Source of the DNA: Cladorhizidae sp. MBARI D1340-BT2
Lineage: Eukaryota > Porifera > Demospongiae > Poecilosclerida > Cladorhizidae
Assembly: GCA_028752905.1 (NCBI GenBank)
Contig: JAQNBH010000011.1
Location: forward strand, 1,844,803-1,908,802
Reading direction: 5' to 3'
Length of the DNA stretch: 64,000 bases
Positions 1 through 64,000 of the stretch are shown here, in pieces; the first letter of the stretch is position 1; each line of letters starts with the position of its first letter. The notes under the pieces are model-generated. The model made no database searches and was not told where the DNA came from. It saw only the letters and a list, made by a program, of their open reading frames with translations. The position numbers and the translations under genes were made by a program.

Positions 1-770
1 CTAGTGAGGTTGCCTCTAACCCTGCTTGCTAGTGAGGTTCTCTGCTTGCTAGTGAGGTTGCCTCTAACCCTGCTTGCTAGTGAGGTTTCCTCTAACCCTG
101 CTTGCTAGTGAGGTTGCCTCTAACCCTGCTTGCTAGTGAGGTTCTCTGCTTGCTAGTGAGGTTGCCTCTAACCCTGCTTGCTAGTGAGGTTCTCTGCTTG
201 CTAGTGAGGTTGCCTCTAACCCTGCTTGCTAGTGAGGTTGCCTCTAACCCTGCTTGCTAGTGAGGTTGCCTCTAACCCTGCTTGCTAGTGAGGTTCTCTG
301 CTTGCTAGTGAGGTTGCCTCTAACCCTGCTTGCTAGTGAGGTTGCCTCTAACCCTGCTTGCTAGTGAGGTTGCCTCTAACTCTGCTTGCTAGTGAGGTTG
401 CCTCTAACCCTGCTTGCTAGTGAGGTAGCCTCCAACCCTGCTTGCTAGTGAGGCTGCCTCTAACCCTGCTTGCTAGTGAGGTTGCCTCTAACCCTGCTTG
501 CAAGTGAGGCTGCTTCTAACCCTGCTTGCTAGTGAGGTTGCCTCTAGCTAGTGAGGCTGCCTCTAACCCTGCTTGCTAGTGAGGTTGCCTCTAACCCTGC
601 TTGCTAGTGAGGTTGCCTCTAACCCTGCTTGCTAGTGAGGCTGCCTCTAACCCTGCTTGCTAGTGAGGTTGCCTCTAACCCTGCTTGCAAGTGAGGCTGC
701 TTCTAGCCCTGCTTGCTAGTGAGGCTGCCTCTAACTCTGCTTGCTAGTGAGGCTGTTTCTAACCCTACTT
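1..770. repeat. 28-bp minisatellite, about 28 copies, runs off left edge
   Basis: The unit is built on GCTTGCTAGTGAGG followed by TTGCCTCTAACCCT. A shorter 20-bp variant lacking the middle is interspersed. It lies inside or beyond AGL intron 9. Confidence 0.95.
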
Positions 771-990
771 CACCAGTGCAAGGTTTATACTGGCAAGGAA
801 CGTCATCGTTGACTTAGAAGGGGAAAAATACAGCTAATAAAAAGCGACCCACAGCTGAAGGCAGCATTAACTTAGAATATAACACGGAAGAACCCCGAGA
901 CAAATTCATTACCTGCTGGTACTCAATAGAGATACTAATTAGTGCATGTTAGAAACAAAAAAGTATTCCAATAAAAGTGTTTTCTTTCCA
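771..990. other. Unique intronic spacer
   Basis: AT-rich sequence between two arrays in AGL intron 9. No exon or motif was recognised. Confidence 0.5.
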
Positions 991-2308
991 ACACAGTTAC
1001 TGTTACTTACCAACACACTTGCTGTTACTTATTAACACTCTTGCCAACACTCTTGCTGTTACTGATCAACACTCTTGCTGTTACTGATCAACACTCTTGC
1101 TGTTACTTATCAACACTCTTGCTGTTACTTATCAACACTCTTGCTGTTACTTATCAACACTCTTGCTGTTACTTATCAACACTCTTGCTGTTACTTATCA
1201 ACACTCTTGCTGTTACTGATCAACACTCTTGCTGTTACTGATCAACACTCTTGCTGTTACTTATCAACACTCTTGCTGTTACTTATCAACACTCTTGCTG
1301 TTACTGATCAACACTCTTGCTGTTACTGATCAACACACTTGCTGTTACTTATTAACACTCTTGCTGTTACTTACCAACACTCTTGCTGTTACTTACCAAC
1401 ACTCTTGCTGTTACTTATTAACACTCTTGCTGTTACTGATCAACACACTTGCTGTTACTTATTAACACTCTTGCTGTTACTGATCAACACACTTGCTGTT
1501 ACTTATTAACACTCTTGCTGTTACTGATCAACACACTTGCTGTTACTTATTAACACTCTTGCTGTTACTTACCAACACTCTTGCTGTTACTTATCAACAC
1601 ACTTGCTGTTACTTATTAACACTCTTGCTTGTTACTTATCAACACTCTTGCTGTTACTTATTAACACTCTTGCCAACACTCTTGCTGTTACTTATCAACA
1701 CTCTTGCTGTTACTTATTAACACTCTTGCTGTTACTTACCAACACTCTTGCTGTTACTGATCAACACTCTTGCTGTTACTTATCAACACACTTGCTGTTA
1801 CTGATTAACACTCTTGCTGTTACTTAGCAACACTCTTGCTGTTACTTATCAACACTCTTGCCAACACTCTTGCTGTTACTTACCAACACTCTTGCTGTTA
1901 CTTAGCAACACTCTTGCTGTTACTTCAACACTCTTGCTGTTACTTATCAACACTCTTGCTGTTACTTATCAACACTCTTGCTGTTACTTATCAACACTTG
2001 CTGTAACTTCAACACTCTTGCTGTTACTTATCAACTCTTGCTGTTACTTATCAACACTCTTGCTGTTACTTCAACACTCTTGCTGTTACTCTTGCTGTTA
2101 CTTTAACACCTTGCTGTTACTTTACACCTTGCTGTTACTTATCAATACACTTACTATTACTTCAACACTCTTGCTATTACTTATCAACATACTTACTGTT
2201 ACTTCAACATTCTTGCTGTTACTTATCACTGTTACTTCAACACTCTTGCTGTTACTTATCAGTTACTTCAACACTCTTGCTGTTACTTATCAACACTCTT
2301 GCTGCTCA
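991..2308. repeat. 22-bp minisatellite, about 58 copies
   Basis: The unit is AACACTCTTGCTGTTACTTA plus two bases, with GATC/TATC/TATT variants and decay toward the right end. The apparent short ORFs of L/N/T/Y are artefacts. 2309-2490 is unique intron. Confidence 0.95.
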
Positions 2309-2490
2309 CATGATTAATTGCAATCATCCATCAATTTTGCATAAACATTGTTGGGTTATTTTAATTTTCGGCACAAGCAATCACCTCAAGCATTTTGCAA
2401 TTCCTCCGTCCCGGCCCCCCATCCCGTCGTACAAAATATTACCTATCCCCCATCACCAGCTGAACCCTCCTGTACCGAGTCCCTCCTCAC

Positions 2491-2888
2491 CTAAAGACAA
2501 TGATGCTTCCAGGACAGAACTCATGGAACTGCACCTCCTGCGTGCTCCCATGAGAGACCAGATTGCAGAACTTCGAGTCCTCCAGTTGAATGTGTTTCCT
2601 CATGTCCAGTTCGTGTGAGTCCATGCCGTTAATATACAACGTGGACTTGACAAATTCTTCCTCGGACCTTCGCAACAGCCTCGCCTCCAGCACCACTTCC
2701 ATGACGGTGCCAGGGACTGTGAGGGGTGGGACATGTGAGTAATGTGTCTCAGGAGTATGGGTGGTGGGGATGGCCCAGGACTCTGGGTAGTGGAATGCAG
2801 TGTGAGCCATTAGAATGACTGATTGGTGGGAGGACGGGCAGTGTCGGGTGACAGCCACTATCTCCTCCGTGACTTGGTCCACGTAGAT
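2491..2888 (-). CDS. AGL: AGL exon 9 (last exon in window)
   Basis: Starts [16 protein letters not shown] and ends 'CPGSIIVFR', matching the AGL linker before the glucosidase domain. The donor is GTGAGG. No further AGL exon was recognised between here and base 1. Confidence 0.93.
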
Positions 2889-5800
2889 CTGCAGGGGATC
2901 GGGAGGGAGGACGGGAAGGTAAGGAGGAAGATGAATGGGAGGAGTAAAGGGAGATGGGAGAGGACAAAGAGGGGGAGGAAGAGGAGGAGGGGGAGGAGGG
3001 GTAGGACGAGGGGGAGGAAGAGGAGGGGGAGGAGGAGGGGGAGGAGGAGGGGGAGGAGGAGGGGGAGGAGGAGGGGGAGGAGTGGGAGAGTAAGCAACAA
3101 AAGTGATATAAGGTTGAAGAATGGAAGAGGATTGGTATGCATAAAGAATGTGAGGTCATCATCTGACTGACCTGGTTGAACCCTTCGTCAGCAAGTTGAT
3201 GGTGGAGGAGGTTTAATTCCTTCTTTGCTCGAATAATTCCCGTATCCATGGTGACAATTCCCTGCGACTCCTTCCAGCGGGAATAAGGGCGTGGCTCCGT
3301 CACAACATTAATCTGAGCAGAGCGAGCAGAATGAAGCTGATGTAATTAAAAAAGGGGCTATCTCAATTTCTCACCATATGAGGGACTAACTCATCGTAGC
3401 CACGGCAACTACCACTGGCACAAGATGTTATGGCCATGAGAGCTGTGTTAGGCAATGCATCGTAGACACAGCGAGACTACAACAAAGTAACATAGCATAA
3501 CACAACATAACATGGCATGACAGTGATAGAAAGCACATCCTAGACACAGTGATCCTAATGTAATGCAGAAGAAAGACAGCAAGACTCAAAGTTATATGCT
3601 AGGAACATATAATAGACAATGTAACACGGCATAACATTGTGTAACACAATGATGTGTAGGATGTAACAAACATACCCACATTGGTTTCAAGTATGTCATC
3701 CCGCGCACAAACTCACCAGAATGTGCCCGGGGTCGTTGTCATGCGTGGCATCCATGAAGAGGGCATTAGTGGTGGTGGACTTGAGCACAGGGTTGGTGGG
3801 AGCAGGCAGGAAGCTGGCTACAGGCTCACCACCAAACTTGAACACCAGCCGGCCAAGTTCCCGTGCATACGATGCAAACATGGCCTCTGATGTGTGCATG
3901 TGTGTGTTGTGCATGTGTGTGTGCATACGTGTGGTTAAAGAGGATGAGACGATGCAAGCAAAGTGTGTGGGTCACTGCATGCACTCATCACAGCTCACAC
4001 CTGCACCATCACACTTATTCACACTTATCGTATACACCTTTAGCAGCTTAACCCATGCTACAGTTCACTTCGAAAGATAACCATCACACTATTCCTTCAT
4101 CTAAATTAATGAGGCCCCCCCTGGTTGATTAACTCTTTAAGGCTGATGCCAGATCTATCTGCACAAAGATCACAGCTTGGAAGACCGTACAAAAAGCTTC
4201 ACTAGAGCTCGCACGTCAGATATAAGTCAGGCTGGTTATCTGCTCCAGTAATAATTAATAACAACTAGGATTGGTGAGTTCTGGTGTTACACAGAGTAAC
4301 TTCTTGTGAGTGGCTGCTTGACTAGAAAATATAGAAACAAGACAAAAATGTTTCGACAGAATGAAACAAGAATTTACTGATGTAGACGACAACTAACAAG
4401 ACCCTTTACCTATAATATAACGGAGACCAACACTATAATACTGCTTAAAATCTGTATTATATTTGGAGTTCATCATCATAATAATAGGTAAAGGGTTATA
4501 AAATGTTGTTGTTTTCATTGGTCAATTCCTGTTTCATTTCTTTTTCGACAAATATAATTTTTTTTGTTAAAAACAACAACATTTTTTGGTCCCATATACA
4601 CTATATATACATATCACTATAATATATATATATCACTATAATATATATATATATCACTATAATCACTATATATATATTATATTACTATATATATATATAA
4701 TGGTTCCCCACACATATCTCAGCTAAAGTTCACATGACAGCTCCTTAACCGATTAAACGCCGTAAGCGCCATATGGCGCGAGACCTTACATCCTTTGCCA
4801 CACAAAAATATATAAAATGAACCGTTACGAGCTAACAGCCCCGGTTGGGTTCTGCACATGCCTAGTAGACTAGAGAACGTCACAAAAATGATTATTTCCG
4901 GTTGATGCATCGTGCAACAAAAATCCTGCGGTTGAACGCCATTTTTGTTGGTCGAGCTTTTTTTTTAAACTGCTCAAAGATGCTCTCCTGTGAGGACGTT
5001 ATTTCCCAACTTTTAGGCGACGATTCTGGCGATTCTGGGTCAGATTCATTTGGGGAAGAAGGTGAAGACATCTATGCATACCGAGGAAACACTCTGGATC
5101 CAGTTGCTCTAAGAGAAGAGGCGCGCTTGGATGGACTTCTCGATTGTAAGTTTCTTCTAACCTTAGCGCTTCATAGCCTTTGTTTACCATAGTCAACTGA
5201 GAGTGTACTATTGCCAAATACTAGCTTATTCTGTTGGTATTCCAAATTCAGACAGGATAGTTATAGAAAAAAAGTTATAGCTAAGAGTGTAGGTTGGAGT
5301 TGTTGTTGATTTTCATTTGAATTTGAATTTTCAAATGTTGACCACAAACTTGATATATATATATATCTTGTTTTTCCCACCCTCCCCACTACTTTTCCTA
5401 CAGCATCAGATGATGAGAGTGGAGATGAGGCATCTATGACTCCTTTTGTTACATTGGAGGATGAGGAAGCCTTGCCTGAAGTCTCTACAGGGCGTGGGAA
5501 CACGACTGGTGCTGGAGTTGTGCGAGGGAGAGGCGGGCGAGGGAGTACTGGCCGAGGGAGAGGCGGGCGAGGGAGTACTGGCCAAGGGGGAAGCAGCTCA
5601 AGTGGTAGTGGAGTCGTAAGTGTTGCTAGTGGTCCTCCAAAAGGTACTGGTAGTAGGCGGGCCAGAGGTTATAGGCGTGTGCGAGCATCTGGCACTGGTT
5701 CTGTCCGAGCATCTGGCACTGGTTCTGCCCAAGCATCTGGCACTGGTTCTAGGCTAACTGAGGTCATAGGTAAGTGGGAAATAAAGGAGCCAACCCCTTT

Positions 5801-8800
5801 GAAATTGGACTATACAGCAACAGCTGGTCCAACTTCTTCATTGCTTGGTGCATCAAGTACATTTTTAGATGCATTTTACCTTTTTTTAACTCTTGAAGTG
5901 TGGGAACTCCTAGTAGCAGAGACGAACAGTTACGTTTCTAGGATGGCTAGTCTCTCCAGGCAATGGGTAGATACTAATATAGAGGAAATGAAAGCTTTTC
6001 TAGGAATGTTGATAATAATGGGAGTTTCCACACTTCCATACTTAGAATTGTACTGGTCCACTAATCACTCGGATTTGTCTGGATCTTTGGTTCGTAAAGT
6101 AATGCCTAGGACTCGGTTTTTGGAGCTAATGCGTTATGCACATGTAAATTCTATTGATGGTTTGTTGGTTACAAATTTGATAGAAGCTTGTTTATTGAAT
6201 TCATTTATTTTGTTTTCTTCTGTCCGAGCTCCAATATCAGTAAGGAAGGGTAATTATCTAGACGCTAGGATTGTTCTAGCTAAATCTTTGATTGGTTCTT
6301 TCTCTTCTCGGCAGCGTGCAGGTCAACGTTGTAGTCAGGCAAATAGTCAGCTAGATCGCCTCAATTTAAAACTAGGTCATTTCCCACAGTGCTGTGCAAA
6401 GAAGCGCTGTGTAGTTTGCATTAGTAAAGGTTACAGGCATGAGGCAAGGTCCCAGTGTTGTTTTTGTAAGGTTCCTTTGTGTGGTGGATCAACAGGCCGT
6501 GACTGTTTTCGTAATACCATACCTTGGTGGACTATCAGTAATGTTTATGCACCCCCTGCTCCTTTCTGTGCTTCTCTCTTGTTCTCTGCTCCTTCGTCTA
6601 CTTCTCTCTTGTTCCCTGCTCCTTCGTCTACTTCTCTCGTTCCCTGTCCCTTCGTCTACTTCTCTCGTCTCTCCAGTATTCAAGTGTTATTCTTATCCTG
6701 GTATCTCATGTTTGTGTAGAATAAAAACATGGTGAAATATCATGTCGGAGACCAAGCAAGCTATACCCAAGACTGAGCAAGTTCTACTCTACCCGTGACA
6801 GCAAGACCGGAGCTCTACCCAAGATACTCCCTTACATAATTGTGTTTTATATTATGGTTTTATTCTAGTATGTGTTAGCATTTTCACTCTCTTATAATTT
6901 GTTTTTTGTATTATTATGCGTTAGCATTTTGATGGGGAAAACAACCCACTGGCTTTGCAGCTGGTAGAGGGTTTGTAAATAGATGCTCCATCTTGTGTTG
7001 GCATTATAATGTGTGTATAATAGTGTGAAAATATGAAAATATTCACCCCCAAGAAGATGACAAGGTTTTATAATGCTGGTTAGTTCTGCCCAGTTGGTAA
7101 GGAAGGCTCGATTTTTTTACAGGAAGTAGAGCTATCATGTGGCTGAATATGACCCAAGTTTCATGGGTGGAGTCCCTGCAGAACGGAAGATATAAAAATA
7201 ATAAGTAAAATACCTCGTTAATTCATGAATAATTTGCCCGCGGGTACTAGGAATACGGCGTGCAATCGGTTAACAAGATGTGGTATGTGCTGATTATTTG
7301 TAGATACAAATATCCATAAGTACTAGAGCTAATTATAGTGGACGAGGTGGTGTCCATGGCTACAGTCAACAATAGCATATGTTGCACTAGAGCTAATTAT
7401 AGTGGACGAGGTGGTGTCCATGGCTACAGTCAACAATAGCATATGTTGCACTAGAGCTAATTGTAGTGGATGAGGTGGTGTCCATGGCTACAGTCAACAA
7501 TAGCACTAGAGCTAATTGTAGTGGACGAGGTGGTGTCCATGGCTACAGTCAACAGCAACAAGACATGGTATGTGTTGATATGTGTAGTCTACAGCAACAA
7601 TAAACGAGTTTGAGGAAAAGTGTGAGAAGCCCTGGAGAGCGTGAAGCTCTGACTTAATGTGGTCCTCCGCTGTGCAGCTAGAACACACACAAACAGCATA
7701 TTGGAAGCAGGACTGGATCTGCACTGACTTGCTCCATAATCATTTACTCACTAGACATGTTTTTGGTTAGATCTTCTAGCCTTCATTATCCAGACGAAGG
7801 CTATTCTTTATCCAGACGAAGGCTAGAAGCTCTATTGATTGCAATTGGCATATCCACTAGTGGTAGAGCGTATCTCAGAGAGAGATGATATAATATGACT
7901 GAATGTAGGACTGTCTTCTTGGAGCCTATGAGGTTGAGACTCTATAGCCAGTGATTTGCATCAGTGCCATGTGTGAGGGAGTTATATGGTTGTTGTACAT
8001 AACTACCTGCCCATGTGTGGGGGCGTTGATGACACCACCAGAGTTCCCTATAAGCATTCTTTTTAGCGTGTTCTCTGCCACTTGCTTCTCAGTTTGAGTG
8101 GGTGGAATTTTAGATAGTGAGAGGGCTGAGCTGATGGAAAAGCTTGGTTGGACTCCAGGTGCTGGACATATTCATCGGCTCTCACAGCACTGCTTGTTGC
8201 AGTGAACAAGGAGACCAACAAGAAATCCCAGATGGTATTAGGGGAACAAATGTTGAGGGAATGGTTGTAATAACAGGGGCAGGCGAGCTTGCCACTAATT
8301 AAGTCAGACAACCGAAACATACAAGTATGCCACAGGCTAACTCTACTAGATGGCACAGCACCTCCACACACACATGCACAAGTCCCCTCTACTCCACAAG
8401 CTAGAGATATGTTGTGATATATCTTGAGCAAGGAACTGAGGGGAAGCAAGATGGAGGGGCAATCTCAAGAGCACTATGAATGAGTGCAGTAGATGTTTGC
8501 TCAGATTGTCTCCCTTAAAAATAAAAATAAATCTTACTGCCCTGTCTTTGTGGAATGATTACAAGTGAAGACATAACAGCATATCTGTTCCCAACATAGT
8601 TTTACTGCCAACTACGTTGAATGAGTGCAGTAGATGTTTGCTCAGGTTGTCTCCCTTAAAAATAAAAATAAATCTTACTGCCCTGTCTTTGTGGAAATGA
8701 TTACAAGTGAAGACATAACAGCATATCTGTTCCCAACATAGTTTTACTGCCAACTACGTATGTACCAACTTATATGACAATGCATTGGATGTCTGTCCAC

Positions 8801-11800
8801 TTAATGGCATTGCTATATTTCTGCAAGGAATGTTGTCGTTTTCCCCTCTGCTTCTCTCCCTTACACTGTAGCAAGGCTAGCAGTAGCAGTTGGGTGGATG
8901 CACCATGCAATCATCCTGAACTAAGTGAACAGGTCAGGAGCAGCTAAAAACTGAACCTCCCTTACTCCTCTGGCCTTGAGAAGTCTTGACCCACACAGCC
9001 TGTAGCACTATAAGGACTAGGGGAGTGGGGGGGCAGACCATTTTTTTTTTAACTAATTTTTTTCTGCTTTTCCTTTGCCATTCTATACCTTCACTATTAT
9101 ACTAACTGCATTTCAAGTTTCAACTCATTATTGTCAACCATTCTTGAGTTATGATACTTTTTAGCCACCCATATCATTGAAGACCTCTCAAGAAATGAAT
9201 GTGATTACAATTTTGGAGCTCCATTAATTCTGCACACTTCACTCTATGACCTTGATATATAATAGATCACTTTGTGTGCTCTCTTTTGATACTAAAAACT
9301 TTTGCATATAGGTACAACCATACCCAAGTTACATGCAGTCAAAATTGGGGGCCTCAACCCAGCCTGCAAGTGTAATTTCATACATTGATAAAACAGTCCA
9401 AATAATAATCTGAAGGCTCTAGCATTGCTCTGTATGTTGAATACATTGTTTTCTAATCCAGTCATTTTCTGATGGGATATAGTTGGTCACCTGACAGCAA
9501 AAATTAAATTGGGATAATGGAGAAATAAAATTGTTGAATAAAGTATTCATAAGTTGTATCAGTAGGTACTCTGGTATAAATGACAAGTGTTGAAGACCTA
9601 TGGTTGGGGAGCAAGAGCGTTCATATATATATATTTTAAATGCCCTTGTGGTTTTGCCCATATTTCAGCCACATGGTTTATTGCAACACCACTATTGTAA
9701 CATCATTGGGAAGCTCACAGAATGGCTGCCTGGTGAGGCCAAAATCTTTGAAAATGAATGAAGTATTAAAAAGTTATATAAAAACCCACGAGAAATGGTT
9801 GATTCCCCCTTGCAGTTGTTTCTGGTGGAATTCCATAATCTTGATGAAGAATTTCATTGTATTTTAAACAATGGATTTTTTCTCCAGAAAATGATTAGAC
9901 ATCTAATTTATTGATATTTATATTAATTGCTTTTAAGATAATAGCCCCTGAGGTTTCCTAAGGTCAAAGCACTTCTCAGCCTGTCCAGGCAGCAGACAGA
10001 AGGGACTACTGGCAGAAACCCAATTGAAGCACCCAACAGCTATAGCTGCCCAATTTCAATACAAAGCAGCTGCATCTAAGCTGCTTCCAAGCCAATCTAG
10101 GGGCTTCAGCCGACTATTATCACTGCAAGTAAAAAACTGAAACACTTTCCAGAACTTTACAACTTACAACTTGCTAATCATGAATACATTCATGAAAATA
10201 CAACTAACCCACGCTAATTACCAACTCGCTCCATTTCATTCTCGCCTTTACCAACTTACAACCACCCTTTACCCACCTCTGATGAGAGAGTTAATGCCCA
10301 GTCTGTTCACATAATAATTATCTCTGTCTTCCGAGGACGTAAACAGCTCCGCCACCAAATAAAGGTTGGGGTTCACCTCACGAGCAGCATCGAGCAGCCT
10401 CTCTGCCACATTGATGGGCGTGTTGTGGCAGTTGTCAATGCGGAAGCCTGCGAATATCCAGGCCATGATTTGAGTGTATTGCTGCATGTACTCCCAGAGC
10501 CAAGGCGAGTCCGATGGTCCTTCACCATAGTTGAGTTTGATGGAATCACCCCACACAATAAGTTCCCGCTGAAAGTACACCTGAGGGATGGAGGAGGGGT
10601 AGATGGGCATATTAATTAAATAGCGTATACACGTCATTAGTCAGGTCAGAGCTGTCGATTCACTGACGTTCATCACTTTATAAACTCTTCCAAGTGGTCG
10701 ACATTTGCCTTGTCCAAGTCAGCAAATCTTCATCATTATCCTTCCCTTCAGTTATTCTCAATCTCACATGCAATTATATATAGTGGGTGCTAGCTACATG
10801 CACCCAGCCTAATACTAGACCACTGAGAACAGCATGGTGGGTGCTAGCTACATGCACCCAGCCTAATCCTAGACCACTGAGAACAGCATGGTGGGTGCTA
10901 GCTACATGCACCCAGCCTAATCCTAGACAACTGAGAACAGCATGGTGGGTGCTAGCTACATGCACCCAGCCTAATCCTAGACAACTGAGAACAGCATGGT
11001 GGGTGCTAGCTACATGCACCCAGCCTAATCCTAGACCACTGAGAACAGCATGGTGTGTGCTAGCTACATGCACCCAGCCTAATCCTAGACCACTGAGAAC
11101 AGCATGGTGGGTGCTAGCTACGTGCACCCAGCCTAATCCTAGACCACTGAGAACAGCATGGTGTGTGCTAGCTACATGCACCCCTAATCCTAGACCACTG
11201 AGAACAGCATGGTGGGTGCTAGCTACATGTACCCAGCCTAATCCTAGACCACTGAGAACAGCATGGTGGGTGCTAGCTACATGTACCCAGCCTAATCCTA
11301 GACCACTGAGAACAGCATGGTGTGTGCTAGCTACATGTACCCAGCCTAATCCTAGACCACTGAGAACAGCATGGTGGGTGCTAGCTACATGTACCCAGCC
11401 TAATCCTAGACCACTGAGAACAGCATGGTGTGTGCTAGCTACATGCACCCAGCCTAATCCTAGACCACTGAGAACAGCATGGTGTGTGCTAGCTACATGC
11501 ACCCAGCTTAATCCTAGACCACTGAGAACAGCATGGTGGGTGCTAGCTACATGCACCCAGCCTAATCCTAGACCACTGAGAACAGCATGGTGGGTGCTAG
11601 CTACATGCACCAGCCTAATCCTAGACCACTGAGAACAGCATGGTGGGTGCTAGCTACATGCACCCAGCCTAATCCTAGACCACTGAGAACAGCATGGTGG
11701 GTGCTAGCTACATGCACCCAGCCTAATCCTAGACCACTGAGAACAGCATGGTGGGTGCTAGCTACATGCACCCAGCCTAATCCTAGACCACTGAGAACAG

Positions 11801-14800
11801 CATGGTGTGTGCTAGCTACATGCACCCAGCCTAATCCTAGACCACTGAGAACAGCATGGTGGGTGCTAGCTACATGCACCCAGCCTAATCCTAGACCACT
11901 GAGAACAGCATGGTGGGTGCTAGCTACATGCACCCAGCCTAATCCTAGACCACTGAGAACAGCATGGTGGGTGCTAGCAACATGCACCCAGCCTAATCCT
12001 AGACCACTGAGAACAGCATGGTGGGTGCTAGCTACATGCACCAGCCTAATCCTAGACCACTGAGAACAGCATGGTGGGTGCTAGCTACATGCACCCAGCC
12101 TAATCCTAGACCACTGAGAACAGCATGGTGGTGCCTGCTGTATGTACCCAGCCTAATACTAGATCACTGAGCATGGCACTCCTAAGCCATGAGGACAATC
12201 TCCTCCACACCTCCCCCTACAAACACCATGTCTGGTGGTGCTATCAATCGTTCATGGGCTACAGCACATCACTCACAGTGGTTCCTTCTGAAGCGAAGTT
12301 GACGAGGGGGTCGGCGTTCATGACCCAGCCATTGTGAGCCAGTACGTACCGTCCTCGCTCTGACTCCAAGTCAGTCCAACTCAGATCTTGACTGCCATCA
12401 ACCACAGAGAAATACCTAATACAAACAGTCGCACATATGGTGTAAAACAATGATAACAACAACAACAACATCAGAAAAACAGTTTTTTTATAATCAACTG
12501 ATCATCTTTGAATAGCTCTAAGGACGACCACTTTTCTTCTCTCAAATCTCCCAAACACTCCCTCAATTACCTTAGATAAATTTTATTATTTCTATTGTTG
12601 TTGCCATAGCAGCATGACAGTTTTGTCATGATCAATAGTGGACACGAAACCTTGATTTCCGGTGCCAGTAATGAGACTGGAATGATGACATCCTGTCTTG
12701 AGTAATTAACTACTATATATAGTAGGTCTTCTGTTGATACCCACAGACAATGATATACCTTCACGGCCCTTGCCACAGAGCTGAGCAAGTCTACAAACCA
12801 GCACACAAGCTAAGTAGACCTGTCAGCTATGGAGGAGGGGGAGAGGCAAGCCTACAGCCAACACACAGCTAGTCATGAGCTATGGAGGAGGGGAAGAGAC
12901 AAGCCTACAGCCAGCACACAGCTAGTCATGAGCTATGGAGGAGGGGGAGAGACAAGCCTACAAGCCATCACCCAGCTAGTCATGAGCTATGGAGGAGGGG
13001 GAGAGACAAGCCTACAGTCAGCACACAGCTAGTCATGAGCTATGGAGGAGGGGGAGAGACAAGCCTACAAGAGCACATAGCTAGTCATGAGCTATGGAGG
13101 AGGGGAAGAGGCAAGCCTACAAGAGCACATAGCTAGTCATGAGCTATGGAGGACGGGCAGAGGCAAGCCTACAAGAGCACACAGCTAGTCATGAGCTATG
13201 GAGGAGGGGGAGAGGCAAGCCTACAGTCAGCACACAGCTAGTCTTCTGTGCAAGCACAATCAGTGCTGCTAAACTGAATGACTGCAAGAGGGAACACACT
13301 CAGAATTGAGAGTCGACAGAAAAATAGTGTCTTGCTCCGATAAGCGGCTACAGCTGGTGCACCTCTCCTAAATATGAATGGGTCACCATCCTAAATATGA
13401 ATGGGTCACCATCCTAAATATGAATGGGTCACCATCCTAAAATATAAGTGGGTCATCTGTCTTAAACGTGATTGGGTCACCCATCCAAAATGTGAGTAGG
13501 TCACCCGTCCTAAATATGAGTGGGTTACCCATCCTAAATATGCACCCGTCCTAAATATGAATGGGTCACCCGTCCTAAATAGAAACTTCCCCCGGTGGTC
13601 GTCACATTGACTTGGCACACTGCACATCTGTTAACTTGTAGACTGCCTGTGATGAGGCACAGCAGAACTGGACAGACCTTCACATGCACACTGACCGACC
13701 ACCCAGGAAAGAGGTCTGACGCTGGCTACACACTGAATGCACCAGGCGAACAGAGAGAATAGCATGTCGATTGAATCATGGACACGCTGTTGGTAGTGAT
13801 GGTGTAGACAAGTGGAGCTATAGAGTACTCTTCTGTAACAACTAGGCCGGGTGCTTTAGCTCGCCACACAATGCCTTGCATTCATCTCTGGCTAGTCTCA
13901 ATGCCTTGCATTCATCTCTGGCTAGTCACTGCCAACAGCGCAACCTATGAGACACGCAGTCTCTGGGGACACTATGAGACACGCAGTCTCTGGGGACACC
14001 TATGAGACACGCAGTCTCTGGGAACACCTATGAGACACGCAGTCTCTGGGGACACCTATGAGACACGCCGTCTCTGGGGACACCTATGAGACACGCAGTC
14101 TCTGGGGACACCTATGAGACACACAGTCTCTGGGGACACTCCACATGGCAAGAACTGCTCACCATCAGATAAATACTGTGTGCATTCCCAGTGCAAGCAC
14201 TTTGTGGGTTTGTAGAGCATCTACTGCAAGACGTTCTCGCTAGCAGTGAGGGATACTCATTAGCAGACATTATAACATATCAACACCAAACTTACACACC
14301 TTGTAAACAGTGGGTCGTCGATGGTGACCTTGGATCTTTTGGGACCATGTCCCTCCAGGAACTGGTAGCGGGTGTTAGCTGAGAGGTTGCTGACCGTGTG
14401 GTGGAGCTGGCCTGCGACCCTGTCCTGCACCTCTGCATTTAGCCTGTGTAGCTCTTCCCTCAGATCTCTGCAGCAACGCTCAATACGCTCTTCAAAACAT
14501 GCAAGTCCAGGCCTAGGAGGACGGGGGGGGGGGGGGGGTTAGAAGGAAGGAGTACGAGGGAGGAGGGAGGGAGAGAGATGGAGTAGAGGAGATCAAAAGT
14601 TAATTCTAGCTCCTGCTATGCTTATTGACGTACATACACATACAAGTAGCATATCGGTAGAAGTAGTAATTGGGGTGGGATCATAGTATCTGCTACATCC
14701 CCATACGTATGCTGCTAACAGAAAACCTATAGAAGGACTTCACTTCTAGTTCAGAGTAGAACCCAATGCAGAGCAATGAGTACACCATGTGCGAGAAGAT

Positions 14801-15358
14801 CTGACAACAGAGTCAATTGTATTGAATAATCAAGTTTGAGTGGTTGGTGTCGGGTCAAAGAACAAACTTGAACCAGAGGCTAACAGATACCAGCACCACT
14901 TAAAAAGTCGTTCTTGAAGAACAACTTGTGGTCTGTACACTAGTGGTCTGCACAATGTTGATAGCGGATACCTTTACAGATGTAGCCTTCCTGCAAATAG
15001 ATACATGCAAGTATGCAAAACATTGAGGAGGCAAGAAATTTGACGAGAAAAATCTGAGAAAGAAATAGTTGAGGCCATCTACTGGCCTATGTAGATGGCT
15101 AACACACACCTCACCTCTTCTATGACCCCACCCCCTAAGTGTTATGCTAAGAATTGACTTTGGCATTCATGTGAGTCCTTGTACGATATTGAGAACCAAT
15201 CTCTATTTGCAGTACTAGTGGTTCCTATTAGAGAATGACTGAAGGACCCAAAGTCAATGAATGGGCCATACTCAAAGCAGCCAAAACCACATAGATGCAA
15301 GTGGTTTTATGAACCTATAGCTATGAGTCGGCTAGGGTCAATGACATGCAATATATTA

Positions 15359-15398
<40 letters not shown>

Positions 15399-17025
15399 GG
15401 GGGGGGGGGGGGGGGGGCAGATAAAATGTGGCAGCAAAACTCAATGCCAAATCATTAGCACATACAGTAGCTATCACAGGAGAGTTCTCTGCACTACACA
15501 TTGAGGGCAGGGGGTGCAATCTTGTACATCCACTTACTTTGCAAGAGAATTGCAGCTGCTGCCCAGCTACATAATAATTACATGGATATTGTTGCCACAC
15601 TTCCAGCTGTTGTCATGGAAGTGGCTACTAAATAACTACACCTATCTGTTGTTGTTGTTGTTGTTGTTGTCATGACTGTTCAAGATGCTGCTGCTCTTTT
15701 CACTTACCAGTCCACATTAAACAGTTCTAGTGCCATATCCATATCCACAGTGCATCCCAGTCTCTTGTACTTAGGGTCCTGGACAATGGACAACCTCCTC
15801 CCTTGGGGACGTGGGTGGCTCCCTCCGTTCAAGTGATAAACAGCTGCCCTGAAATCACTCACAATTTTCTCCACGTCCACACTGAAATACTGCCAGAGCT
15901 GGGCCTGTGGCAGGACTGTATCCAGCAGTCGGTCTCTAATATCATTCACATCTCCCTCGTGCTCGATCTCGGGCCGGATCCCACGCTGCACCCATTGTCC
16001 CTCGGCAATCTCGCACGAGAACTTGTAGAGGGTTGCGTCTAGAGCATACGCTGGCCGCAAGTGGGGGGAGTTGAGCATGTTGTAGCCAACCTCTGGGTGT
16101 TGCCGGAGCCAGGGTGTGTCAAATGCCGTGTGGTTCCACACGACGTCTACCAAACTCAACATCTGCCAGTCCTTCTGAATACCCTTCACCAGATCATTCA
16201 TCAAGACATAAGAGTTGTCGACTTTAAGCTGTCGCTTGATTCCCGTTTGATCCTTGTAGGAGACGGTGGTTTCGTTGCTAGAGGTGTGACCCAATTTAAA
16301 GTAGGAGGAGTCCATGCGGAGATGGTTGGAGATGGAATAGGCACTCCTGGAGCTCCCCAGTTGTTGCATGGGAGTGAAGTGGATCATATTGTAGCCAGCC
16401 TCCTTGCCGACCTTGAGCCTGTTCTTCCACTCCTGGAAAGGGCCCATCAGCTTGGTAATGTATGTCTGACAGCAAATACCTTCTGGACTGTAACCAAGGT
16501 CGGGCTCAACGAGGAAGAATCCACTTCCTTCCTGTTCGACAGCATCACCATCAACTTTGGTGTAGTTGAATCGGTACGGACCAGCACTGGTCAGCTCGAT
16601 CTCAATGAAGCGGTCAGGATCCCAGGTTTCTCGCCTACATGTAGTAAAAGATGTCCAGAGGAGCTCTCGCATTTTTCCTCTCTCGTAGAGTTTCCCTGGA
16701 GCAGGGTAATCCGTGTAGAGGTGGATGGAGCTTGGATAGAGACAAGGAGCTAATGTGAACTTCATTACCCAGCCTGTTTGAATGGGTGGGGGGGGGGAAG
16801 GGGGAAAGCGTTGAGGAATGGCGAGGAAAAACAAACATTGACTGTCTTCTTTGCTAAGCTATGTACACATATGCAAAACCTGCTACATATATCAACACAC
16901 AAAGTGTACGTACAGTTACTATGATTTGACTTACCTGTCTTGAGCTTGAAGAGTTTGGAATCGTAATTCCCATTAGAAACAAGTTCCAAGACCCGAACAG
17001 TGGGTAACTTTCCAGTAGCAGACAT
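2491..17025 (-). CDS. AGL: Glycogen debranching enzyme (AGL), N-terminal ~874 codons, 9 exons, continues past left edge
   Basis: Exons in transcript order on the minus strand are 17025-16935, 16773-15708, 14512-14300, 12415-12277, 10580-10277, 3886-3717, 3476-3375, 3312-3172 and 2888-2491. All are bounded by GT/AG and their phases join without a break (2624 nt). AGL is the cytosolic bifunctional enzyme that moves maltosyl/maltotriosyl branches (4-alpha-glucanotransferase) and then removes the alpha-1,6 glucose. The part seen is the GH13-like transferase half: the N-terminal sandwich domain, 'YNMIHFTP' in exon 2, 'LAHNGWVM' in exon 4, '[10 protein letters not shown]' with the nucleophile Asp near residue 552, 'LVAELF' with the acid/base Glu near 581, and 'MDATHDN' with the third acid near 654. 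The GH133 glucosidase half must lie left of base 1. The start is the first Met of exon 1, 440 bp from the divergent CCDC130. Family assignment is from recognised motifs; exon borders are inferred by eye. Confidence 0.94.
2889..3100 (-). repeat. Polypurine/polypyrimidine minisatellite forming the AGL exon 9 acceptor tract
   Basis: On the minus strand this is CTCCTCCCC-type repeat ending CCCCTGCAG at the exon. The densest part is 2970-3090. The overlapping R/G-, S/P- and L-rich ORFs are shadows. Confidence 0.85.
3172..3312 (-). CDS. AGL: AGL exon 8
   Basis: Forty-seven codons, from [13 protein letters not shown] to ADEGFNQ, aligning with the AGL 'ISVVSEERFY...GAKGFIQ' segment. The donor is GTCAGT. 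Confidence 0.9.
3375..3476 (-). CDS. AGL: AGL exon 7
   Basis: A 34-codon exon with '[13 protein letters not shown]' and '[15 protein letters not shown]', the conserved AGL block between the transferase core and the linker. It is flanked by a TTGTAG acceptor and a GTGAGA donor and keeps phase with both neighbours. Confidence 0.92.
3717..3886 (-). CDS. AGL: AGL exon 6 (third catalytic acid)
   Basis: Reads '[16 protein letters not shown]' and '[11 protein letters not shown]'. The THDN motif corresponds to GH13 region IV. Confidence 0.94.
3887..4744. other. AGL intron 5, left part, without recognised genes
   Basis: Mostly AT-rich unique sequence. 4590-4700 is a TATATA/CACTATAA microsatellite cluster just outside the left end of a piggyBac element. 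Confidence 0.6.
4745..7273 (+). mobile_element. piggyBac-type element 1, TTAA-flanked, internally deleted
   Basis: TTAA at 4745-4748 and 7270-7273 flank a 2521-bp element. The terminal inverted repeats read CCGATTAAACGCCGTA on the left and, reversed, CCGATTGCACGCCGTA on the right (13 of 16 match). A perfect 14-bp palindrome GCGCCATATGGCGC follows the left terminal repeat at 4766-4779. The element sits in AGL intron 5 on the strand opposite to AGL. Confidence 0.88.
4980..6719 (+). CDS. piggyBac-transposase-like protein lacking the catalytic core (493 aa if spliced)
   Basis: Exon 1 4980-5145 ([15 protein letters not shown], acidic) joins exon 2 from 5404 through GTAAGT/CTACAG. The product has an acidic N-terminus, an RGG-rich stretch, four 'ASGTGS' repeats, then the conserved N-terminal transposase domain ('[13 protein letters not shown]', 'YWSTN', '[14 protein letters not shown]'). 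It jumps near 6175-6210 straight to the C-terminal part ('SVRAP', then 'KKRCVVC' and 'CCFCKVPLC', a zinc-binding cysteine-rich domain). All three catalytic Asp blocks are missing, yet the frame stays open across the junction. The tail after 6540 is low-complexity and probably not native. It cannot be an active transposase. A domain-only binding protein or a non-autonomous relic are both possible. Confidence 0.7.
7322..7560. repeat. 64-bp tandem repeat, about 4 copies
   Basis: Copies start at 7322, 7386, 7450 and 7505, each with ACTAGAGCTAATT then GTGGTGTCCATGGCTACAG. The last period is shortened to 55 bp. Confidence 0.85.
7561..8477. other. AGL intron 5, unique stretch
   Basis: No exon recognised on either strand. 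Small direct repeats (CTTCATTATCCAGACGAAGG type near 7780-7830) only. Confidence 0.5.
8478..8758. repeat. ~140-bp direct tandem duplication
   Basis: Two near-identical copies run from GAATGAGTGCAGTAGATG to ACTGCCAACTACG, with one or two substitutions. Confidence 0.85.
8759..10276. other. AGL intron 5, right part, with an interspersed repeat copy
   Basis: 9225-9352 shares GCACACTTCACTCTATGA and downstream blocks with 31685-31816 and the inverse of 32180-32320, marking a dispersed repeat family. The rest is AT-rich unique sequence with no recognised exon. Confidence 0.55.
10277..10580 (-). CDS. AGL: AGL exon 5 (catalytic nucleophile and acid/base)
   Basis: Contains '[15 protein letters not shown]', '[10 protein letters not shown]' (GH13 nucleophile Asp) and '[13 protein letters not shown]' (acid/base Glu). 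Both catalytic positions are intact, so the transferase site looks functional. Confidence 0.95.
10780..12150. repeat. 54-bp minisatellite, about 25 copies, in AGL intron 4
   Basis: The unit contains GCTAGCTACATGCACCCAGC and CCACTGAGAACAGCATGG. Because 54 is divisible by 3 and the unit lacks stops in some frames, long mirror ORFs appear on both strands (10774-12063). These are not genes. 10581-10779 is unique intron. Confidence 0.95.
12277..12415 (-). CDS. AGL: AGL exon 4
   Basis: Contains '[19 protein letters not shown]', a near-identical AGL signature. Joins in phase with exons 3 and 5. Confidence 0.94.
12416..12827. other. AGL intron 3, unique part
   Basis: No coding signal. An AAC-type microsatellite lies at 12455-12470. 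Confidence 0.5.
12828..13245. repeat. 53-bp minisatellite, 8 copies
   Basis: The unit is GAGCTATGGAGGAGGGGGAG, then AAGCCTAC and CACACAGCTAGTCAT. Confidence 0.9.
13365..13590. repeat. Degenerate 22-27-bp repeat
   Basis: Reiterated CCTAAATATGAATGGGTCAC with variable spacing. Confidence 0.8.
13591..13949. other. AGL intron 3, unique part
   Basis: No exon recognised. A 37-bp direct duplication (AATGCCTTGCATTCATCTCT type) lies at 13870-13926. Confidence 0.5.
13950..14142. repeat. 28-bp minisatellite, 7 copies, with an internal hairpin
   Basis: The unit is GAGACACGCAGTCTCTGGGG plus ACACCTAT. GAGAC and GTCTC within each unit can pair, so every copy can form a small stem-loop. Confidence 0.85.
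14300..14512 (-). CDS. AGL: AGL exon 3
   Basis: Reads '[11 protein letters not shown]' to '[18 protein letters not shown]', matching the AGL 'AGHGPK...HPLVTRYF' block. The acceptor follows a poly-C run of about 18 nt (poly-G on the plus strand near 14523-14540). The donor is GTGTGT. Confidence 0.9.
14513..15357. other. AGL intron 2, mostly unique
   Basis: Begins with a G-run (about 14523-14540) that is the pyrimidine tract of the exon 3 acceptor on the minus strand. No further exon recognised. Confidence 0.55.
15358..15417. repeat. TA microsatellite followed by a G-run of about 21
   Basis: Alternating AT from 15365 to 15396, then uninterrupted G to 15417. 15418-15707 is unique intron with a GTT microsatellite near 15650-15670. 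Confidence 0.95.
15708..16773 (-). CDS. AGL: AGL exon 2 (N-terminal domain and start of the transferase domain)
   Basis: An unusually long exon of 1066 nt. It holds the tract '[10 protein letters not shown]', then '[14 protein letters not shown]', 'VDVVWNHTA' and 'NSPHLRPA', all matching conserved AGL blocks in order, and ends with '[13 protein letters not shown]'. The acceptor follows a C-rich tract and the donor is GTAAGT. Confidence 0.95.
16935..17025 (-). CDS. AGL: AGL exon 1 (start codon)
   Basis: Encodes the first 30 residues, beginning [10 protein letters not shown], and ends in phase 1 before a GTAAGT donor. The N-terminus is poorly conserved in the family, so the start rests on position and on the join to exon 2. 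Confidence 0.85.
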
Positions 17026-17465
17026 TTTCAGCTTTAATATGCCGCTCAGCAGGAATACGGACTAGCAAGCTAGCTGATCAACTAGGTGGCAGCTAATATT
17101 AAAGTAACTAGCTAGCTAAGGAGTCTCCCAAAGCAATATATACAAAGAAACCAGATGGAAAGCTGCAAGCAAAAAGATAGTCAAGTGAACGAAGCAGGGT
17201 CAGGAGAAACAGAGGGACGTAGAGAGTGATGGCCCTACCTGAGCCTACCTACTTCTACAATGTCGCAGAAGCCAGTCACTTCCATTTCCTGCTTAACAGG
17301 AATTCATTCTATGGTCGGTAACGGCAACGCAGGACATAGGGGGCGGGACAAAGCGAAGTTTACAAGGTCAAAGTCTAGCAAACGGTCGTTCACGAAGAAG
17401 AGTTTGTTGTTTTCTCTTTAGCCACTGTTAGGCAAGACTGGAATTTGGAGGCCTGGTGTGTGATA
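17026..17465. promoter_or_regulatory. Shared promoter gap between divergent AGL and CCDC130
   Basis: The two start codons face away from each other across 440 bp, so both 5' UTRs and both core promoters must fit here unless upstream non-coding exons exist. No clear TATA box pair is seen. The stretch is otherwise unique sequence. Confidence 0.6.
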
Positions 17466-17468
17466 ATG
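17466..17468 (+). CDS. CCDC130: CCDC130 exon 1 coding part: the start codon alone, directly before the donor
   Basis: ATG is followed immediately by GTGAGTGTATGC. Splicing to 18537 gives M-ADRKATNKYYPP, matching the family N-terminus residue for residue in length. An 18-bp tandem duplication gives a second ATG/donor at 17484. Confidence 0.75.
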
Positions 17469-20400
17469 GTGAGTGTATGCATAATGGTGAGTGTATGCAA
17501 TGACTCCTTTGAGAAAGGGAGTTTGGCCACTTGAAAAAGAAATAACAAGGTGTGCCTTGGACTGTCCTAGTTCTTGTCCTAGTCGAGCTTACCCTTACCA
17601 TTGCCCATATCCAGCTTGTCCTTACCATTGTCCTAGTGCAGCTTGACCTTTATTGTCCTGTCCTTACCACTGTCCTTGATGGGGTTTCTCCTCTGTAGGG
17701 GATGCTGTACTTGGCTAGGGCTGGAAGAAGTAGGTGCTGCACTTCCTAACTGAAGTCCTGGCCCTAGCCTAGTCCTGCCTTAGCCCTGGCCTGAGCCCTA
17801 ATCCTAGCCCTAGTCCTGGTCCTAGCCATAGTCCTGCTTTAGCCCTGGCCCTAGATCTTACGATATTAGGAATAGTTCTTACGATATTAGGAATAGTTTC
17901 AATTTGCTTAATAAAAGGCCTTAAACTAATAAACTATTCCTAATATCGTAAGAACTAATAAAAGGCCTCCACGAACTAATTAAACCCTTAAAGTAATAAA
18001 CTCCGGCCGGCTTAATAAAAGGCCTTAAACTAATAAACTAGCCATAGTCCTGGCCCTAGTCTTGGCCATAGTCCTGGCCCTAGATTTAGCTCTGGCCCTG
18101 TCCCTAGTACTGACTAGCCCTCTAGTTTGTAGTTTAGTTTCCACAGTAGGGGCAACCAAGCCGGAAGGTTGTCTTCATGACTCCCCAAGGAGGGAGAAGA
18201 GAAAAGTTGGCCGACACCTTAGCCATCAAGTTGCCTAGCCAAGATGATGCTCGCCTGGGCTGTACTTCAACTGATCCAGACCCTCTGGCCATTTGGCCCC
18301 TTGGGTCACTTACATGTATATTAGAGCAGGAGGGGAGGGGCGGCAGATCAGTTATGGCAGCCATGCAGGAGGTGGTCTGGGATCATCTGTTACCACCACC
18401 CCAGATCATTGATAGGTGTTGTAGTGGTTGTGTAACAATGCAGTCTGACCATCTAGTGGTAGGTAAAGGGTCTATGATTGTGATTATCCAGCTGTGTTCG
18501 GTAACCATCTCTTCTCGTGTGTGCGTATGTGTGTAGGCCGACAGGAAGGCAACCAACAAGTATTACCCTCCAGAATGGGATCCAAGCAAGGTACAGTGTA
18601 TATAAATTACAATGGTCTACTAATTAGAACTTAATTAGCTAGAATATAATATGTGACAAAATATATGAAAATAATTTTCGGTATCTCCACATGCTCGGCT
18701 GTTGCCTTCAGGCTAACCATTAGCTTGGGATGAGTTAAAGGGCTGGTTCCATTCCATAGGTAACGCTGACCTGATACCATCAAATTTGATTGGTTGGCCT
18801 CTTTTCTCAGACCCTGTCACGTGATATTTATCAGCTCCTATCACCTCTATGTGTGCATTCCTGTAGTCTACTTGCGAAGCACTCAACACTTGCCTTGCCA
18901 AAGAGAGTGTGGTGGGTGCTTGACCCGTGGGTGGGTGCTTGACCCATGGTGAGAGGATGTCCAAGTATAAAATAATGGTTGACAATCGCAAAGCTGTCTC
19001 TGCAAATTTGTTTCTGCTGCTGTTTCTGGAAGTCCTTCTGCTGAGGAAAGCTACACCAACATTCATGTTGACCTGGAACCACTCGGGACCCTTCACTCTT
19101 CTCTTTTGGATTGATTCTTGTAAGTAAGTTTAGAAATAGCACGACATAGCTATGAGTGAGTAACTATTGCTTGCTTGCCTCATGGAGCTGACTGTCATGC
19201 CAAACTGCAGCCTACTTATGTAGCTGTGAGTGAGTAACTATTGCTTGCTTGCCTCATGGAGCTGACTGTCATGCCAAACTGCAGCCTACTTATGTAGCTG
19301 TGAGTGAGTAACTATTGCTTGCTTGCCTCATGGAGCTAATGGTCATGCCAAACTGCAGCCTACATATATAGCTATGAGTGAGTAACTATTGCTTGCTTGA
19401 GCTGACTGTCATGCCAAACTGCAGCCTACTTATGTAGCTGTGAGTGAATAACTATTGCTTGCTTGCCTCATGGAGCTGGTTTGCAGCTTCTTGTGTTTCA
19501 ATTAGTTTGAGGAGTTGTTTCATTAGAAATGATTCGCAGGTCCCTCCCTGCCTTGACCCATGGCATGACACATACATGCATGTGACTTCAACCTATATAT
19601 ATATACTGGGCACTTTTACCTGGAGAACTCGCACCTGTTCATTGCTAAACAAGGGTGTGTGGCTTTCTCGTGGGCACTTGGCACTAAGTTTACGGTACTA
19701 TATTTCTGAATGTATATGCCACAATATCCCCTCTCCTCCTCCTCCCTTCCGCTTTCAGGGTTCCATCAACACCTTCATGGGGTCCCACCCTCTGCGGGAG
19801 AGGGCTAGGAAGCTAGACCAAGGCATCATGATCATAAGGTGAGTACGTATCTAGGCATGTGTCATGTACATGTATGATGACGTATTAAAAGGTTGGAGCT
19901 GAAGCACTCTCATAGATTAAACCCACATGTTCATTGGGTCCCTTTAGAAGGTTGTGGTTACCATGGAAATGCAAGTATAGAAGTAGTGCATGTATCTCGA
20001 TTTCTGATGCTATGAGGTTAATGAAGGTCACAATGTATGCTCCTCACAACACAGTTGCTTACCCAGACATCTGCTGGGGACACACAGTGCAATGGCTGAA
20101 CTCATCAAGCTGGAACCAAACCAGTGTCAACAATGCATATGCTACACAGAGTGTATGCTCTACACTGAAGTTACTGCACGTAGCTTCAGGACTGAAGTTA
20201 CTGCATGTAGCTTCAGGACTGAAGTTACTGCATGTAGCTTCAGGACTGAAGTTACTGCATGTAGCTTCAGGACTTAAGGTACTGCATTAGCTTCAAGACT
20301 GAAGTTACTGCATGTAGCTTCAGGACTGAAGTTACTGCATGTAGCTTCAGGACTGAAGTTACTGCATGTAGCTTCAGGACTGAAGTTACTGCATGTACGT

Positions 20401-23400
20401 AGCTTCAGGACTGAAGTTGCTGCATGTAGCTTCAGGACAGTTCCAGTAAGGTACATATATGGATGCAGGCATAAGTCGAGCACAAGATCCTATTAGGCAG
20501 CATTGAGCAAACACTGCATGTTGTAGAGAGCCAGTTTGGCAGGCACTTGCATTTTTGTTGCTGTAGTGGGTGGAAGAGAATGCTTGGTGAAGTGTCCTTC
20601 CCAATTCACAGGCATGCTCTACTGCGCCAGAACAAATATTGTGACCAATAGCTCCGGCCTCATACCAGAACAGAGTATAGGAGTAGAGCTACACTAGTCC
20701 ACCTCCCATAGACCCTCAGTCACTAGAGCTCTTGCCGGGGCAACTCTGCTTCCTCCCATAGACCCACAGTCACTAGAGCTCTCATCGGGACAACTCTGCT
20801 ATGTACCTCCCATAGACCCACAGTCACTAGAGCTCTCATCGGGACAACTCTGCTATGTACCTCCCATAGACCCACATTCACTAGAACTCTCGCTGGAACA
20901 ACTCTGCTATGTACCTCCCATAGACCCACATTCACTAGAACTCTCGCTGGGACAACTCTGCTATGTACCTCCCATAGACCCACAGTCACTAGAACTCTCG
21001 CTGGGACAACTCTGCTATGTACCTCCCATAGATCCACAGTTACTAGAACTCTCGCTGGGACATCCCATAAACCCACAGTCATTAGAGCTCTTGCTGGGAC
21101 AACTCTGCTATGTGTACCTCCCATAGGCTGCAGTCACTATCTCTCGCCGGGACAACTTTGCTTCCTCCCATAGACCCACAGTCACTAGAGCACTCGGTGC
21201 TATGGCACCCTTGAGCTGTCTCCATCCGTTGAAGCCACACCGCTTTACATCAGGAAAGTGGCTATTGCTGCACTTGCATTCACTCCCTGTATGTATGTAC
21301 AAGGACCAGATGTAGGGATGGAAGGATTAAAAAATAGTCGCAGAAATCTGAATTATTTTTGTGTGCAATCAAAGGACCTTCTGGGAATATTGTTGGAGAG
21401 TGGTACTGAGCTTGGCTTTGAGGAGAATTATGTAGCTTATTTTCCTGAGTGGATGCCGTGATGGCTTCCTTTGAGCTCCACCACATGGACTGGACCAGGC
21501 TTCACTTGAGCTCTACCACATGGACTGGACCACGCTTCACTTGAGCTCCACCACATGGACTGGACCATGCTTCACTTGAACTCTACCACATGGACTGGAC
21601 CAGGCTTCACTTGAGCTCCGCCACATGGACTGGACCAGGCTTCACTTGAGCTCCGCCACATGGACTGGACCATGCTTCACTTGAGCTCTACCACATGGAC
21701 TGGACCACGCTTCGCTTGAGCTCTACCACATGGACTGGACCAGGCTTTGCTGGAGCTCCACATGGACTGGACCAGGCTTCACTTGAACTCCGCCACATGG
21801 ACTGGACCAGGCTTCACTTGAGCTCCACCACATGGACTGGACCAGGCTTCACTTGAGCTCCACCACATGGACTGGACCAGGCTTCACTTGAGCTCCACCA
21901 CATGGACTGGACCACGCTTCACTTGAGCTCTACCACATGGACTGGACCAGGCTTTGCTTGAGCTCCACATGGACTGGACCAGGCTTCACTTGAGCTCCGC
22001 CACATGGACTGGACCAGGCTTCGCTTGAGCTCCACCACATGGACTGGACCAGGCTTCGCTTGAGCTCCACCACATGGACTGGACCAGGCTTCACTTGAGC
22101 TCCACCACATGGACTGGACCAGGCTTCACTTGAGCTCCACCACATGGACTGGACCAGGCTTCGCTTGAGCTCCACCACATGGACTGGACCAGGCTTCACT
22201 TGAGCTCCACCACATGGACTGGACCAGGCTTCACTTGAGCTCCACCACATGGACTGGACCACGCTTCGCTTGAGCCCCACCACGTGGACTGGACCAGGCT
22301 TCGCTTGAGCCCCACCACATGGACTGGACCAGGCTTCACTTGAGCTCCACCACATGGACTGGACCAGGCTTCACTTGAGCTCCACCACATGGACTGGACC
22401 ACGCTTCACTTGAGCTCCACCACATGGACTGGACCACGCTTCACTTACATGGACTGGACCAGGCTTCACTTGAGCTCCACCACATGGACTGGACCAGGCT
22501 TCACTTGAGCTCCACCACATGTACTGGACCACGCTTCACTTGAGCTCCACCACATGGACTGGACCACGCTTCACTTGAGCTCCACCACATGGACTGGACC
22601 ACGCTTCACTTGAGCTCCACCACATGGACTGGACCACGCTTCACTTGAGCTCCACCACATGGACTGGACCAGGCTTCACTTGAGCTCTACCACATGGACT
22701 GGACCACGCTTCACTTGAGCTCCACCACATGGACTGGACCAGGCTTCACTTGAGCTCCGCCACATGGACTGGACCATGAGCTCTACCACATGGACTGGAC
22801 CAGGCTTTGCTTGAGCTCCACATGGGCTGGACCAGGCTTCACTTGAGCTCCGCCACATGGACTGGACCAGGCTTCGCTTGAGCTCCACCACATGGACTGG
22901 ACCAGGCTTCACTTGAGCTCCACCACATGGACTGGACCAGGCTTCACTTGAGCTCCACCACATGGACTGGACCACGCTTCACTTGAGCTCTACCACATGG
23001 ACTGGACCAGGCTTTGCTTGAGCTCCACATGGACTGGACCAGGCTTCACTTGAGCTCCGCCACATGGACTGGACCAGGCTTCGCTTGAGCTCCACCACAT
23101 GGACTGGACCAGGCTTCGCTTGAGCTCCACCACATGGACTGGACCAGGCTTCACTTGAGCTCCACCACATGGACTGGACCAGGCTTCACTTGAGCTCCAC
23201 CACATGGACTGGACCACGCTTCACTTGAGCTCGACTGGACCAGGCTTTGCTTGAGCTCCACATGGACTGGACCAGGCTTCACTTGAGCTCCGCCACATGG
23301 ACTGGACCAGGCTTCGCTTGAGTCTATCACATGGACTGGACCAGGCTTCACTTGAGCTCCACATGGACTGGACCAGGCTTCACTTGAGCTCCACCACATG

Positions 23401-26400
23401 GACTGGACCACGCTTCACTTGAGCTCCACCACATGGACTGGACCACGCTTCGCTTGAGCTCCACCACATGGACTGGACCAGGTTTCACTTGAGCTCCACC
23501 ACATGGACTGGACCAGGCTTCACTTGACCTCCACCACATGGACTGGACCAGGCTTCACTTGAGCTCCACCACATGGACTGGACCACGCTTCATTTGAGCT
23601 CCACCACATGGACTGGACCAGGCTTCGCTTGAGCTCCACCACATGGACTGGACCACGCTTCACTTGAGCTCCACCACATGGACTGAACCACGCTTCACTT
23701 GAGCTCCACCACATGGACTGGACCATGCTTCGCTCGAGCTCCACCACATGGACTGGACCACGCTTCACTTGAGCTCTACCACATGGACTGGACCACGCTT
23801 CACTTGAGCTCCACCACATGGACTGGACCGGGCTCACAACGACTCAGTGGTGCTCCAGGAACAACTTCTATTAGCAAAACTGTGAAATGCCATCCAGCAA
23901 TGAGTTCCTCTAGCTCCAGGAGCATAACATTATGCACACATATTTGCTAATATGATTTTGTTACAAAACTGCATTCCATCAGCACAAGGTCTTTGATGCT
24001 GATGTCTCCAGATTCATTCCCAGATCCCAGTTGGTACCAGAGGGTGCCAGACTGGTCTCCATGCGGCAGCGAGTACTTCCTGCTAACACATGTAGCCGGG
24101 CAGAGGCTGGTGGGCTCTAGGTGAGCTTCTTAGTGTGTCTGGGAGATCCTGTCATGTGTGGGTACTCCTGCTAACACATGTAGCCGGGCAGAGGCTGGTG
24201 GGCTCTAGGTGAGCTTCTTAGTATGTGTGGGAGATCCTGTCATGTGTGGGTGCTTCCACTCATTTTGACCACCTCAAACACACACAGAGCTCCTTCACTA
24301 ATTAGCCAGATATGACATCATATCCTTCCCTTAACCTCCCTCAAACAAGCTCATTTCTCGGCTAAAACACAGCGGCAGCTTCTTAGCTACCTAAACGTCG
24401 TGTTAGCTCCAAAACTGCTCCCAGCCTGCCATGAATCCTTCGCTAAAGTGTAGCAAACAGCAGATATAATGGCCATAAAAACTATGAATACACTCTTACA
24501 TAATTTTTTTAAAATTTATGAATACACTCTTACACAACAACTATGAATACACTCTTACATAGTAGAGAATACACTCTTACATAGTAAAGAATACACTCTT
24601 ACATAGTAGAGAATACACTCTTACATAGTAAAGAATACACTCTTACATAGTAGAGAATACACTCTTACATAGTAAAGAATACACTCTTACATAGTAAAGA
24701 ATACACTCTTACACAACAACTATGAATACACTCTTACATAGTAAAGAATACACTCTTACATAGTAAAGAATACACTCTTACATAGTAAAGAATACACTCT
24801 TACATAGTAGAGAATACACTCTTACACAACAACTATGAATACACTCTTACATAGTAGAGAATACACTCTTACATAGTAGAGAATACACTCTTACATAGTA
24901 AAGAATACACTCTTACATAGTAGAGAATACACTCTTACATAGTAGAGAATACACTCTTACATAGTAAAGAATACACTCTTACATAGTAAAGAATACACTC
25001 TTACATAGTAAAGAATACACTCTTACATAGTAGAGAATACACTCTTACATAGTAGAGAATACACTCTTACATAGTAAAGAATACACTCTTACATAGTAGA
25101 GAATACACTCTTACATAGTAGAGAATACACTCTTACATAGTAAAGAATACACTCTTACATAGTAAAGAATACACTCTTACATAGTAAAGAGTACACTCTT
25201 ACACAACAACTATGAATACACTCTTACATAGTAAAGAATACACTCTTACATACACTCTTACTCGACACACTCTTACATACATGGTAAAGAATAAACCCTA
25301 TTAATACAGTGATGCTGGAGCTGGAAGTTAGAGTTAGGGTGACTGACTGCTCAACTACTATAATATATAGAGGCAATGATAAAAGGAAGCAAACTAACCA
25401 CACTGACAAACAGAACATTATTAGATTGCTTGAAAGGAAATACTCAGTAGCAGATGCATGAGGCTATCGTTCTTTGTAATTAGGTTTCATGATATATAGC
25501 TCAGCAATTATTGTGGTGAAAACAATTTGACTACAAAATGACCACAGATGATAATTCCAACACTAGTAAGGATGGATATAAAACCAGGACACATATGATT
25601 CTGGGATGCTACTGATGTTTGCAAGAAGTGGGTGAACTAATAGCAACAACCCAACCACAATTTATGTGCTGTTCCTGCGAACATTTTAATCAACATAATC
25701 TGGAAATTTCTTTATTTCACAGGTACAAATAAAGTCAGAAAGATGACGACCTACCTTATCCTATTAAAAAACAAAAACAAACAGTTTCCTTCCTCCAAGA
25801 TGCAGCGGTGAACTTGGCAGTGTTTGCCTTTCACCCTGGACTCCTGCTGGTCTCCCCCCCCCCCCCCCCCCCCCCCCTTCCTCCAAGACAGATGGACTCC
25901 TGCTGGTCTCCTCAGAAGATTTCCTCGCCTTTTACATGCAAGCAAGCACACTACTGTGGTGGGAGTGTCCAGGATCGGAGGGAGAGTGCTAGGTGCACCA
26001 CGTAGCAAAGCAGACCCTCATCGTGCACTAAGTCTGGCAAACAATATGATTTCAACACAACCTTCAACACAAGTCCAGCACGACAAATTTCGTGTGACTG
26101 GCTATTTAATGACACTAAAACACTAAATCTGAATTCAAATTCAAATAAACTAATGCACAGCTGGAAGCTATTAGGGAAACGGGCTAATACTATAGCTAGA
26201 TACTTTCACAAACCTGAGGAGTCTTCCTGATCTATTTCTTCATCAAACTCTTCACCACCAGACAGCAGGTCCTCACTGCCTCGTGCATACAGGAACCCAG
26301 TGAAGAGGCCATTGGAATCAGTAGCTCCACAAGCAGTAGTCTGTGTCCATAGGTATCTAGAGATGTCTTCACTCTCTTGCCCATCAGAATCTTCTTCGTG

Positions 26401-29400
26401 GAGGGCAATCTCATTGCTGGTGATGACTTGATCCCAAGCTTAGTCTCACCGCCACAGCAATGACCGTAGAGAGTGCGAATCATCGGTGAAAATACACGCT
26501 TTTCTCCATATTTTTGGCATTTCCGGATGCAATATTTGGTACAGACGTAGAGCAAATATAGCCATGGAACAAAGGTGCAATTTTTTAACACATTTTTGAA
26601 AATTGCTCTGCCTTATGGCGCTTACTGCGGTTAGAGGGTTAAGGGCAGATGCACGAGGGTACCCTGTGTGGCCAGCCCCTACTCAGGGGCAGATTCATGA
26701 GGGTACCCTGTGTGGCCAGCCCCTACTCAGGGGCAGATGCATGAGGGTACCCTGTGTGGCCAGCCCCTACTCAGGGGCAGATGCATGAGGGTACCCTGTG
26801 TGGCCAGCCCCTACTCAGGGGCAGATGCATGAGGGTACCCTGTGTGGCCAGCCCCTACTCAGGGGCAGATGCACGAGGGTACCCTGTGTGGCCAGCCCCT
26901 ACTCAGGGGCAGATGCATGAGGGTACCCTGTGTGGCCAGCCCCTACTCAGGGGCAGATGCATGAGGCTATCCTGTGTGGTCAGGGGAAGATGCATGAGGC
27001 TATCCTGTGTGGCCAGCCCCTACTCAGGGGCAGATGCATGAGGCTATCCTGTGTGGCCAGTCCAATGAGGCAGCCATGAACAGTGACAATAGGTGACGGT
27101 GAAGCCTGAGCAATGATAGTCAACACAGTGCCCCTTAACAACAGCAGCAACCTGGAGACAGGAAGAGACAAAATGGGAATGTCAGGATTGGGCATGGAAG
27201 CTTAGCAGCAATATCATATTTAATCTCAGTGAAGCCTTATCCTATGCATGCACAGATGTGTCCTTGAAGCTCCATCTTATCCTATGCACAGATGTGTCCT
27301 TGAAGCTCCATCTTATCCTATGCATGCACAAGTGTGTCCTTGAAGCTCCATCTTATCCTATGCACAGATGTGTCCTTGAAGCTCCATCTTATCCTATGCA
27401 CAGATGTGTCCTTGAAGCTCCATCTTATCCTATGCACAGATGTGTCCTTGAAGCTCCATCTTATCCTATGCACAGATGTGTCCTTGAAGCTCCATCTTAT
27501 CTATGCACAGATGTGTCCTAGAAGCTCCATCTTATCCTATGCACAGATGTGTCCTTGAAGCGCCATCTTATCCTATGCACAGATGTGTCCTTGAAGCTCC
27601 ATCTTATCCTATGCACAGATGTGTCCTTGAAGCTCCATCTTATCCTATGCACAGATGTGTCCTTGAAGCGCCATCTTATCCTATGCACAGATGTGTCCTT
27701 GAAGCTCCATCTTATCCTATGCACAGATGTGTCCTTGAAGCTCCATCTTATCCTATGCACAGATGTGTCCTTGAAGCTCCATCTTATCTATGCACAGATG
27801 TGTCCTAGAAGCTCCATCTTATCCTATGCACAGATGTGTCCTTGAAGCGCCATCTTATCCTATGCACAGATGTGTCCTTGAAGCTCCATCTTATCCTATG
27901 CACAGATGTGTCCTTGAAGCTCCATCTTATCCTATGCACAGATGTGTCCTTGAAGCGCCATCTTATCCTATGCACAGATGTGTCCTTAAAGCTCCATCTT
28001 ATCCTATGCACAGATGTGTCCTTGAAGCTCCATCTTATCCTATGCACAGATGTTCCTTGAAGCTCCATCTTATCCTATGCACAGATGTGTCCTCCATCTT
28101 ATCCTATGCACAGATGTGTCCTTGAAGCTCCATCTTATCTATGCACAGATGTGTCCTTGAAGCTCCATCTTATCCTATGCACAGATGTGTCCTTAAAGCT
28201 CCACAAAAGATACTTCCAGCAAGAATTTCCTGCTATATTATGATGCAGGTACATAGGGGAGAAAGTTCAACCAATCATCTCCCTCCCTTTCCCTCCCTCC
28301 TCCACCTCTCCCTCCCTCCTCCACCTCTCCCCTCCCTCCTCCTCCACCTCTCCCCTCCCTCCTCCACCTCTCCCTCCTCCACCTCTCCCTCCCTCCCTCC
28401 TCCACCTCTCCCTCCCTCCTCCACCTCTCCCTCCCTCCTCCACCTCTCCCCTCCCTCCTCCACCTCTCCCCTCCCTCCTCCACCTCTCCCCTCCCTCCTC
28501 CACCTCTCCCCTCCTTCCTCCACCTCTCCCCTCCTTCCTCCACCTCTCCCCTCTCCCCCTCCTCCTCCACCTCTGCACTCCTCAGGTTTGAGCTGCCGTA
28601 CAATATCTGGTGTGGTGGGTGTGGTTCCCATGTGGGTATGGGTGTCCGGTACAATGCAGAGAAGACGCTGGTGGGTCACTATTACTCCACTCCCATCTTC
28701 AAGTTCAGGATGAAGTGTCACCTCTGCGACAACCACTTTGAGATACAAACAGACCCTAAGGTGGGTGTGGCATGCTATTGGGGTGTCCTCGCCTATTCTT
28801 TTAGGTGTGGTTTTTAAGTTAGTTCAGGGTGTGGTTTGTTCTATTTATAGAACATGGATTATGTGGTTGTGAGTGGAGCGTCAAAGAAGAATCAGACGTG
28901 GGAGCACGTAGAGGGAGAGACCGTGGCCATCGAGGGCAAGTCTGAGGTTGAGAAGCTGAGCTCTGATCCCATGTACCGACTGGAGTATGGCGTGCAAGAC
29001 AAGAAGAAGGCAGAGAAAGCAGCTCCGAATATCACAAGGATACTGGTGGGTTACCACTAGGATACTGGTAGGTTACCACTAGGATACTGGTAGGTTACCA
29101 CTAGGATACTGGTGGATTTATTACTAGGATACTGGTGGGTTACCACTAGGATACTGGTGGCTTTACTACTAGGATACTGGTGGCTTTACTACTAGGATAT
29201 TGGTGGGTTACCACTAGATACTGGTGGCTTCACTACTTAGGATATTGGTGGGTTACCACTAGGATACTGGTGGCGTTACTACTAGGATATTGGTGGCTTT
29301 ACTACTACGATACTGGTGTGTTACACTAGGATACTGGTAGGTTACCACTCGGATACTGGTGGATTTATTACTAGGATACTGGTGGCTTTACTACTAGAAT

Positions 29401-32400
29401 ACTGGTGGCTTCACTACTAGGATACTGGTGGCTTTACTACTAAGGGTTTGTGTCATCACTCAAGCCATACACATGGTGTTGACGGGGAGAGGGGGGAGGG
29501 GCAAAAGCAGAGTAAATCCAGGTTTTCATGCCCAGTGCCACGTGATCATGCGGTTGTCGCAGCTACTAACTGGCCCCGAGGCAAGGCCAGTGCGGACTGC
29601 CTAATCACATAATATTTGAGTGGAATGAACCAGTGGAATCTTTGCCAGCAGGCTGTGACAAACAACCTAGTGGCACGCGCTGTCTTTGTCTTGCAAAATG
29701 ATGAGCACATGTAGCTCATGAGACTAGTTCTTGTGATAGTCATGTGATGTGGAGGTGTGATGATGACTTGGGTGTGTCTGTTCTTGTGATAGTCATGTGA
29801 TGTGGAGTCATGTGATGTGGAAGTGTGATGATGACTTGGTTGTGACTGATCTTGTGATAGTCATGTGATGTGGAGGTGTGATGATGACTTGGGTGTGTCT
29901 GTTCTTGTGATAGGCATGTGATGTGGAGGTGTGATGATGACTTGGGTGTGTCTGTTCTTGTGATAGTTATGTGATGTGGAGGTGTGATGATGACTTGGGT
30001 GTGTCTGTTCTTGTGATAGTCATGTGATGTGGAAGTGTGATGATGACTTGGTTGTGACTGATCTTGTGATAGTCATGTGATGTGGAGGTGTGATGATGAC
30101 TTGGGTGTGTCTGTTCTTGTGATAGGCATGTGATGTGGAGGTGTGATGATGACTTGGGTGTGTGTTCTTGTGATAGTTATGTGATGTGGAGGTGTGATGA
30201 TGACTTGGGTGTGTCTGTTCTTGTGATAGTCATGTGATGTGGAAGTGTGATGATGACTTGGTTGTGACTGATCTTGTGATAGTCATGTGATGTGGAGGTG
30301 TGATGATGACTTGGGTGTGTCTGTTCTTGTGATAGTCATGTGTGTGATGTGGAAGTGTGATGATGACTTGGTTGTGACTGATCTTGTGATAGTCATGTGA
30401 TGTGGAGGTGTGATGGTGACTTGGTTGTGACTGATCTTGTGATAGTCATGTGATGTGGAAGTGTGATGATGACTTGGTTGTGACTGATCTTGTGATAGTC
30501 ATGTGATGTGGATGTGTGATGATGACTTGGTTGTGACTGATCTTGTGATAGTCATGTGATGTGGAGGTGTGATGATGACTTGGTTGTGACTGATCTTGTG
30601 ATAGTCATGTGATGATGACTTGGTTGTGACTGATCGTGTGATAGTCATGTGATGTGGAGGTGTGATGATGACTTGGTTGTGACTGATCTTGTGATAGTCA
30701 TGTGATGTGGAGGTGTGATGATGACTTGGTTGTGACAAGGATGAGATATGTGGCTCCCGTTATGGAGTCAGCGATAAGGTTGGGTTGATGAAGAACTGGA
30801 AGAGAATGGCTGTGCTGTGGTGTGGCAGATAGGAGGAATGTATAGATTATCTTGATATCTGATCTTGTGATAGTCATGTGATGTGGAAGTGTGATGATGA
30901 CTTGGTTGTGACTGATCTTGTGATAGTCATGTGATGTGGAAGTGTGATGATGACTTGGTTGTGTCTGTTCTTGTGATAGTCATGTGATGTGGAAGTGTGA
31001 TGATGACTTGGTTGTGACTGATCTTGTGATAGTGATGTGGAAGTGTGATGATGACTTGGTTGTGACTGATCTTGTGATAGTCATGTGATGTGGAGGTGTG
31101 ATGATGACTTGGTTGTGACTGTTCTTGTGATAGTCATGTGATGTGGAGGTGTGATGATGACTTGGCTGTGTCTGTTCTTGTGATAGTCATGTGATGTGGA
31201 AGTGTGATGATGACTTGGTTGTGACTGATCTTGTGATAGTCATGTGATGTGAAAGTGTGATGATGACTTGGTTGTGACTGATCTTGTGATAGTCATGTGA
31301 TGTGGAGGTGTGATGATGACTTGGCTGTGTCTGTTCTTGTGATAGTCATGTGATGTGGAAGTGTGATGATGACTTGGTTGTGACTGATCTTGTGATAGTC
31401 ATGTGATGTGGAAGTGTGATGATGACTTGGCTGTGTCTGTTCTTGTGATGGTCATGTGATGTGGAGGTGTGATGATGACTGGTTGTGACTGTGAGATGTT
31501 ATGACGCATGCAGGAGCTGCAGCAGCAGCACTTGGATGACTCAGCACTGAATTCCCTCCTCAGGAAGAAGTTCAGAGTGAGTTTTATCTTGAACTAACCT
31601 TCTTGGTGAAGGGGGGGTTGGCGATACCATTGTTTGCATATATTTTTAATTAACTTCTGTGTTACTTAGGAGTTCCATAGATTCCGCACACTTCACTCTA
31701 TGAACTTGATATATAGCTCAAAAGGTAGCTCTCTCTGTCTGCTATCTTTAGTGCATACATAGGAGGTATATGCACTATAGGTATAATCATGCCCAAGTTA
31801 TAGGCAGTCAAAGTTGGGATCCACAAAACCCGCATGCTCTGTTCTGACTCCTGATTGGAAAGTCTGTACAATTGAAATTACTATCATTGGCTAGAAGAAG
31901 TTCCACTCTACAAGCTTTCATAAGGTGCTAAAACGTGAGTACTGTGGTCTAGCACAACCCACCGCTTGACCATGTACTCATGTTCTAGTGCATGAACGTG
32001 AGTACTGTGGTCTAGCACAACCCACCGCTTGACCATGTCCTCATGTTCTAGTGCATAATGAAAGTAAAGCAGGGCTTCCTCTAGCCACGGATACCAAGTT
32101 CAACTGACGAGCACTTTCCAACCACCAGGAGCCGTATTTGCAGCAAACTCCTTCAAGATAATGAGGTACCCCACTTTGGTGCAGTTAACTTTGGCATAGT
32201 TATAGCTATGCAACATTTTAGCATCAAAAGAGAACACACAGAGAGATCTATCTTTTGAGCTATACATCAAGCTCATACAGTGAAGTGTGCAGAACCTATG
32301 GAGCTCTCAAGTCGTAACCACAAGGTATTTTAAGTTAGTCACCCCATAAAATATTTACCCTCTTAAATATTAATACTTCGTAGACTTTTGTAGCACTAAG

Positions 32401-35400
32401 ACAAATACATTAAGACAAATACATTAATTAAGTAACAAACTTCCAACAATTATACCCACATGATGTCATTTTCAGTGGTGAAGTATGGTTGCTATGCCAC
32501 CAACCACATAGAGATGAATATCATTACAATCTTCTGCAACTTGAAGTGATCACCACCTGCAAGCATGGGGCAAGATTGCTGATCTGATACACTGCCAACT
32601 ATAAGGAAGACTCTTGTTGACCATGAAATGCCTCAGAATATGAAGTACACCACTTCTAGATAGTCAAGCCTGTGTATGTCGCCAGCTAAATGTCGCCAGC
32701 TAAAGCTTCATGAGCTGCCAGGGGAGCTGCCAGGGTCTTTGCCTCCACCTCCATGCCTCTGTATGTCACTAGCTAAAGCTTCATGAGCTGTCAGGGGAGC
32801 TGCCAGGGTCTTTGCCCTCCATGCCTCTGTATGTCACTAGCTAAAGCTTCATGAGCTGTGAGGGGAGCTGCCAGGGTCTTTGCCTCCACCTCCATGCCTC
32901 TGTGTGTTACTAGCTAAAGCTTCATGAGCTGCCAGGGTCTTTGCCTCCACCTCCATGCCTCTGTATGTCACTAGCTAAAGCTTCAGGAGCTGCCAGGGGA
33001 GCTGCCAGGGTCTTTGCCTCCACCTCCATGCCTCTGTATTTTACTAGCTAAAGCTTCATGAGCTGCCAGGGGAGCTGCCAGGGTCTTTGCCCTCCATGCC
33101 TCTGTATGTCACTAGCTAAAGCTTCATGAGCTGCCAGGGGAGCTGCCAGGGTCTTTGCCTCCACCTCCATGCCTCTGTGTGTTACTAGCTAAAGCTTCAT
33201 GAGCTGCCAGGAGGCTGCCAGGGTCTTTGCCTCCACCTCCATGCCTCTGTATGTCACTAGCTAAAGCTTCATGAGCTGCCAGGGGAGCCCAGGGTCTTTG
33301 CCCTCCATGCCTCTGTATGTCACTAGCTAAAGCTTCATGAGCTGTGAGGGGAGCTGCCAGGGTCTTTGCCTCCACCTCCATGCCTCTGTATGTCACTAGC
33401 TAAAGCTTCATGAGCTGCCAGGGGAGCTGCCAGGGTCTTTGCCTCCACCTCCATGCCTCTGTATGTCACTAGCTAAAGCTTCATGAGCTGCCAGGGGAGC
33501 TGCCAGGGTCTTTGCCTCCACCTCCATGCCTCTGTGTGTTACTAGCTAAAGCTTCATGAGCTGCCAGGGTCTTTGCCTTTGCCTCCACCTCCATGCCTCT
33601 GTTGTATGTCACTAGCTAAAGCTTCATGAGCTGCCAGGAGAGCTGCCAGGGTCTTTGCCTCCACCTCCATGTCAGCTTCATGTGCTGCCAGGGAGCTGCC
33701 AGGGTCTTTGCCTCCACTTCCAACTGAACTACTGTCATACTAAAGTCTAGCTGCTATATAGAGTGAGGTCAAAACCCTTGGCTCACAATTCTAGTTGTCC
33801 TCAGCCCAGACTGGCCCTCCGTATAGTTCACCACCACCTCCTCACAATCATCCTTGGACTCCCAAATACTGCCAGCACCTTCACCAGAGAGCTTGTCAGC
33901 CATCATTCCACTGTTGTGCATACTGACCCCATGACCTACCCATCATGGTTTTTTTAATAGTTACCATGGAGATATTGTCGTGTCCATGCAGCTCGAAGAA
34001 GAATTTGGCAATCCTTGTTTTGCAAACAATCATGATAGCTTAAAAATTCATTATGCTATATTTAACCAAGAGCAAGGTTTACACTCCCTAGATACTAGCC
34101 CTCCTTAGATATTAGCCCTCCTTAGATATTAGCCCTCCTTAGATATTAAACCTCCTTAGATAGCCCTCCTCAGATATTAGCCCTCCTTAGATATTAGTCC
34201 TCCTTAGATATTAGCCCTCCTTAGATATTAACCCTCCTTAGATATTAAACCTCCTTAGATATTAACCCTCCTTAGATATTAAACCTCCTTAGATAGCCCT
34301 CCTCAGATATTAGCCCTCCTTAGATATTAGTCCTCCTTAGATATTAGCCCTCCTCAGATATTAGTCCTCCTTAGATATTAACCCTCCTTAGATATTAAAC
34401 CTCCTTAGATAGCCCTCCTCAGATATTAGCCCTCCTTAGATACTAGCCCTCCTTAGATATTAAACCTCCTTAGATAGCCCTCCTCAGATATTAGCCCTCC
34501 TTAGATATTAGTCCTCCTTAGATATTAGCCCTCCTCAGATATTAGTCCTCCTTAGATATTAACCCTCCTTAGATATTAAACCTCCTTAGATATTACCCTC
34601 CTTAGATATTAAACCTCCTTAGATATTAACCCTCCTTAGATATTAAACCTCCTTAGATAGCCCTCCTCAGATATTAGCCCTCCTTAGATACTAGCCCTCC
34701 TTAGATATTAAACCTCCTTAGATAGCCCTCCTCAGATATTAGCCCTCCTTAGATATTAGTCCTCCTTAGATATTAGCCCTCCTCAGATATTAGTCCTCCT
34801 TAGATATTAACCCTCCTTAGATATTAAACCTCCTTAGATATTACCCTCCTTAGATATTAAACCTCCTTAGATATTAACCCTCCTTAGATATTAAACCTCC
34901 TTAGATAGCCCTCCTCAGATATTAGCCCTCCTTAGATACTAGCCCTCCTTAGATATTAAACCTCCTTAGATAGCCCTCCTCAGATATTAGCCCTCCTTAG
35001 ATATTAGTCCTCCTTAGATATTAGCCCTCCTCAGATATTAGTCCTCCTTAGATATTAACCCTCCTTAGATATTAAACCTCCTTAGATATTACCCTCCTTA
35101 GATATTAAACCTCCTTAGATATTACCCTCCTTAGATATTAACCCTCCTTAGATACTAGCCCTCCTCAGATATTAGCCCTCCTCAGATATTAGCCCTCCTT
35201 AGATATTAACCCTCCTTAGATATTAGCCCTCCTTAGATACTAGCCATTAACCCTCCTTAGATCCTCCTTAGATACTAGCCATTAACCCTCCTTAGATACT
35301 AGCCCTCCTTAGATATTAATGCTCCTTAGATATTGAACACTCTTTAGATATTAATGCTCCTTAGATTTAACATTTTTAGATATGAATATTCATTAGATAT

Positions 35401-38400
35401 TAACTCTCCTTCACTCCTTATATATTAACACTTCATGTTATTAACACTCCACTCCTTATATATTAACACTTCATGTTATTAACACTCCTTCACTCCTTAT
35501 ATATTAACACTTCATGTTATTAATACTCCTTCACTCCTTATATATTAATACTTCATGTTATTAACACTCCTTCACTCCTTATATATTAACCACTTCATGT
35601 TATTAACACTCCATGTTATTAACTCATTGAGTACGATGGTGGGTCAAATTGACCCACCCTAGGTGCCGTTAGTTACATAATTATTAAACCGGATACGATT
35701 ATAGCTTCCTTGACGATAATGACGTCAAACGTTAGAGAATTGAAAGCCCTTTCCAATGAATTTTTTTTCAAGTCAGTAGCTGGAACGGTTGGCAAGTTAC
35801 GCTCGCCTGAAGTTCAGTCTCTTTCTCGCGAAGGATGGCATCTGTCCGCAAACTAACAGTAGATGATCTAGCAAACTACTGTGCAGGTGGTTCTCTCTCC
35901 AACAGCGATTTGGAAGCACAGATAGACAATGAACTTGAAGAGCTTGAAAGTGAGGATGTAACTCTAAAGGACCAGAACAGCGATGAAGAAGAGGAAGATA
36001 ACAGGGTCGAAAACTTACTGTTCTCAGCGTATGGTGACAGTCAGGGATCTCAGTCTGTTACTACACCAGCTGAACGCAACTCACTCCTTTCTCTGGACCC
36101 AGAAATCAGTAAGCATGTCTTTTATAGGTGTTTAGCAAATTGCTATAGTTGTAGTAGTTCATCCAGCTACTGGATTTTTTTATGGCTATCATTCTTCAGG
36201 TGATAATGATCCTGATATCCCCAGCTCTAGCTGCGAGTCTGAGTCACCCTCCCAAGAACTAAGTACAGGAAGGGGAAGTAGAGGGTGTGAAAGAGGCAAC
36301 AGGAAAGTTAGGGGCACCAGATGCAGTGGTGTAGGTGGAAGGGATCGCGGTGGAGGCAAGGGATGAGGGACAGAGGTGTAACAACACACTCAACCGAGTA
36401 AGCCCTATACTTTATACTTCTGTAGCTAGTTCATATTTTATGAAAGTTCTTACTTACATGTACAATAGGTCAGACTTGTTCGATTGGGAAATGACAGGTG
36501 TAAGTGATTCCACATCATACCTACCACCCCGACAACTTCCTAGTTTTGACCATCCAACAAAGGGGATTTCTTTGATATCACAATGGAAGAGTTGTTGGCC
36601 TTTATAGGTCTCAACATAGCCATGGGCATGTCACGTCTACGTCGAATTCATGATTATTGGTCGCATGAACCCGTGTTTAGAATACCTTGGTTTTCAGCTG
36701 TCATGTGTCAGCTGTCATGTGTCGTGACCGATACTTTAAGATTTCCAGATTTATTCGTTTAGCTGATTCGACAAAGCAAAAAAGAAGGGGTGAAGATAAT
36801 TATGATCCTTTGTACAAAGTGAGGCCACTCATTAAAAAATTATCCCACAATTTTCAGTGCTACTATCAGCCGAAATGTGAACTGGCGATCGATGAAATGA
36901 TGGTTGGCACTAGGTGCCGAATTCACTTCTTACAGTATATCCCTCAAAAGCCAACGAAGTGGGGGTTGAAGGTTTTTGTAAATGCAGAGTCAACTACTGG
37001 CTATGTACTGAAGTTTGAAGTGTACACTGGTAATTCTGGAAGTACCCATGATGTGGTAATGAGACTAATGGACCCATATTTAGACAAAGGACACAAGTTA
37101 TTCACAGACAATTTTTATACAAGTCCCTTACTTTGTCGTACACTGCTTGATCGAGGTACGTACTCCTGTGGTACTGTGCGTTCAAATAGAAAGCACTTCC
37201 CCCAAGCTCTGAAACCGTGTAAAGGACTAGTTCGGTCACAGTACAAGTTTGGTATATGTGGCCAGTATACAGCTGGTATTTGGTGCGACAGACGTGATGT
37301 TACTTTCCTTAGTACTATGCATAGTGCATCAGTAGAGATTGTGCAGATTGTGCATAAAAGAGCAAAGGGAAAGCGTGACAAAGAACCTGTTCCATGTCCT
37401 ACAGCTATAATTGAATACAATAAATACATGAATGCTGTGGACCTTACAGATCAACTTCTCTCCTATCACTCGATAACAATAAGAAAAACAGTCAAATGGT
37501 GGAAAAAGTTATTTTGGAGAATGATTGATATGGCCATATTGAATTTGTCCATAATTTTTCGTAACAACCACCCTGGGAAAGGAATTCATTCTAATAGGGA
37601 ATTTCGTTTGGCATTAGTACATGAATTGGTACAGCCTTTGTTTCATCTACGGGCAAGTATACATAGCCCTTATGGAATGTTTTCACCTGGCAGACAACCT
37701 AATGAAGATTTTAGTCGTTTGAAGGGAAAACATTTTCTTTACAAAGGACACAACTACCAGGAAGAGATGTGTTGTTTGTTTCAACACTAAAACGGTCAAC
37801 AGGAAAAGGAAGGATACAAAAGTGACAACATATTGTGCAAAGTGCAAACAATACATGTGTATTGGTATTTGTTTCGAAAAGTATCATACTGTAGTCAACT
37901 ATAAACATTAGATTTTTTTTGGTCATTCTAATATTTCAATTGACATTACAAAAACATCCCCCCCCCCTATAATTGCTTCAATGCAACTGCAACTAGTGTG
38001 GTTAGAGAGTATTGCTTCAACTACTCAGTATTATTTTTTGCAAGGTATACATCATCTTTTGTGGAAGTAATGTGTAAAATAAGTTGTGTAAAAAATATTG
38101 CATTACTACGATATGCAATTATTAAAGGGCGTGGCCAACACACCCAAAGAGGTGTGGCTTTTATTCTTATTCCTGGAGTTCCATCATTTTTTTGTGAACC
38201 TAGAGATGAAGTTACAACAACAAAGGAGTAATAATAAATGTGTAGCTCATAATTTTGTAATAGCACTAATTTTTTGCTCCCCGCAATTCAGTAGTCAATG
38301 AGTTAACACTCCTTATATATTAACACTTCATGTTATTAACACTCCTTCACTCCTTATATATTAACACTTCATGTTATTAACACTCCGTATATATTAACAC

Positions 38401-41400
38401 TTCGTGTTATTAACACTCCTTCACTCCTTATATATTAACACTTCATGTTATTAACACTCCGTATATATTAACACTTCATGTTATTAACACTCCTTCACTC
38501 CTTATATATTAACACTTCATGTTAACACTCCTTATATATTAACACTTCATGTTATTAACACTCCGTATATATTAACACTTCATGTTATTAACACTCCTTA
38601 TATATTAACACTTCATGCTATTAACACTCCTTCACTCCCTATATTAACCACTTCATGTTATTTTCACTCCTTCACTCCTTATATATTAACACTTCATGTT
38701 ATTAACACTCCGTATATATTAACACTTCATGTTATTAACACTCTGTATATATTAACACTTCGTGTTATTAACACTCCTTCACTCCTTATATATTAACACT
38801 TCATGTTATTAACACTCCATATATATTAACACTTCATGTTATTAACACTCCTTATATATTAATACTTCATGTTATTAACACTCCTTCACTCCATATATAT
38901 TAACACTTCATGTTATTAACACTCCTTATATATTAACACTTCATGTTATTAACACTCCTTAAATATTAACACTTCATGTTATTAACTCCTTCACTCTGTA
39001 TATATTAACACTTCATGTTATTAACACTCCTTCACTCCTTATATATTAACACTTCATGTTATTAACACTCCTTCACTCTGTATATATTAACACTTCATGT
39101 TATTAACACTCCTTATATATTAAAACTTCATGCTATTAACAATCCTTCACTCTGTATATATTAACACTTCATGTTATTAACACTTCTTATATTAACACTT
39201 CTCACTCCGTATCTAACTCTTACGCTGAGTTTGTCACAGCGTGTGTCACAGCAATCCACCCCACGTATGCGTCGTCACAGCTCCCGTGACAAGCGATTTA
39301 CCGCTGGCAGTGCGTGTGTCACAGCCTCCGTGACATGATATTTATTGTTGCATAGTTCCGTGGATTGTCTGTTTTATACTCTGTACTTACTAGGTAAGGT
39401 TGATGCGTTTATAATCAAACTTGGGAATGTATCATCATCTCCATGAATAACATAAAAAGTTTAAAAAACAGGCGTTTTATTTCGTGGTTCATTGACAGCT
39501 GCAAATAAGAAACATGGTGTGTATTTTTATCCTTAACAAACACAAATATGGATCTGCAGGCAGTATACTGGAGGCTCTTTCTGATATTCAGAATGACTTT
39601 GGAAGTGACGGTGAACTAGATGATGTGGAAGAAGATGAACTAGATGATGTGGAAGAAGATGAACTAGATGATGTGGAAGAAGATGGCCTGGAGGATGCGG
39701 TCCCTGAAGAAATGGAAGATGCTAATGGCAGCAGTAGTGTAGGTGAGACTGATGGGGAAATGGATGTGGAAACTGGCCATACGAGTGGAAATTCTTCAAG
39801 TGGGCTAGTCAGGTGTATAGAAGTTGACAACATTATGAGCCCCACCGAGCGTTTGTACACAGAAACTCCTGGTCCAAATTTACCAGATGATGATGTTAAG
39901 CCCAAGGATTTCTTCACTTGTTCTTTGCAGACGAGGTTTTTGACCTAGCAGTGCGTGAAACAAATATTTATGCACAAATTCTGATCGTAAACAGGCCACT
40001 TACGGTTCGCTCAAGGCTCAAAAATTGGAAAGACATCACCACAACGGAGTTGAAAGCATTTTTTGCCATCATCCTAAATATGGTTATTATCAACAACCCA
40101 ATACTTCAGGATTATTGGTCAACTGACATAACTGCTAACATACCATTCTTTTCACAGGTAGTGGCTGATTACAATTAGGTTGCCTGCACGATCATGTCGT
40201 ATTTTGTATGTTTTTTGTTGTTGTTTTGAAGATGATGAGCCGAGACAGATTCTTACAGATACTCTGCTGTCTACACCTCAACCACCAGCCTCCACCTCCA
40301 GGACATCAAATGGGAGACAACAAGGTACGTCCTTTATTGGATGTCCTCCTGCCTCGTTTTGAGGTGAGCATTCCTTCAAAAGTTCCTGGTAAGCCTGACA
40401 GATTGAAGCCAAAAATCGTCAACGCCTACAACCAAGTGATGGGAGGAGTGGACAAGGCAGACCAGTTGGCAGTGAGTACTCCTTCCAAAATCAATCAAGT
40501 GGTGGGAAAAAGTATTATTTTGGCTCCTCGAAACATCAGTAGTGAACAGCTACATAATGTACAAGGAGAGTACGCAAAAACCCATGTCCCACATCCTCTT
40601 TCGACGTTCACTCATCAAATCATTGATAGGCCATTCAGACTTTAGCCAGCACCCCAGACCTGGTCGGCGTCGGTGCAGGGACAGTAGAGAGGCTTCAGCA
40701 AGGCAAACACTTCTCTGCCAAAGGAAAACGCCGTGACTGCATTGAGTGTAGCAGTCGAAATGGAGGCATACGTCGTCTGTGTACTACTGTCAGACTTGCT
40801 ATGACCACCCACCTCTACATCCAGAAGAGTGCTTCAAAGAGTACCACACAGCCAAGATCCTGAAGAAACCAAGAGCAACACAGTGAACTCATGACTATAA
40901 TTATTGTTATTCAATGACTATATTATTGTTATACAATTATCTTCTTACAAAACATTGTACTTGATCTAGCAAGGTATTCAAATGGATTTTTGCTGTTATT
41001 ATTGCTGACAATCTTGTTCTTGTAGCTAGATAGATAGCTATATAGCCAGGTAAAGTTTTAGTAAACAAAGTAACAAAAATAGCTCCCACCAAAATAGCTC
41101 CCACCAACCTAAATTGCCAATTATATAGCTACCACACAGCATGCAGACAAATCTAGCATACTTTGCATAGTCTAAGCAGCCGACTAACATACAAAAATAG
41201 CGAGAAAGTAGTAGAAGGCAACCATGACTAGTTTCTAAACAAAGGTTAACAATACGATGGTGTTTTTTTTACTGGCTATCTAAAACCTACAGTTTGCTGA
41301 GATCACCAATGTCTCTCTGTTGTTTGGTCAATTTTGGAGTAGTAAATATGCCGTAGGAGCAGGTAGGAGCAGCTAACAACAGAGCGTTTCTTCCCCAAAC

Positions 41401-42157
41401 GCCCGCACAAGGTTTAAAAAAAAACAATGCCGCACCCAGATGATTGCTTCCGGTTTGAGTATTGATCATTTTGATGTATTCAATTGATGCCGTGTTAGTG
41501 TTAACACTTCATGTTATTAACACTCCTTCACTCCGTATATATTAACACTTCATGTTATTAACACTCCTTCACTCTGTATATATTAACACCATGTTATTAA
41601 CACTCCTTATATATTATATATTAACACTTCATGTATTAACACTTCATGTTATTAACACTCCTTATATTAACCACCACACTGCACACACACACCACCACCA
41701 CCACACTACTGCACACACACACACCACTACCACCACATTACTGCACACACCACTACCACCACACTGCACACACTCGCAGGAGGAGAAGACACAAATGAAA
41801 CAGAAAGCAGATCAGGAACAAGCCATTAAGGACCGAGCGTCCATCAGTGTAGATCTTGTGGAGGAGCACAAAGATGACATCCTACAAGCCAAAAAGGTCG
41901 CCTATGGAGTTTCTTCCTCACAAGACCGGAGACAACAGAGACTACGAATCAAAGCACACCCATTGATGTCTGCACCCACAGCTCCTCGAGTAGGTGGGGC
42001 GGCTTCTAAGAGACAAGCTCTATTGTTGGAGGCATGTAGTAGAAGAGGGTGTGTGGCTACTGGAGGGACTAGAAAGTCGCCCAAGAGACTGGGCATTGTC
42101 AGAACTCAAGAATTGAGAACTTCATTGGGTATTAAAACAGGCAAAATGTCAACATGA
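17466..42157 (+). CDS. CCDC130: YJU2B/CCDC130-like splicing factor (CWC16 family), 7 exons, 315 aa
   Basis: Exons are 17466-17468 (ATG only), 18537-18590, 19759-19838, 28586-28760, 28851-29045, 31514-31576 and 41780-42157. Phases join throughout (948 nt with stop). CWC16 proteins act with the spliceosome near the catalytic step; the CCDC130 branch is less studied than YJU2. Visible landmarks are 'NKYYPPEWDPSK' near residues 8-19, 'SHPLRERARKL', the paired zinc ligands 'WCGGC' (55/58) and 'KCHLC' (90/93), 'GMGVRYNAEK', 'DYVVVSGA', and 'ALNSLLRKKFR', all in family order. The C-terminal tail is basic, low-complexity and shorter than in the human protein (396 aa), and it keeps a 'RLGIVR' motif. 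Introns 3 and 6 (8.7 and 10.2 kb) are nearly all repeat and transposon. The 3-nt coding exon 1 is inferred from M-ADRK matching the M-GERK start of the family. Confidence 0.93.
17640..18110. repeat. Degenerate CCTAGTCCTGGC repeats with an embedded hairpin
   Basis: Loose 6-12-bp CCTAG/TCCTGGCC repeats in CCDC130 intron 1, interrupted at 17857-18040 by an inverted-repeat insert. Confidence 0.7.
17857..17952. repeat. Inverted repeat / hairpin with 21-bp arms
   Basis: The arm CTTACGATATTAGGAATAGT(T) occurs twice head-to-tail (17857-17877, 17878-17898) and once reversed (17932-17952). AATAAAAGGCC blocks follow. Possibly a small foldback element. Confidence 0.85.
18537..18590 (+). CDS. CCDC130: CCDC130 exon 2
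   Basis: Eighteen codons encoding ADRKATNKYYPPEWDPSK, between a TGTGTAG acceptor and a GTACAG donor. Confidence 0.92.
18591..19141. other. CCDC130 intron 2, unique part
   Basis: No exon recognised between exon 2 and the 74-bp array. Short tandem GGGTGCTTGACCC near 18914-18946. Confidence 0.5.
19142..19490. repeat. 74-bp tandem repeat, about 4.5 copies
   Basis: The unit contains GAGTGAGTAACTATTGCTTG and ATGCCAAACTGCAGCCTAC. A diverged similar block (CTTGCCTCAACGGAGCTG) occurs at 63860-63900, so the sequence is dispersed in the genome. Confidence 0.85.
19759..19838 (+). CDS. CCDC130: CCDC130 exon 3
   Basis: Encodes 'GSINTFMGSHPLRERARKL' and 'DQGIMIIR'. The acceptor is a C/T-rich GCTTTCAG and the donor is GTGAGT. 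Confidence 0.94.
20160..20445. repeat. 27-bp minisatellite, about 10 copies
   Basis: The unit is CTGAAGTTACTGCATGTAGC plus TTCAGGA, in CCDC130 intron 3. TAGCTTCAGGACTGAAG makes each junction partly palindromic. 19839-20159 is unique. Confidence 0.9.
20446..20694. other. CCDC130 intron 3, unique spacer
   Basis: No motif or exon recognised. Confidence 0.5.
20695..21190. repeat. ~54-bp minisatellite, about 9 copies
   Basis: The unit contains CTCCCATAGACCCACAGTCA and GGGACAACTCTGCTATGTAC. 21191-21469 is unique. Confidence 0.9.
21470..23840. repeat. 35-bp minisatellite, about 68 copies
   Basis: The unit is CACATGGACTGGACCAGGCT followed by TCACTTGAGCTCCAC. Internal segments (e.g. 21790-22060 and 22850-23120) look like longer block duplications with shared variants. 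Confidence 0.95.
23841..24500. other. CCDC130 intron 3, unique spacer with a ~95-bp duplication
   Basis: The stretch from CTGCTAACACATGTAGCCGG to GATCCTGTCATGTGTGGGT is present twice (24078-24163 and 24166-24255). No exon seen. Confidence 0.7.
24501..25275. repeat. 22-bp minisatellite, about 34 copies
   Basis: The unit is GAATACACTCTTACATAGTA plus two bases, with A/G variants (TAAA/TAGA) in ordered runs. Another variant (ACACAACAACTAT) recurs four to five times. Confidence 0.95.
25276..26210. other. CCDC130 intron 3, unique with a poly-C run
   Basis: A C-run of about 24 at 25854-25877. The P- and G-rich ORFs here come from it. No exon recognised. Confidence 0.55.
26211..26642 (-). mobile_element. 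piggyBac-type 5' end fragment (element 4), minus orientation
   Basis: TTAA at 26639-26642 is followed inward (minus strand) by CCCTCTAACCGCAGTAAGCG then CCATAAGGC, clearly related to the left end of element 1 (shared GTAAGCGCCATA). An acidic reading frame at 26430-26213, with 'LHEEDSDGQESEDIS' and 'GGEEFDEEIDQED', resembles transposase N-termini and ends at a possible donor (CAG/GTTTGT). No opposite end or core was found, so it is truncated or ends elsewhere. Confidence 0.65.
26640..27065. repeat. 44-bp minisatellite, about 9 copies
   Basis: The unit is GGGTACCCTGTGTGGCCAGC, then CCCTACTCAGGGGCAGATGC and ATGA. It starts directly at the TTAA of the piggyBac fragment. 27066-27240 is unique. 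Confidence 0.92.
27245..28210. repeat. 36-bp minisatellite, about 26 copies, with higher-order structure
   Basis: The unit is CTATGCACAGATGTGTCCTT then GAAGCTCCATCTTATC. Copies with GCGCC instead of GCTCC, and a one-base-short copy followed by CCTAGAAG, recur about 290 bp apart (27500 and 27790), showing block duplication. Confidence 0.95.
28272..28583 (+). repeat. Pyrimidine minisatellite just upstream of CCDC130 exon 4
   Basis: Repeated CCTCCACCTCTCCCCTCCCT, 16-28-bp units, ending 3 bases before the CAG acceptor's last bases. No AG dinucleotide occurs in the tract, so it forms a ~310-nt AG-free polypyrimidine zone. Confidence 0.9.
28586..28760 (+). CDS. CCDC130: CCDC130 exon 4 (zinc-binding core)
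   Basis: Carries both CX2C pairs and 'VGMGVRYNAEK'. It is preceded by an exceptionally long pyrimidine minisatellite (28272-28583). Confidence 0.95.
28851..29045 (+). CDS. CCDC130: CCDC130 exon 5
   Basis: Reads 'NMDYVVVSGASKK' to 'APNITRIL'. The intron before it is only 90 bp. Its 3' edge and donor (GATACTG/GTGGGT) are the seed of the array that follows. Confidence 0.92.
29034..29445 (+). repeat. 22-23-bp minisatellite seeded by the CCDC130 exon 5 donor, about 17 copies
   Basis: The unit is AGGATACTGGTGGGTTACCA plus CT. The first copy spans the exon end (ACTG) and its donor GTGGGT. Later copies have GTAGGT, GTGGAT or GTGGCT. Confidence 0.9.
29715..31500. repeat. 53-bp minisatellite, about 32 copies
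   Basis: The unit contains GATCTTGTGATAGTCATGTG and GGTGTGATGATGACTTGG. It is interrupted by unique sequence at 30737-30860 and ends 14 bases before exon 6 of CCDC130. 29446-29714 is unique. Confidence 0.93.
31514..31576 (+). CDS. CCDC130: CCDC130 exon 6
   Basis: Twenty-one codons, ELQQQHLDDSALNSLL to RKKFR, the conserved 'ALNSMLRRRFR' block. The acceptor is GCATGCAG and the donor is GTGAGT. Confidence 0.93.
31577..32679. other. CCDC130 intron 6, start: inverted pair of a dispersed repeat
   Basis: 31671-31816 and the reverse complement of 32180-32335 share TCTGCACACTTCACT-like, GATATATAGCTCAAAAG-like and GGCAGTCAAAGTTGG-like blocks; a third copy is at 9225-9352. A 62-bp direct duplication lies at 31936-32056. 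Confidence 0.7.
32680..33715. repeat. ~73-bp minisatellite, about 14 copies
   Basis: The unit contains CTAGCTAAAGCTTCATGAGC, GCTGCCAGGGTCTTTGCC and CTCCATGCCTCTGTATGTCA. Sub-repeat GAGCTGCCAGGG varies in number. 33716-34080 is unique. Confidence 0.93.
34081..35345. repeat. 17-bp minisatellite with a 248-bp higher-order period
   Basis: Monomer CCTCCTTAGATATTAGC. The rare variant TTACCCTCC recurs at 34593, 34841 and 35089, exactly 248 bp apart, with the same order of variants between them. Confidence 0.93.
35346..35618. repeat. TTAA-rich satellite, left part
   Basis: CTTATATATTAACACTTCAT and GTTATTAACACTCC alternate. The array resumes at 38303-39205 and 41495-41670, on the far sides of two insertions. 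Confidence 0.9.
35619..38306 (+). mobile_element. piggyBac element 2, complete ends, 2680 bp
   Basis: TTAA at 35619-35622 and 38303-38306. Terminal repeats are CTCATTGAGTAC on the left and, reversed, CTCATTGACTAC on the right (11 of 12). A subterminal palindrome at 35638-35658 has 10-bp arms GGTGGGTCAA/TTGACCCACC around one A. The element carries a broken transposase gene and splits the TTAA-rich satellite in CCDC130 intron 6. Confidence 0.92.
35835..37911 (+). pseudogene. piggyBac transposase gene, recently broken
   Basis: Start MASVRKLTVDDL at 35835, acidic exon 1 to 36108, and exon 2 from 36200 with an in-frame TGA at 36364. A third exon from about 36469 (SDLFDWEM) changes frame near 36555-36580. 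The insertion domain 'MEELLAFIGLNIAMGM' follows, then a 14-bp tandem duplication (36695-36722) shifts the frame. The main open part (36726-37790) keeps all three acidic blocks: 'CELAIDEMMVG', 'LFTDNFYTS' and 'MNAVDLTDQ'. The cysteine-rich end ('KRCVVC', 'YCAKCKQYMC', 'CFEKYH', stop at 37911) sits one frame over. The catalytic set is intact but no single product can be made, so this is a young pseudogene. Confidence 0.85.
38307..39205. repeat. TTAA-rich satellite, middle part
   Basis: Same monomers as 35346-35618, about 25 copies, with a TTAA in nearly every half-unit. Confidence 0.93.
39206..41497 (+). mobile_element. piggyBac-like element 3, ends uncertain
   Basis: A ~2.3-kb non-satellite insert in the TTAA array. 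TTAA is present near both edges, but no convincing inverted repeat was found, so the exact ends are unresolved. 39230-39340 contains repeated GTCACAGC motifs. The reading frame inside is a decayed piggyBac transposase. Confidence 0.7.
39514..40885 (+). pseudogene. piggyBac transposase pseudogene lacking the catalytic centre
   Basis: 39514-39920 is acidic with three 'LDDVEEDE' repeats. A frame change leads to 'DLAVRETNIYAQ', 'TTTELKAFFAIILNMVI' and 'DYWSTD', then 'SRDRFLQILCCLHLN' and 'DVLLPRFE'. The first two catalytic Asp regions are absent: the sequence runs directly into 'KPKIVNAYNQVMGGVDKADQ', which keeps the third. Further frameshifts separate 'SIKWWEKVLFWLLETS' and a cysteine-rich end ('CIECSS', 'YYCQTCYDHPPLHPEECF'). 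Not functional as a transposase. Confidence 0.8.
41498..41779. repeat. TTAA-rich satellite, right part, then CAC/CCA simple repeats
   Basis: Satellite to about 41670, followed by ACCACCACCACAC-type sequence up to the CCDC130 exon 7 acceptor. Confidence 0.85.
41780..42157 (+). CDS. CCDC130: CCDC130 exon 7 (terminal)
   Basis: Encodes EEKTQMKQKADQEQ onward to a TGA at 42155-42157. The tail has charged coiled-coil-like sequence, then a basic region with 'RKSPKRLGIVR'. The acceptor region is CAC/CCA simple repeat. Confidence 0.9.
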   Translation, partial: EEKTQMKQKADQEQAIKDRASISVDLVEEHKDDILQAKKVAYGVSSSQDRRQQRLRIKAHPLMSAPTAPRVGGAASKRQALLLEACSRRGCVATGGTRKSPKRLGIVRTQELRTSLGIKTGKMST

Positions 42158-42231
42158 TGATAATTGAGTGTAGTGATGTCAATAATGGGCGTGTCCATGT
42201 CAATCGTAACCATGTCAACAGTTCATCCATT

Positions 42232-42237
42232 AATAAA
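42232..42237 (+). terminator. AATAAA poly(A) signal for CCDC130
   Basis: A canonical hexamer lies 75 bp after the CCDC130 stop and 58 bp before the NDUFB7 stop codon on the other strand, so the two 3' UTRs probably abut or overlap. Confidence 0.6.
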
Positions 42238-42294
42238 TAGTGGCGGACTCTCGCACTCTCTAGGTACTACAAATACACCGGCAGAGGTTTTGCT

Positions 42295-42358
42295 TTAGTT
42301 TTTGTCTCTCTCTTTCTCCAGTTCCTGCTTTCTCTTCTGTCTGACCCGATCCAAGTAA
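42295..42358 (-). CDS. NDUFB7: NDUFB7 exon 3
   Basis: Encodes '(D)YLDRVRQKRKQELEKERD' then KN and stop. The acceptor is CATCTGTAG. Too short for an ORF scan, but phase and sequence fit the family tail. Confidence 0.85.
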
Positions 42359-43820
42359 CTACAGATGATGAGAAACACATGCACTTCAGGCTACGCACAC
42401 CACCACCTTACAGGAGGTGTGTAGGTCGTAAGCCAATGATTAGAGGAGTCGTAGAACACACAAGACCAACATCACACTGGGTGGAGGCAGACGGAAGTAC
42501 AATAGCTCTATGGGACACACACTGGACCAACACCACACTGGGTGGAGGCAGGTTGAAGTAAGTTGACAATAGCTCTATGAGGACACACACTGGACCAACA
42601 CCACACTGGGTGGAGGCAGACGGAAGTACAATAGCTCTATGGGGACACACACTGGACCAACACCACACTAGGTGGAGGCAGGTTGAAGTAAGTTGACAAT
42701 AGCTCTATGGGGGCACACTGGACCAACACCACACTGGGTGGAGTCAGGTTGAAGTAAGTTGACAATAGCTCTATGGGGGCACACTGGACCAACACCACAC
42801 TGGGTGGAGGCACGTTGAAGTAAGTTGACAATAGCTCTATGGGGACACACACTGGACCAACACCACACTGGGTGGAGGCACGTTGAAGTAAGTTGACAAT
42901 AGTTCTATGGGGCCACACACTGGATCAACACCACACTGGGTGGAGGTAGGTTGAAGTAGGTTGACAATAGCACACACACTGGACCAACACCACACTGGGT
43001 GGAGGCAGGTTGAAGTGGGTTAACAATAGCTCTATGAGGACACACCAGATCAGTATCGAATAAGGTCACATGCGTATCACATGCGTATCACATGGTTTGG
43101 ACTGCTCACTCCTGAAACTGGCACTCGTCCCACAGGTGTTTCTCCTTCTTGCACTTCCATGGCAGAAAGTAATTGTCCATGCGACACGTGGTAAGTGGAA
43201 TGAACAAATGAGCGCAGTAATCGCGCAGGTTTAGGGGGACTTTGGCCTTCTCCATTTCCTCCTCCGTCACCTGCATCTCTAAAACAACACACATAACACT
43301 TGCTCAGCAAGTCCACTTGTTCACTTGGTGTCTAAACCAAAAAGAAAGTCCAAGAACATGTATTTGCATAAACATCATAAACATTCATACTTACACTGCA
43401 GGGTGCCTAGGGCTACCATCAGAACAGAAGGCCTATGCACCTAGTGGTTGCCATCTCAATTCCCCACAAACTGGGGTCTAGGCACACTGGTTTGTCAGAG
43501 GAGCTTAGGCACCCACCAGTAACAACCACCTCACAAGGAGGGTAGGGCCAGAGCAAGGCAAGGGGTAGTGTTACTTGAGCTAGCACCAGGGATATTTTTG
43601 GGACCAGCTGTTGCTCCAAGACCATTTTTTGTGTGCCGGGTAGGTTATAAATTACTTGCCCCGAGGTTTCAATGCATATCAAATGGTTACTTTGCCATGC
43701 TAACAAGCTATTTAGATGACAACACTTCTAGAGTAGTTAGTCTCTTTACTATTGTCTGTAAGAAGATTAACGTACGAACTCTCCTATGAAGCACGTACCT
43801 CTCTTGAAAGGAGTAGCCAT
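42295..43820 (-). CDS. NDUFB7: NDUFB7, complex I B18 subunit (twin CX9C), 3 exons, 84 aa
   Basis: Exons in transcript order are 43820-43799, 43278-43110 and 42358-42295, totalling 255 nt including stop. The protein is an accessory subunit of mitochondrial NADH dehydrogenase on the intermembrane-space side. The CHCH fold is explicit: 'DYCAHLFIPLTTC' and 'KCKKEKHLWDEC' each give C-X9-C. The tail 'DYLDRVRQKRKQELEKERD' matches the basic helical C-terminus of the family. The N-terminus MATPFKREM is much shorter than in vertebrates (137 aa in human), and an in-frame TAA sits 15 nt before the ATG, so no longer form is encoded contiguously. The gene diverges from WDR83OS and converges on CCDC130. Identity is strong; the first exon is the least certain. 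Confidence 0.9.
42460..43045. repeat. ~66-bp minisatellite, about 9 copies, in NDUFB7 intron 2
   Basis: The unit contains CTGGACCAACACCACACTGG, GTGGAGGCA and GTTGACAATAGCTCTATGG. Confidence 0.93.
43110..43278 (-). CDS. NDUFB7: NDUFB7 exon 2 (CHCH domain)
   Basis: Holds all four conserved cysteines of the twin CX9C motif. The donor is GGA/GTGAGC; reading through it would stop one codon later. Confidence 0.93.
43279..43798. other. NDUFB7 intron 1
   Basis: Unique sequence; no further exon or repeat recognised. Confidence 0.55.
43799..43820 (-). CDS. NDUFB7: NDUFB7 exon 1
   Basis: MATPFKR plus one base, donor GTACGT. It joins the AGATGCAG start of exon 2 to give 'KREMQVTEEEM', resembling the family 'EREMVATQQEM'. 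Confidence 0.75.
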
Positions 43821-43939
43821 TCTCCTTTCCTTTTAATAAAAGCCCATCCTCAACCCACTGTCAATTAGGTGTTCACATGGTCAACCCTTTACCGACGAAG
43901 CTACCCACAAAAAAAAAAAGTCTACTCGTTCGAGTGGAA
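43821..43939. promoter_or_regulatory. Bidirectional promoter between NDUFB7 and WDR83OS
   Basis: The two start codons lie only about 120 bp apart, head to head. The gap includes an A-rich run (43908-43919). No TATA box is evident. Confidence 0.6.
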
Positions 43940-44068
43940 ATGGCACCAGATCCTAGGCGCGTAGAAAGAGTGGTTAGGTACAAGAGGGAAGCCGTGGAGA
44001 ACAGTGCTTCTGCGGAAGGAATCAACGCCATTGGGATGGTCTGTAGTTTGGTAGGACTTCTGGTCAAA
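43940..44068 (+). CDS. WDR83OS: WDR83OS exon 1
   Basis: N-terminal 43 codons including '[13 protein letters not shown]' and the first hydrophobic helix. Donor is GTGAGT. Confidence 0.88.
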
Positions 44069-44558
44069 GTGAGTCTTCCCTTTATTTAATCGTCGACTCG
44101 ACTGGTGTACATCTATTATTGACTGCAGTTAAAATGGGCTGCCTGGGTGGGTGTATATTGTTCCCTGATTTACATGGCGAACAGCAAGTCGGCTGATGAC
44201 AAGAAGCAACTTCTGAGTTTATTCATGTACGTTGGTCCTAGATAACCTTCCCTTACCTTTAACACTTGGCCTCTGCCTGCCTGCTTACATACTTCTATTT
44301 GATGCAACTATTTGATGCAACTACAAACCAGTTCTCTAACCTTACACCATAACTCAAATTTCCTTCTTTGTAATTGGCCCTGGAGATTTCCTATCCTAAT
44401 CAAGTGAAGAATGTTTGGCTATCCTGAACCTCAATTGTCATTTGTTGAGCAGTTCTGCCCATCACTTTGCTTGTGTGTGTGTGTGCAGGTTGGCAACAGC
44501 ATCTCTGGTGATGGTGTACATGCAGAACCCAGCACCCATGACACTGACCCTCTACTAG
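43940..44558 (+). CDS. WDR83OS: WDR83OS / Asterix (PAT complex subunit), 3 exons, 98 aa
   Basis: Exons are 43940-44068, 44129-44226 and 44489-44558 (297 nt). Asterix is a small ER membrane protein that, with CCDC47, forms the PAT complex that shelters nascent multipass membrane proteins. The sequence starts [15 protein letters not shown], like the family 'SDPRRPNKVLRYK', followed by hydrophobic helices '[19 protein letters not shown]' and '[14 protein letters not shown]', with the conserved '[11 protein letters not shown]' between them. An upstream in-frame ATG at 43877 would add 21 residues; the 43940 start is preferred because it gives the usual family length. The terminal coding segment is tandemly repeated downstream (44559-44631). 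Confidence 0.93.
44129..44226 (+). CDS. WDR83OS: WDR83OS exon 2
   Basis: Encodes [13 protein letters not shown] and '[17 protein letters not shown]'. Acceptor is GACTGCAG and donor is GTACGT. Confidence 0.92.
44489..44558 (+). CDS. WDR83OS: WDR83OS exon 3
   Basis: Encodes '(M)[19 protein letters not shown]' to the stop TAG at 44556-44558. The acceptor follows a GT microsatellite. Confidence 0.92.
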
Positions 44559-44631
44559 ACATGCAGAACCCAGCACCCATGACACTGACCCTCTACTAGA
44601 CACAGCACCCATGACACTGACCCTCTACTAG
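44518..44631 (+). repeat. 41-bp tandem repeat of the WDR83OS C-terminal coding end, 2.8 copies
   Basis: Copy 1 is the coding sequence for the last 13 codons plus stop (44518-44558). Copy 2 (44559-44599) is identical by eye, and copy 3 (44600-44631) lacks the first 9 bases. The duplicates lie in the 3' UTR and carry extra in-frame stops. Confidence 0.9.
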
Positions 44632-45227
44632 ATCTGTCTCTTGCTCTGTATATATGCACATCATGTACTGTTACTGCATGTGCGGTGTTTTCAATGGTAT
44701 ACTGTCTCTAGATGAGGTGCCTCAACCCAGTGTGTCGGTTGTGTGTAGCCATAGAACTCTTGTCAACGTACTTGTGTACCCATAGAGTTATTGACCTCAA
44801 CCCACTTCTGTGTGCGTTCTGGAGCACTATCTTGGGGAATGACTGCTCTAGATTCCTCGACTTGATTGTTATGTATAGGATAGCCTATTCAAAATAGTCG
44901 GTTATGCGCCTATGTAACCTCCGAGTTTGTGCATAACCCGCGAGTGGAGTATAGGCTATCTTACTTATACTACACATTGCGCATGCGCTAAACTACATGC
45001 GGTTAAAAGTGTAGGTTATGCGCCTAACCTATAGTTATTAACCAATCAAATTAGCCACAGATCATGTGATGTAGTATAAAATTGGTAATCACACAATCAA
45101 ATGTACAGAGCTTGGTGTGCATTAAATCAGCAGGAAACGTATGCATACATACAAGTATACGCGACTTCAAGTAGAATGTCCTAACATGGTGTAATATGTG
45201 CAAGCAGATGACAAGACACATTATTCA
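44632..45227. other. Convergent gap between WDR83OS and ORP with an inverted repeat
   Basis: 44879-44960 is a dyad: GATAGCCTAT pairs with ATAGGCTATC and inner GGTTATGC pairs with GCATAACC. GGTTATGCGCCTA recurs at 45016. This looks like a small foldback or MITE-like sequence. Confidence 0.65.
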
Positions 45228-45398
45228 TCAACTCGAAGCAATTTTATCCTCCGAGTTGGTGGCAAGTCCATTTGCCTTGCGTACGTCTAGTGCATTAGTG
45301 TATGTCCACGTGTCCCCGACCAGGTGGAACAGTTTCTGTTGCCACGGAACACCTTTCTCCTTCCTCTCCCGCTCGTCTGCTCGTTGCTCCTCCTCCAA
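45228..45398 (-). CDS. ORP terminal exon
   Basis: [19 protein letters not shown] to TGA at 45228-45230, the family C-terminus with 'WQQKLFH' and 'WTY'. Confidence 0.92.
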   Translation of the reverse strand: MEEEQRADERERKEKGVPWQQKLFHLVGDTWTYTNALDVRKANGLATNSEDKIASS

Positions 45399-48300
45399 CT
45401 GGAAGGATGTGTGAGGCATGCATTGTTAATGGTTGAAAGAGAGGGAAGCCGAGGGGAGAGATGGGAGGAAAGAGAGACAGGACGAGATGAGGAAGGAGCA
45501 ATTTAGAGACAGGGAGATTGCATAGAAAGGAGTCATAGACGAGTAACTGATGTAAAAATTCTTGGGGAAGCACCAGGTTCGAACGGTTAAAAAGATATGC
45601 CAGAGGGTGGATGAAGGGAGAGAGCCAGGGGGAGTGAGGGTGAAGAGGGAGGAGTGGGGTGGGAAGAGGGAGGAGTGGGGGTGAAGAGGGAGGAGTGGGG
45701 TGGGTGAAGAGGGAGGAGTGGGGTGGGCGAAGAGGGAGGAGTGGGGTGGGCGAAGAGGGAGGAGTGGGGTGGGCGAAGAGGGAGGAGTGGGGTGGGCGAA
45801 GAGGGAGGAGTGGGGTGGGCGAAGAGGGAGGAGTGGGGTGGGCGAAGAGGGAGGAGTGGGGTGGGCGAAGAGGGAGGAGTGGGGTGGGCGAAGAGGGAGG
45901 AGTGGGGTGGGCGAAGAGGGAGGAGTGGGGTGGGCGAAGAGGGAGGAGTGGGTTGGGCGAAGAGGGAGGAGTGGGGTGGGCGAAGAGGGAGGAGTGGGGT
46001 GGGCGAAGAGGGAGGAGTGGGTTGGGCGAAGAGGGAGGAGTGGGGTGGGCGAAGAGGGAGGAGTGGGGTGGGCGAAGAGGGAGGAGTGGGGTGGGCGAAG
46101 AGGGAGGAGTGGGTTGGGCAAAGAGGGAGGAGTGGGGTGGGTGAAGAGATGGTGGTAGCAAAGGAGAGACTGATGTAAAGACTGGGAGGAGACAAGGACA
46201 AAGTGGCACATTCCTCACTAGATGTTTGGCGTCAGTGGCCGCCTCCACATCTGGGACCCTCAGGGCGTTTGTCACGTGCTGCCACCTCCTGCGAGACTCT
46301 CCCGCCTCCTGAGCTGACAGGCGCTTCAACTTCTTGCGATAGGTGGGCGTGTTCAGTGTGTCCATAAACACCTCCTCATCCTATGGAGAGACCATCGCCA
46401 GTTACAAGAGGTCGTGAATATGTTTATAATAGAGCAACAGGTCTCCATAACACTCCATCCTGTCATCAAGTGGGTGGGTGGGGATGGAACTCCACCCATG
46501 TCATCAAGTCGGTGGGTGGGGATGGAACACCACCCATGTCATCAAGTGGGTGGGAATGGAACTCCACCCATGTCATCAAGTGGGTGGGTGGGGATGGAAC
46601 TCCACCCATGTCATCAAGTGGGTGGGAATGGAACTCCACCCATGCCATCAAGTGGGTGGGTGGGGGTGGAACTCCACCCATGTCAAAATATGTACTTATT
46701 AGAAGTACACTATAGCCACCTGCTCAACCCAGTGTGACGTGTGTGCTGATTTTGGTGACCCGGTGTGATGTGTGTCCAACACGTTCTGTAATGCTTGTAC
46801 AATAATTATCACGTGTTCACGAACGAGCAGAACCAGAGGAATTTAAGGAACATAGACTCTGAAATGCCCTCACTCTTCCAAGAGAAGGTCACCACAGGGA
46901 AGCACATGGTCACACTGAAGGCCACCCACAGGGAGCACATGGTCACACTGAAGGTCACCACAGGGAGCACATGGTCACACTGAAGGCCACCACAGGGAGC
47001 ACATGGTCACACTGAAGGCCACCACAGGGAGCACATGGTCACACTGAAGGCCACCACAGGGAGCACATGGTCACACTGAAGGCCACCACAGGGAGCACAT
47101 GGTCACACTGAAGGTCACCACAGAGAGCACATGGTCACACTGAAGGTCACCACAGGGAGCACATGGTCACACTGAAGGCCACCACAGGGAGCACATGGTC
47201 ACACTGAAGGCCACCACAGGGAGCACATGGTAACACTGAAGGTCACCACAGGGAGCACATGGTCACACTGAAGGCCACCACAGAGAGCACATGGTCACAC
47301 TGAAGGTCACCACAGGGAGCACATGGTCACACTGAAGGCCACCACAGGGAGCACATGGTCACACTGAAGGTCACCACAGGGAGCACATGGTCACACTGAA
47401 GGCCACCACAGGGAGCACATGGTCACACTGAAGGCCACCACAGGGAGCACATGGTCACACTGAAGGTCACCACAGGGAGCACATGGTCACACTGAAGGCC
47501 ACCACAGGGAGCACATGGTTCACACATCAGAAGCAATGTTTGCAAGGAATGAACTGAGCCGGACAGGCTCCAGCAAGCCATCAGGTGACACAGCTGCTTT
47601 GTGGTGTCGCAGGACACGAAGCGTGCACTTGGAAGAATCATGAACAGCATTACACAAGACCACAAAAGCTGGCAATAGAATGACTGGAAATACTTGAATG
47701 GGTATGGATTTTGAAATATAAATCTCCTCGGGTTAAGGAAGGCTGGATGATTATGACTGCTAATCGGGTGGGTTGGTTAATTAGAGGAACTTACCCCATT
47801 AGCGAGCTTCTTCATCATCACTCCATTCCACTCCCCTTCCACCTTCAACACTGGCTTCTTGTCAGACACGTGCCTAGAACCGACAGATACAACCACACAA
47901 TAATAAATAATAAACCATCCACTTATCATTGAACCACAACATTTTAACCACTTGACCACCTACTTAAAAGAGCTGTATGAGATTGAATTGTAGTGACCTC
48001 TGTCAGACCCTGCACTTGCGAGCTCTCCTACCACAAGCTTCCATCTCTACACCTAGGGAGAGCTGCCACTCCCACCAGCATATGTGGCCATAATGCTCTG
48101 TGCATATGCTAGGAACCATGGTGACTCTGAGTTGGGATTATTACAAACTCATTACAGCACTTCCGTATACTAGATACTTCTTGTAATATACTAAACACTT
48201 CCTGTAGTATACTAGATGCTTCCTGTAGTATACTAGACACTGTGCAGTTATTAGCAATAGGCTGCAGTGGTAGGTCCATTGAGGTAAGTAACCACTTGAG

Positions 48301-51300
48301 CCGGGCTCCATTGAGGTAAGTAACCACTTGAGCCGGGCTCCATTGAGGTAAGTAACCACTTGAGCCAGGCTCCATTGAGGTAAGTAACCACTTGAGCCGG
48401 GCTCCATTGAGGTAAGCATCCATACTTGAGCCGGGCTCCATTGAGGTAAGCATCCATACTTGAGCCGGGCTCCATTGAGGTAAGCATCCATACTTGAGCC
48501 CGGCTCCATTGAGGTAAGCATCCATACTTGAGCCGGGCTCCATTGAGGTAAGTAACCATACTTGAGCCGGGCTCCATTGAGGTAAGTAACCACTTGAGCC
48601 GGGCTCCATTGAAGTAAGCAACCACTTGAGCCGGGCTCCATTGAGGTAAGTAACCACTTGAGCCTGGCTCCATTGAGGTAAGCAACCACTTGAGCCGGGC
48701 TCCATTGAGGTAAGTAACCATACTTGAGCCGGCCTCCATTGAGGTAAGTAACCATACTTGAGCCGGGCTCCATTGAGGTAAGTAACCACTTGAGCCGGGC
48801 TCCATTGAGGTAAGTAACCACTTGAGCCGGGCTCCATTGAGGTAAGTAACCACTTGAGCCAGGCTCCATTGAGGTAAGCAACCACTTGAGCCGGGCTCCA
48901 TTGAGGTAAGTAACCATACTTGAGCCGGGCTCCATTGAGGTAAGTAACCATACTTGAGCCGGGCTCCATTGAGGTAAGTAACCACTTGAGCCGGGCTCCA
49001 TTGAGGTAAGTAACCACTTGAGCCGGGCTCCATTGAGGTAAGCATCCATACTTGAGCCGGGCTCCATTGAGGTAAGCATCCATACTTGAGTCAGGCTCCA
49101 TTGAGGTAAGTAACCACTTGAGCCGGGCTCCATTGAGGTAAGTAACCATACTTGAGCCGGGCTCCATTGAGGGGTAAGTAACCATACTTGAGCCCGGCTC
49201 CATTGAGGGGTAAGTAACTATACTTGAGTCAGGCTCCATTGAGGTAAGTAACCACTTGAGCCTGGCTCCATTGAGGTAAGCTACCATACTTGAGCCGGGC
49301 TCCATTGAGGTAAGTAACCATACTTGAGCCGGGCTCCATTGAGGTAAGTAACCATACTTGAGCCGGACTCCATTGAGGTAAGTAACCACTTGAGCCGGGC
49401 TCCATTGAGGTAAGCATCCATACTTGAGCCGGGCTCCATTGAGGTAAGCATCTATACTTGAGCCAGGCTCCATTGAGGTAAGCAACCACTTGAGCCGGGC
49501 TCCATTGAGGTAAGTAACCACTTGAGCCGGGCTCCATTGAGGTAAGTAACCACTTGAGCCGGGCTCCATTGAGGTAAGTAACCACTTGAGCCGGGCTCCA
49601 TTGAGGTAAGTAACCATACTTGAGCCAGGCTCCATTGAGGTAAGTAACCACTTGAGCCGGGCTCCATTGAGGTAAGTAACCACTTGAGCCGGGCTCCATT
49701 GAGGTAAGTAACCACTTGAGCCGGGCTCCATTGAGGTAAGTAACCACTTGAGTCGGGCTCCATTGAGGTAAGTAACCATACTTGAGCCCGGCTCCATTGA
49801 GGTAAGTAACTATACTTGAGCCGGACTCCATTGAGGTAAGTAACCACTTGAGCCGGGCTCCATTGAGGTAAGTAACCATACTTGAGCCCGGCTCCATTGA
49901 GGTAAGCTACCATACTTGAGCCCGGCTCCATTGAGGTAAGCTACCATACTTGAGCCGGGCTCCATTGAGGTAAGTAACCATACTTGAGCCGGACTCCATT
50001 GAGGTAAGCAACCACTTGAGCTGGGCTCCATTGAGGTAAGTAACCACTTGAGCCGGGCTCCATTGAGGTAAGTAACTATACTTGAGCCGGACTCCATTGA
50101 GGTAAGTAACCATACTTGAGCCGGGCTCCATTGAGGTAAGTAACCACTTGAGCCCGGCTCCATTGAGGTAAGCAACTATACTTGAGCCGGGCTCCATTGA
50201 GGTAAGTAACCACTTGAGCCCGGCTCCATTGAGGTAAGCTACCATACTTGAGCCCGGCTCCATTGAGGTAAGCTACCATACTTGAGCCGGGCTCCATTGA
50301 GGTAAGTAACCATACTTGAGCCGGGCTCCATTGAGGTAAGTAACCATACTTGAGCCGGACTCCATTGAGGTAAGCAACCACTTGAGCCGGGCTCCATTGA
50401 GGTAAGTAACCACTTGAGCCGGGCTCCATTGAGGTAAGTAACTATACTTGAGCCGGACTCCATTGAGGTAAGTAACCACTTGAGCCGGGCTCCATTGAGG
50501 TAAGTAACCACTTGAGCCGGGCTCCATTGAGGTAAGCAACCATACTTGAGCCGGGCTCCATTGAGGTAAGTATCCATACTTGAGCCGGGCTCCATTGAGG
50601 TAAGTAACTATACTTGAGCCCGGCTCCATTGAGGTAAGTATCCATACTTGAGCCGGGCTCCATTGAGGTAAGTAACCACTTGAGCCGGGCTCCATTGAGG
50701 TAAGTAACCATACTTGAGCCCGGCTCCATTGAGGTAAGCAACCATACTTGAGCCGGGCTATGTACACTCCAGAAGATGAAACCATCCAGGAGCACCTCCT
50801 CTCTCAAGGGAAGGGACCAGAGTGCTACCACTGTCCAATAATGGAGGAAATCATTTTCAGTTTCAAAATTATCTTCATGAAGGAAGTGCATAAGGTACAG
50901 AATATCCTTGAGCTGCTTGGCACGTTCCTTCCTCTGCTCCTCTGCTGGTACACGACTAACAGGTGCACTTCTCTTGGCCTTCTTGGAGGGGCAGCTCACA
51001 TGCATAGAGGACCGTGGCAATCAAAGATTACTAATATTGGTCATCAGTTAAGGACTGTGGCAATCGAAGATTACTAATATTGGTCATCAGTTAAGAACTG
51101 TGGCTATTAAAGATTACTAATATTGGTCATCAGTTAAGAACTGTGGCTATCAAAGATTACTAATATTGGTCATCAGTTAAGGACTGTGGCAATCAAAGAT
51201 TACTAATATTGGTCATCAGTTAAGGACTGTGGTAATCAAAGATTACTAATATTGGTCATCAGTTAAGGACTATAACAATCAAAGATTACTAATATTGGTC

Positions 51301-53018
51301 ATCAGTACAGGACTGTGGCAATCAAAGATTACTAATATTGGTCATCAGGACTGTGGCAATCATGTTTATAAAGTCTTTGCAAACACTCATGCTTTGTGGT
51401 CCTACATAATTCAAATTTAGAGCAGCAGTGATGACCTACTGTTGCAGCTGCCTGGAGCAGCAGTGATGACCTACTGTTGCAGCTGCCTGGAGCATCAGTG
51501 ATGACCTGCTGTTGCAGCTGCCTGGAGCAGCAGTGATGACCTACTGTTGCAGCTGCCTGGAGCAGCAGTGATGACCTACTGTTGCAGCTGCCTGGAGCAG
51601 CAGTGATGTCCTACTGTTGCAGCTGCCTGGAGCAGCAGTGATGACCTACTGTTGCAGCTGCCGAGAGCAGCAGTGATGACCTACTGTTGCAGCTGCCTGG
51701 AGCAGCAGTGATGACCTACTGTTGCAGCTGCCTGGAGCATCAGTGATGACCTACTGTTGGAGCAGCAGTGATGACCTACTGTTGCAGCTGCCTGGAGCAG
51801 CAGTGATGACCTACTGTTGCAGCTGCCTGGAGCAGCAGTGATGACCTACTGTTGCAGCTGCCTGGAGCAGCAGTGATGACCTACTGTTGCAGCTGCCTGG
51901 AGCAGCAGTGATGACCTACTGTTGCAGCTGCCTGGAGCAGCAGCGATGACCTACTGTTGCAGCTGCCCAGTGTTCAACATGTGGAGCCACCTCCTGGGGG
52001 GTTGGCCCACCACAGCTGCCCTCCTCATCCTCCCTCCCTCCACTCTTCATCATCAAACACTCCCCCTCTGCCTGTCCAGAGTGAGAGATGCTCTGCACAT
52101 GCCCAGTGCTAAACTAAATAACTGACCTGCTAGCTTGCAGCAGTGATATGATGGCATAGGTGCTAAATACCTGAAGTCCCCTTACCCAATACACTACCCT
52201 ACCCTAGCCCCTCCCCAGCCCTCCCCTGGCCTGACTTGTGTGCAGCACGTGCAGCAACCTGGACATGCGTGCATCGGGATCATCCAAATTCCGCCCAATA
52301 TCGGACTCTGGACTTCCTTGTGTGATAGTGGGTGTGTCCACCGCAGCACTCAGCATATGATACAGAGAAAACTATTTCTCACACTTGTCCCAGCATTCTA
52401 CTCACACACACACACACGTACGTACGTGACTTCCGCCGTGATTCTGTGCTTCTTGCCACCATAGAAGGGCTTGCAGTGGAAGTCGATCACAGCTCTGTAG
52501 CCAGTCTGCTCGCAGGACATGTTGACCTTACCTCCCAGCTCCAGCCAGGGAATGGTCAGGATAGACCTGGAGGCGGACGACACACACACACACATGTGCA
52601 CACACACATGTGCACACACACACATGTGACACACACACAGGAGGAAATATCCATCAGATATTGCAAAGAAGTTGCCAATCCTCAGATTAGCTACACTACA
52701 TGTATGTTGCATCTTGTCTAAGCTATAGTTGCAATGACTGTGTCCATTATCAACAGTTTAGATAACTCCACCCACAGGTCTACACACCGACTAACCCACA
52801 CAGACCTCCTTAATAGTGGCCACACAGACCTCCTTACTAGGGCTGTGCCATGCTCGACCCCTTAGTAGTGGCCATGCCATGCTCGACCACTTAGTAGTGG
52901 CCATGCCATGCTCGACCCCTTAGTAGTGGCCATGCCATGCTCGGGCTATACTAATCCCAATCGCCATTTATAAATAATGTAGATCGCTTATTCAGGGTGC
53001 ATGCGTGTGTATGTCTGA

Positions 53019-53054
<36 letters not shown>

Positions 53055-56000
53055 ACATGTACCCTCCCTCACCTCCCATAAGCATTAGGCAGGTTACAAG
53101 TATACACTTCATTGTAGTCCAGCAGGTGAAGATTCACTACATGGAAGGTAAAGGGTGGCTATAGTTAGCAAATAATTGGGTGGCTATAGTTAGCAAATAA
53201 TTGGGTAAGGGATATATGTGATGGGTAAGGGGTGGGTGTGATGGGTAAGGGTTGGATGTGATGGGTAGGGGTGGATGTGATGGGTATTTGGATGTGATGG
53301 GCAAGGGGTGGATGTGATGGGTAAGGGGTGGATGTGGTGGGTAAGGGGTAGATGTGATGGTTAGGTTTGGATGTGATGGGTAAGGTTTGGATGTGATGGG
53401 TAAGGTTTGGATGTGATGGGTAAGGGGTGGATGTGATGGGTAAGGGATGATTGTAGTAGGTAAAAGATGAGTCTCAAGGAAGATATTTGGTAAAGGGTCT
53501 GAAAGGTAAAGGGAAGAAAATTTGTGAAGTTGGTGATGGTGAAGATTGTCACTAGCGTAGTCAGAGAACACGTCTGCACAAGTAGCACGACACCACTTGA
53601 CTTGGTCAGCTGATTAGGACCAGTTACATCATCGTTACTGATATGCTTTGATGTCGATGAGAAGCTATGCTCACAGTCTTGCCTTGTCATCACAGGCATA
53701 AGGAAGAGAGTGAGAGCTTCCAGACTTGCCTGGCAGTTTTAGTAACAAGAATGCTAGCCCGTGCAATAAGCATGTAACATCCTCAAAGATTACTAGAATA
53801 GGTTGTAAAATACTTTAAGGTTACTAGAATAGCAGCCGTGTCATAAGGCGACAACAGTGTACATATAATTAAAAGGTAAAGGGTGATCACATGAATAAAC
53901 ATTGGTCATACCTGAGCCTATATTGTGAACTCCCAGAGACAGACCCAGAAACTTCGACTTGGTCCAGATGGAGCCACTCACATACATGTTCTTAGAGGGA
54001 CATTCAGCATAGAACCCGGACACTACAGCAACACCAACAAGTCGCTGTCACATGCATGTTCTTAGAGGGACATTCAGCATGCACCCAGACATTACAGCAA
54101 CACCAACAAGTGCCTGTCACATGCATGTTCTTAGAGGGACATTCAGCATGCACCCAGACATTACAGCAACACCAACAAGTGCCTGTCACATGCATGTTCT
54201 TAGAGGGACACTCAGCATGCACCCAGACATTACAGCAACACCAACAAGTGCCTGTCACATGCATATTCTTAGAGGGACACTCAGCATGCACCCAGACATT
54301 ACAGCAACACCAACAAGTGCCTGTCACATGCATGTTCTTAGAGGGACACTCAGCATGCACCCAGACATTACAGCAACACCAACAAGTGCCTGTCACATGC
54401 ATGTTCTTAGAGGGACACTCAGCATGCACCCAGACATTACAGCAACACCAACAAGTGCCTGTCACATGCATGTTCTTAGAGGGACACTCAGCATGCACCC
54501 AGACATTACAGCAACACCAACAAGTGCCTGTCACATGCATGTTCTTAGAGGGACACTCGGCATGCACCCAGACATTACAGCAACACCAACAAGTGCCTGT
54601 CACATGCATGTTCTTAGAGGGACACTCAGCATGCACCCAGACATTACAGCAACACCAACAAGTGCCTGTCACATGCATGTTCTTAGAGGGACACTCAGCA
54701 TGCACCCAGACATTACAGCAACACCAACAAGTGCCTGTCACATGCATGTTCTTAGAGGGACACTCAGCATGCACCCAGACATTACAGCAACACCAACAAG
54801 TGCCTGTCACATGCATGTTCTTAGAGGGACACTCAGCATGCACCCAGACATTACAGCAACACCAACAAGTGCCTGTCACATGCATGTTCTTAGAGGGACA
54901 CTCAGCATGCACCCAGACATTACAGCAACACCAACAAGTGCCTGTCACATGCATGTTCTTAGAGGGACACTCAGCATGCACCCAGACATTACAGCAACAC
55001 CAACAAGTGCCTGTCACATGCATGTTCTTAGAGGGACACTCGGCATGCACCCAGACATTACAGCAACACCAACAAGTGCCTGTCACATGCATGTTCTTAG
55101 AGGGACACTCAGCATGCACCCAGACATTACAGCAACACCAACAAGTGCCGTCACATGCATGTTCTTAGAGGGACACTCAGCATGCACCCAGACATTACAG
55201 CAACACCAACAAGTGCCTGTCACATGCATGTTCTTAGAGGGACACTCAGCATGCACCCAGACATTACAGCAACACCAACAAGTGCCTGTCACATGCATGT
55301 TCTTAGAGGGACACTCAGCATGCACCCGGACACTACAGCAATACCAACAAGTGCCTGTCACATGCATGTTCTTAGAGGGACACTCAGCATGCACCCAGAC
55401 ATTACAGCAACAAGTGCCTGTCACATGCATGTTCTTAGAGGGACACTCAGCATGCACCCAGACATTACAGCAACACCAACAAGTGCCTGTCACATGCATG
55501 TTCTTAGAGGGACACTCAGCATGCACCCAGACATTACAGCAACAAGTGCCTGTCACATGCATGTTCTTAGAGGGACACTCAGCATGCACCCAGACATTAC
55601 AGCAACACCAACAAGTGCCTGTCACATGCATGTTCTTAGAGGGACACTCAGCATGCACCCAGACATTACAGCAACACCAACAAGTCACATGTCACATGCA
55701 TGTTCTTAGAGGGACACTCAGCATGCACCCAGACATTACAGCAACACCAACAAGTGCCTGTCACATGCATGTTCTTAGAGGGACACTCAGCATGCACCCA
55801 GACATTACAGCAACACCAACAAGTGCCTGTCACATGCATGTTCTTAGAGGGACACTCAGCATGCACCCAGACATTACAGCAACACCAACAAGTGCCTGTC
55901 ACATGCATGTTCTTAGAGGGACACTCGGCATGCACCCAGACATTACAGCAACACCAACAAGTGCCTGTCACATGCATGTTCTTAGAGGGACACTCAGCAT

Positions 56001-59000
56001 GCACCCAGACATTACAGCAACACCAACAAGTGCCTGTCACATGCATGTTCTTAGAGGGACACTCAGCATGCACCCAGACATTACAGCAACACCAACAAGT
56101 GCCTGTCACATGCATGTTCTTAGAGGGACACTCAGCCTGCACCCAGACATTACAGCAACACCAACAAGTGCCTGTCACATGCATGTTCTTAGAGGGACAC
56201 TCGGCATGCACCCAGACATTACAGCAACACCAACAAGTGCCTGTCACATGCATGTTCTTAGAGGGACACTCAGCATGCACCCAGACATTACAGCAACACC
56301 AACAAGTGCCTGTCACATGCATGTTCTTAGAGGGACACTCAGCATGCACCCAGACATTACAGCAACACCAACAAGTGCCTGTCACATGCATGTTCTTAGA
56401 GGGACACTCGGCATGCACCCAGACATTACAGCAACACCAACAAGTGCCTGTCACATGCATGTTCTTAGAGGGACACTCGGCATGCACCCAGACATTACAG
56501 CAACACCAACAAGTGCCTGTCACATGCATGTTCTTAGAGGGACACTCGGCATGCACCCAGACATTACAGCAACACCAACAAGTGCCTGTCACATGCATGT
56601 TCTTAGAGGGACACTCGGCATGCACCCAGACATTACAGCAACACCAACAAGTGCCTGTCACATGCATGTTCTTAGAGGGACACTCAGCATGCACCCAGAC
56701 ATTACAGCAACACCAACAAGTGCCTGTCACATGCATGTTCTTAGAGGGACACTCAGCATGCACCCAGACATTACAGCAACACCAACAAGTGCCTGTCACA
56801 TGCATGTTCTTAGAGGGACACTCAGCATGCACCCAGACATTACAGCAACACCAACAAGTGCCTGTCACATGCATGTTCTTAGAGGGACACTCGGCATGCA
56901 CCCAGACATTACAGCAACACCAACAAGTGCCTGTCACATGCATGTTCTTAGAGGGACACTCGGCATGCACCCAGACATTACAGCAACACCAACAAGTGCC
57001 TGTCACATGCATGTTCTTAGAGGGACACTCGGCATGCACCCAGACATTACAGCAACACCAACAAGTGCCTGTCACATGCATGTTCTTAGAGGGACACTCG
57101 GCATGCACCCAGACATTACAGCAACACCAACAAGTGCCTGTCACATGCATGTTCTTAGAGGGACACTCAGCATGCACCCAGACATTACAGCAACACCAAC
57201 AAGTGCCTGTCACATGCATGTTCTTAGAGGGACACTCAGCATGCACCCAGACATTACAGCAACACCAACAAGTGCCTGTCACATGCATGTTCTTAGAGGG
57301 ACACTCAGCATGCACCCAGACATTACAGCAACACCAACAAGTGCCTGTCACATGCATGTTCTTAGAGGGACACTCGGCATGCACCCAGACATTACAGAAC
57401 ACCAACAAGTGCCTGTCACATGCATGTTCTTAGAGGGACACTCGGCATGCACCCAGACATTACAGCAACACCAACAAGTGCCTGTCACATGCATGTTCTT
57501 AGAGGGACACTCGGCATGCACCCAGACATTACAGCAACACCAACAAGTGCCTGTCACATGCATGTTCTTAGAGGGACACTCGGCATGCACCCAGACATTA
57601 CAGCAACACCAACAAGTGCCTGTCACATGCATGTTCTTAGAGGGACACTCAGCATGCACCCAGACATTACAGCAACACCAACAAGTGCCTGTCACATGCA
57701 TGTTCTTAGAGGAACACTCAGCATGCACCCAGACATTACAGCAACACCAACAAGTGCCTGTCACATGCATGTTCTTAGAGGGACACTCAGCATGCACCCA
57801 GACATTACAGCAACACCAACAAGTGCCTGTCACATGCATGTTCTTAGAGGGACACTCAGCATGCACCCAGACATTACAGCAACACCAACAAGTGCCTGTC
57901 ACATGCATGTTCTTAGAGGGATGCATGCACAGTGTGTTAGATAATAATAACTAGCAATGCATGCAGTGTGCTAGATAATAATAACTGTCCTATTTCAAGC
58001 TGGCTTCTGCTATCTGGTAAGGATTACATCAGCTATAAACCAGTGCAACCAGGTCAGTCTAGCTTGGAATCTGTTGCCATGCTCTCTCCATTACGACGAA
58101 CATTCCAGTTTACGTACCCCACATTATTTAAGGTTCGTATTATTTTACGGTTCAACGTGTGGGGCATAGTGCCAATCTGCAAACAAACAACTATTTGGAT
58201 TGAGTGTCAAACAAGGAAGGAACCAGGAGTGTGCTCATCTATAGGTTTGATGACCCTTTACCATCTGGAAGTATTTGAGTACTTTTTTTTTTGAGCTCAA
58301 TCCTTTCCTGCCGTTGCTTCTGTTGTTGTTGTTGCTGTTGTTGCTCCTGTTGTTGTTGCTGCTGCTGTTATTGTTGCTATTGTTGTTGTTTTAGTACGAA
58401 TTCAAGCATTGAGCATGTGGGAAACAGCGATTGCTGATGCCCTATTGAAATCATAGATTGTTAGATTGCATTACTCTAGCCATTGTCCTGGCCCTGACAT
58501 AGCTGAAGGCCTAATACAGCACTGATCTATACATTATCTTAGCTTGAAATGCTAGCATTGCTAGATGCATTGCTCTAGCCATTGTCCTGGCCCCAGCATA
58601 GCTGAAGGCCTAATACAGCACTGATCTATAGCTTGAAATGCTAGCATTGCTAGATGCATTGCTCTAGCCATTGTCCTAGCCCCAGCATAGCTGAAGTCCT
58701 AATACAGCACTGATCTATACATTATCTTAGCTTGAAATGCTAGTATTGCTAGATGCATTGCTCTAGCCATCGTCCTGGCCCCAGCATAGCTGAAGTCCAC
58801 TGATCTATACATATCTTAGCTTGAAATGCTAGTATTGCTAGATGCATTGCTCTAGCCATCGTCCTGGCCCCAGCATAGCTGAAGGCCTAATACAGCACTG
58901 ATTTAAAGTTTCCTTGTCGTAATGCCTGGAAAGGGATATGAATGAGTAGAATTGTACTGTATGTATTTATATATTCCAAAACTCCTGTGGCATTGAACGA

Positions 59001-62000
59001 CTGATGCCCTGCAACAGAATGGGATGGCAACATCTAAAGCAGAAGAGCGCATGATGGGAGTGTCTGTGAGAGAAGTCTTGGTATGAGTGCTTGGAAGCAG
59101 CTTCCCTTGAAGATGGGAAGCACGCTACACTAAGAGTGAGCTCATCAGGCAGAGCTTTCTGCTAAAGGGAAGACTATGCAGAAGCTGACAAGAACTTGTT
59201 AAAGTGATGGTGTAGTTTGCACTCTTGACTCTGTTCTGGATGCTCTCCACATTCACATATTTCTCTCCACTGACCAGTTTTTTCCTTCCTACATGTGCCA
59301 GTTATGTAGCCAGTTCTTTGTCCACAGAGAGTGCCAGTACGTGTTTCTACCAGCGAGACTGATAATAGTTCTGCATCGTCATGAGAAAAACAGTGTAGCA
59401 ATCTCCATAGCTAGAGCCCGTTGACACCATGCTGGAGGACCACCCCACTCCTCTCTCACACCATGCTGGAGGGCCACCCCACTCCTTGCTAGTCTACAGG
59501 TTGGCACAACACATGACTTATTACCATGTGCATTAGCAGCTGATGGCTGTAGTCATAGTTACATGTACATGTATGTCCTTATTAAGTGTGCGCATGCTGC
59601 AGTTGTTTAGTGTGCTAGCCCTGGGGGGTGCCCCCAAGCCTCCATAGAAGATCGGGTTTCGCATGAAAATGTTCCCATCGTTACATCCTTCCACCCCCCC
59701 CCCCCCCCCCCCACCCCCCCAAAGAAAAACCCCTGTAGTCAACCCTGGTTTAGGTTGGGAGGGAGGGTGAGTGGAGATGCTTTGGAGTCGGCCATTTTGA
59801 AACAAGGATGGACCAATATAGCACCGACATTCTCTGATATGACAGCACTATGGTGTTTCTGTTTGTGATGACCATTACCTGGTGGGTGGTGAGAGACTTG
59901 CTCAGCCACAAAGGTGACACTGTTGTAGCTAGCGTACGGCACCGGTCCACTCTCTAGCATCACCTGCACACATCACACACCATCACACATCGCACACCAT
60001 CACTATGACACATCACACACCATCACTATGACACACACTGTCACACACCATCACTATGACACACACTGTCACACACCACATATATACACCATCACTATGA
60101 CACATCATCACACACCATCACTATGTCACATACCATCATATGTACACCATCACTATGACACACCGCACACATCACCACACATCCTCCCACAATCATGAAG
60201 CCACACCCTCCCAGACTAGGCCACACCTTTGCTTCGTCACTTGGTGGCACTCGGGTGGAGTTCTGCAGGTCCCAGTAACATCGGAAGGTCTCCCCGAGAA
60301 TGGGATTATACGGTTTCTTGGCGATAGTCCCACTCCTGGCCGCATGGAAGGAGGACAAGTAGTAGCGCACGATGGCAATGATACGATCCTTAGGGTGGGA
60401 GTGGTCAGGGATACTGCAGTGTGTGTGGGGGGGGAGGGGGGGGGGGTGATATTTAATTGAGCTACTACTTGGACTCTGAACTGTTCCTTCTATATATTTG
60501 TGGTCGTTTGTAGACTTATTCTCGTTATTGCTCGAGGGGGTGTGAGTGTATAAAGAAAGTGATGGAGGCCTCCTTGAAGCTGAGGGGGTGTGAGTGTATA
60601 AAGTGATGGAGACCTCCTTGAAGCTGAGGGTGTGTGAGTGTATAAAGTGATGGAGGCCTCCTTGAAGCTGAGGGTGTGTGAGTGTATAAAGTGATGGAGG
60701 CCTCCTTGAAGCTGAGGGGGTGTGAGTGTATAAAGTGATGGAGGCCTCCTTGAAGCTGAGGGGGTATGAGTGTATAAAGTGATGGAGGCCTCCTTGAAGC
60801 TGAGGGTGTGTGTGAGTGTATAAAGTGATGGAGGCCTCCTTGAAGCTGAGGGGGTGTGAGTGTATAAAGTGATGGAGGCCTCCTTGAAGATGAGGTGGTG
60901 TGAGTGTATAAAGTGATGGAGGCCTCCTTGAAGCTGAGGGTGTGTGAGTGTATAAAGTGATGGAGGCCTCCTTGAAGCTGAGGGTGTGTGAGTGTATAAA
61001 GTGATGGAGGCCTCCTTGAAGCTGAGGGTGTGTGAGTGTATAAAGTGATGGAGGCCTCCTTGAAGCTGAGGGTGTGCGAGTGTATAAAGTGATGGAGGCC
61101 TCCTTGAAGCTGAGGGGGTGTGAGTGTATAAAGTGATGGAGGCCTCCTTGAAGCTGAGGGGGTGTGAGTGTATAAAGTGTTGGAGGCCTCCTTGAAGCTG
61201 AGGTGGTGTGAGTGTATAAAGTGATGGAGGCCTCCTTGAAGCTGAGGGTGTGTGAGTGTATAAAGTGATGGAGACCTCCTTGAAGCTGAGGGGGTGTGAG
61301 TGTATAAAGTGATGGAGACCTCCTTGAAGCTGCAGGTGTGTGAGTGTATAAAGTGATGGAGGCCTCCTTGAAGCTGAGGGGGTGTGAGTGTATAAAGTGA
61401 TGGAGGCCTCCTTGAAGCTGAGGGTGTGTGAGTGTATAAAGTGATGAGGCCTCCTTGAAGCTGAGGGTGTGTGAGTGTATAAAGTGATGGAGACCTCCTT
61501 GAAGCTGAGGGTGTGTGAGTGTATAAAGTGATGGAGGCCTCCTTGAAGCTGAGGGTGTGTGAGTGTATAAAGTGATGGAGGCCTACTTGAAGCTGAGGGG
61601 TGTGAGTGTATAAAGTGATGGAGGCCTCCTTGAAGCTGAGGTGGTGTGAGTGTATAAAGTGATGGAGGCCTCCTTGAAGCTGAGGGTGTGTGAGTGTATA
61701 AAGTGATGGAGGCCTCCTTGAAGCTGAGGGTGTGTGAGTGTATAAAGTGATGGAGGCCTCCTTGAAGCTGAGGGTGTGTGAGTGTATAAAGTGATGGAGG
61801 CCTCCTTGAAGCTGAGGTGGTGTGAGTGTATAAAGTGATGGAGGCCTCCTTGAAGCTGAGGGGGTGTGAGTGTATAAAGTGATGGCGACCTCCTTGAAGC
61901 TGAGGGTGTGTGAGTGTATAAAGTGATGGAGGCCTCCTTGAAGCTGAGGGGGTGTGAGTGTATAAAGTGATGGAGGCCTCCTTGAAGCTGAGGGTGTGTG

Positions 62001-63325
62001 AGTGTATAAAGTGATGGAGGCCTACTTGAAGCTGAGGGGGTGTGAGTGTATAAAGTGATGGAGGCCTCCTTGAAGCTGAGGGGGTGTGAGTGTATAAAGT
62101 GATGGAGGCCTCCTTGAAGCTGAGGGGTGTGTGAGTGTATAAAGTGATGGAGACCTCCTCGAAACATGACCGTACAGCTGTCAGTAATAACATTGTTGAT
62201 CGAAAGAATGAGGGAGATGGAAGAGAGGGAAATGGATGAGGAGGGATGAGGGAGATGGAAGAGAAGGGGCAATGGAGGTAGAAGAGGAGGGACATGGGAG
62301 ATGGAAGAGAAGGGGGAAAGATGGAGGAGATAAACTTGTGGAAGATAGAAGAGGAGAATGATGGGGTGGGGGGAGAAGGGACCATTCAACAACTTACGCA
62401 GCAAAGATGTCGGCATGTGCCAGGAACTCGGCATACATCTCCAGCAGCGAGCGCTTCTCCAGGATGAAGGTGGGCAGGACTATGCGGGTCAGGTCCATGC
62501 CCACACGAACTTGAGACAACATATACATGATCAGACTCTTGTTCTCCTGCACTCCGTCTAGGGGGGGGAGGGACGAGGGGACAGTCACATACAAACCACA
62601 CCTCCTTCCTCCTCCGCTCTAGCCCTCTTTCTTCATGTCTTCCCCCTAACCACCTTGCCTACGTGTACTTACATATGTGTCCCACCTCACAACATGTGCA
62701 TGAGTCTCCTGCCCCACCCACCCTCCACACACACACACACACACACACAAATTCTAGGGGGTTCTTGAAAGTTTATGTAAGGGGGAGGGGGGAGTCTGTG
62801 AAATCATATGGGGGGGGGGAGCGAGTTATTTTTATGAGGAGGCATGAAATCAATCGTGTTCTTCTTAACTCCACTCCTATCGCCAGAGGTATCGTATCCC
62901 CTCCCCTTCCACTCTGCACATACTCACCAGAGGAACTGTCCCCCTCATCCTAACCACACCCCACATACTCAACAGAGGAACTGTCCCCTCATCGTAACCA
63001 CACCCCACATACTCAGCAGAGGCACTGTCCCCCTCATTGTAACTCCACCCACACGTACTCACCAGAGGTCCTCCTCATCGTAACCACACCACACATACTC
63101 ACCGGAGGTTCCCCTCATCGTAGCCACACACCCACGTGCTCACCGGATGTGTTGTCCTCCTCATCGTAGTCTTCATCCTCCTCCACGTCAGAAGGATCTC
63201 CCTCTGCAACAGGGATACTGACCGCAGCGGGACGGGCACTCGTAGGCACACTCACTGACCACTCCCCCTCCATCTCGGCATCAAAGAACTCCTCGTCACT
63301 GTTGTTGTCGCTGGTGCTGCTGTTG
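45228..63325 (-). CDS. Oxysterol-binding-protein-related protein (ORP9/10/11 type), lipid-transfer domain; 10 exons, N-terminus off right edge
   Basis: Exons in transcript order are 63325-63144, 62557-62398, 60413-60227, 59963-59879, 54022-53912, 53136-53073, 52566-52426, 47873-47795, 46380-46219 and 45398-45228. They total 1342 nt with continuous phase and a final TGA. ORPs move sterols or phosphatidylserine against PI4P at membrane contacts. Landmarks in order: acidic '[13 protein letters not shown]' (FFAT-like, predicted VAP binding at the ER), '[16 protein letters not shown]', '[13 protein letters not shown]', the signature '[10 protein letters not shown]' with the His pair that contacts PI4P, '[17 protein letters not shown]', '[10 protein letters not shown]', '[14 protein letters not shown]', '[11 protein letters not shown]', '[11 protein letters not shown]', '[17 protein letters not shown]'. 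The PH domain expected upstream is outside the window. The EFFDA motif favours an ORP9-like member, but 9, 10 and 11 cannot be separated safely here. Confidence 0.93.
45630..46155. repeat. 23-bp purine-rich minisatellite, about 22 copies, in the last ORP intron
   Basis: The unit is GAAGAGGGAGGAGTGGGGTG plus GGC. It is stop-free in several frames on both strands, producing false ORFs up to 358 codons. 45399-45629 is unique. Confidence 0.95.
46219..46380 (-). CDS. ORP exon ([11 protein letters not shown])
   Basis: Fifty-four codons, DEEVFMDT to DAKHL, matching the 'YESRRLWKDVT...AATEAKH' segment of ORP9/11. The donor is GTGAGG. Confidence 0.92.
46445..46690. repeat. ~34-40-bp minisatellite, 6 copies
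   Basis: The unit contains GTCATCAAGTGGGTGGG and GGAACTCCACCCAT; the ends of a unit can pair (GGGTGG/CCACCC). Confidence 0.88.
46885..47523. repeat. 32-bp minisatellite, about 20 copies
   Basis: The unit is CACAGGGAGCACATGGTCAC then ACTGAAGGCCAC. 47524-47794 is unique. Confidence 0.95.
47795..47873 (-). CDS. ORP exon ([11 protein letters not shown])
   Basis: A 79-nt exon with '[15 protein letters not shown]', the near-universal GEWNG motif. Acceptor is GGTTCTAG and donor is GTAAGT. Confidence 0.93.
47874..48277. other. ORP intron, unique part
   Basis: Short TAGTATACTAGA-type repeats near 48160-48240; no exon recognised. Confidence 0.5.
48278..50758. repeat. 32/35-bp minisatellite, about 74 copies
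   Basis: The unit is TTGAGGTAAGTAACC, optionally ATA, then CTTGAGCCGGGCTCCA. Variants (TAAGCATCC, TAAGCTACC, CCCGG) occur in ordered blocks, so the array grew by segmental copying. Each copy on the plus strand is a consensus 5' splice site (GAG/GTAAGT). Minus-strand frames of up to 562 codons are artefacts. Confidence 0.95.
50759..51000 (-). other. Open stretch of unknown nature in an ORP intron
   Basis: The minus frame from 51020 to about 50757 reads '[20 protein letters not shown]' and '[20 protein letters not shown]', more protein-like than the flanking arrays. No family recognised, no clear splice sites, and the adjoining ORP exons already join in phase without it. Confidence 0.3.
51000..51365. 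repeat. 43-bp minisatellite, 8 copies
   Basis: The unit contains AAAGATTACTAATATTGGTC and ATCAGTTAAGGACTGTGGCA. Confidence 0.93.
51420..51970. repeat. 35-bp minisatellite, about 15 copies
   Basis: The unit is GGAGCAGCAGTGATGACCTA then CTGTTGCAGCTGCCT. CAGCTG and GCAGC make it locally palindromic. Confidence 0.95.
51971..52425. other. ORP intron, unique part
   Basis: No exon recognised. A CA microsatellite adjoins the donor of exon 52426-52566. Confidence 0.5.
52426..52566 (-). CDS. ORP exon (ELGGK...[14 protein letters not shown])
   Basis: Conserved ORD core. The donor is GTACGT, and CA/TG microsatellites lie on both sides. Confidence 0.95.
52567..53072. repeat. Short repeats in an ORP intron
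   Basis: CA/TG microsatellite 52581-52640, a ~34-bp repeat CTTAGTAGTGGCCATGCCAT (about 4 copies, 52855-52945), and an AGT trinucleotide run 53020-53054. Confidence 0.85.
53073..53136 (-). CDS. ORP exon ([16 protein letters not shown])
   Basis: A 64-nt exon matching the ORD beta-strand block before 'RSILT'. An AGT trinucleotide run (53020-53054) lies just downstream of the donor. Confidence 0.9.
53190..53460. repeat. ~20-bp minisatellite, about 13 copies
   Basis: The unit is GATGTGATGGGTAAGGGGTG with length variation. 53461-53911 is unique intron. Confidence 0.92.
53912..54022 (-). CDS. ORP exon whose 5' edge seeded the 69-bp array
   Basis: Encodes '(V)[17 protein letters not shown]' and '[17 protein letters not shown]'. 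The acceptor is TTGCTGTAG and the donor is GTATGA. Confidence 0.95.
54023..57925 (-). repeat. 69-bp minisatellite, about 56 copies, copied from the 3' splice site of ORP exon 53912-54022
   Basis: On the minus strand each unit reads TGTTGGTGTTGCTGTAATG, then CTGGGTGCATGCTGAATGT, then CCCTCTAAGAACATGCATGT and GACAGGCACT. The single-copy exon edge has the same order with TGCTGTAG as acceptor. 69 is divisible by 3 and the unit lacks stops, so frames stay open for up to 1300 codons (plus strand 54052-57954) without being genes. A few copies have 6-12-bp deletions (near 55405, 55545, 57396). Confidence 0.97.
57926..59878. repeat. ORP intron, right part, with a ~100-bp tandem repeat
   Basis: 58460-58905 holds about 4.5 copies of a ~100-bp unit (GCTCTAGCCATTGTCCTGGC, AGCATAGCTGAAGGCCTAAT). 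58310-58390 is a TTG/CTG microsatellite and 59690-59715 a C-run. Elsewhere unique; no exon recognised. Confidence 0.8.
59879..59963 (-). CDS. ORP exon with EQVSHHPP signature
   Basis: Encodes '[20 protein letters not shown]' and ends in phase 1 within the codon after the Pro pair. Donor is GTAATG. Confidence 0.96.
59964..60175. repeat. CACACCATCACTATGACA-type short repeat
   Basis: About 8 degenerate copies immediately upstream (in transcript sense) of the EQVSHHPP exon. Confidence 0.85.
60227..60413 (-). CDS. ORP exon with [10 protein letters not shown] motif
   Basis: Reads '[20 protein letters not shown]' then '[20 protein letters not shown]'. This is a core ORD block. The donor is GTGTGG. 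Confidence 0.95.
60520..62158. repeat. 44-bp minisatellite, about 37 copies
   Basis: The unit is GTGATGGAGGCCTCCTTGAA, then GCTGAGGGTGTGTGAGTGTA and TAAA. GGAGGCCTCC is a 10-bp palindrome in most copies. Minus-strand ORFs of 631 and 283 codons are by-products. 62159-62397 is a purine-rich unique stretch. Confidence 0.95.
62398..62557 (-). CDS. ORP exon, start of the lipid-transfer domain
   Basis: Contains '[20 protein letters not shown]' and '[17 protein letters not shown]', the conserved opening of the ORD. Donor is GTAAGT; the acceptor follows a C-run. Confidence 0.94.
62558..62880. other. ORP intron, unique part
   Basis: Contains a CA microsatellite (62729-62749) and G-runs near 62805-62820. 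Confidence 0.5.
62885..63143 (-). repeat. ~43-bp repeat copied from the 5' splice site of the FFAT exon, about 5 copies
   Basis: On the minus strand each unit reads TACGATGAGG...CCG/GTGAGTACGTG-like, matching exon end TACGATGAGGAGG..TCCG and donor GTGAGCACGTG. Intact GT donors remain in copies near 63096, 63058 and 62927; copies near 63014 and 62968 have lost GT. Confidence 0.88.
63144..63325 (-). CDS. ORP exon with FFAT-like motif
   Basis: Starts '[20 protein letters not shown]' and ends in a Glu/Asp-rich tract. EFFDA fits five of the FFAT core positions and the preceding acids fit the flank. The seventh core position is Met rather than Glu. Its donor (TCCG/GTGAGC) seeds the array at 62885-63140. 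Confidence 0.85.
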
Positions 63326-64000
63326 CTATGAGAGCAGAGCACACAAGAAAAGGGATTGCAGTCGAGGGGACGTACACGAGAACAGGAAATGGAGGCAAGT
63401 TGTAGTTGTTCCCTTCCCCGTGCAGCCACTAGTGTGAAGTGGGAGTAAGTAGGGTGATTGTCAACTACATGCCCCTGGGGCATCACATTAAATGTCTACA
63501 GGAGCAAACTTGCATACAGCCCCCCCCCCCCCCCCCCCAAAAAAATGTGTGTGCTAATGTATGGGGTCTTCTTCTCCCTTGGGCATAACCAATAGACACT
63601 GATGGGGGGGGGGCATTGCAAAATAGTCACAAAACATTACATTTCCAGTATGACGAGTGCAAAGTGAAAAGGAAAAAAAAGACTGATGATTGCAACTTTC
63701 GCCTTCACTGCTTTTCCTGGGAGCCATTCTGCAGAGGAAAGCTGCAGGGACTCCTGTGTAGGCTTAGACTCACTCTTGGCTCTTGAGAAAGGAGGCACTC
63801 CATGAGAGAGTTTCCTGCTGCATGTTTAGCTGTAGCTATGTGGCGCTGCATAACTCTTGTTTGCTTGCCTCAACGGAGCTGATTCCTATGCCAACTGCAG
63901 CTCATAGCATTTGTAGTCTAAGCAGTTTATTCTTGAGAGGAGAAGCAAAAATGGCGAACAGTTTGGAGGTTAAAACACACAAATAAATTCAGTGGCATTG
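63326..64000. other. ORP intron at right edge
   Basis: A C-run at 63519-63538 and a diverged copy of the 74-bp repeat sequence of 19142-19490 at about 63830-63905. No exon recognised to the window edge. Confidence 0.55.

Follow-up and report, generated by a model that had tools for sequence, protein, structure and literature searches.

A 69-bp minisatellite built on an ORP 3' splice site resembles a lancelet mirage, with the acceptor AG lost in nearly all copies

In the window analyzed here, a 64,000-nucleotide stretch of DNA, a large minisatellite abuts an exon of an oxysterol-binding-protein-related (ORP) gene and repeats the 3' splice site of that exon, which raises the question of how such an array came about and what becomes of its copies in the transcript. 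Tandem duplications of exon-intron borders have been described in lancelet genes as "mirages" in the available excerpts of the literature, and among the matches listed the term is used in lancelet papers only. We consider that the array is in all likelihood such a mirage, derived from a short tandem duplication across the ORP 3' splice site, and that it is intronic and most likely a passenger that is spliced out. The host gene lies on the reverse strand (45232 to 62557) and contributes nine exons of the ORD domain (62557-62398, 60413-60227, 59963-59879, 54022-53912, 53136-53073, 52566-52426, 47873-47795, 46380-46219, and 45398-45232), which, when joined, match Pfam Oxysterol_BP at 1.2e-72. The reading frame is continuous over all nine, including the exon beside the array, and the gene, judged by its sequence, is an intact ORP gene; an exon ending at 63144, which we assign to ORP by recognition of the protein, presumably lies upstream. 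The exon beside the array (53912 to 54022, reverse strand) is bounded by the acceptor TGCTGTAG/TGTCC and the donor TCAG/GTATG, its ORP8 homology runs across the splice junction, and it is separated from the preceding exon (59879 to 59963, reverse strand) by an intron of 5856 bp. The authentic border is thus intact at the edge of the array, within an intact gene.

The array had originally been placed at 53981-57925 with about 56 copies, and it is real: Tandem Repeats Finder reports it at 53978-57921 on the reverse strand, with a period of 69, 57.3 copies, and a 98% match. Each unit consists of about 24 nt of intron tail followed by the first 45 nt of the ORP exon (54022-53978), so that the repeat spans both sides of the real border; the last, partial unit is the exon start itself, and the exonic part translates as AECPSKNM in the exon and in the copies. 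This overlap of array and exon supports the proposal that the unit joins the 3' end of the intron to about 45 nt of exon, and the array does adjoin the real exon on its upstream side. Near-copies of the 24-nt border sequence (five mismatches at most) number 55 on the intron side within 6 kb, whereas 20 shuffled versions give none, so these copies do not arise by chance. Searched through the 857-Mb assembly with up to three mismatches, a 30-base core of the unit is matched 54 times, always inside the array, and a reversed control pattern has no match; the searches thus point to one locus only, and a dispersed repeat is ruled out. Units scattered through the genome, unlinked to ORP genes, were what the original prediction had named as evidence that the exon overlap is secondary, and the search for the core does not bear this out. 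Long open frames occur on both strands of the array, with up to 1313 amino acids on the plus strand, since 69 is divisible by three and no stop occurs in those frames of the unit; we do not read them as a sign of coding.

When cut at a fixed anchor, the array yields 57 segments, namely 56 copies and the real border, with lengths of 69 (51 segments), 68 (2), 70 (2), and 63 (2). Only 12 distinct sequences are found among them, and two sequence types hold 45 of the 57 units. The interior copies are homogenized and the edge copies are diverged; the copies adjoining the exon deviate from the main types and share exon states. T/C variants of the units are clustered: 15 runs are observed where 5000 shuffles average 23.6 (p 0.004), a pattern expected from unequal exchange or conversion. 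At the position homologous to the acceptor, AG is replaced by AA in 55 of the 56 upstream copies. The acceptor position that the original prediction saw in the copies is therefore present, but its AG is retained only in unit 38 (55310 to 55378, reverse strand; TGTAG/TGTCCGGG; first base after AG, 55332). Unit 38 carries AG and CCGG as in the exon and TGCATGC as in the array, its GAATGTC state is common to the two copies adjoining the real border, and it looks, from these sequence states, like a step between exon and array. If its acceptor were used, 14 codons would be read before a stop.

We think it probable that the 3' splice site of the conserved ORP exon underwent a short tandem duplication, by which some 24 nt from the end of the intron and 45 nt from the start of the exon were copied into the intron; ordinary minisatellite turnover, by slippage, unequal exchange, or conversion, would then have raised the copies to 56. 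The copy adjoining the exon would have stayed under selection as the real border. We infer an order of changes in which an intermediate copy kept the AG but was one base short in the exon reading frame, and in which most copies would descend from a type with AG changed to AA. The whole array would be intron and would most likely leave the transcript in a single splicing step that joins to the last unit, the only one that transcripts would use; the array is probably a neutral, length-variable passenger without a function of its own. By eye, an ATGTGA microhomology is seen in both unit and exon, a possible trace of the original duplication.

The array is not alone at a nearby border. In a 264-kb sample, the strict copy test finds mirages at 4 of 57 borders, the ORP array included, and a fifth is recognized by eye. 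The original prediction had called the array unusual, which holds for its size and its dead acceptors (it is the largest of the strict cases and almost wholly acceptor-dead) but not for its kind, which already has a name and is represented by three further strict cases and one diverged case in the 264 kb. The diverged case (62917 to 63168, reverse strand) lies upstream in the ORP gene itself and repeats an exon end, ...GATGAGGAGGACAACACATCCG/GTGAG, of an exon recognized by eye only; GT is present in three of five copies by eye, and the strict test gives 0 copies. A donor mirage in a Saf4/Yju2 gene (29037 to 29442, forward strand; AGGATACTG/GTGGGTTACCACT; 23 bp x 18) keeps GT in 6/6 strict copies and repeats the last bases of the exon at 28851 to 29045 (forward strand), for which Pfam support extends to about 29030, so that homology ends about 15 nt before the first GT, at 29046. 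In a POMGNT1-like gene, the exon part copied in a donor mirage lies within the Pfam match, and for an acceptor mirage the homology begins 27 nt inside, with two other AGs between, so the position of this border is a putative one.

The survey behind these counts covers 30 exons (57 borders) chosen by codon score and recognition of proteins among 109 codon-scored segments, the unrecognized ones being left out. Border positions come from a crude score and in a few cases were set by hand (e.g., the POMGNT1-like acceptors at 119187 and 107345 and the AGL acceptor at -7515). The nine ORP exons were run against Pfam joined, and 5 of 13 AGL exons, 4 of 4 POMGNT1-like exons, and one exon each of Yju2, NDUFB7, and a "RAD54-like" gene as separate pieces; one AGL piece and one POMGNT1-like piece fall below the curated cutoff, the RAD54-like exon has no real Pfam match, and the remaining AGL exons are presumably what we recognized them to be. 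Among ORP paralogues elsewhere, none of 18 borders (9 exons) has at least two copies and one has a single copy, in a count in which the script set at least two borders wrongly (an acceptor within an exon and a donor too far downstream), the flank at several borders is limited to about 1.5 kb, and contig C18, with a fourth paralogue, is not included. The same kind of structure at nearby borders and a published precedent of the same anatomy count for reading the array as a mirage, and the 0/18 outside the sample counts against it, so that mirages may not be general in this genome.

The loss of the AG could itself be the key to the size of the array. Selection may allow acceptor arrays to become large only after the AG is gone, with a dead acceptor required for expansion, and the comparison of 1 AG in 56 copies here with AG or GT in 4/4, 14/14, and 6/6 strict copies of the three smaller neighboring arrays agrees with this. 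However, the comparison draws on one array, the strict copy test favors copies that have kept the border, and in one donor array 17 of 19 GTs are live. In addition, the consensus unit differs from the real border by 5 to 7 changes, and the chance that one of them hits the AG is 0.14 to 0.19 if they are random. Selection is therefore not demonstrated, and we hold this reading to be doubtful.

A broader version, that exon borders are favored birthplaces of minisatellites in this non-lancelet, minisatellite-rich genome and that acceptor arrays become large only after the founder copy has lost its AG, appears unlikely to us; if it were true, the state of each array would tell whether decoy splice sites find tolerance or not. 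With array founders placed at random over the sample, 0.5 to 0.8 mirage borders would be expected among 57, and 4 are observed. We do not claim a preferred birth at borders: the window was chosen for one of them (3/56 without it), genes cluster, the exons were selected, and the paralogues give 0/18.

The array might alternatively serve as a cluster of regulatory decoys, in which repeated pseudo-acceptors, competing against the true one, would control by way of nonsense-mediated decay how much productive ORP mRNA is made. Three further AGs are present per unit; compared with the real acceptor, the stretch upstream is poorer in pyrimidine for two of them and richer for one (0.65 versus 0.59). 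Use of any of the 168 array AGs tested would bring a premature stop into the message and so lower output. The units keep most of the GU-rich tract, a GTGAC motif resembling a branch point is seen by eye, and the real acceptor is not strong in pyrimidine content; on a crude pyrimidine score, 93 AGs of the intron equal or exceed it, so the silence of the remaining AG decoys is not proven. However, the homologous AG has gone from all copies but unit 38, published mirages seem, in the excerpts available, to leave splicing undisturbed in the cases tested, and the end of the array folds as ordinary RNA (z 0.72; 75 of 100 shuffles fold as well), which rules out a special structure there. The dozens of decoys that the original prediction placed before the true acceptor accordingly fail as homologous sites, and a role in regulation is very improbable. 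An unrelated intronic minisatellite beside the exon by chance, or an assembly artifact, has next to no likelihood: tandem repeats make up 44% of the 264 kb sampled and arrays beside exons are expected, but the unit contains 45 nt of exon with conserved residues and shuffled borders give no copies, which refutes chance overlap, and the array lies in a 55.6-Mb contig with patterned unit variants, atypical of assembly error.

Read as a mirage, the array bears on how minisatellites begin. In COX1 of the assembly, TGA stands for Trp and AGA/AGG occur at conserved Arg positions, which indicates table 4; AGR is not known to be read as Arg in lancelet mitochondria, so the host, by its mitochondrial code, is not a lancelet. 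The table-4 code, together with a conserved COX1, points to a sponge or another non-bilaterian. That 264 kb of a genome whose mitochondrial code differs from that of lancelets hold several of these arrays suggests that mirages originate wherever minisatellites are common. They show one route of minisatellite birth, a short duplication across a splice site, and if exon borders are favored sites, the start of minisatellites becomes testable by comparing borders across species. Mirages also offer a natural test of how the spliceosome chooses one border among many copies and of whether array growth needs dead copies.

Among known systems, in the parts of the sources available, minisatellites at exon-intron boundaries of human duplicated genes (mean 30-bp units x 4, number variable) alter the transcript, with 27 intron modifications and novel introns by cryptic sites (PMC2812944); in the ORP array, unlike these, the copies are found on the intron side, and neither exon nor border looks altered. 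Tandem duplication has been invoked as a source of splice-signal sequence in intron gain in Drosophila (PMC2891723, PMC2809761), where it creates a new intron, whereas in the ORP gene it extends an intron already present, and nothing points to a new one. Intronic repeats are described in PMC12783039 and PMC3045353, with border copies not among them in the portions available. Lancelet PGBD5 and troponin C have tandem repeats over splice sites, with accurate splicing inferred by the authors, but in few, imperfect copies (PGBD5, 60-bp and 3 x 108-bp; PMC3902484). In the mirages of amphioxus Adh3 (Canestro et al. 2002, via PMC3087553 and PMC3902484), units of 10 to 72 bp likewise span exon-intron borders; these mirages are polymorphic, even somatically, and these secondary accounts report no aberrant mRNA. 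According to the excerpts available, lancelet mirages are minisatellite-like border copies at 3' or 5' splice sites in which interior copies, but not edge copies, are homogenized, and the authors' RT-PCR suggested regular splicing. The BflGb6 mirage, like the ORP array, joins the 3' end of an intron to the start of an exon; however, it has 6 and 3 copies in two haplotypes with units of about 150 to 160 bp, compared with 56 copies of 69 bp here, and retention of AG or GT in many copies, which is reported for lancelet mirages without defining them, gives way in the ORP array to a single AG in 56.

In the ORP (oxysterol-binding-protein-related) gene, nine exons on the minus strand, from 62557 to 45232, join in a single frame, and the joined exons match Oxysterol_BP (1.2e-72). 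The best solved relative is ORP8 (entry 8p7a, 1.2e-62); because the ORP8 alignment is continuous across the junction at the array-side exon (54022-53912), the acceptor at 54022, TGCTGTAG/TGTCC (slashes mark splice junctions), has good support from homology. A 69-bp repeat detected by Tandem Repeats Finder extends over 53978-57921 (57.3 copies, 98% matches), overlapping the start of this exon and otherwise lying in the adjoining intron. When cut at a fixed anchor on the minus strand, the array yields 56 copies, with the real border as the last segment, and the original prediction of a minisatellite made from the ORP splice site was right and well placed.

The authentic last border reads TTGCTGTAG/TGTCCGGGTTCTATGCTGAATGTCCC, whereas the common array unit, TTGCTGTAA TGTCTGGGTGCATGCTGAGTGTCCC, lacks the acceptor AG and one frame base. 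The acceptor position is AA in 55 of the 56 copies, which contradicts the further claim that the transcript presents dozens of decoy acceptors. The sole exception, unit 38 (55310..55378), retains TAG and CCGG but has TGCATGC, the shortened form; this mix of exon-like and array-like states is most simply that of an intermediate, and the order it suggests is that the border was copied, lost one base and then the AG, and was amplified thereafter. The two copies adjoining the exon carry GAATGTC, as in the exon, and the remaining copies have either GAGTGTC or some variant of that sequence. Since 45 of the 57 array segments belong to two sequence types, and the mean difference among the 51 segments that are 69 bp long is 0.74 positions, expansion of the array or its homogenisation was probably recent. 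On the plus strand, a 1313-aa open frame (54013-57954) runs antisense through the array because the unit length is divisible by three.

The array contains 169 AGs, including the real acceptor; in a reading-frame test, each of the other 168 would lead to a stop ahead of the exon end, and unit 38 used as acceptor gives 14 codons before the stop. Three AGs are present in nearly every unit, with upstream pyrimidine values of 0.35, 0.53, and 0.65 versus 0.59 at the real acceptor, two thus lying below it and one above. Across the whole intron, 93 AGs match or exceed the value of the real acceptor, so this crude score does not set the real site apart. Array sites may be used weakly in splicing; the simplest reading of the sequence is a single 5856-bp intron, predicted to be spliced to the last unit.

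Within the assembly, the unit was matched only at this locus. When the 857-Mb assembly was searched with a 30-base core, allowing up to 3 mismatches, 54 matches were obtained, every one within the array (real border counted), and the reversed control pattern gave none; all 19 matches of a 276-base query were likewise at the array. The unit was therefore not found dispersed in the assembly, an outcome that would have counted against the original prediction. The surroundings were assessed by joining the window with twenty neighbouring 10-kb stretches (264 kb, 5 kb masked). Tandem repeats occupy 44% of this sample, so the minisatellite load is very high, with some arrays measuring 3-7 kb, and arrays with units of at least 10 bp and at least 3 copies occupy 40% (139 non-overlapping arrays, 28 of at least 1 kb; the ORP array is fourth by length). 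With such coverage, a border beside an array is commonplace here; a border within an array is less common. A plus-strand 34-bp array at 48275-50759 (75 copies), on the strand opposite the ORP gene, holds the 5′-splice-site-like GAGGTAAGT in its unit, and no exon was recognised there. Three separate arrays (35398-35612, 38303-39201, and 41501-41671) have much of the unit TTAACACTCCTTATATATTAACACTTCATG in common and surround a piggyBac-type transposase gene, being perhaps a dispersed minisatellite linked to a piggyBac-type element; plus-strand matches to DDE_Tnp_1_7 (piggyBac-type transposase) lie at 5310-6719, 36681-37790, and 39900-40178, one covering most of the profile.

Further tandem duplications of exon-intron borders, termed mirages in lancelet genes, occur nearby. 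Under a strict copy test (which at the ORP array counted near-copies of the 24-nt border with at most 5 mismatches, on the intron side within 6 kb), 4 of 57 borders from six genes in the 264-kb sample passed, the ORP array's own border among them, and border copies were on the intron side in every case. One gene, which carries ILEI and GNT-I domains and which we take to be POMGNT1-like, has the exon end TGGCCTTGGCTG/GTGAGAGG at donor 107146 (window numbering, locus L013) repeated in a 38-bp array, with GT in 14/14 strict copies and 17/19 in a fuller listing. In the same gene, the exon start GTGTAG/GATGTGTACAAGG at acceptor 119187 (L014), a border we infer, keeps AG in 4/4 strict copies. The Saf4/Yju2 donor (exon end 29045) has GT in 6/6 strict copies, and an upstream ORP exon (end 63144), recognised by eye, has five diverged copies, three with GT, and failed the strict test. 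None of 18 borders from nine ORP-paralogue exons on other contigs passed. Random placement would give 0.5-0.8 borders versus the 4 observed, which hints at an excess of mirages at borders and, because more than one kind of selection went into the sample, is treated as a lead only. In another ORP gene (L042, 1540-2250), an array starts right after the exon donor without exon sequence by eye, and so appears to lie beside a border rather than to be a mirage. Two contigs of the assembly (G000) share a nearly identical ORP exon, each time with a similar intronic array of short units (C3:37530911-37531033, L040; C5:34154168-34154290, L041), representing either a retained haplotype or a recent duplication.

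In COX1 from the assembly, on contigs assumed to come from the same organism as the array, TGA codes for tryptophan, and the conserved arginines of FPRLNN, NMRAPG, and DTRAYF are encoded by AGA or AGG, a pattern that we take to be table 4 and to rule out a lancelet host; the host may be a sponge or some other non-bilaterian. Contigs C124-C128 of G000 (C124 is 139,618 bp) hold numerous COX1 copies, some complete and others partial, in one orientation with irregular spacing (one of 4073 bp), as a multipartite or concatenated mitochondrial DNA might show.

Lancelet mirages are reported to have homogenised interiors, to retain AG/GT in many copies though not all, and to be unstable in length, with results suggesting regular splicing (PMC3087553); PGBD5 is a further case, with troponin C cited (PMC3902484); and, outside lancelets, minisatellites at exon-intron boundaries are reported to alter introns of human duplicated genes (PMC2812944). 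No report of other large border-derived arrays was found among the literature listed. The ORP array is a mirage, and thus of a known kind; in this case it is large, acceptor-dead, and in a non-lancelet host.
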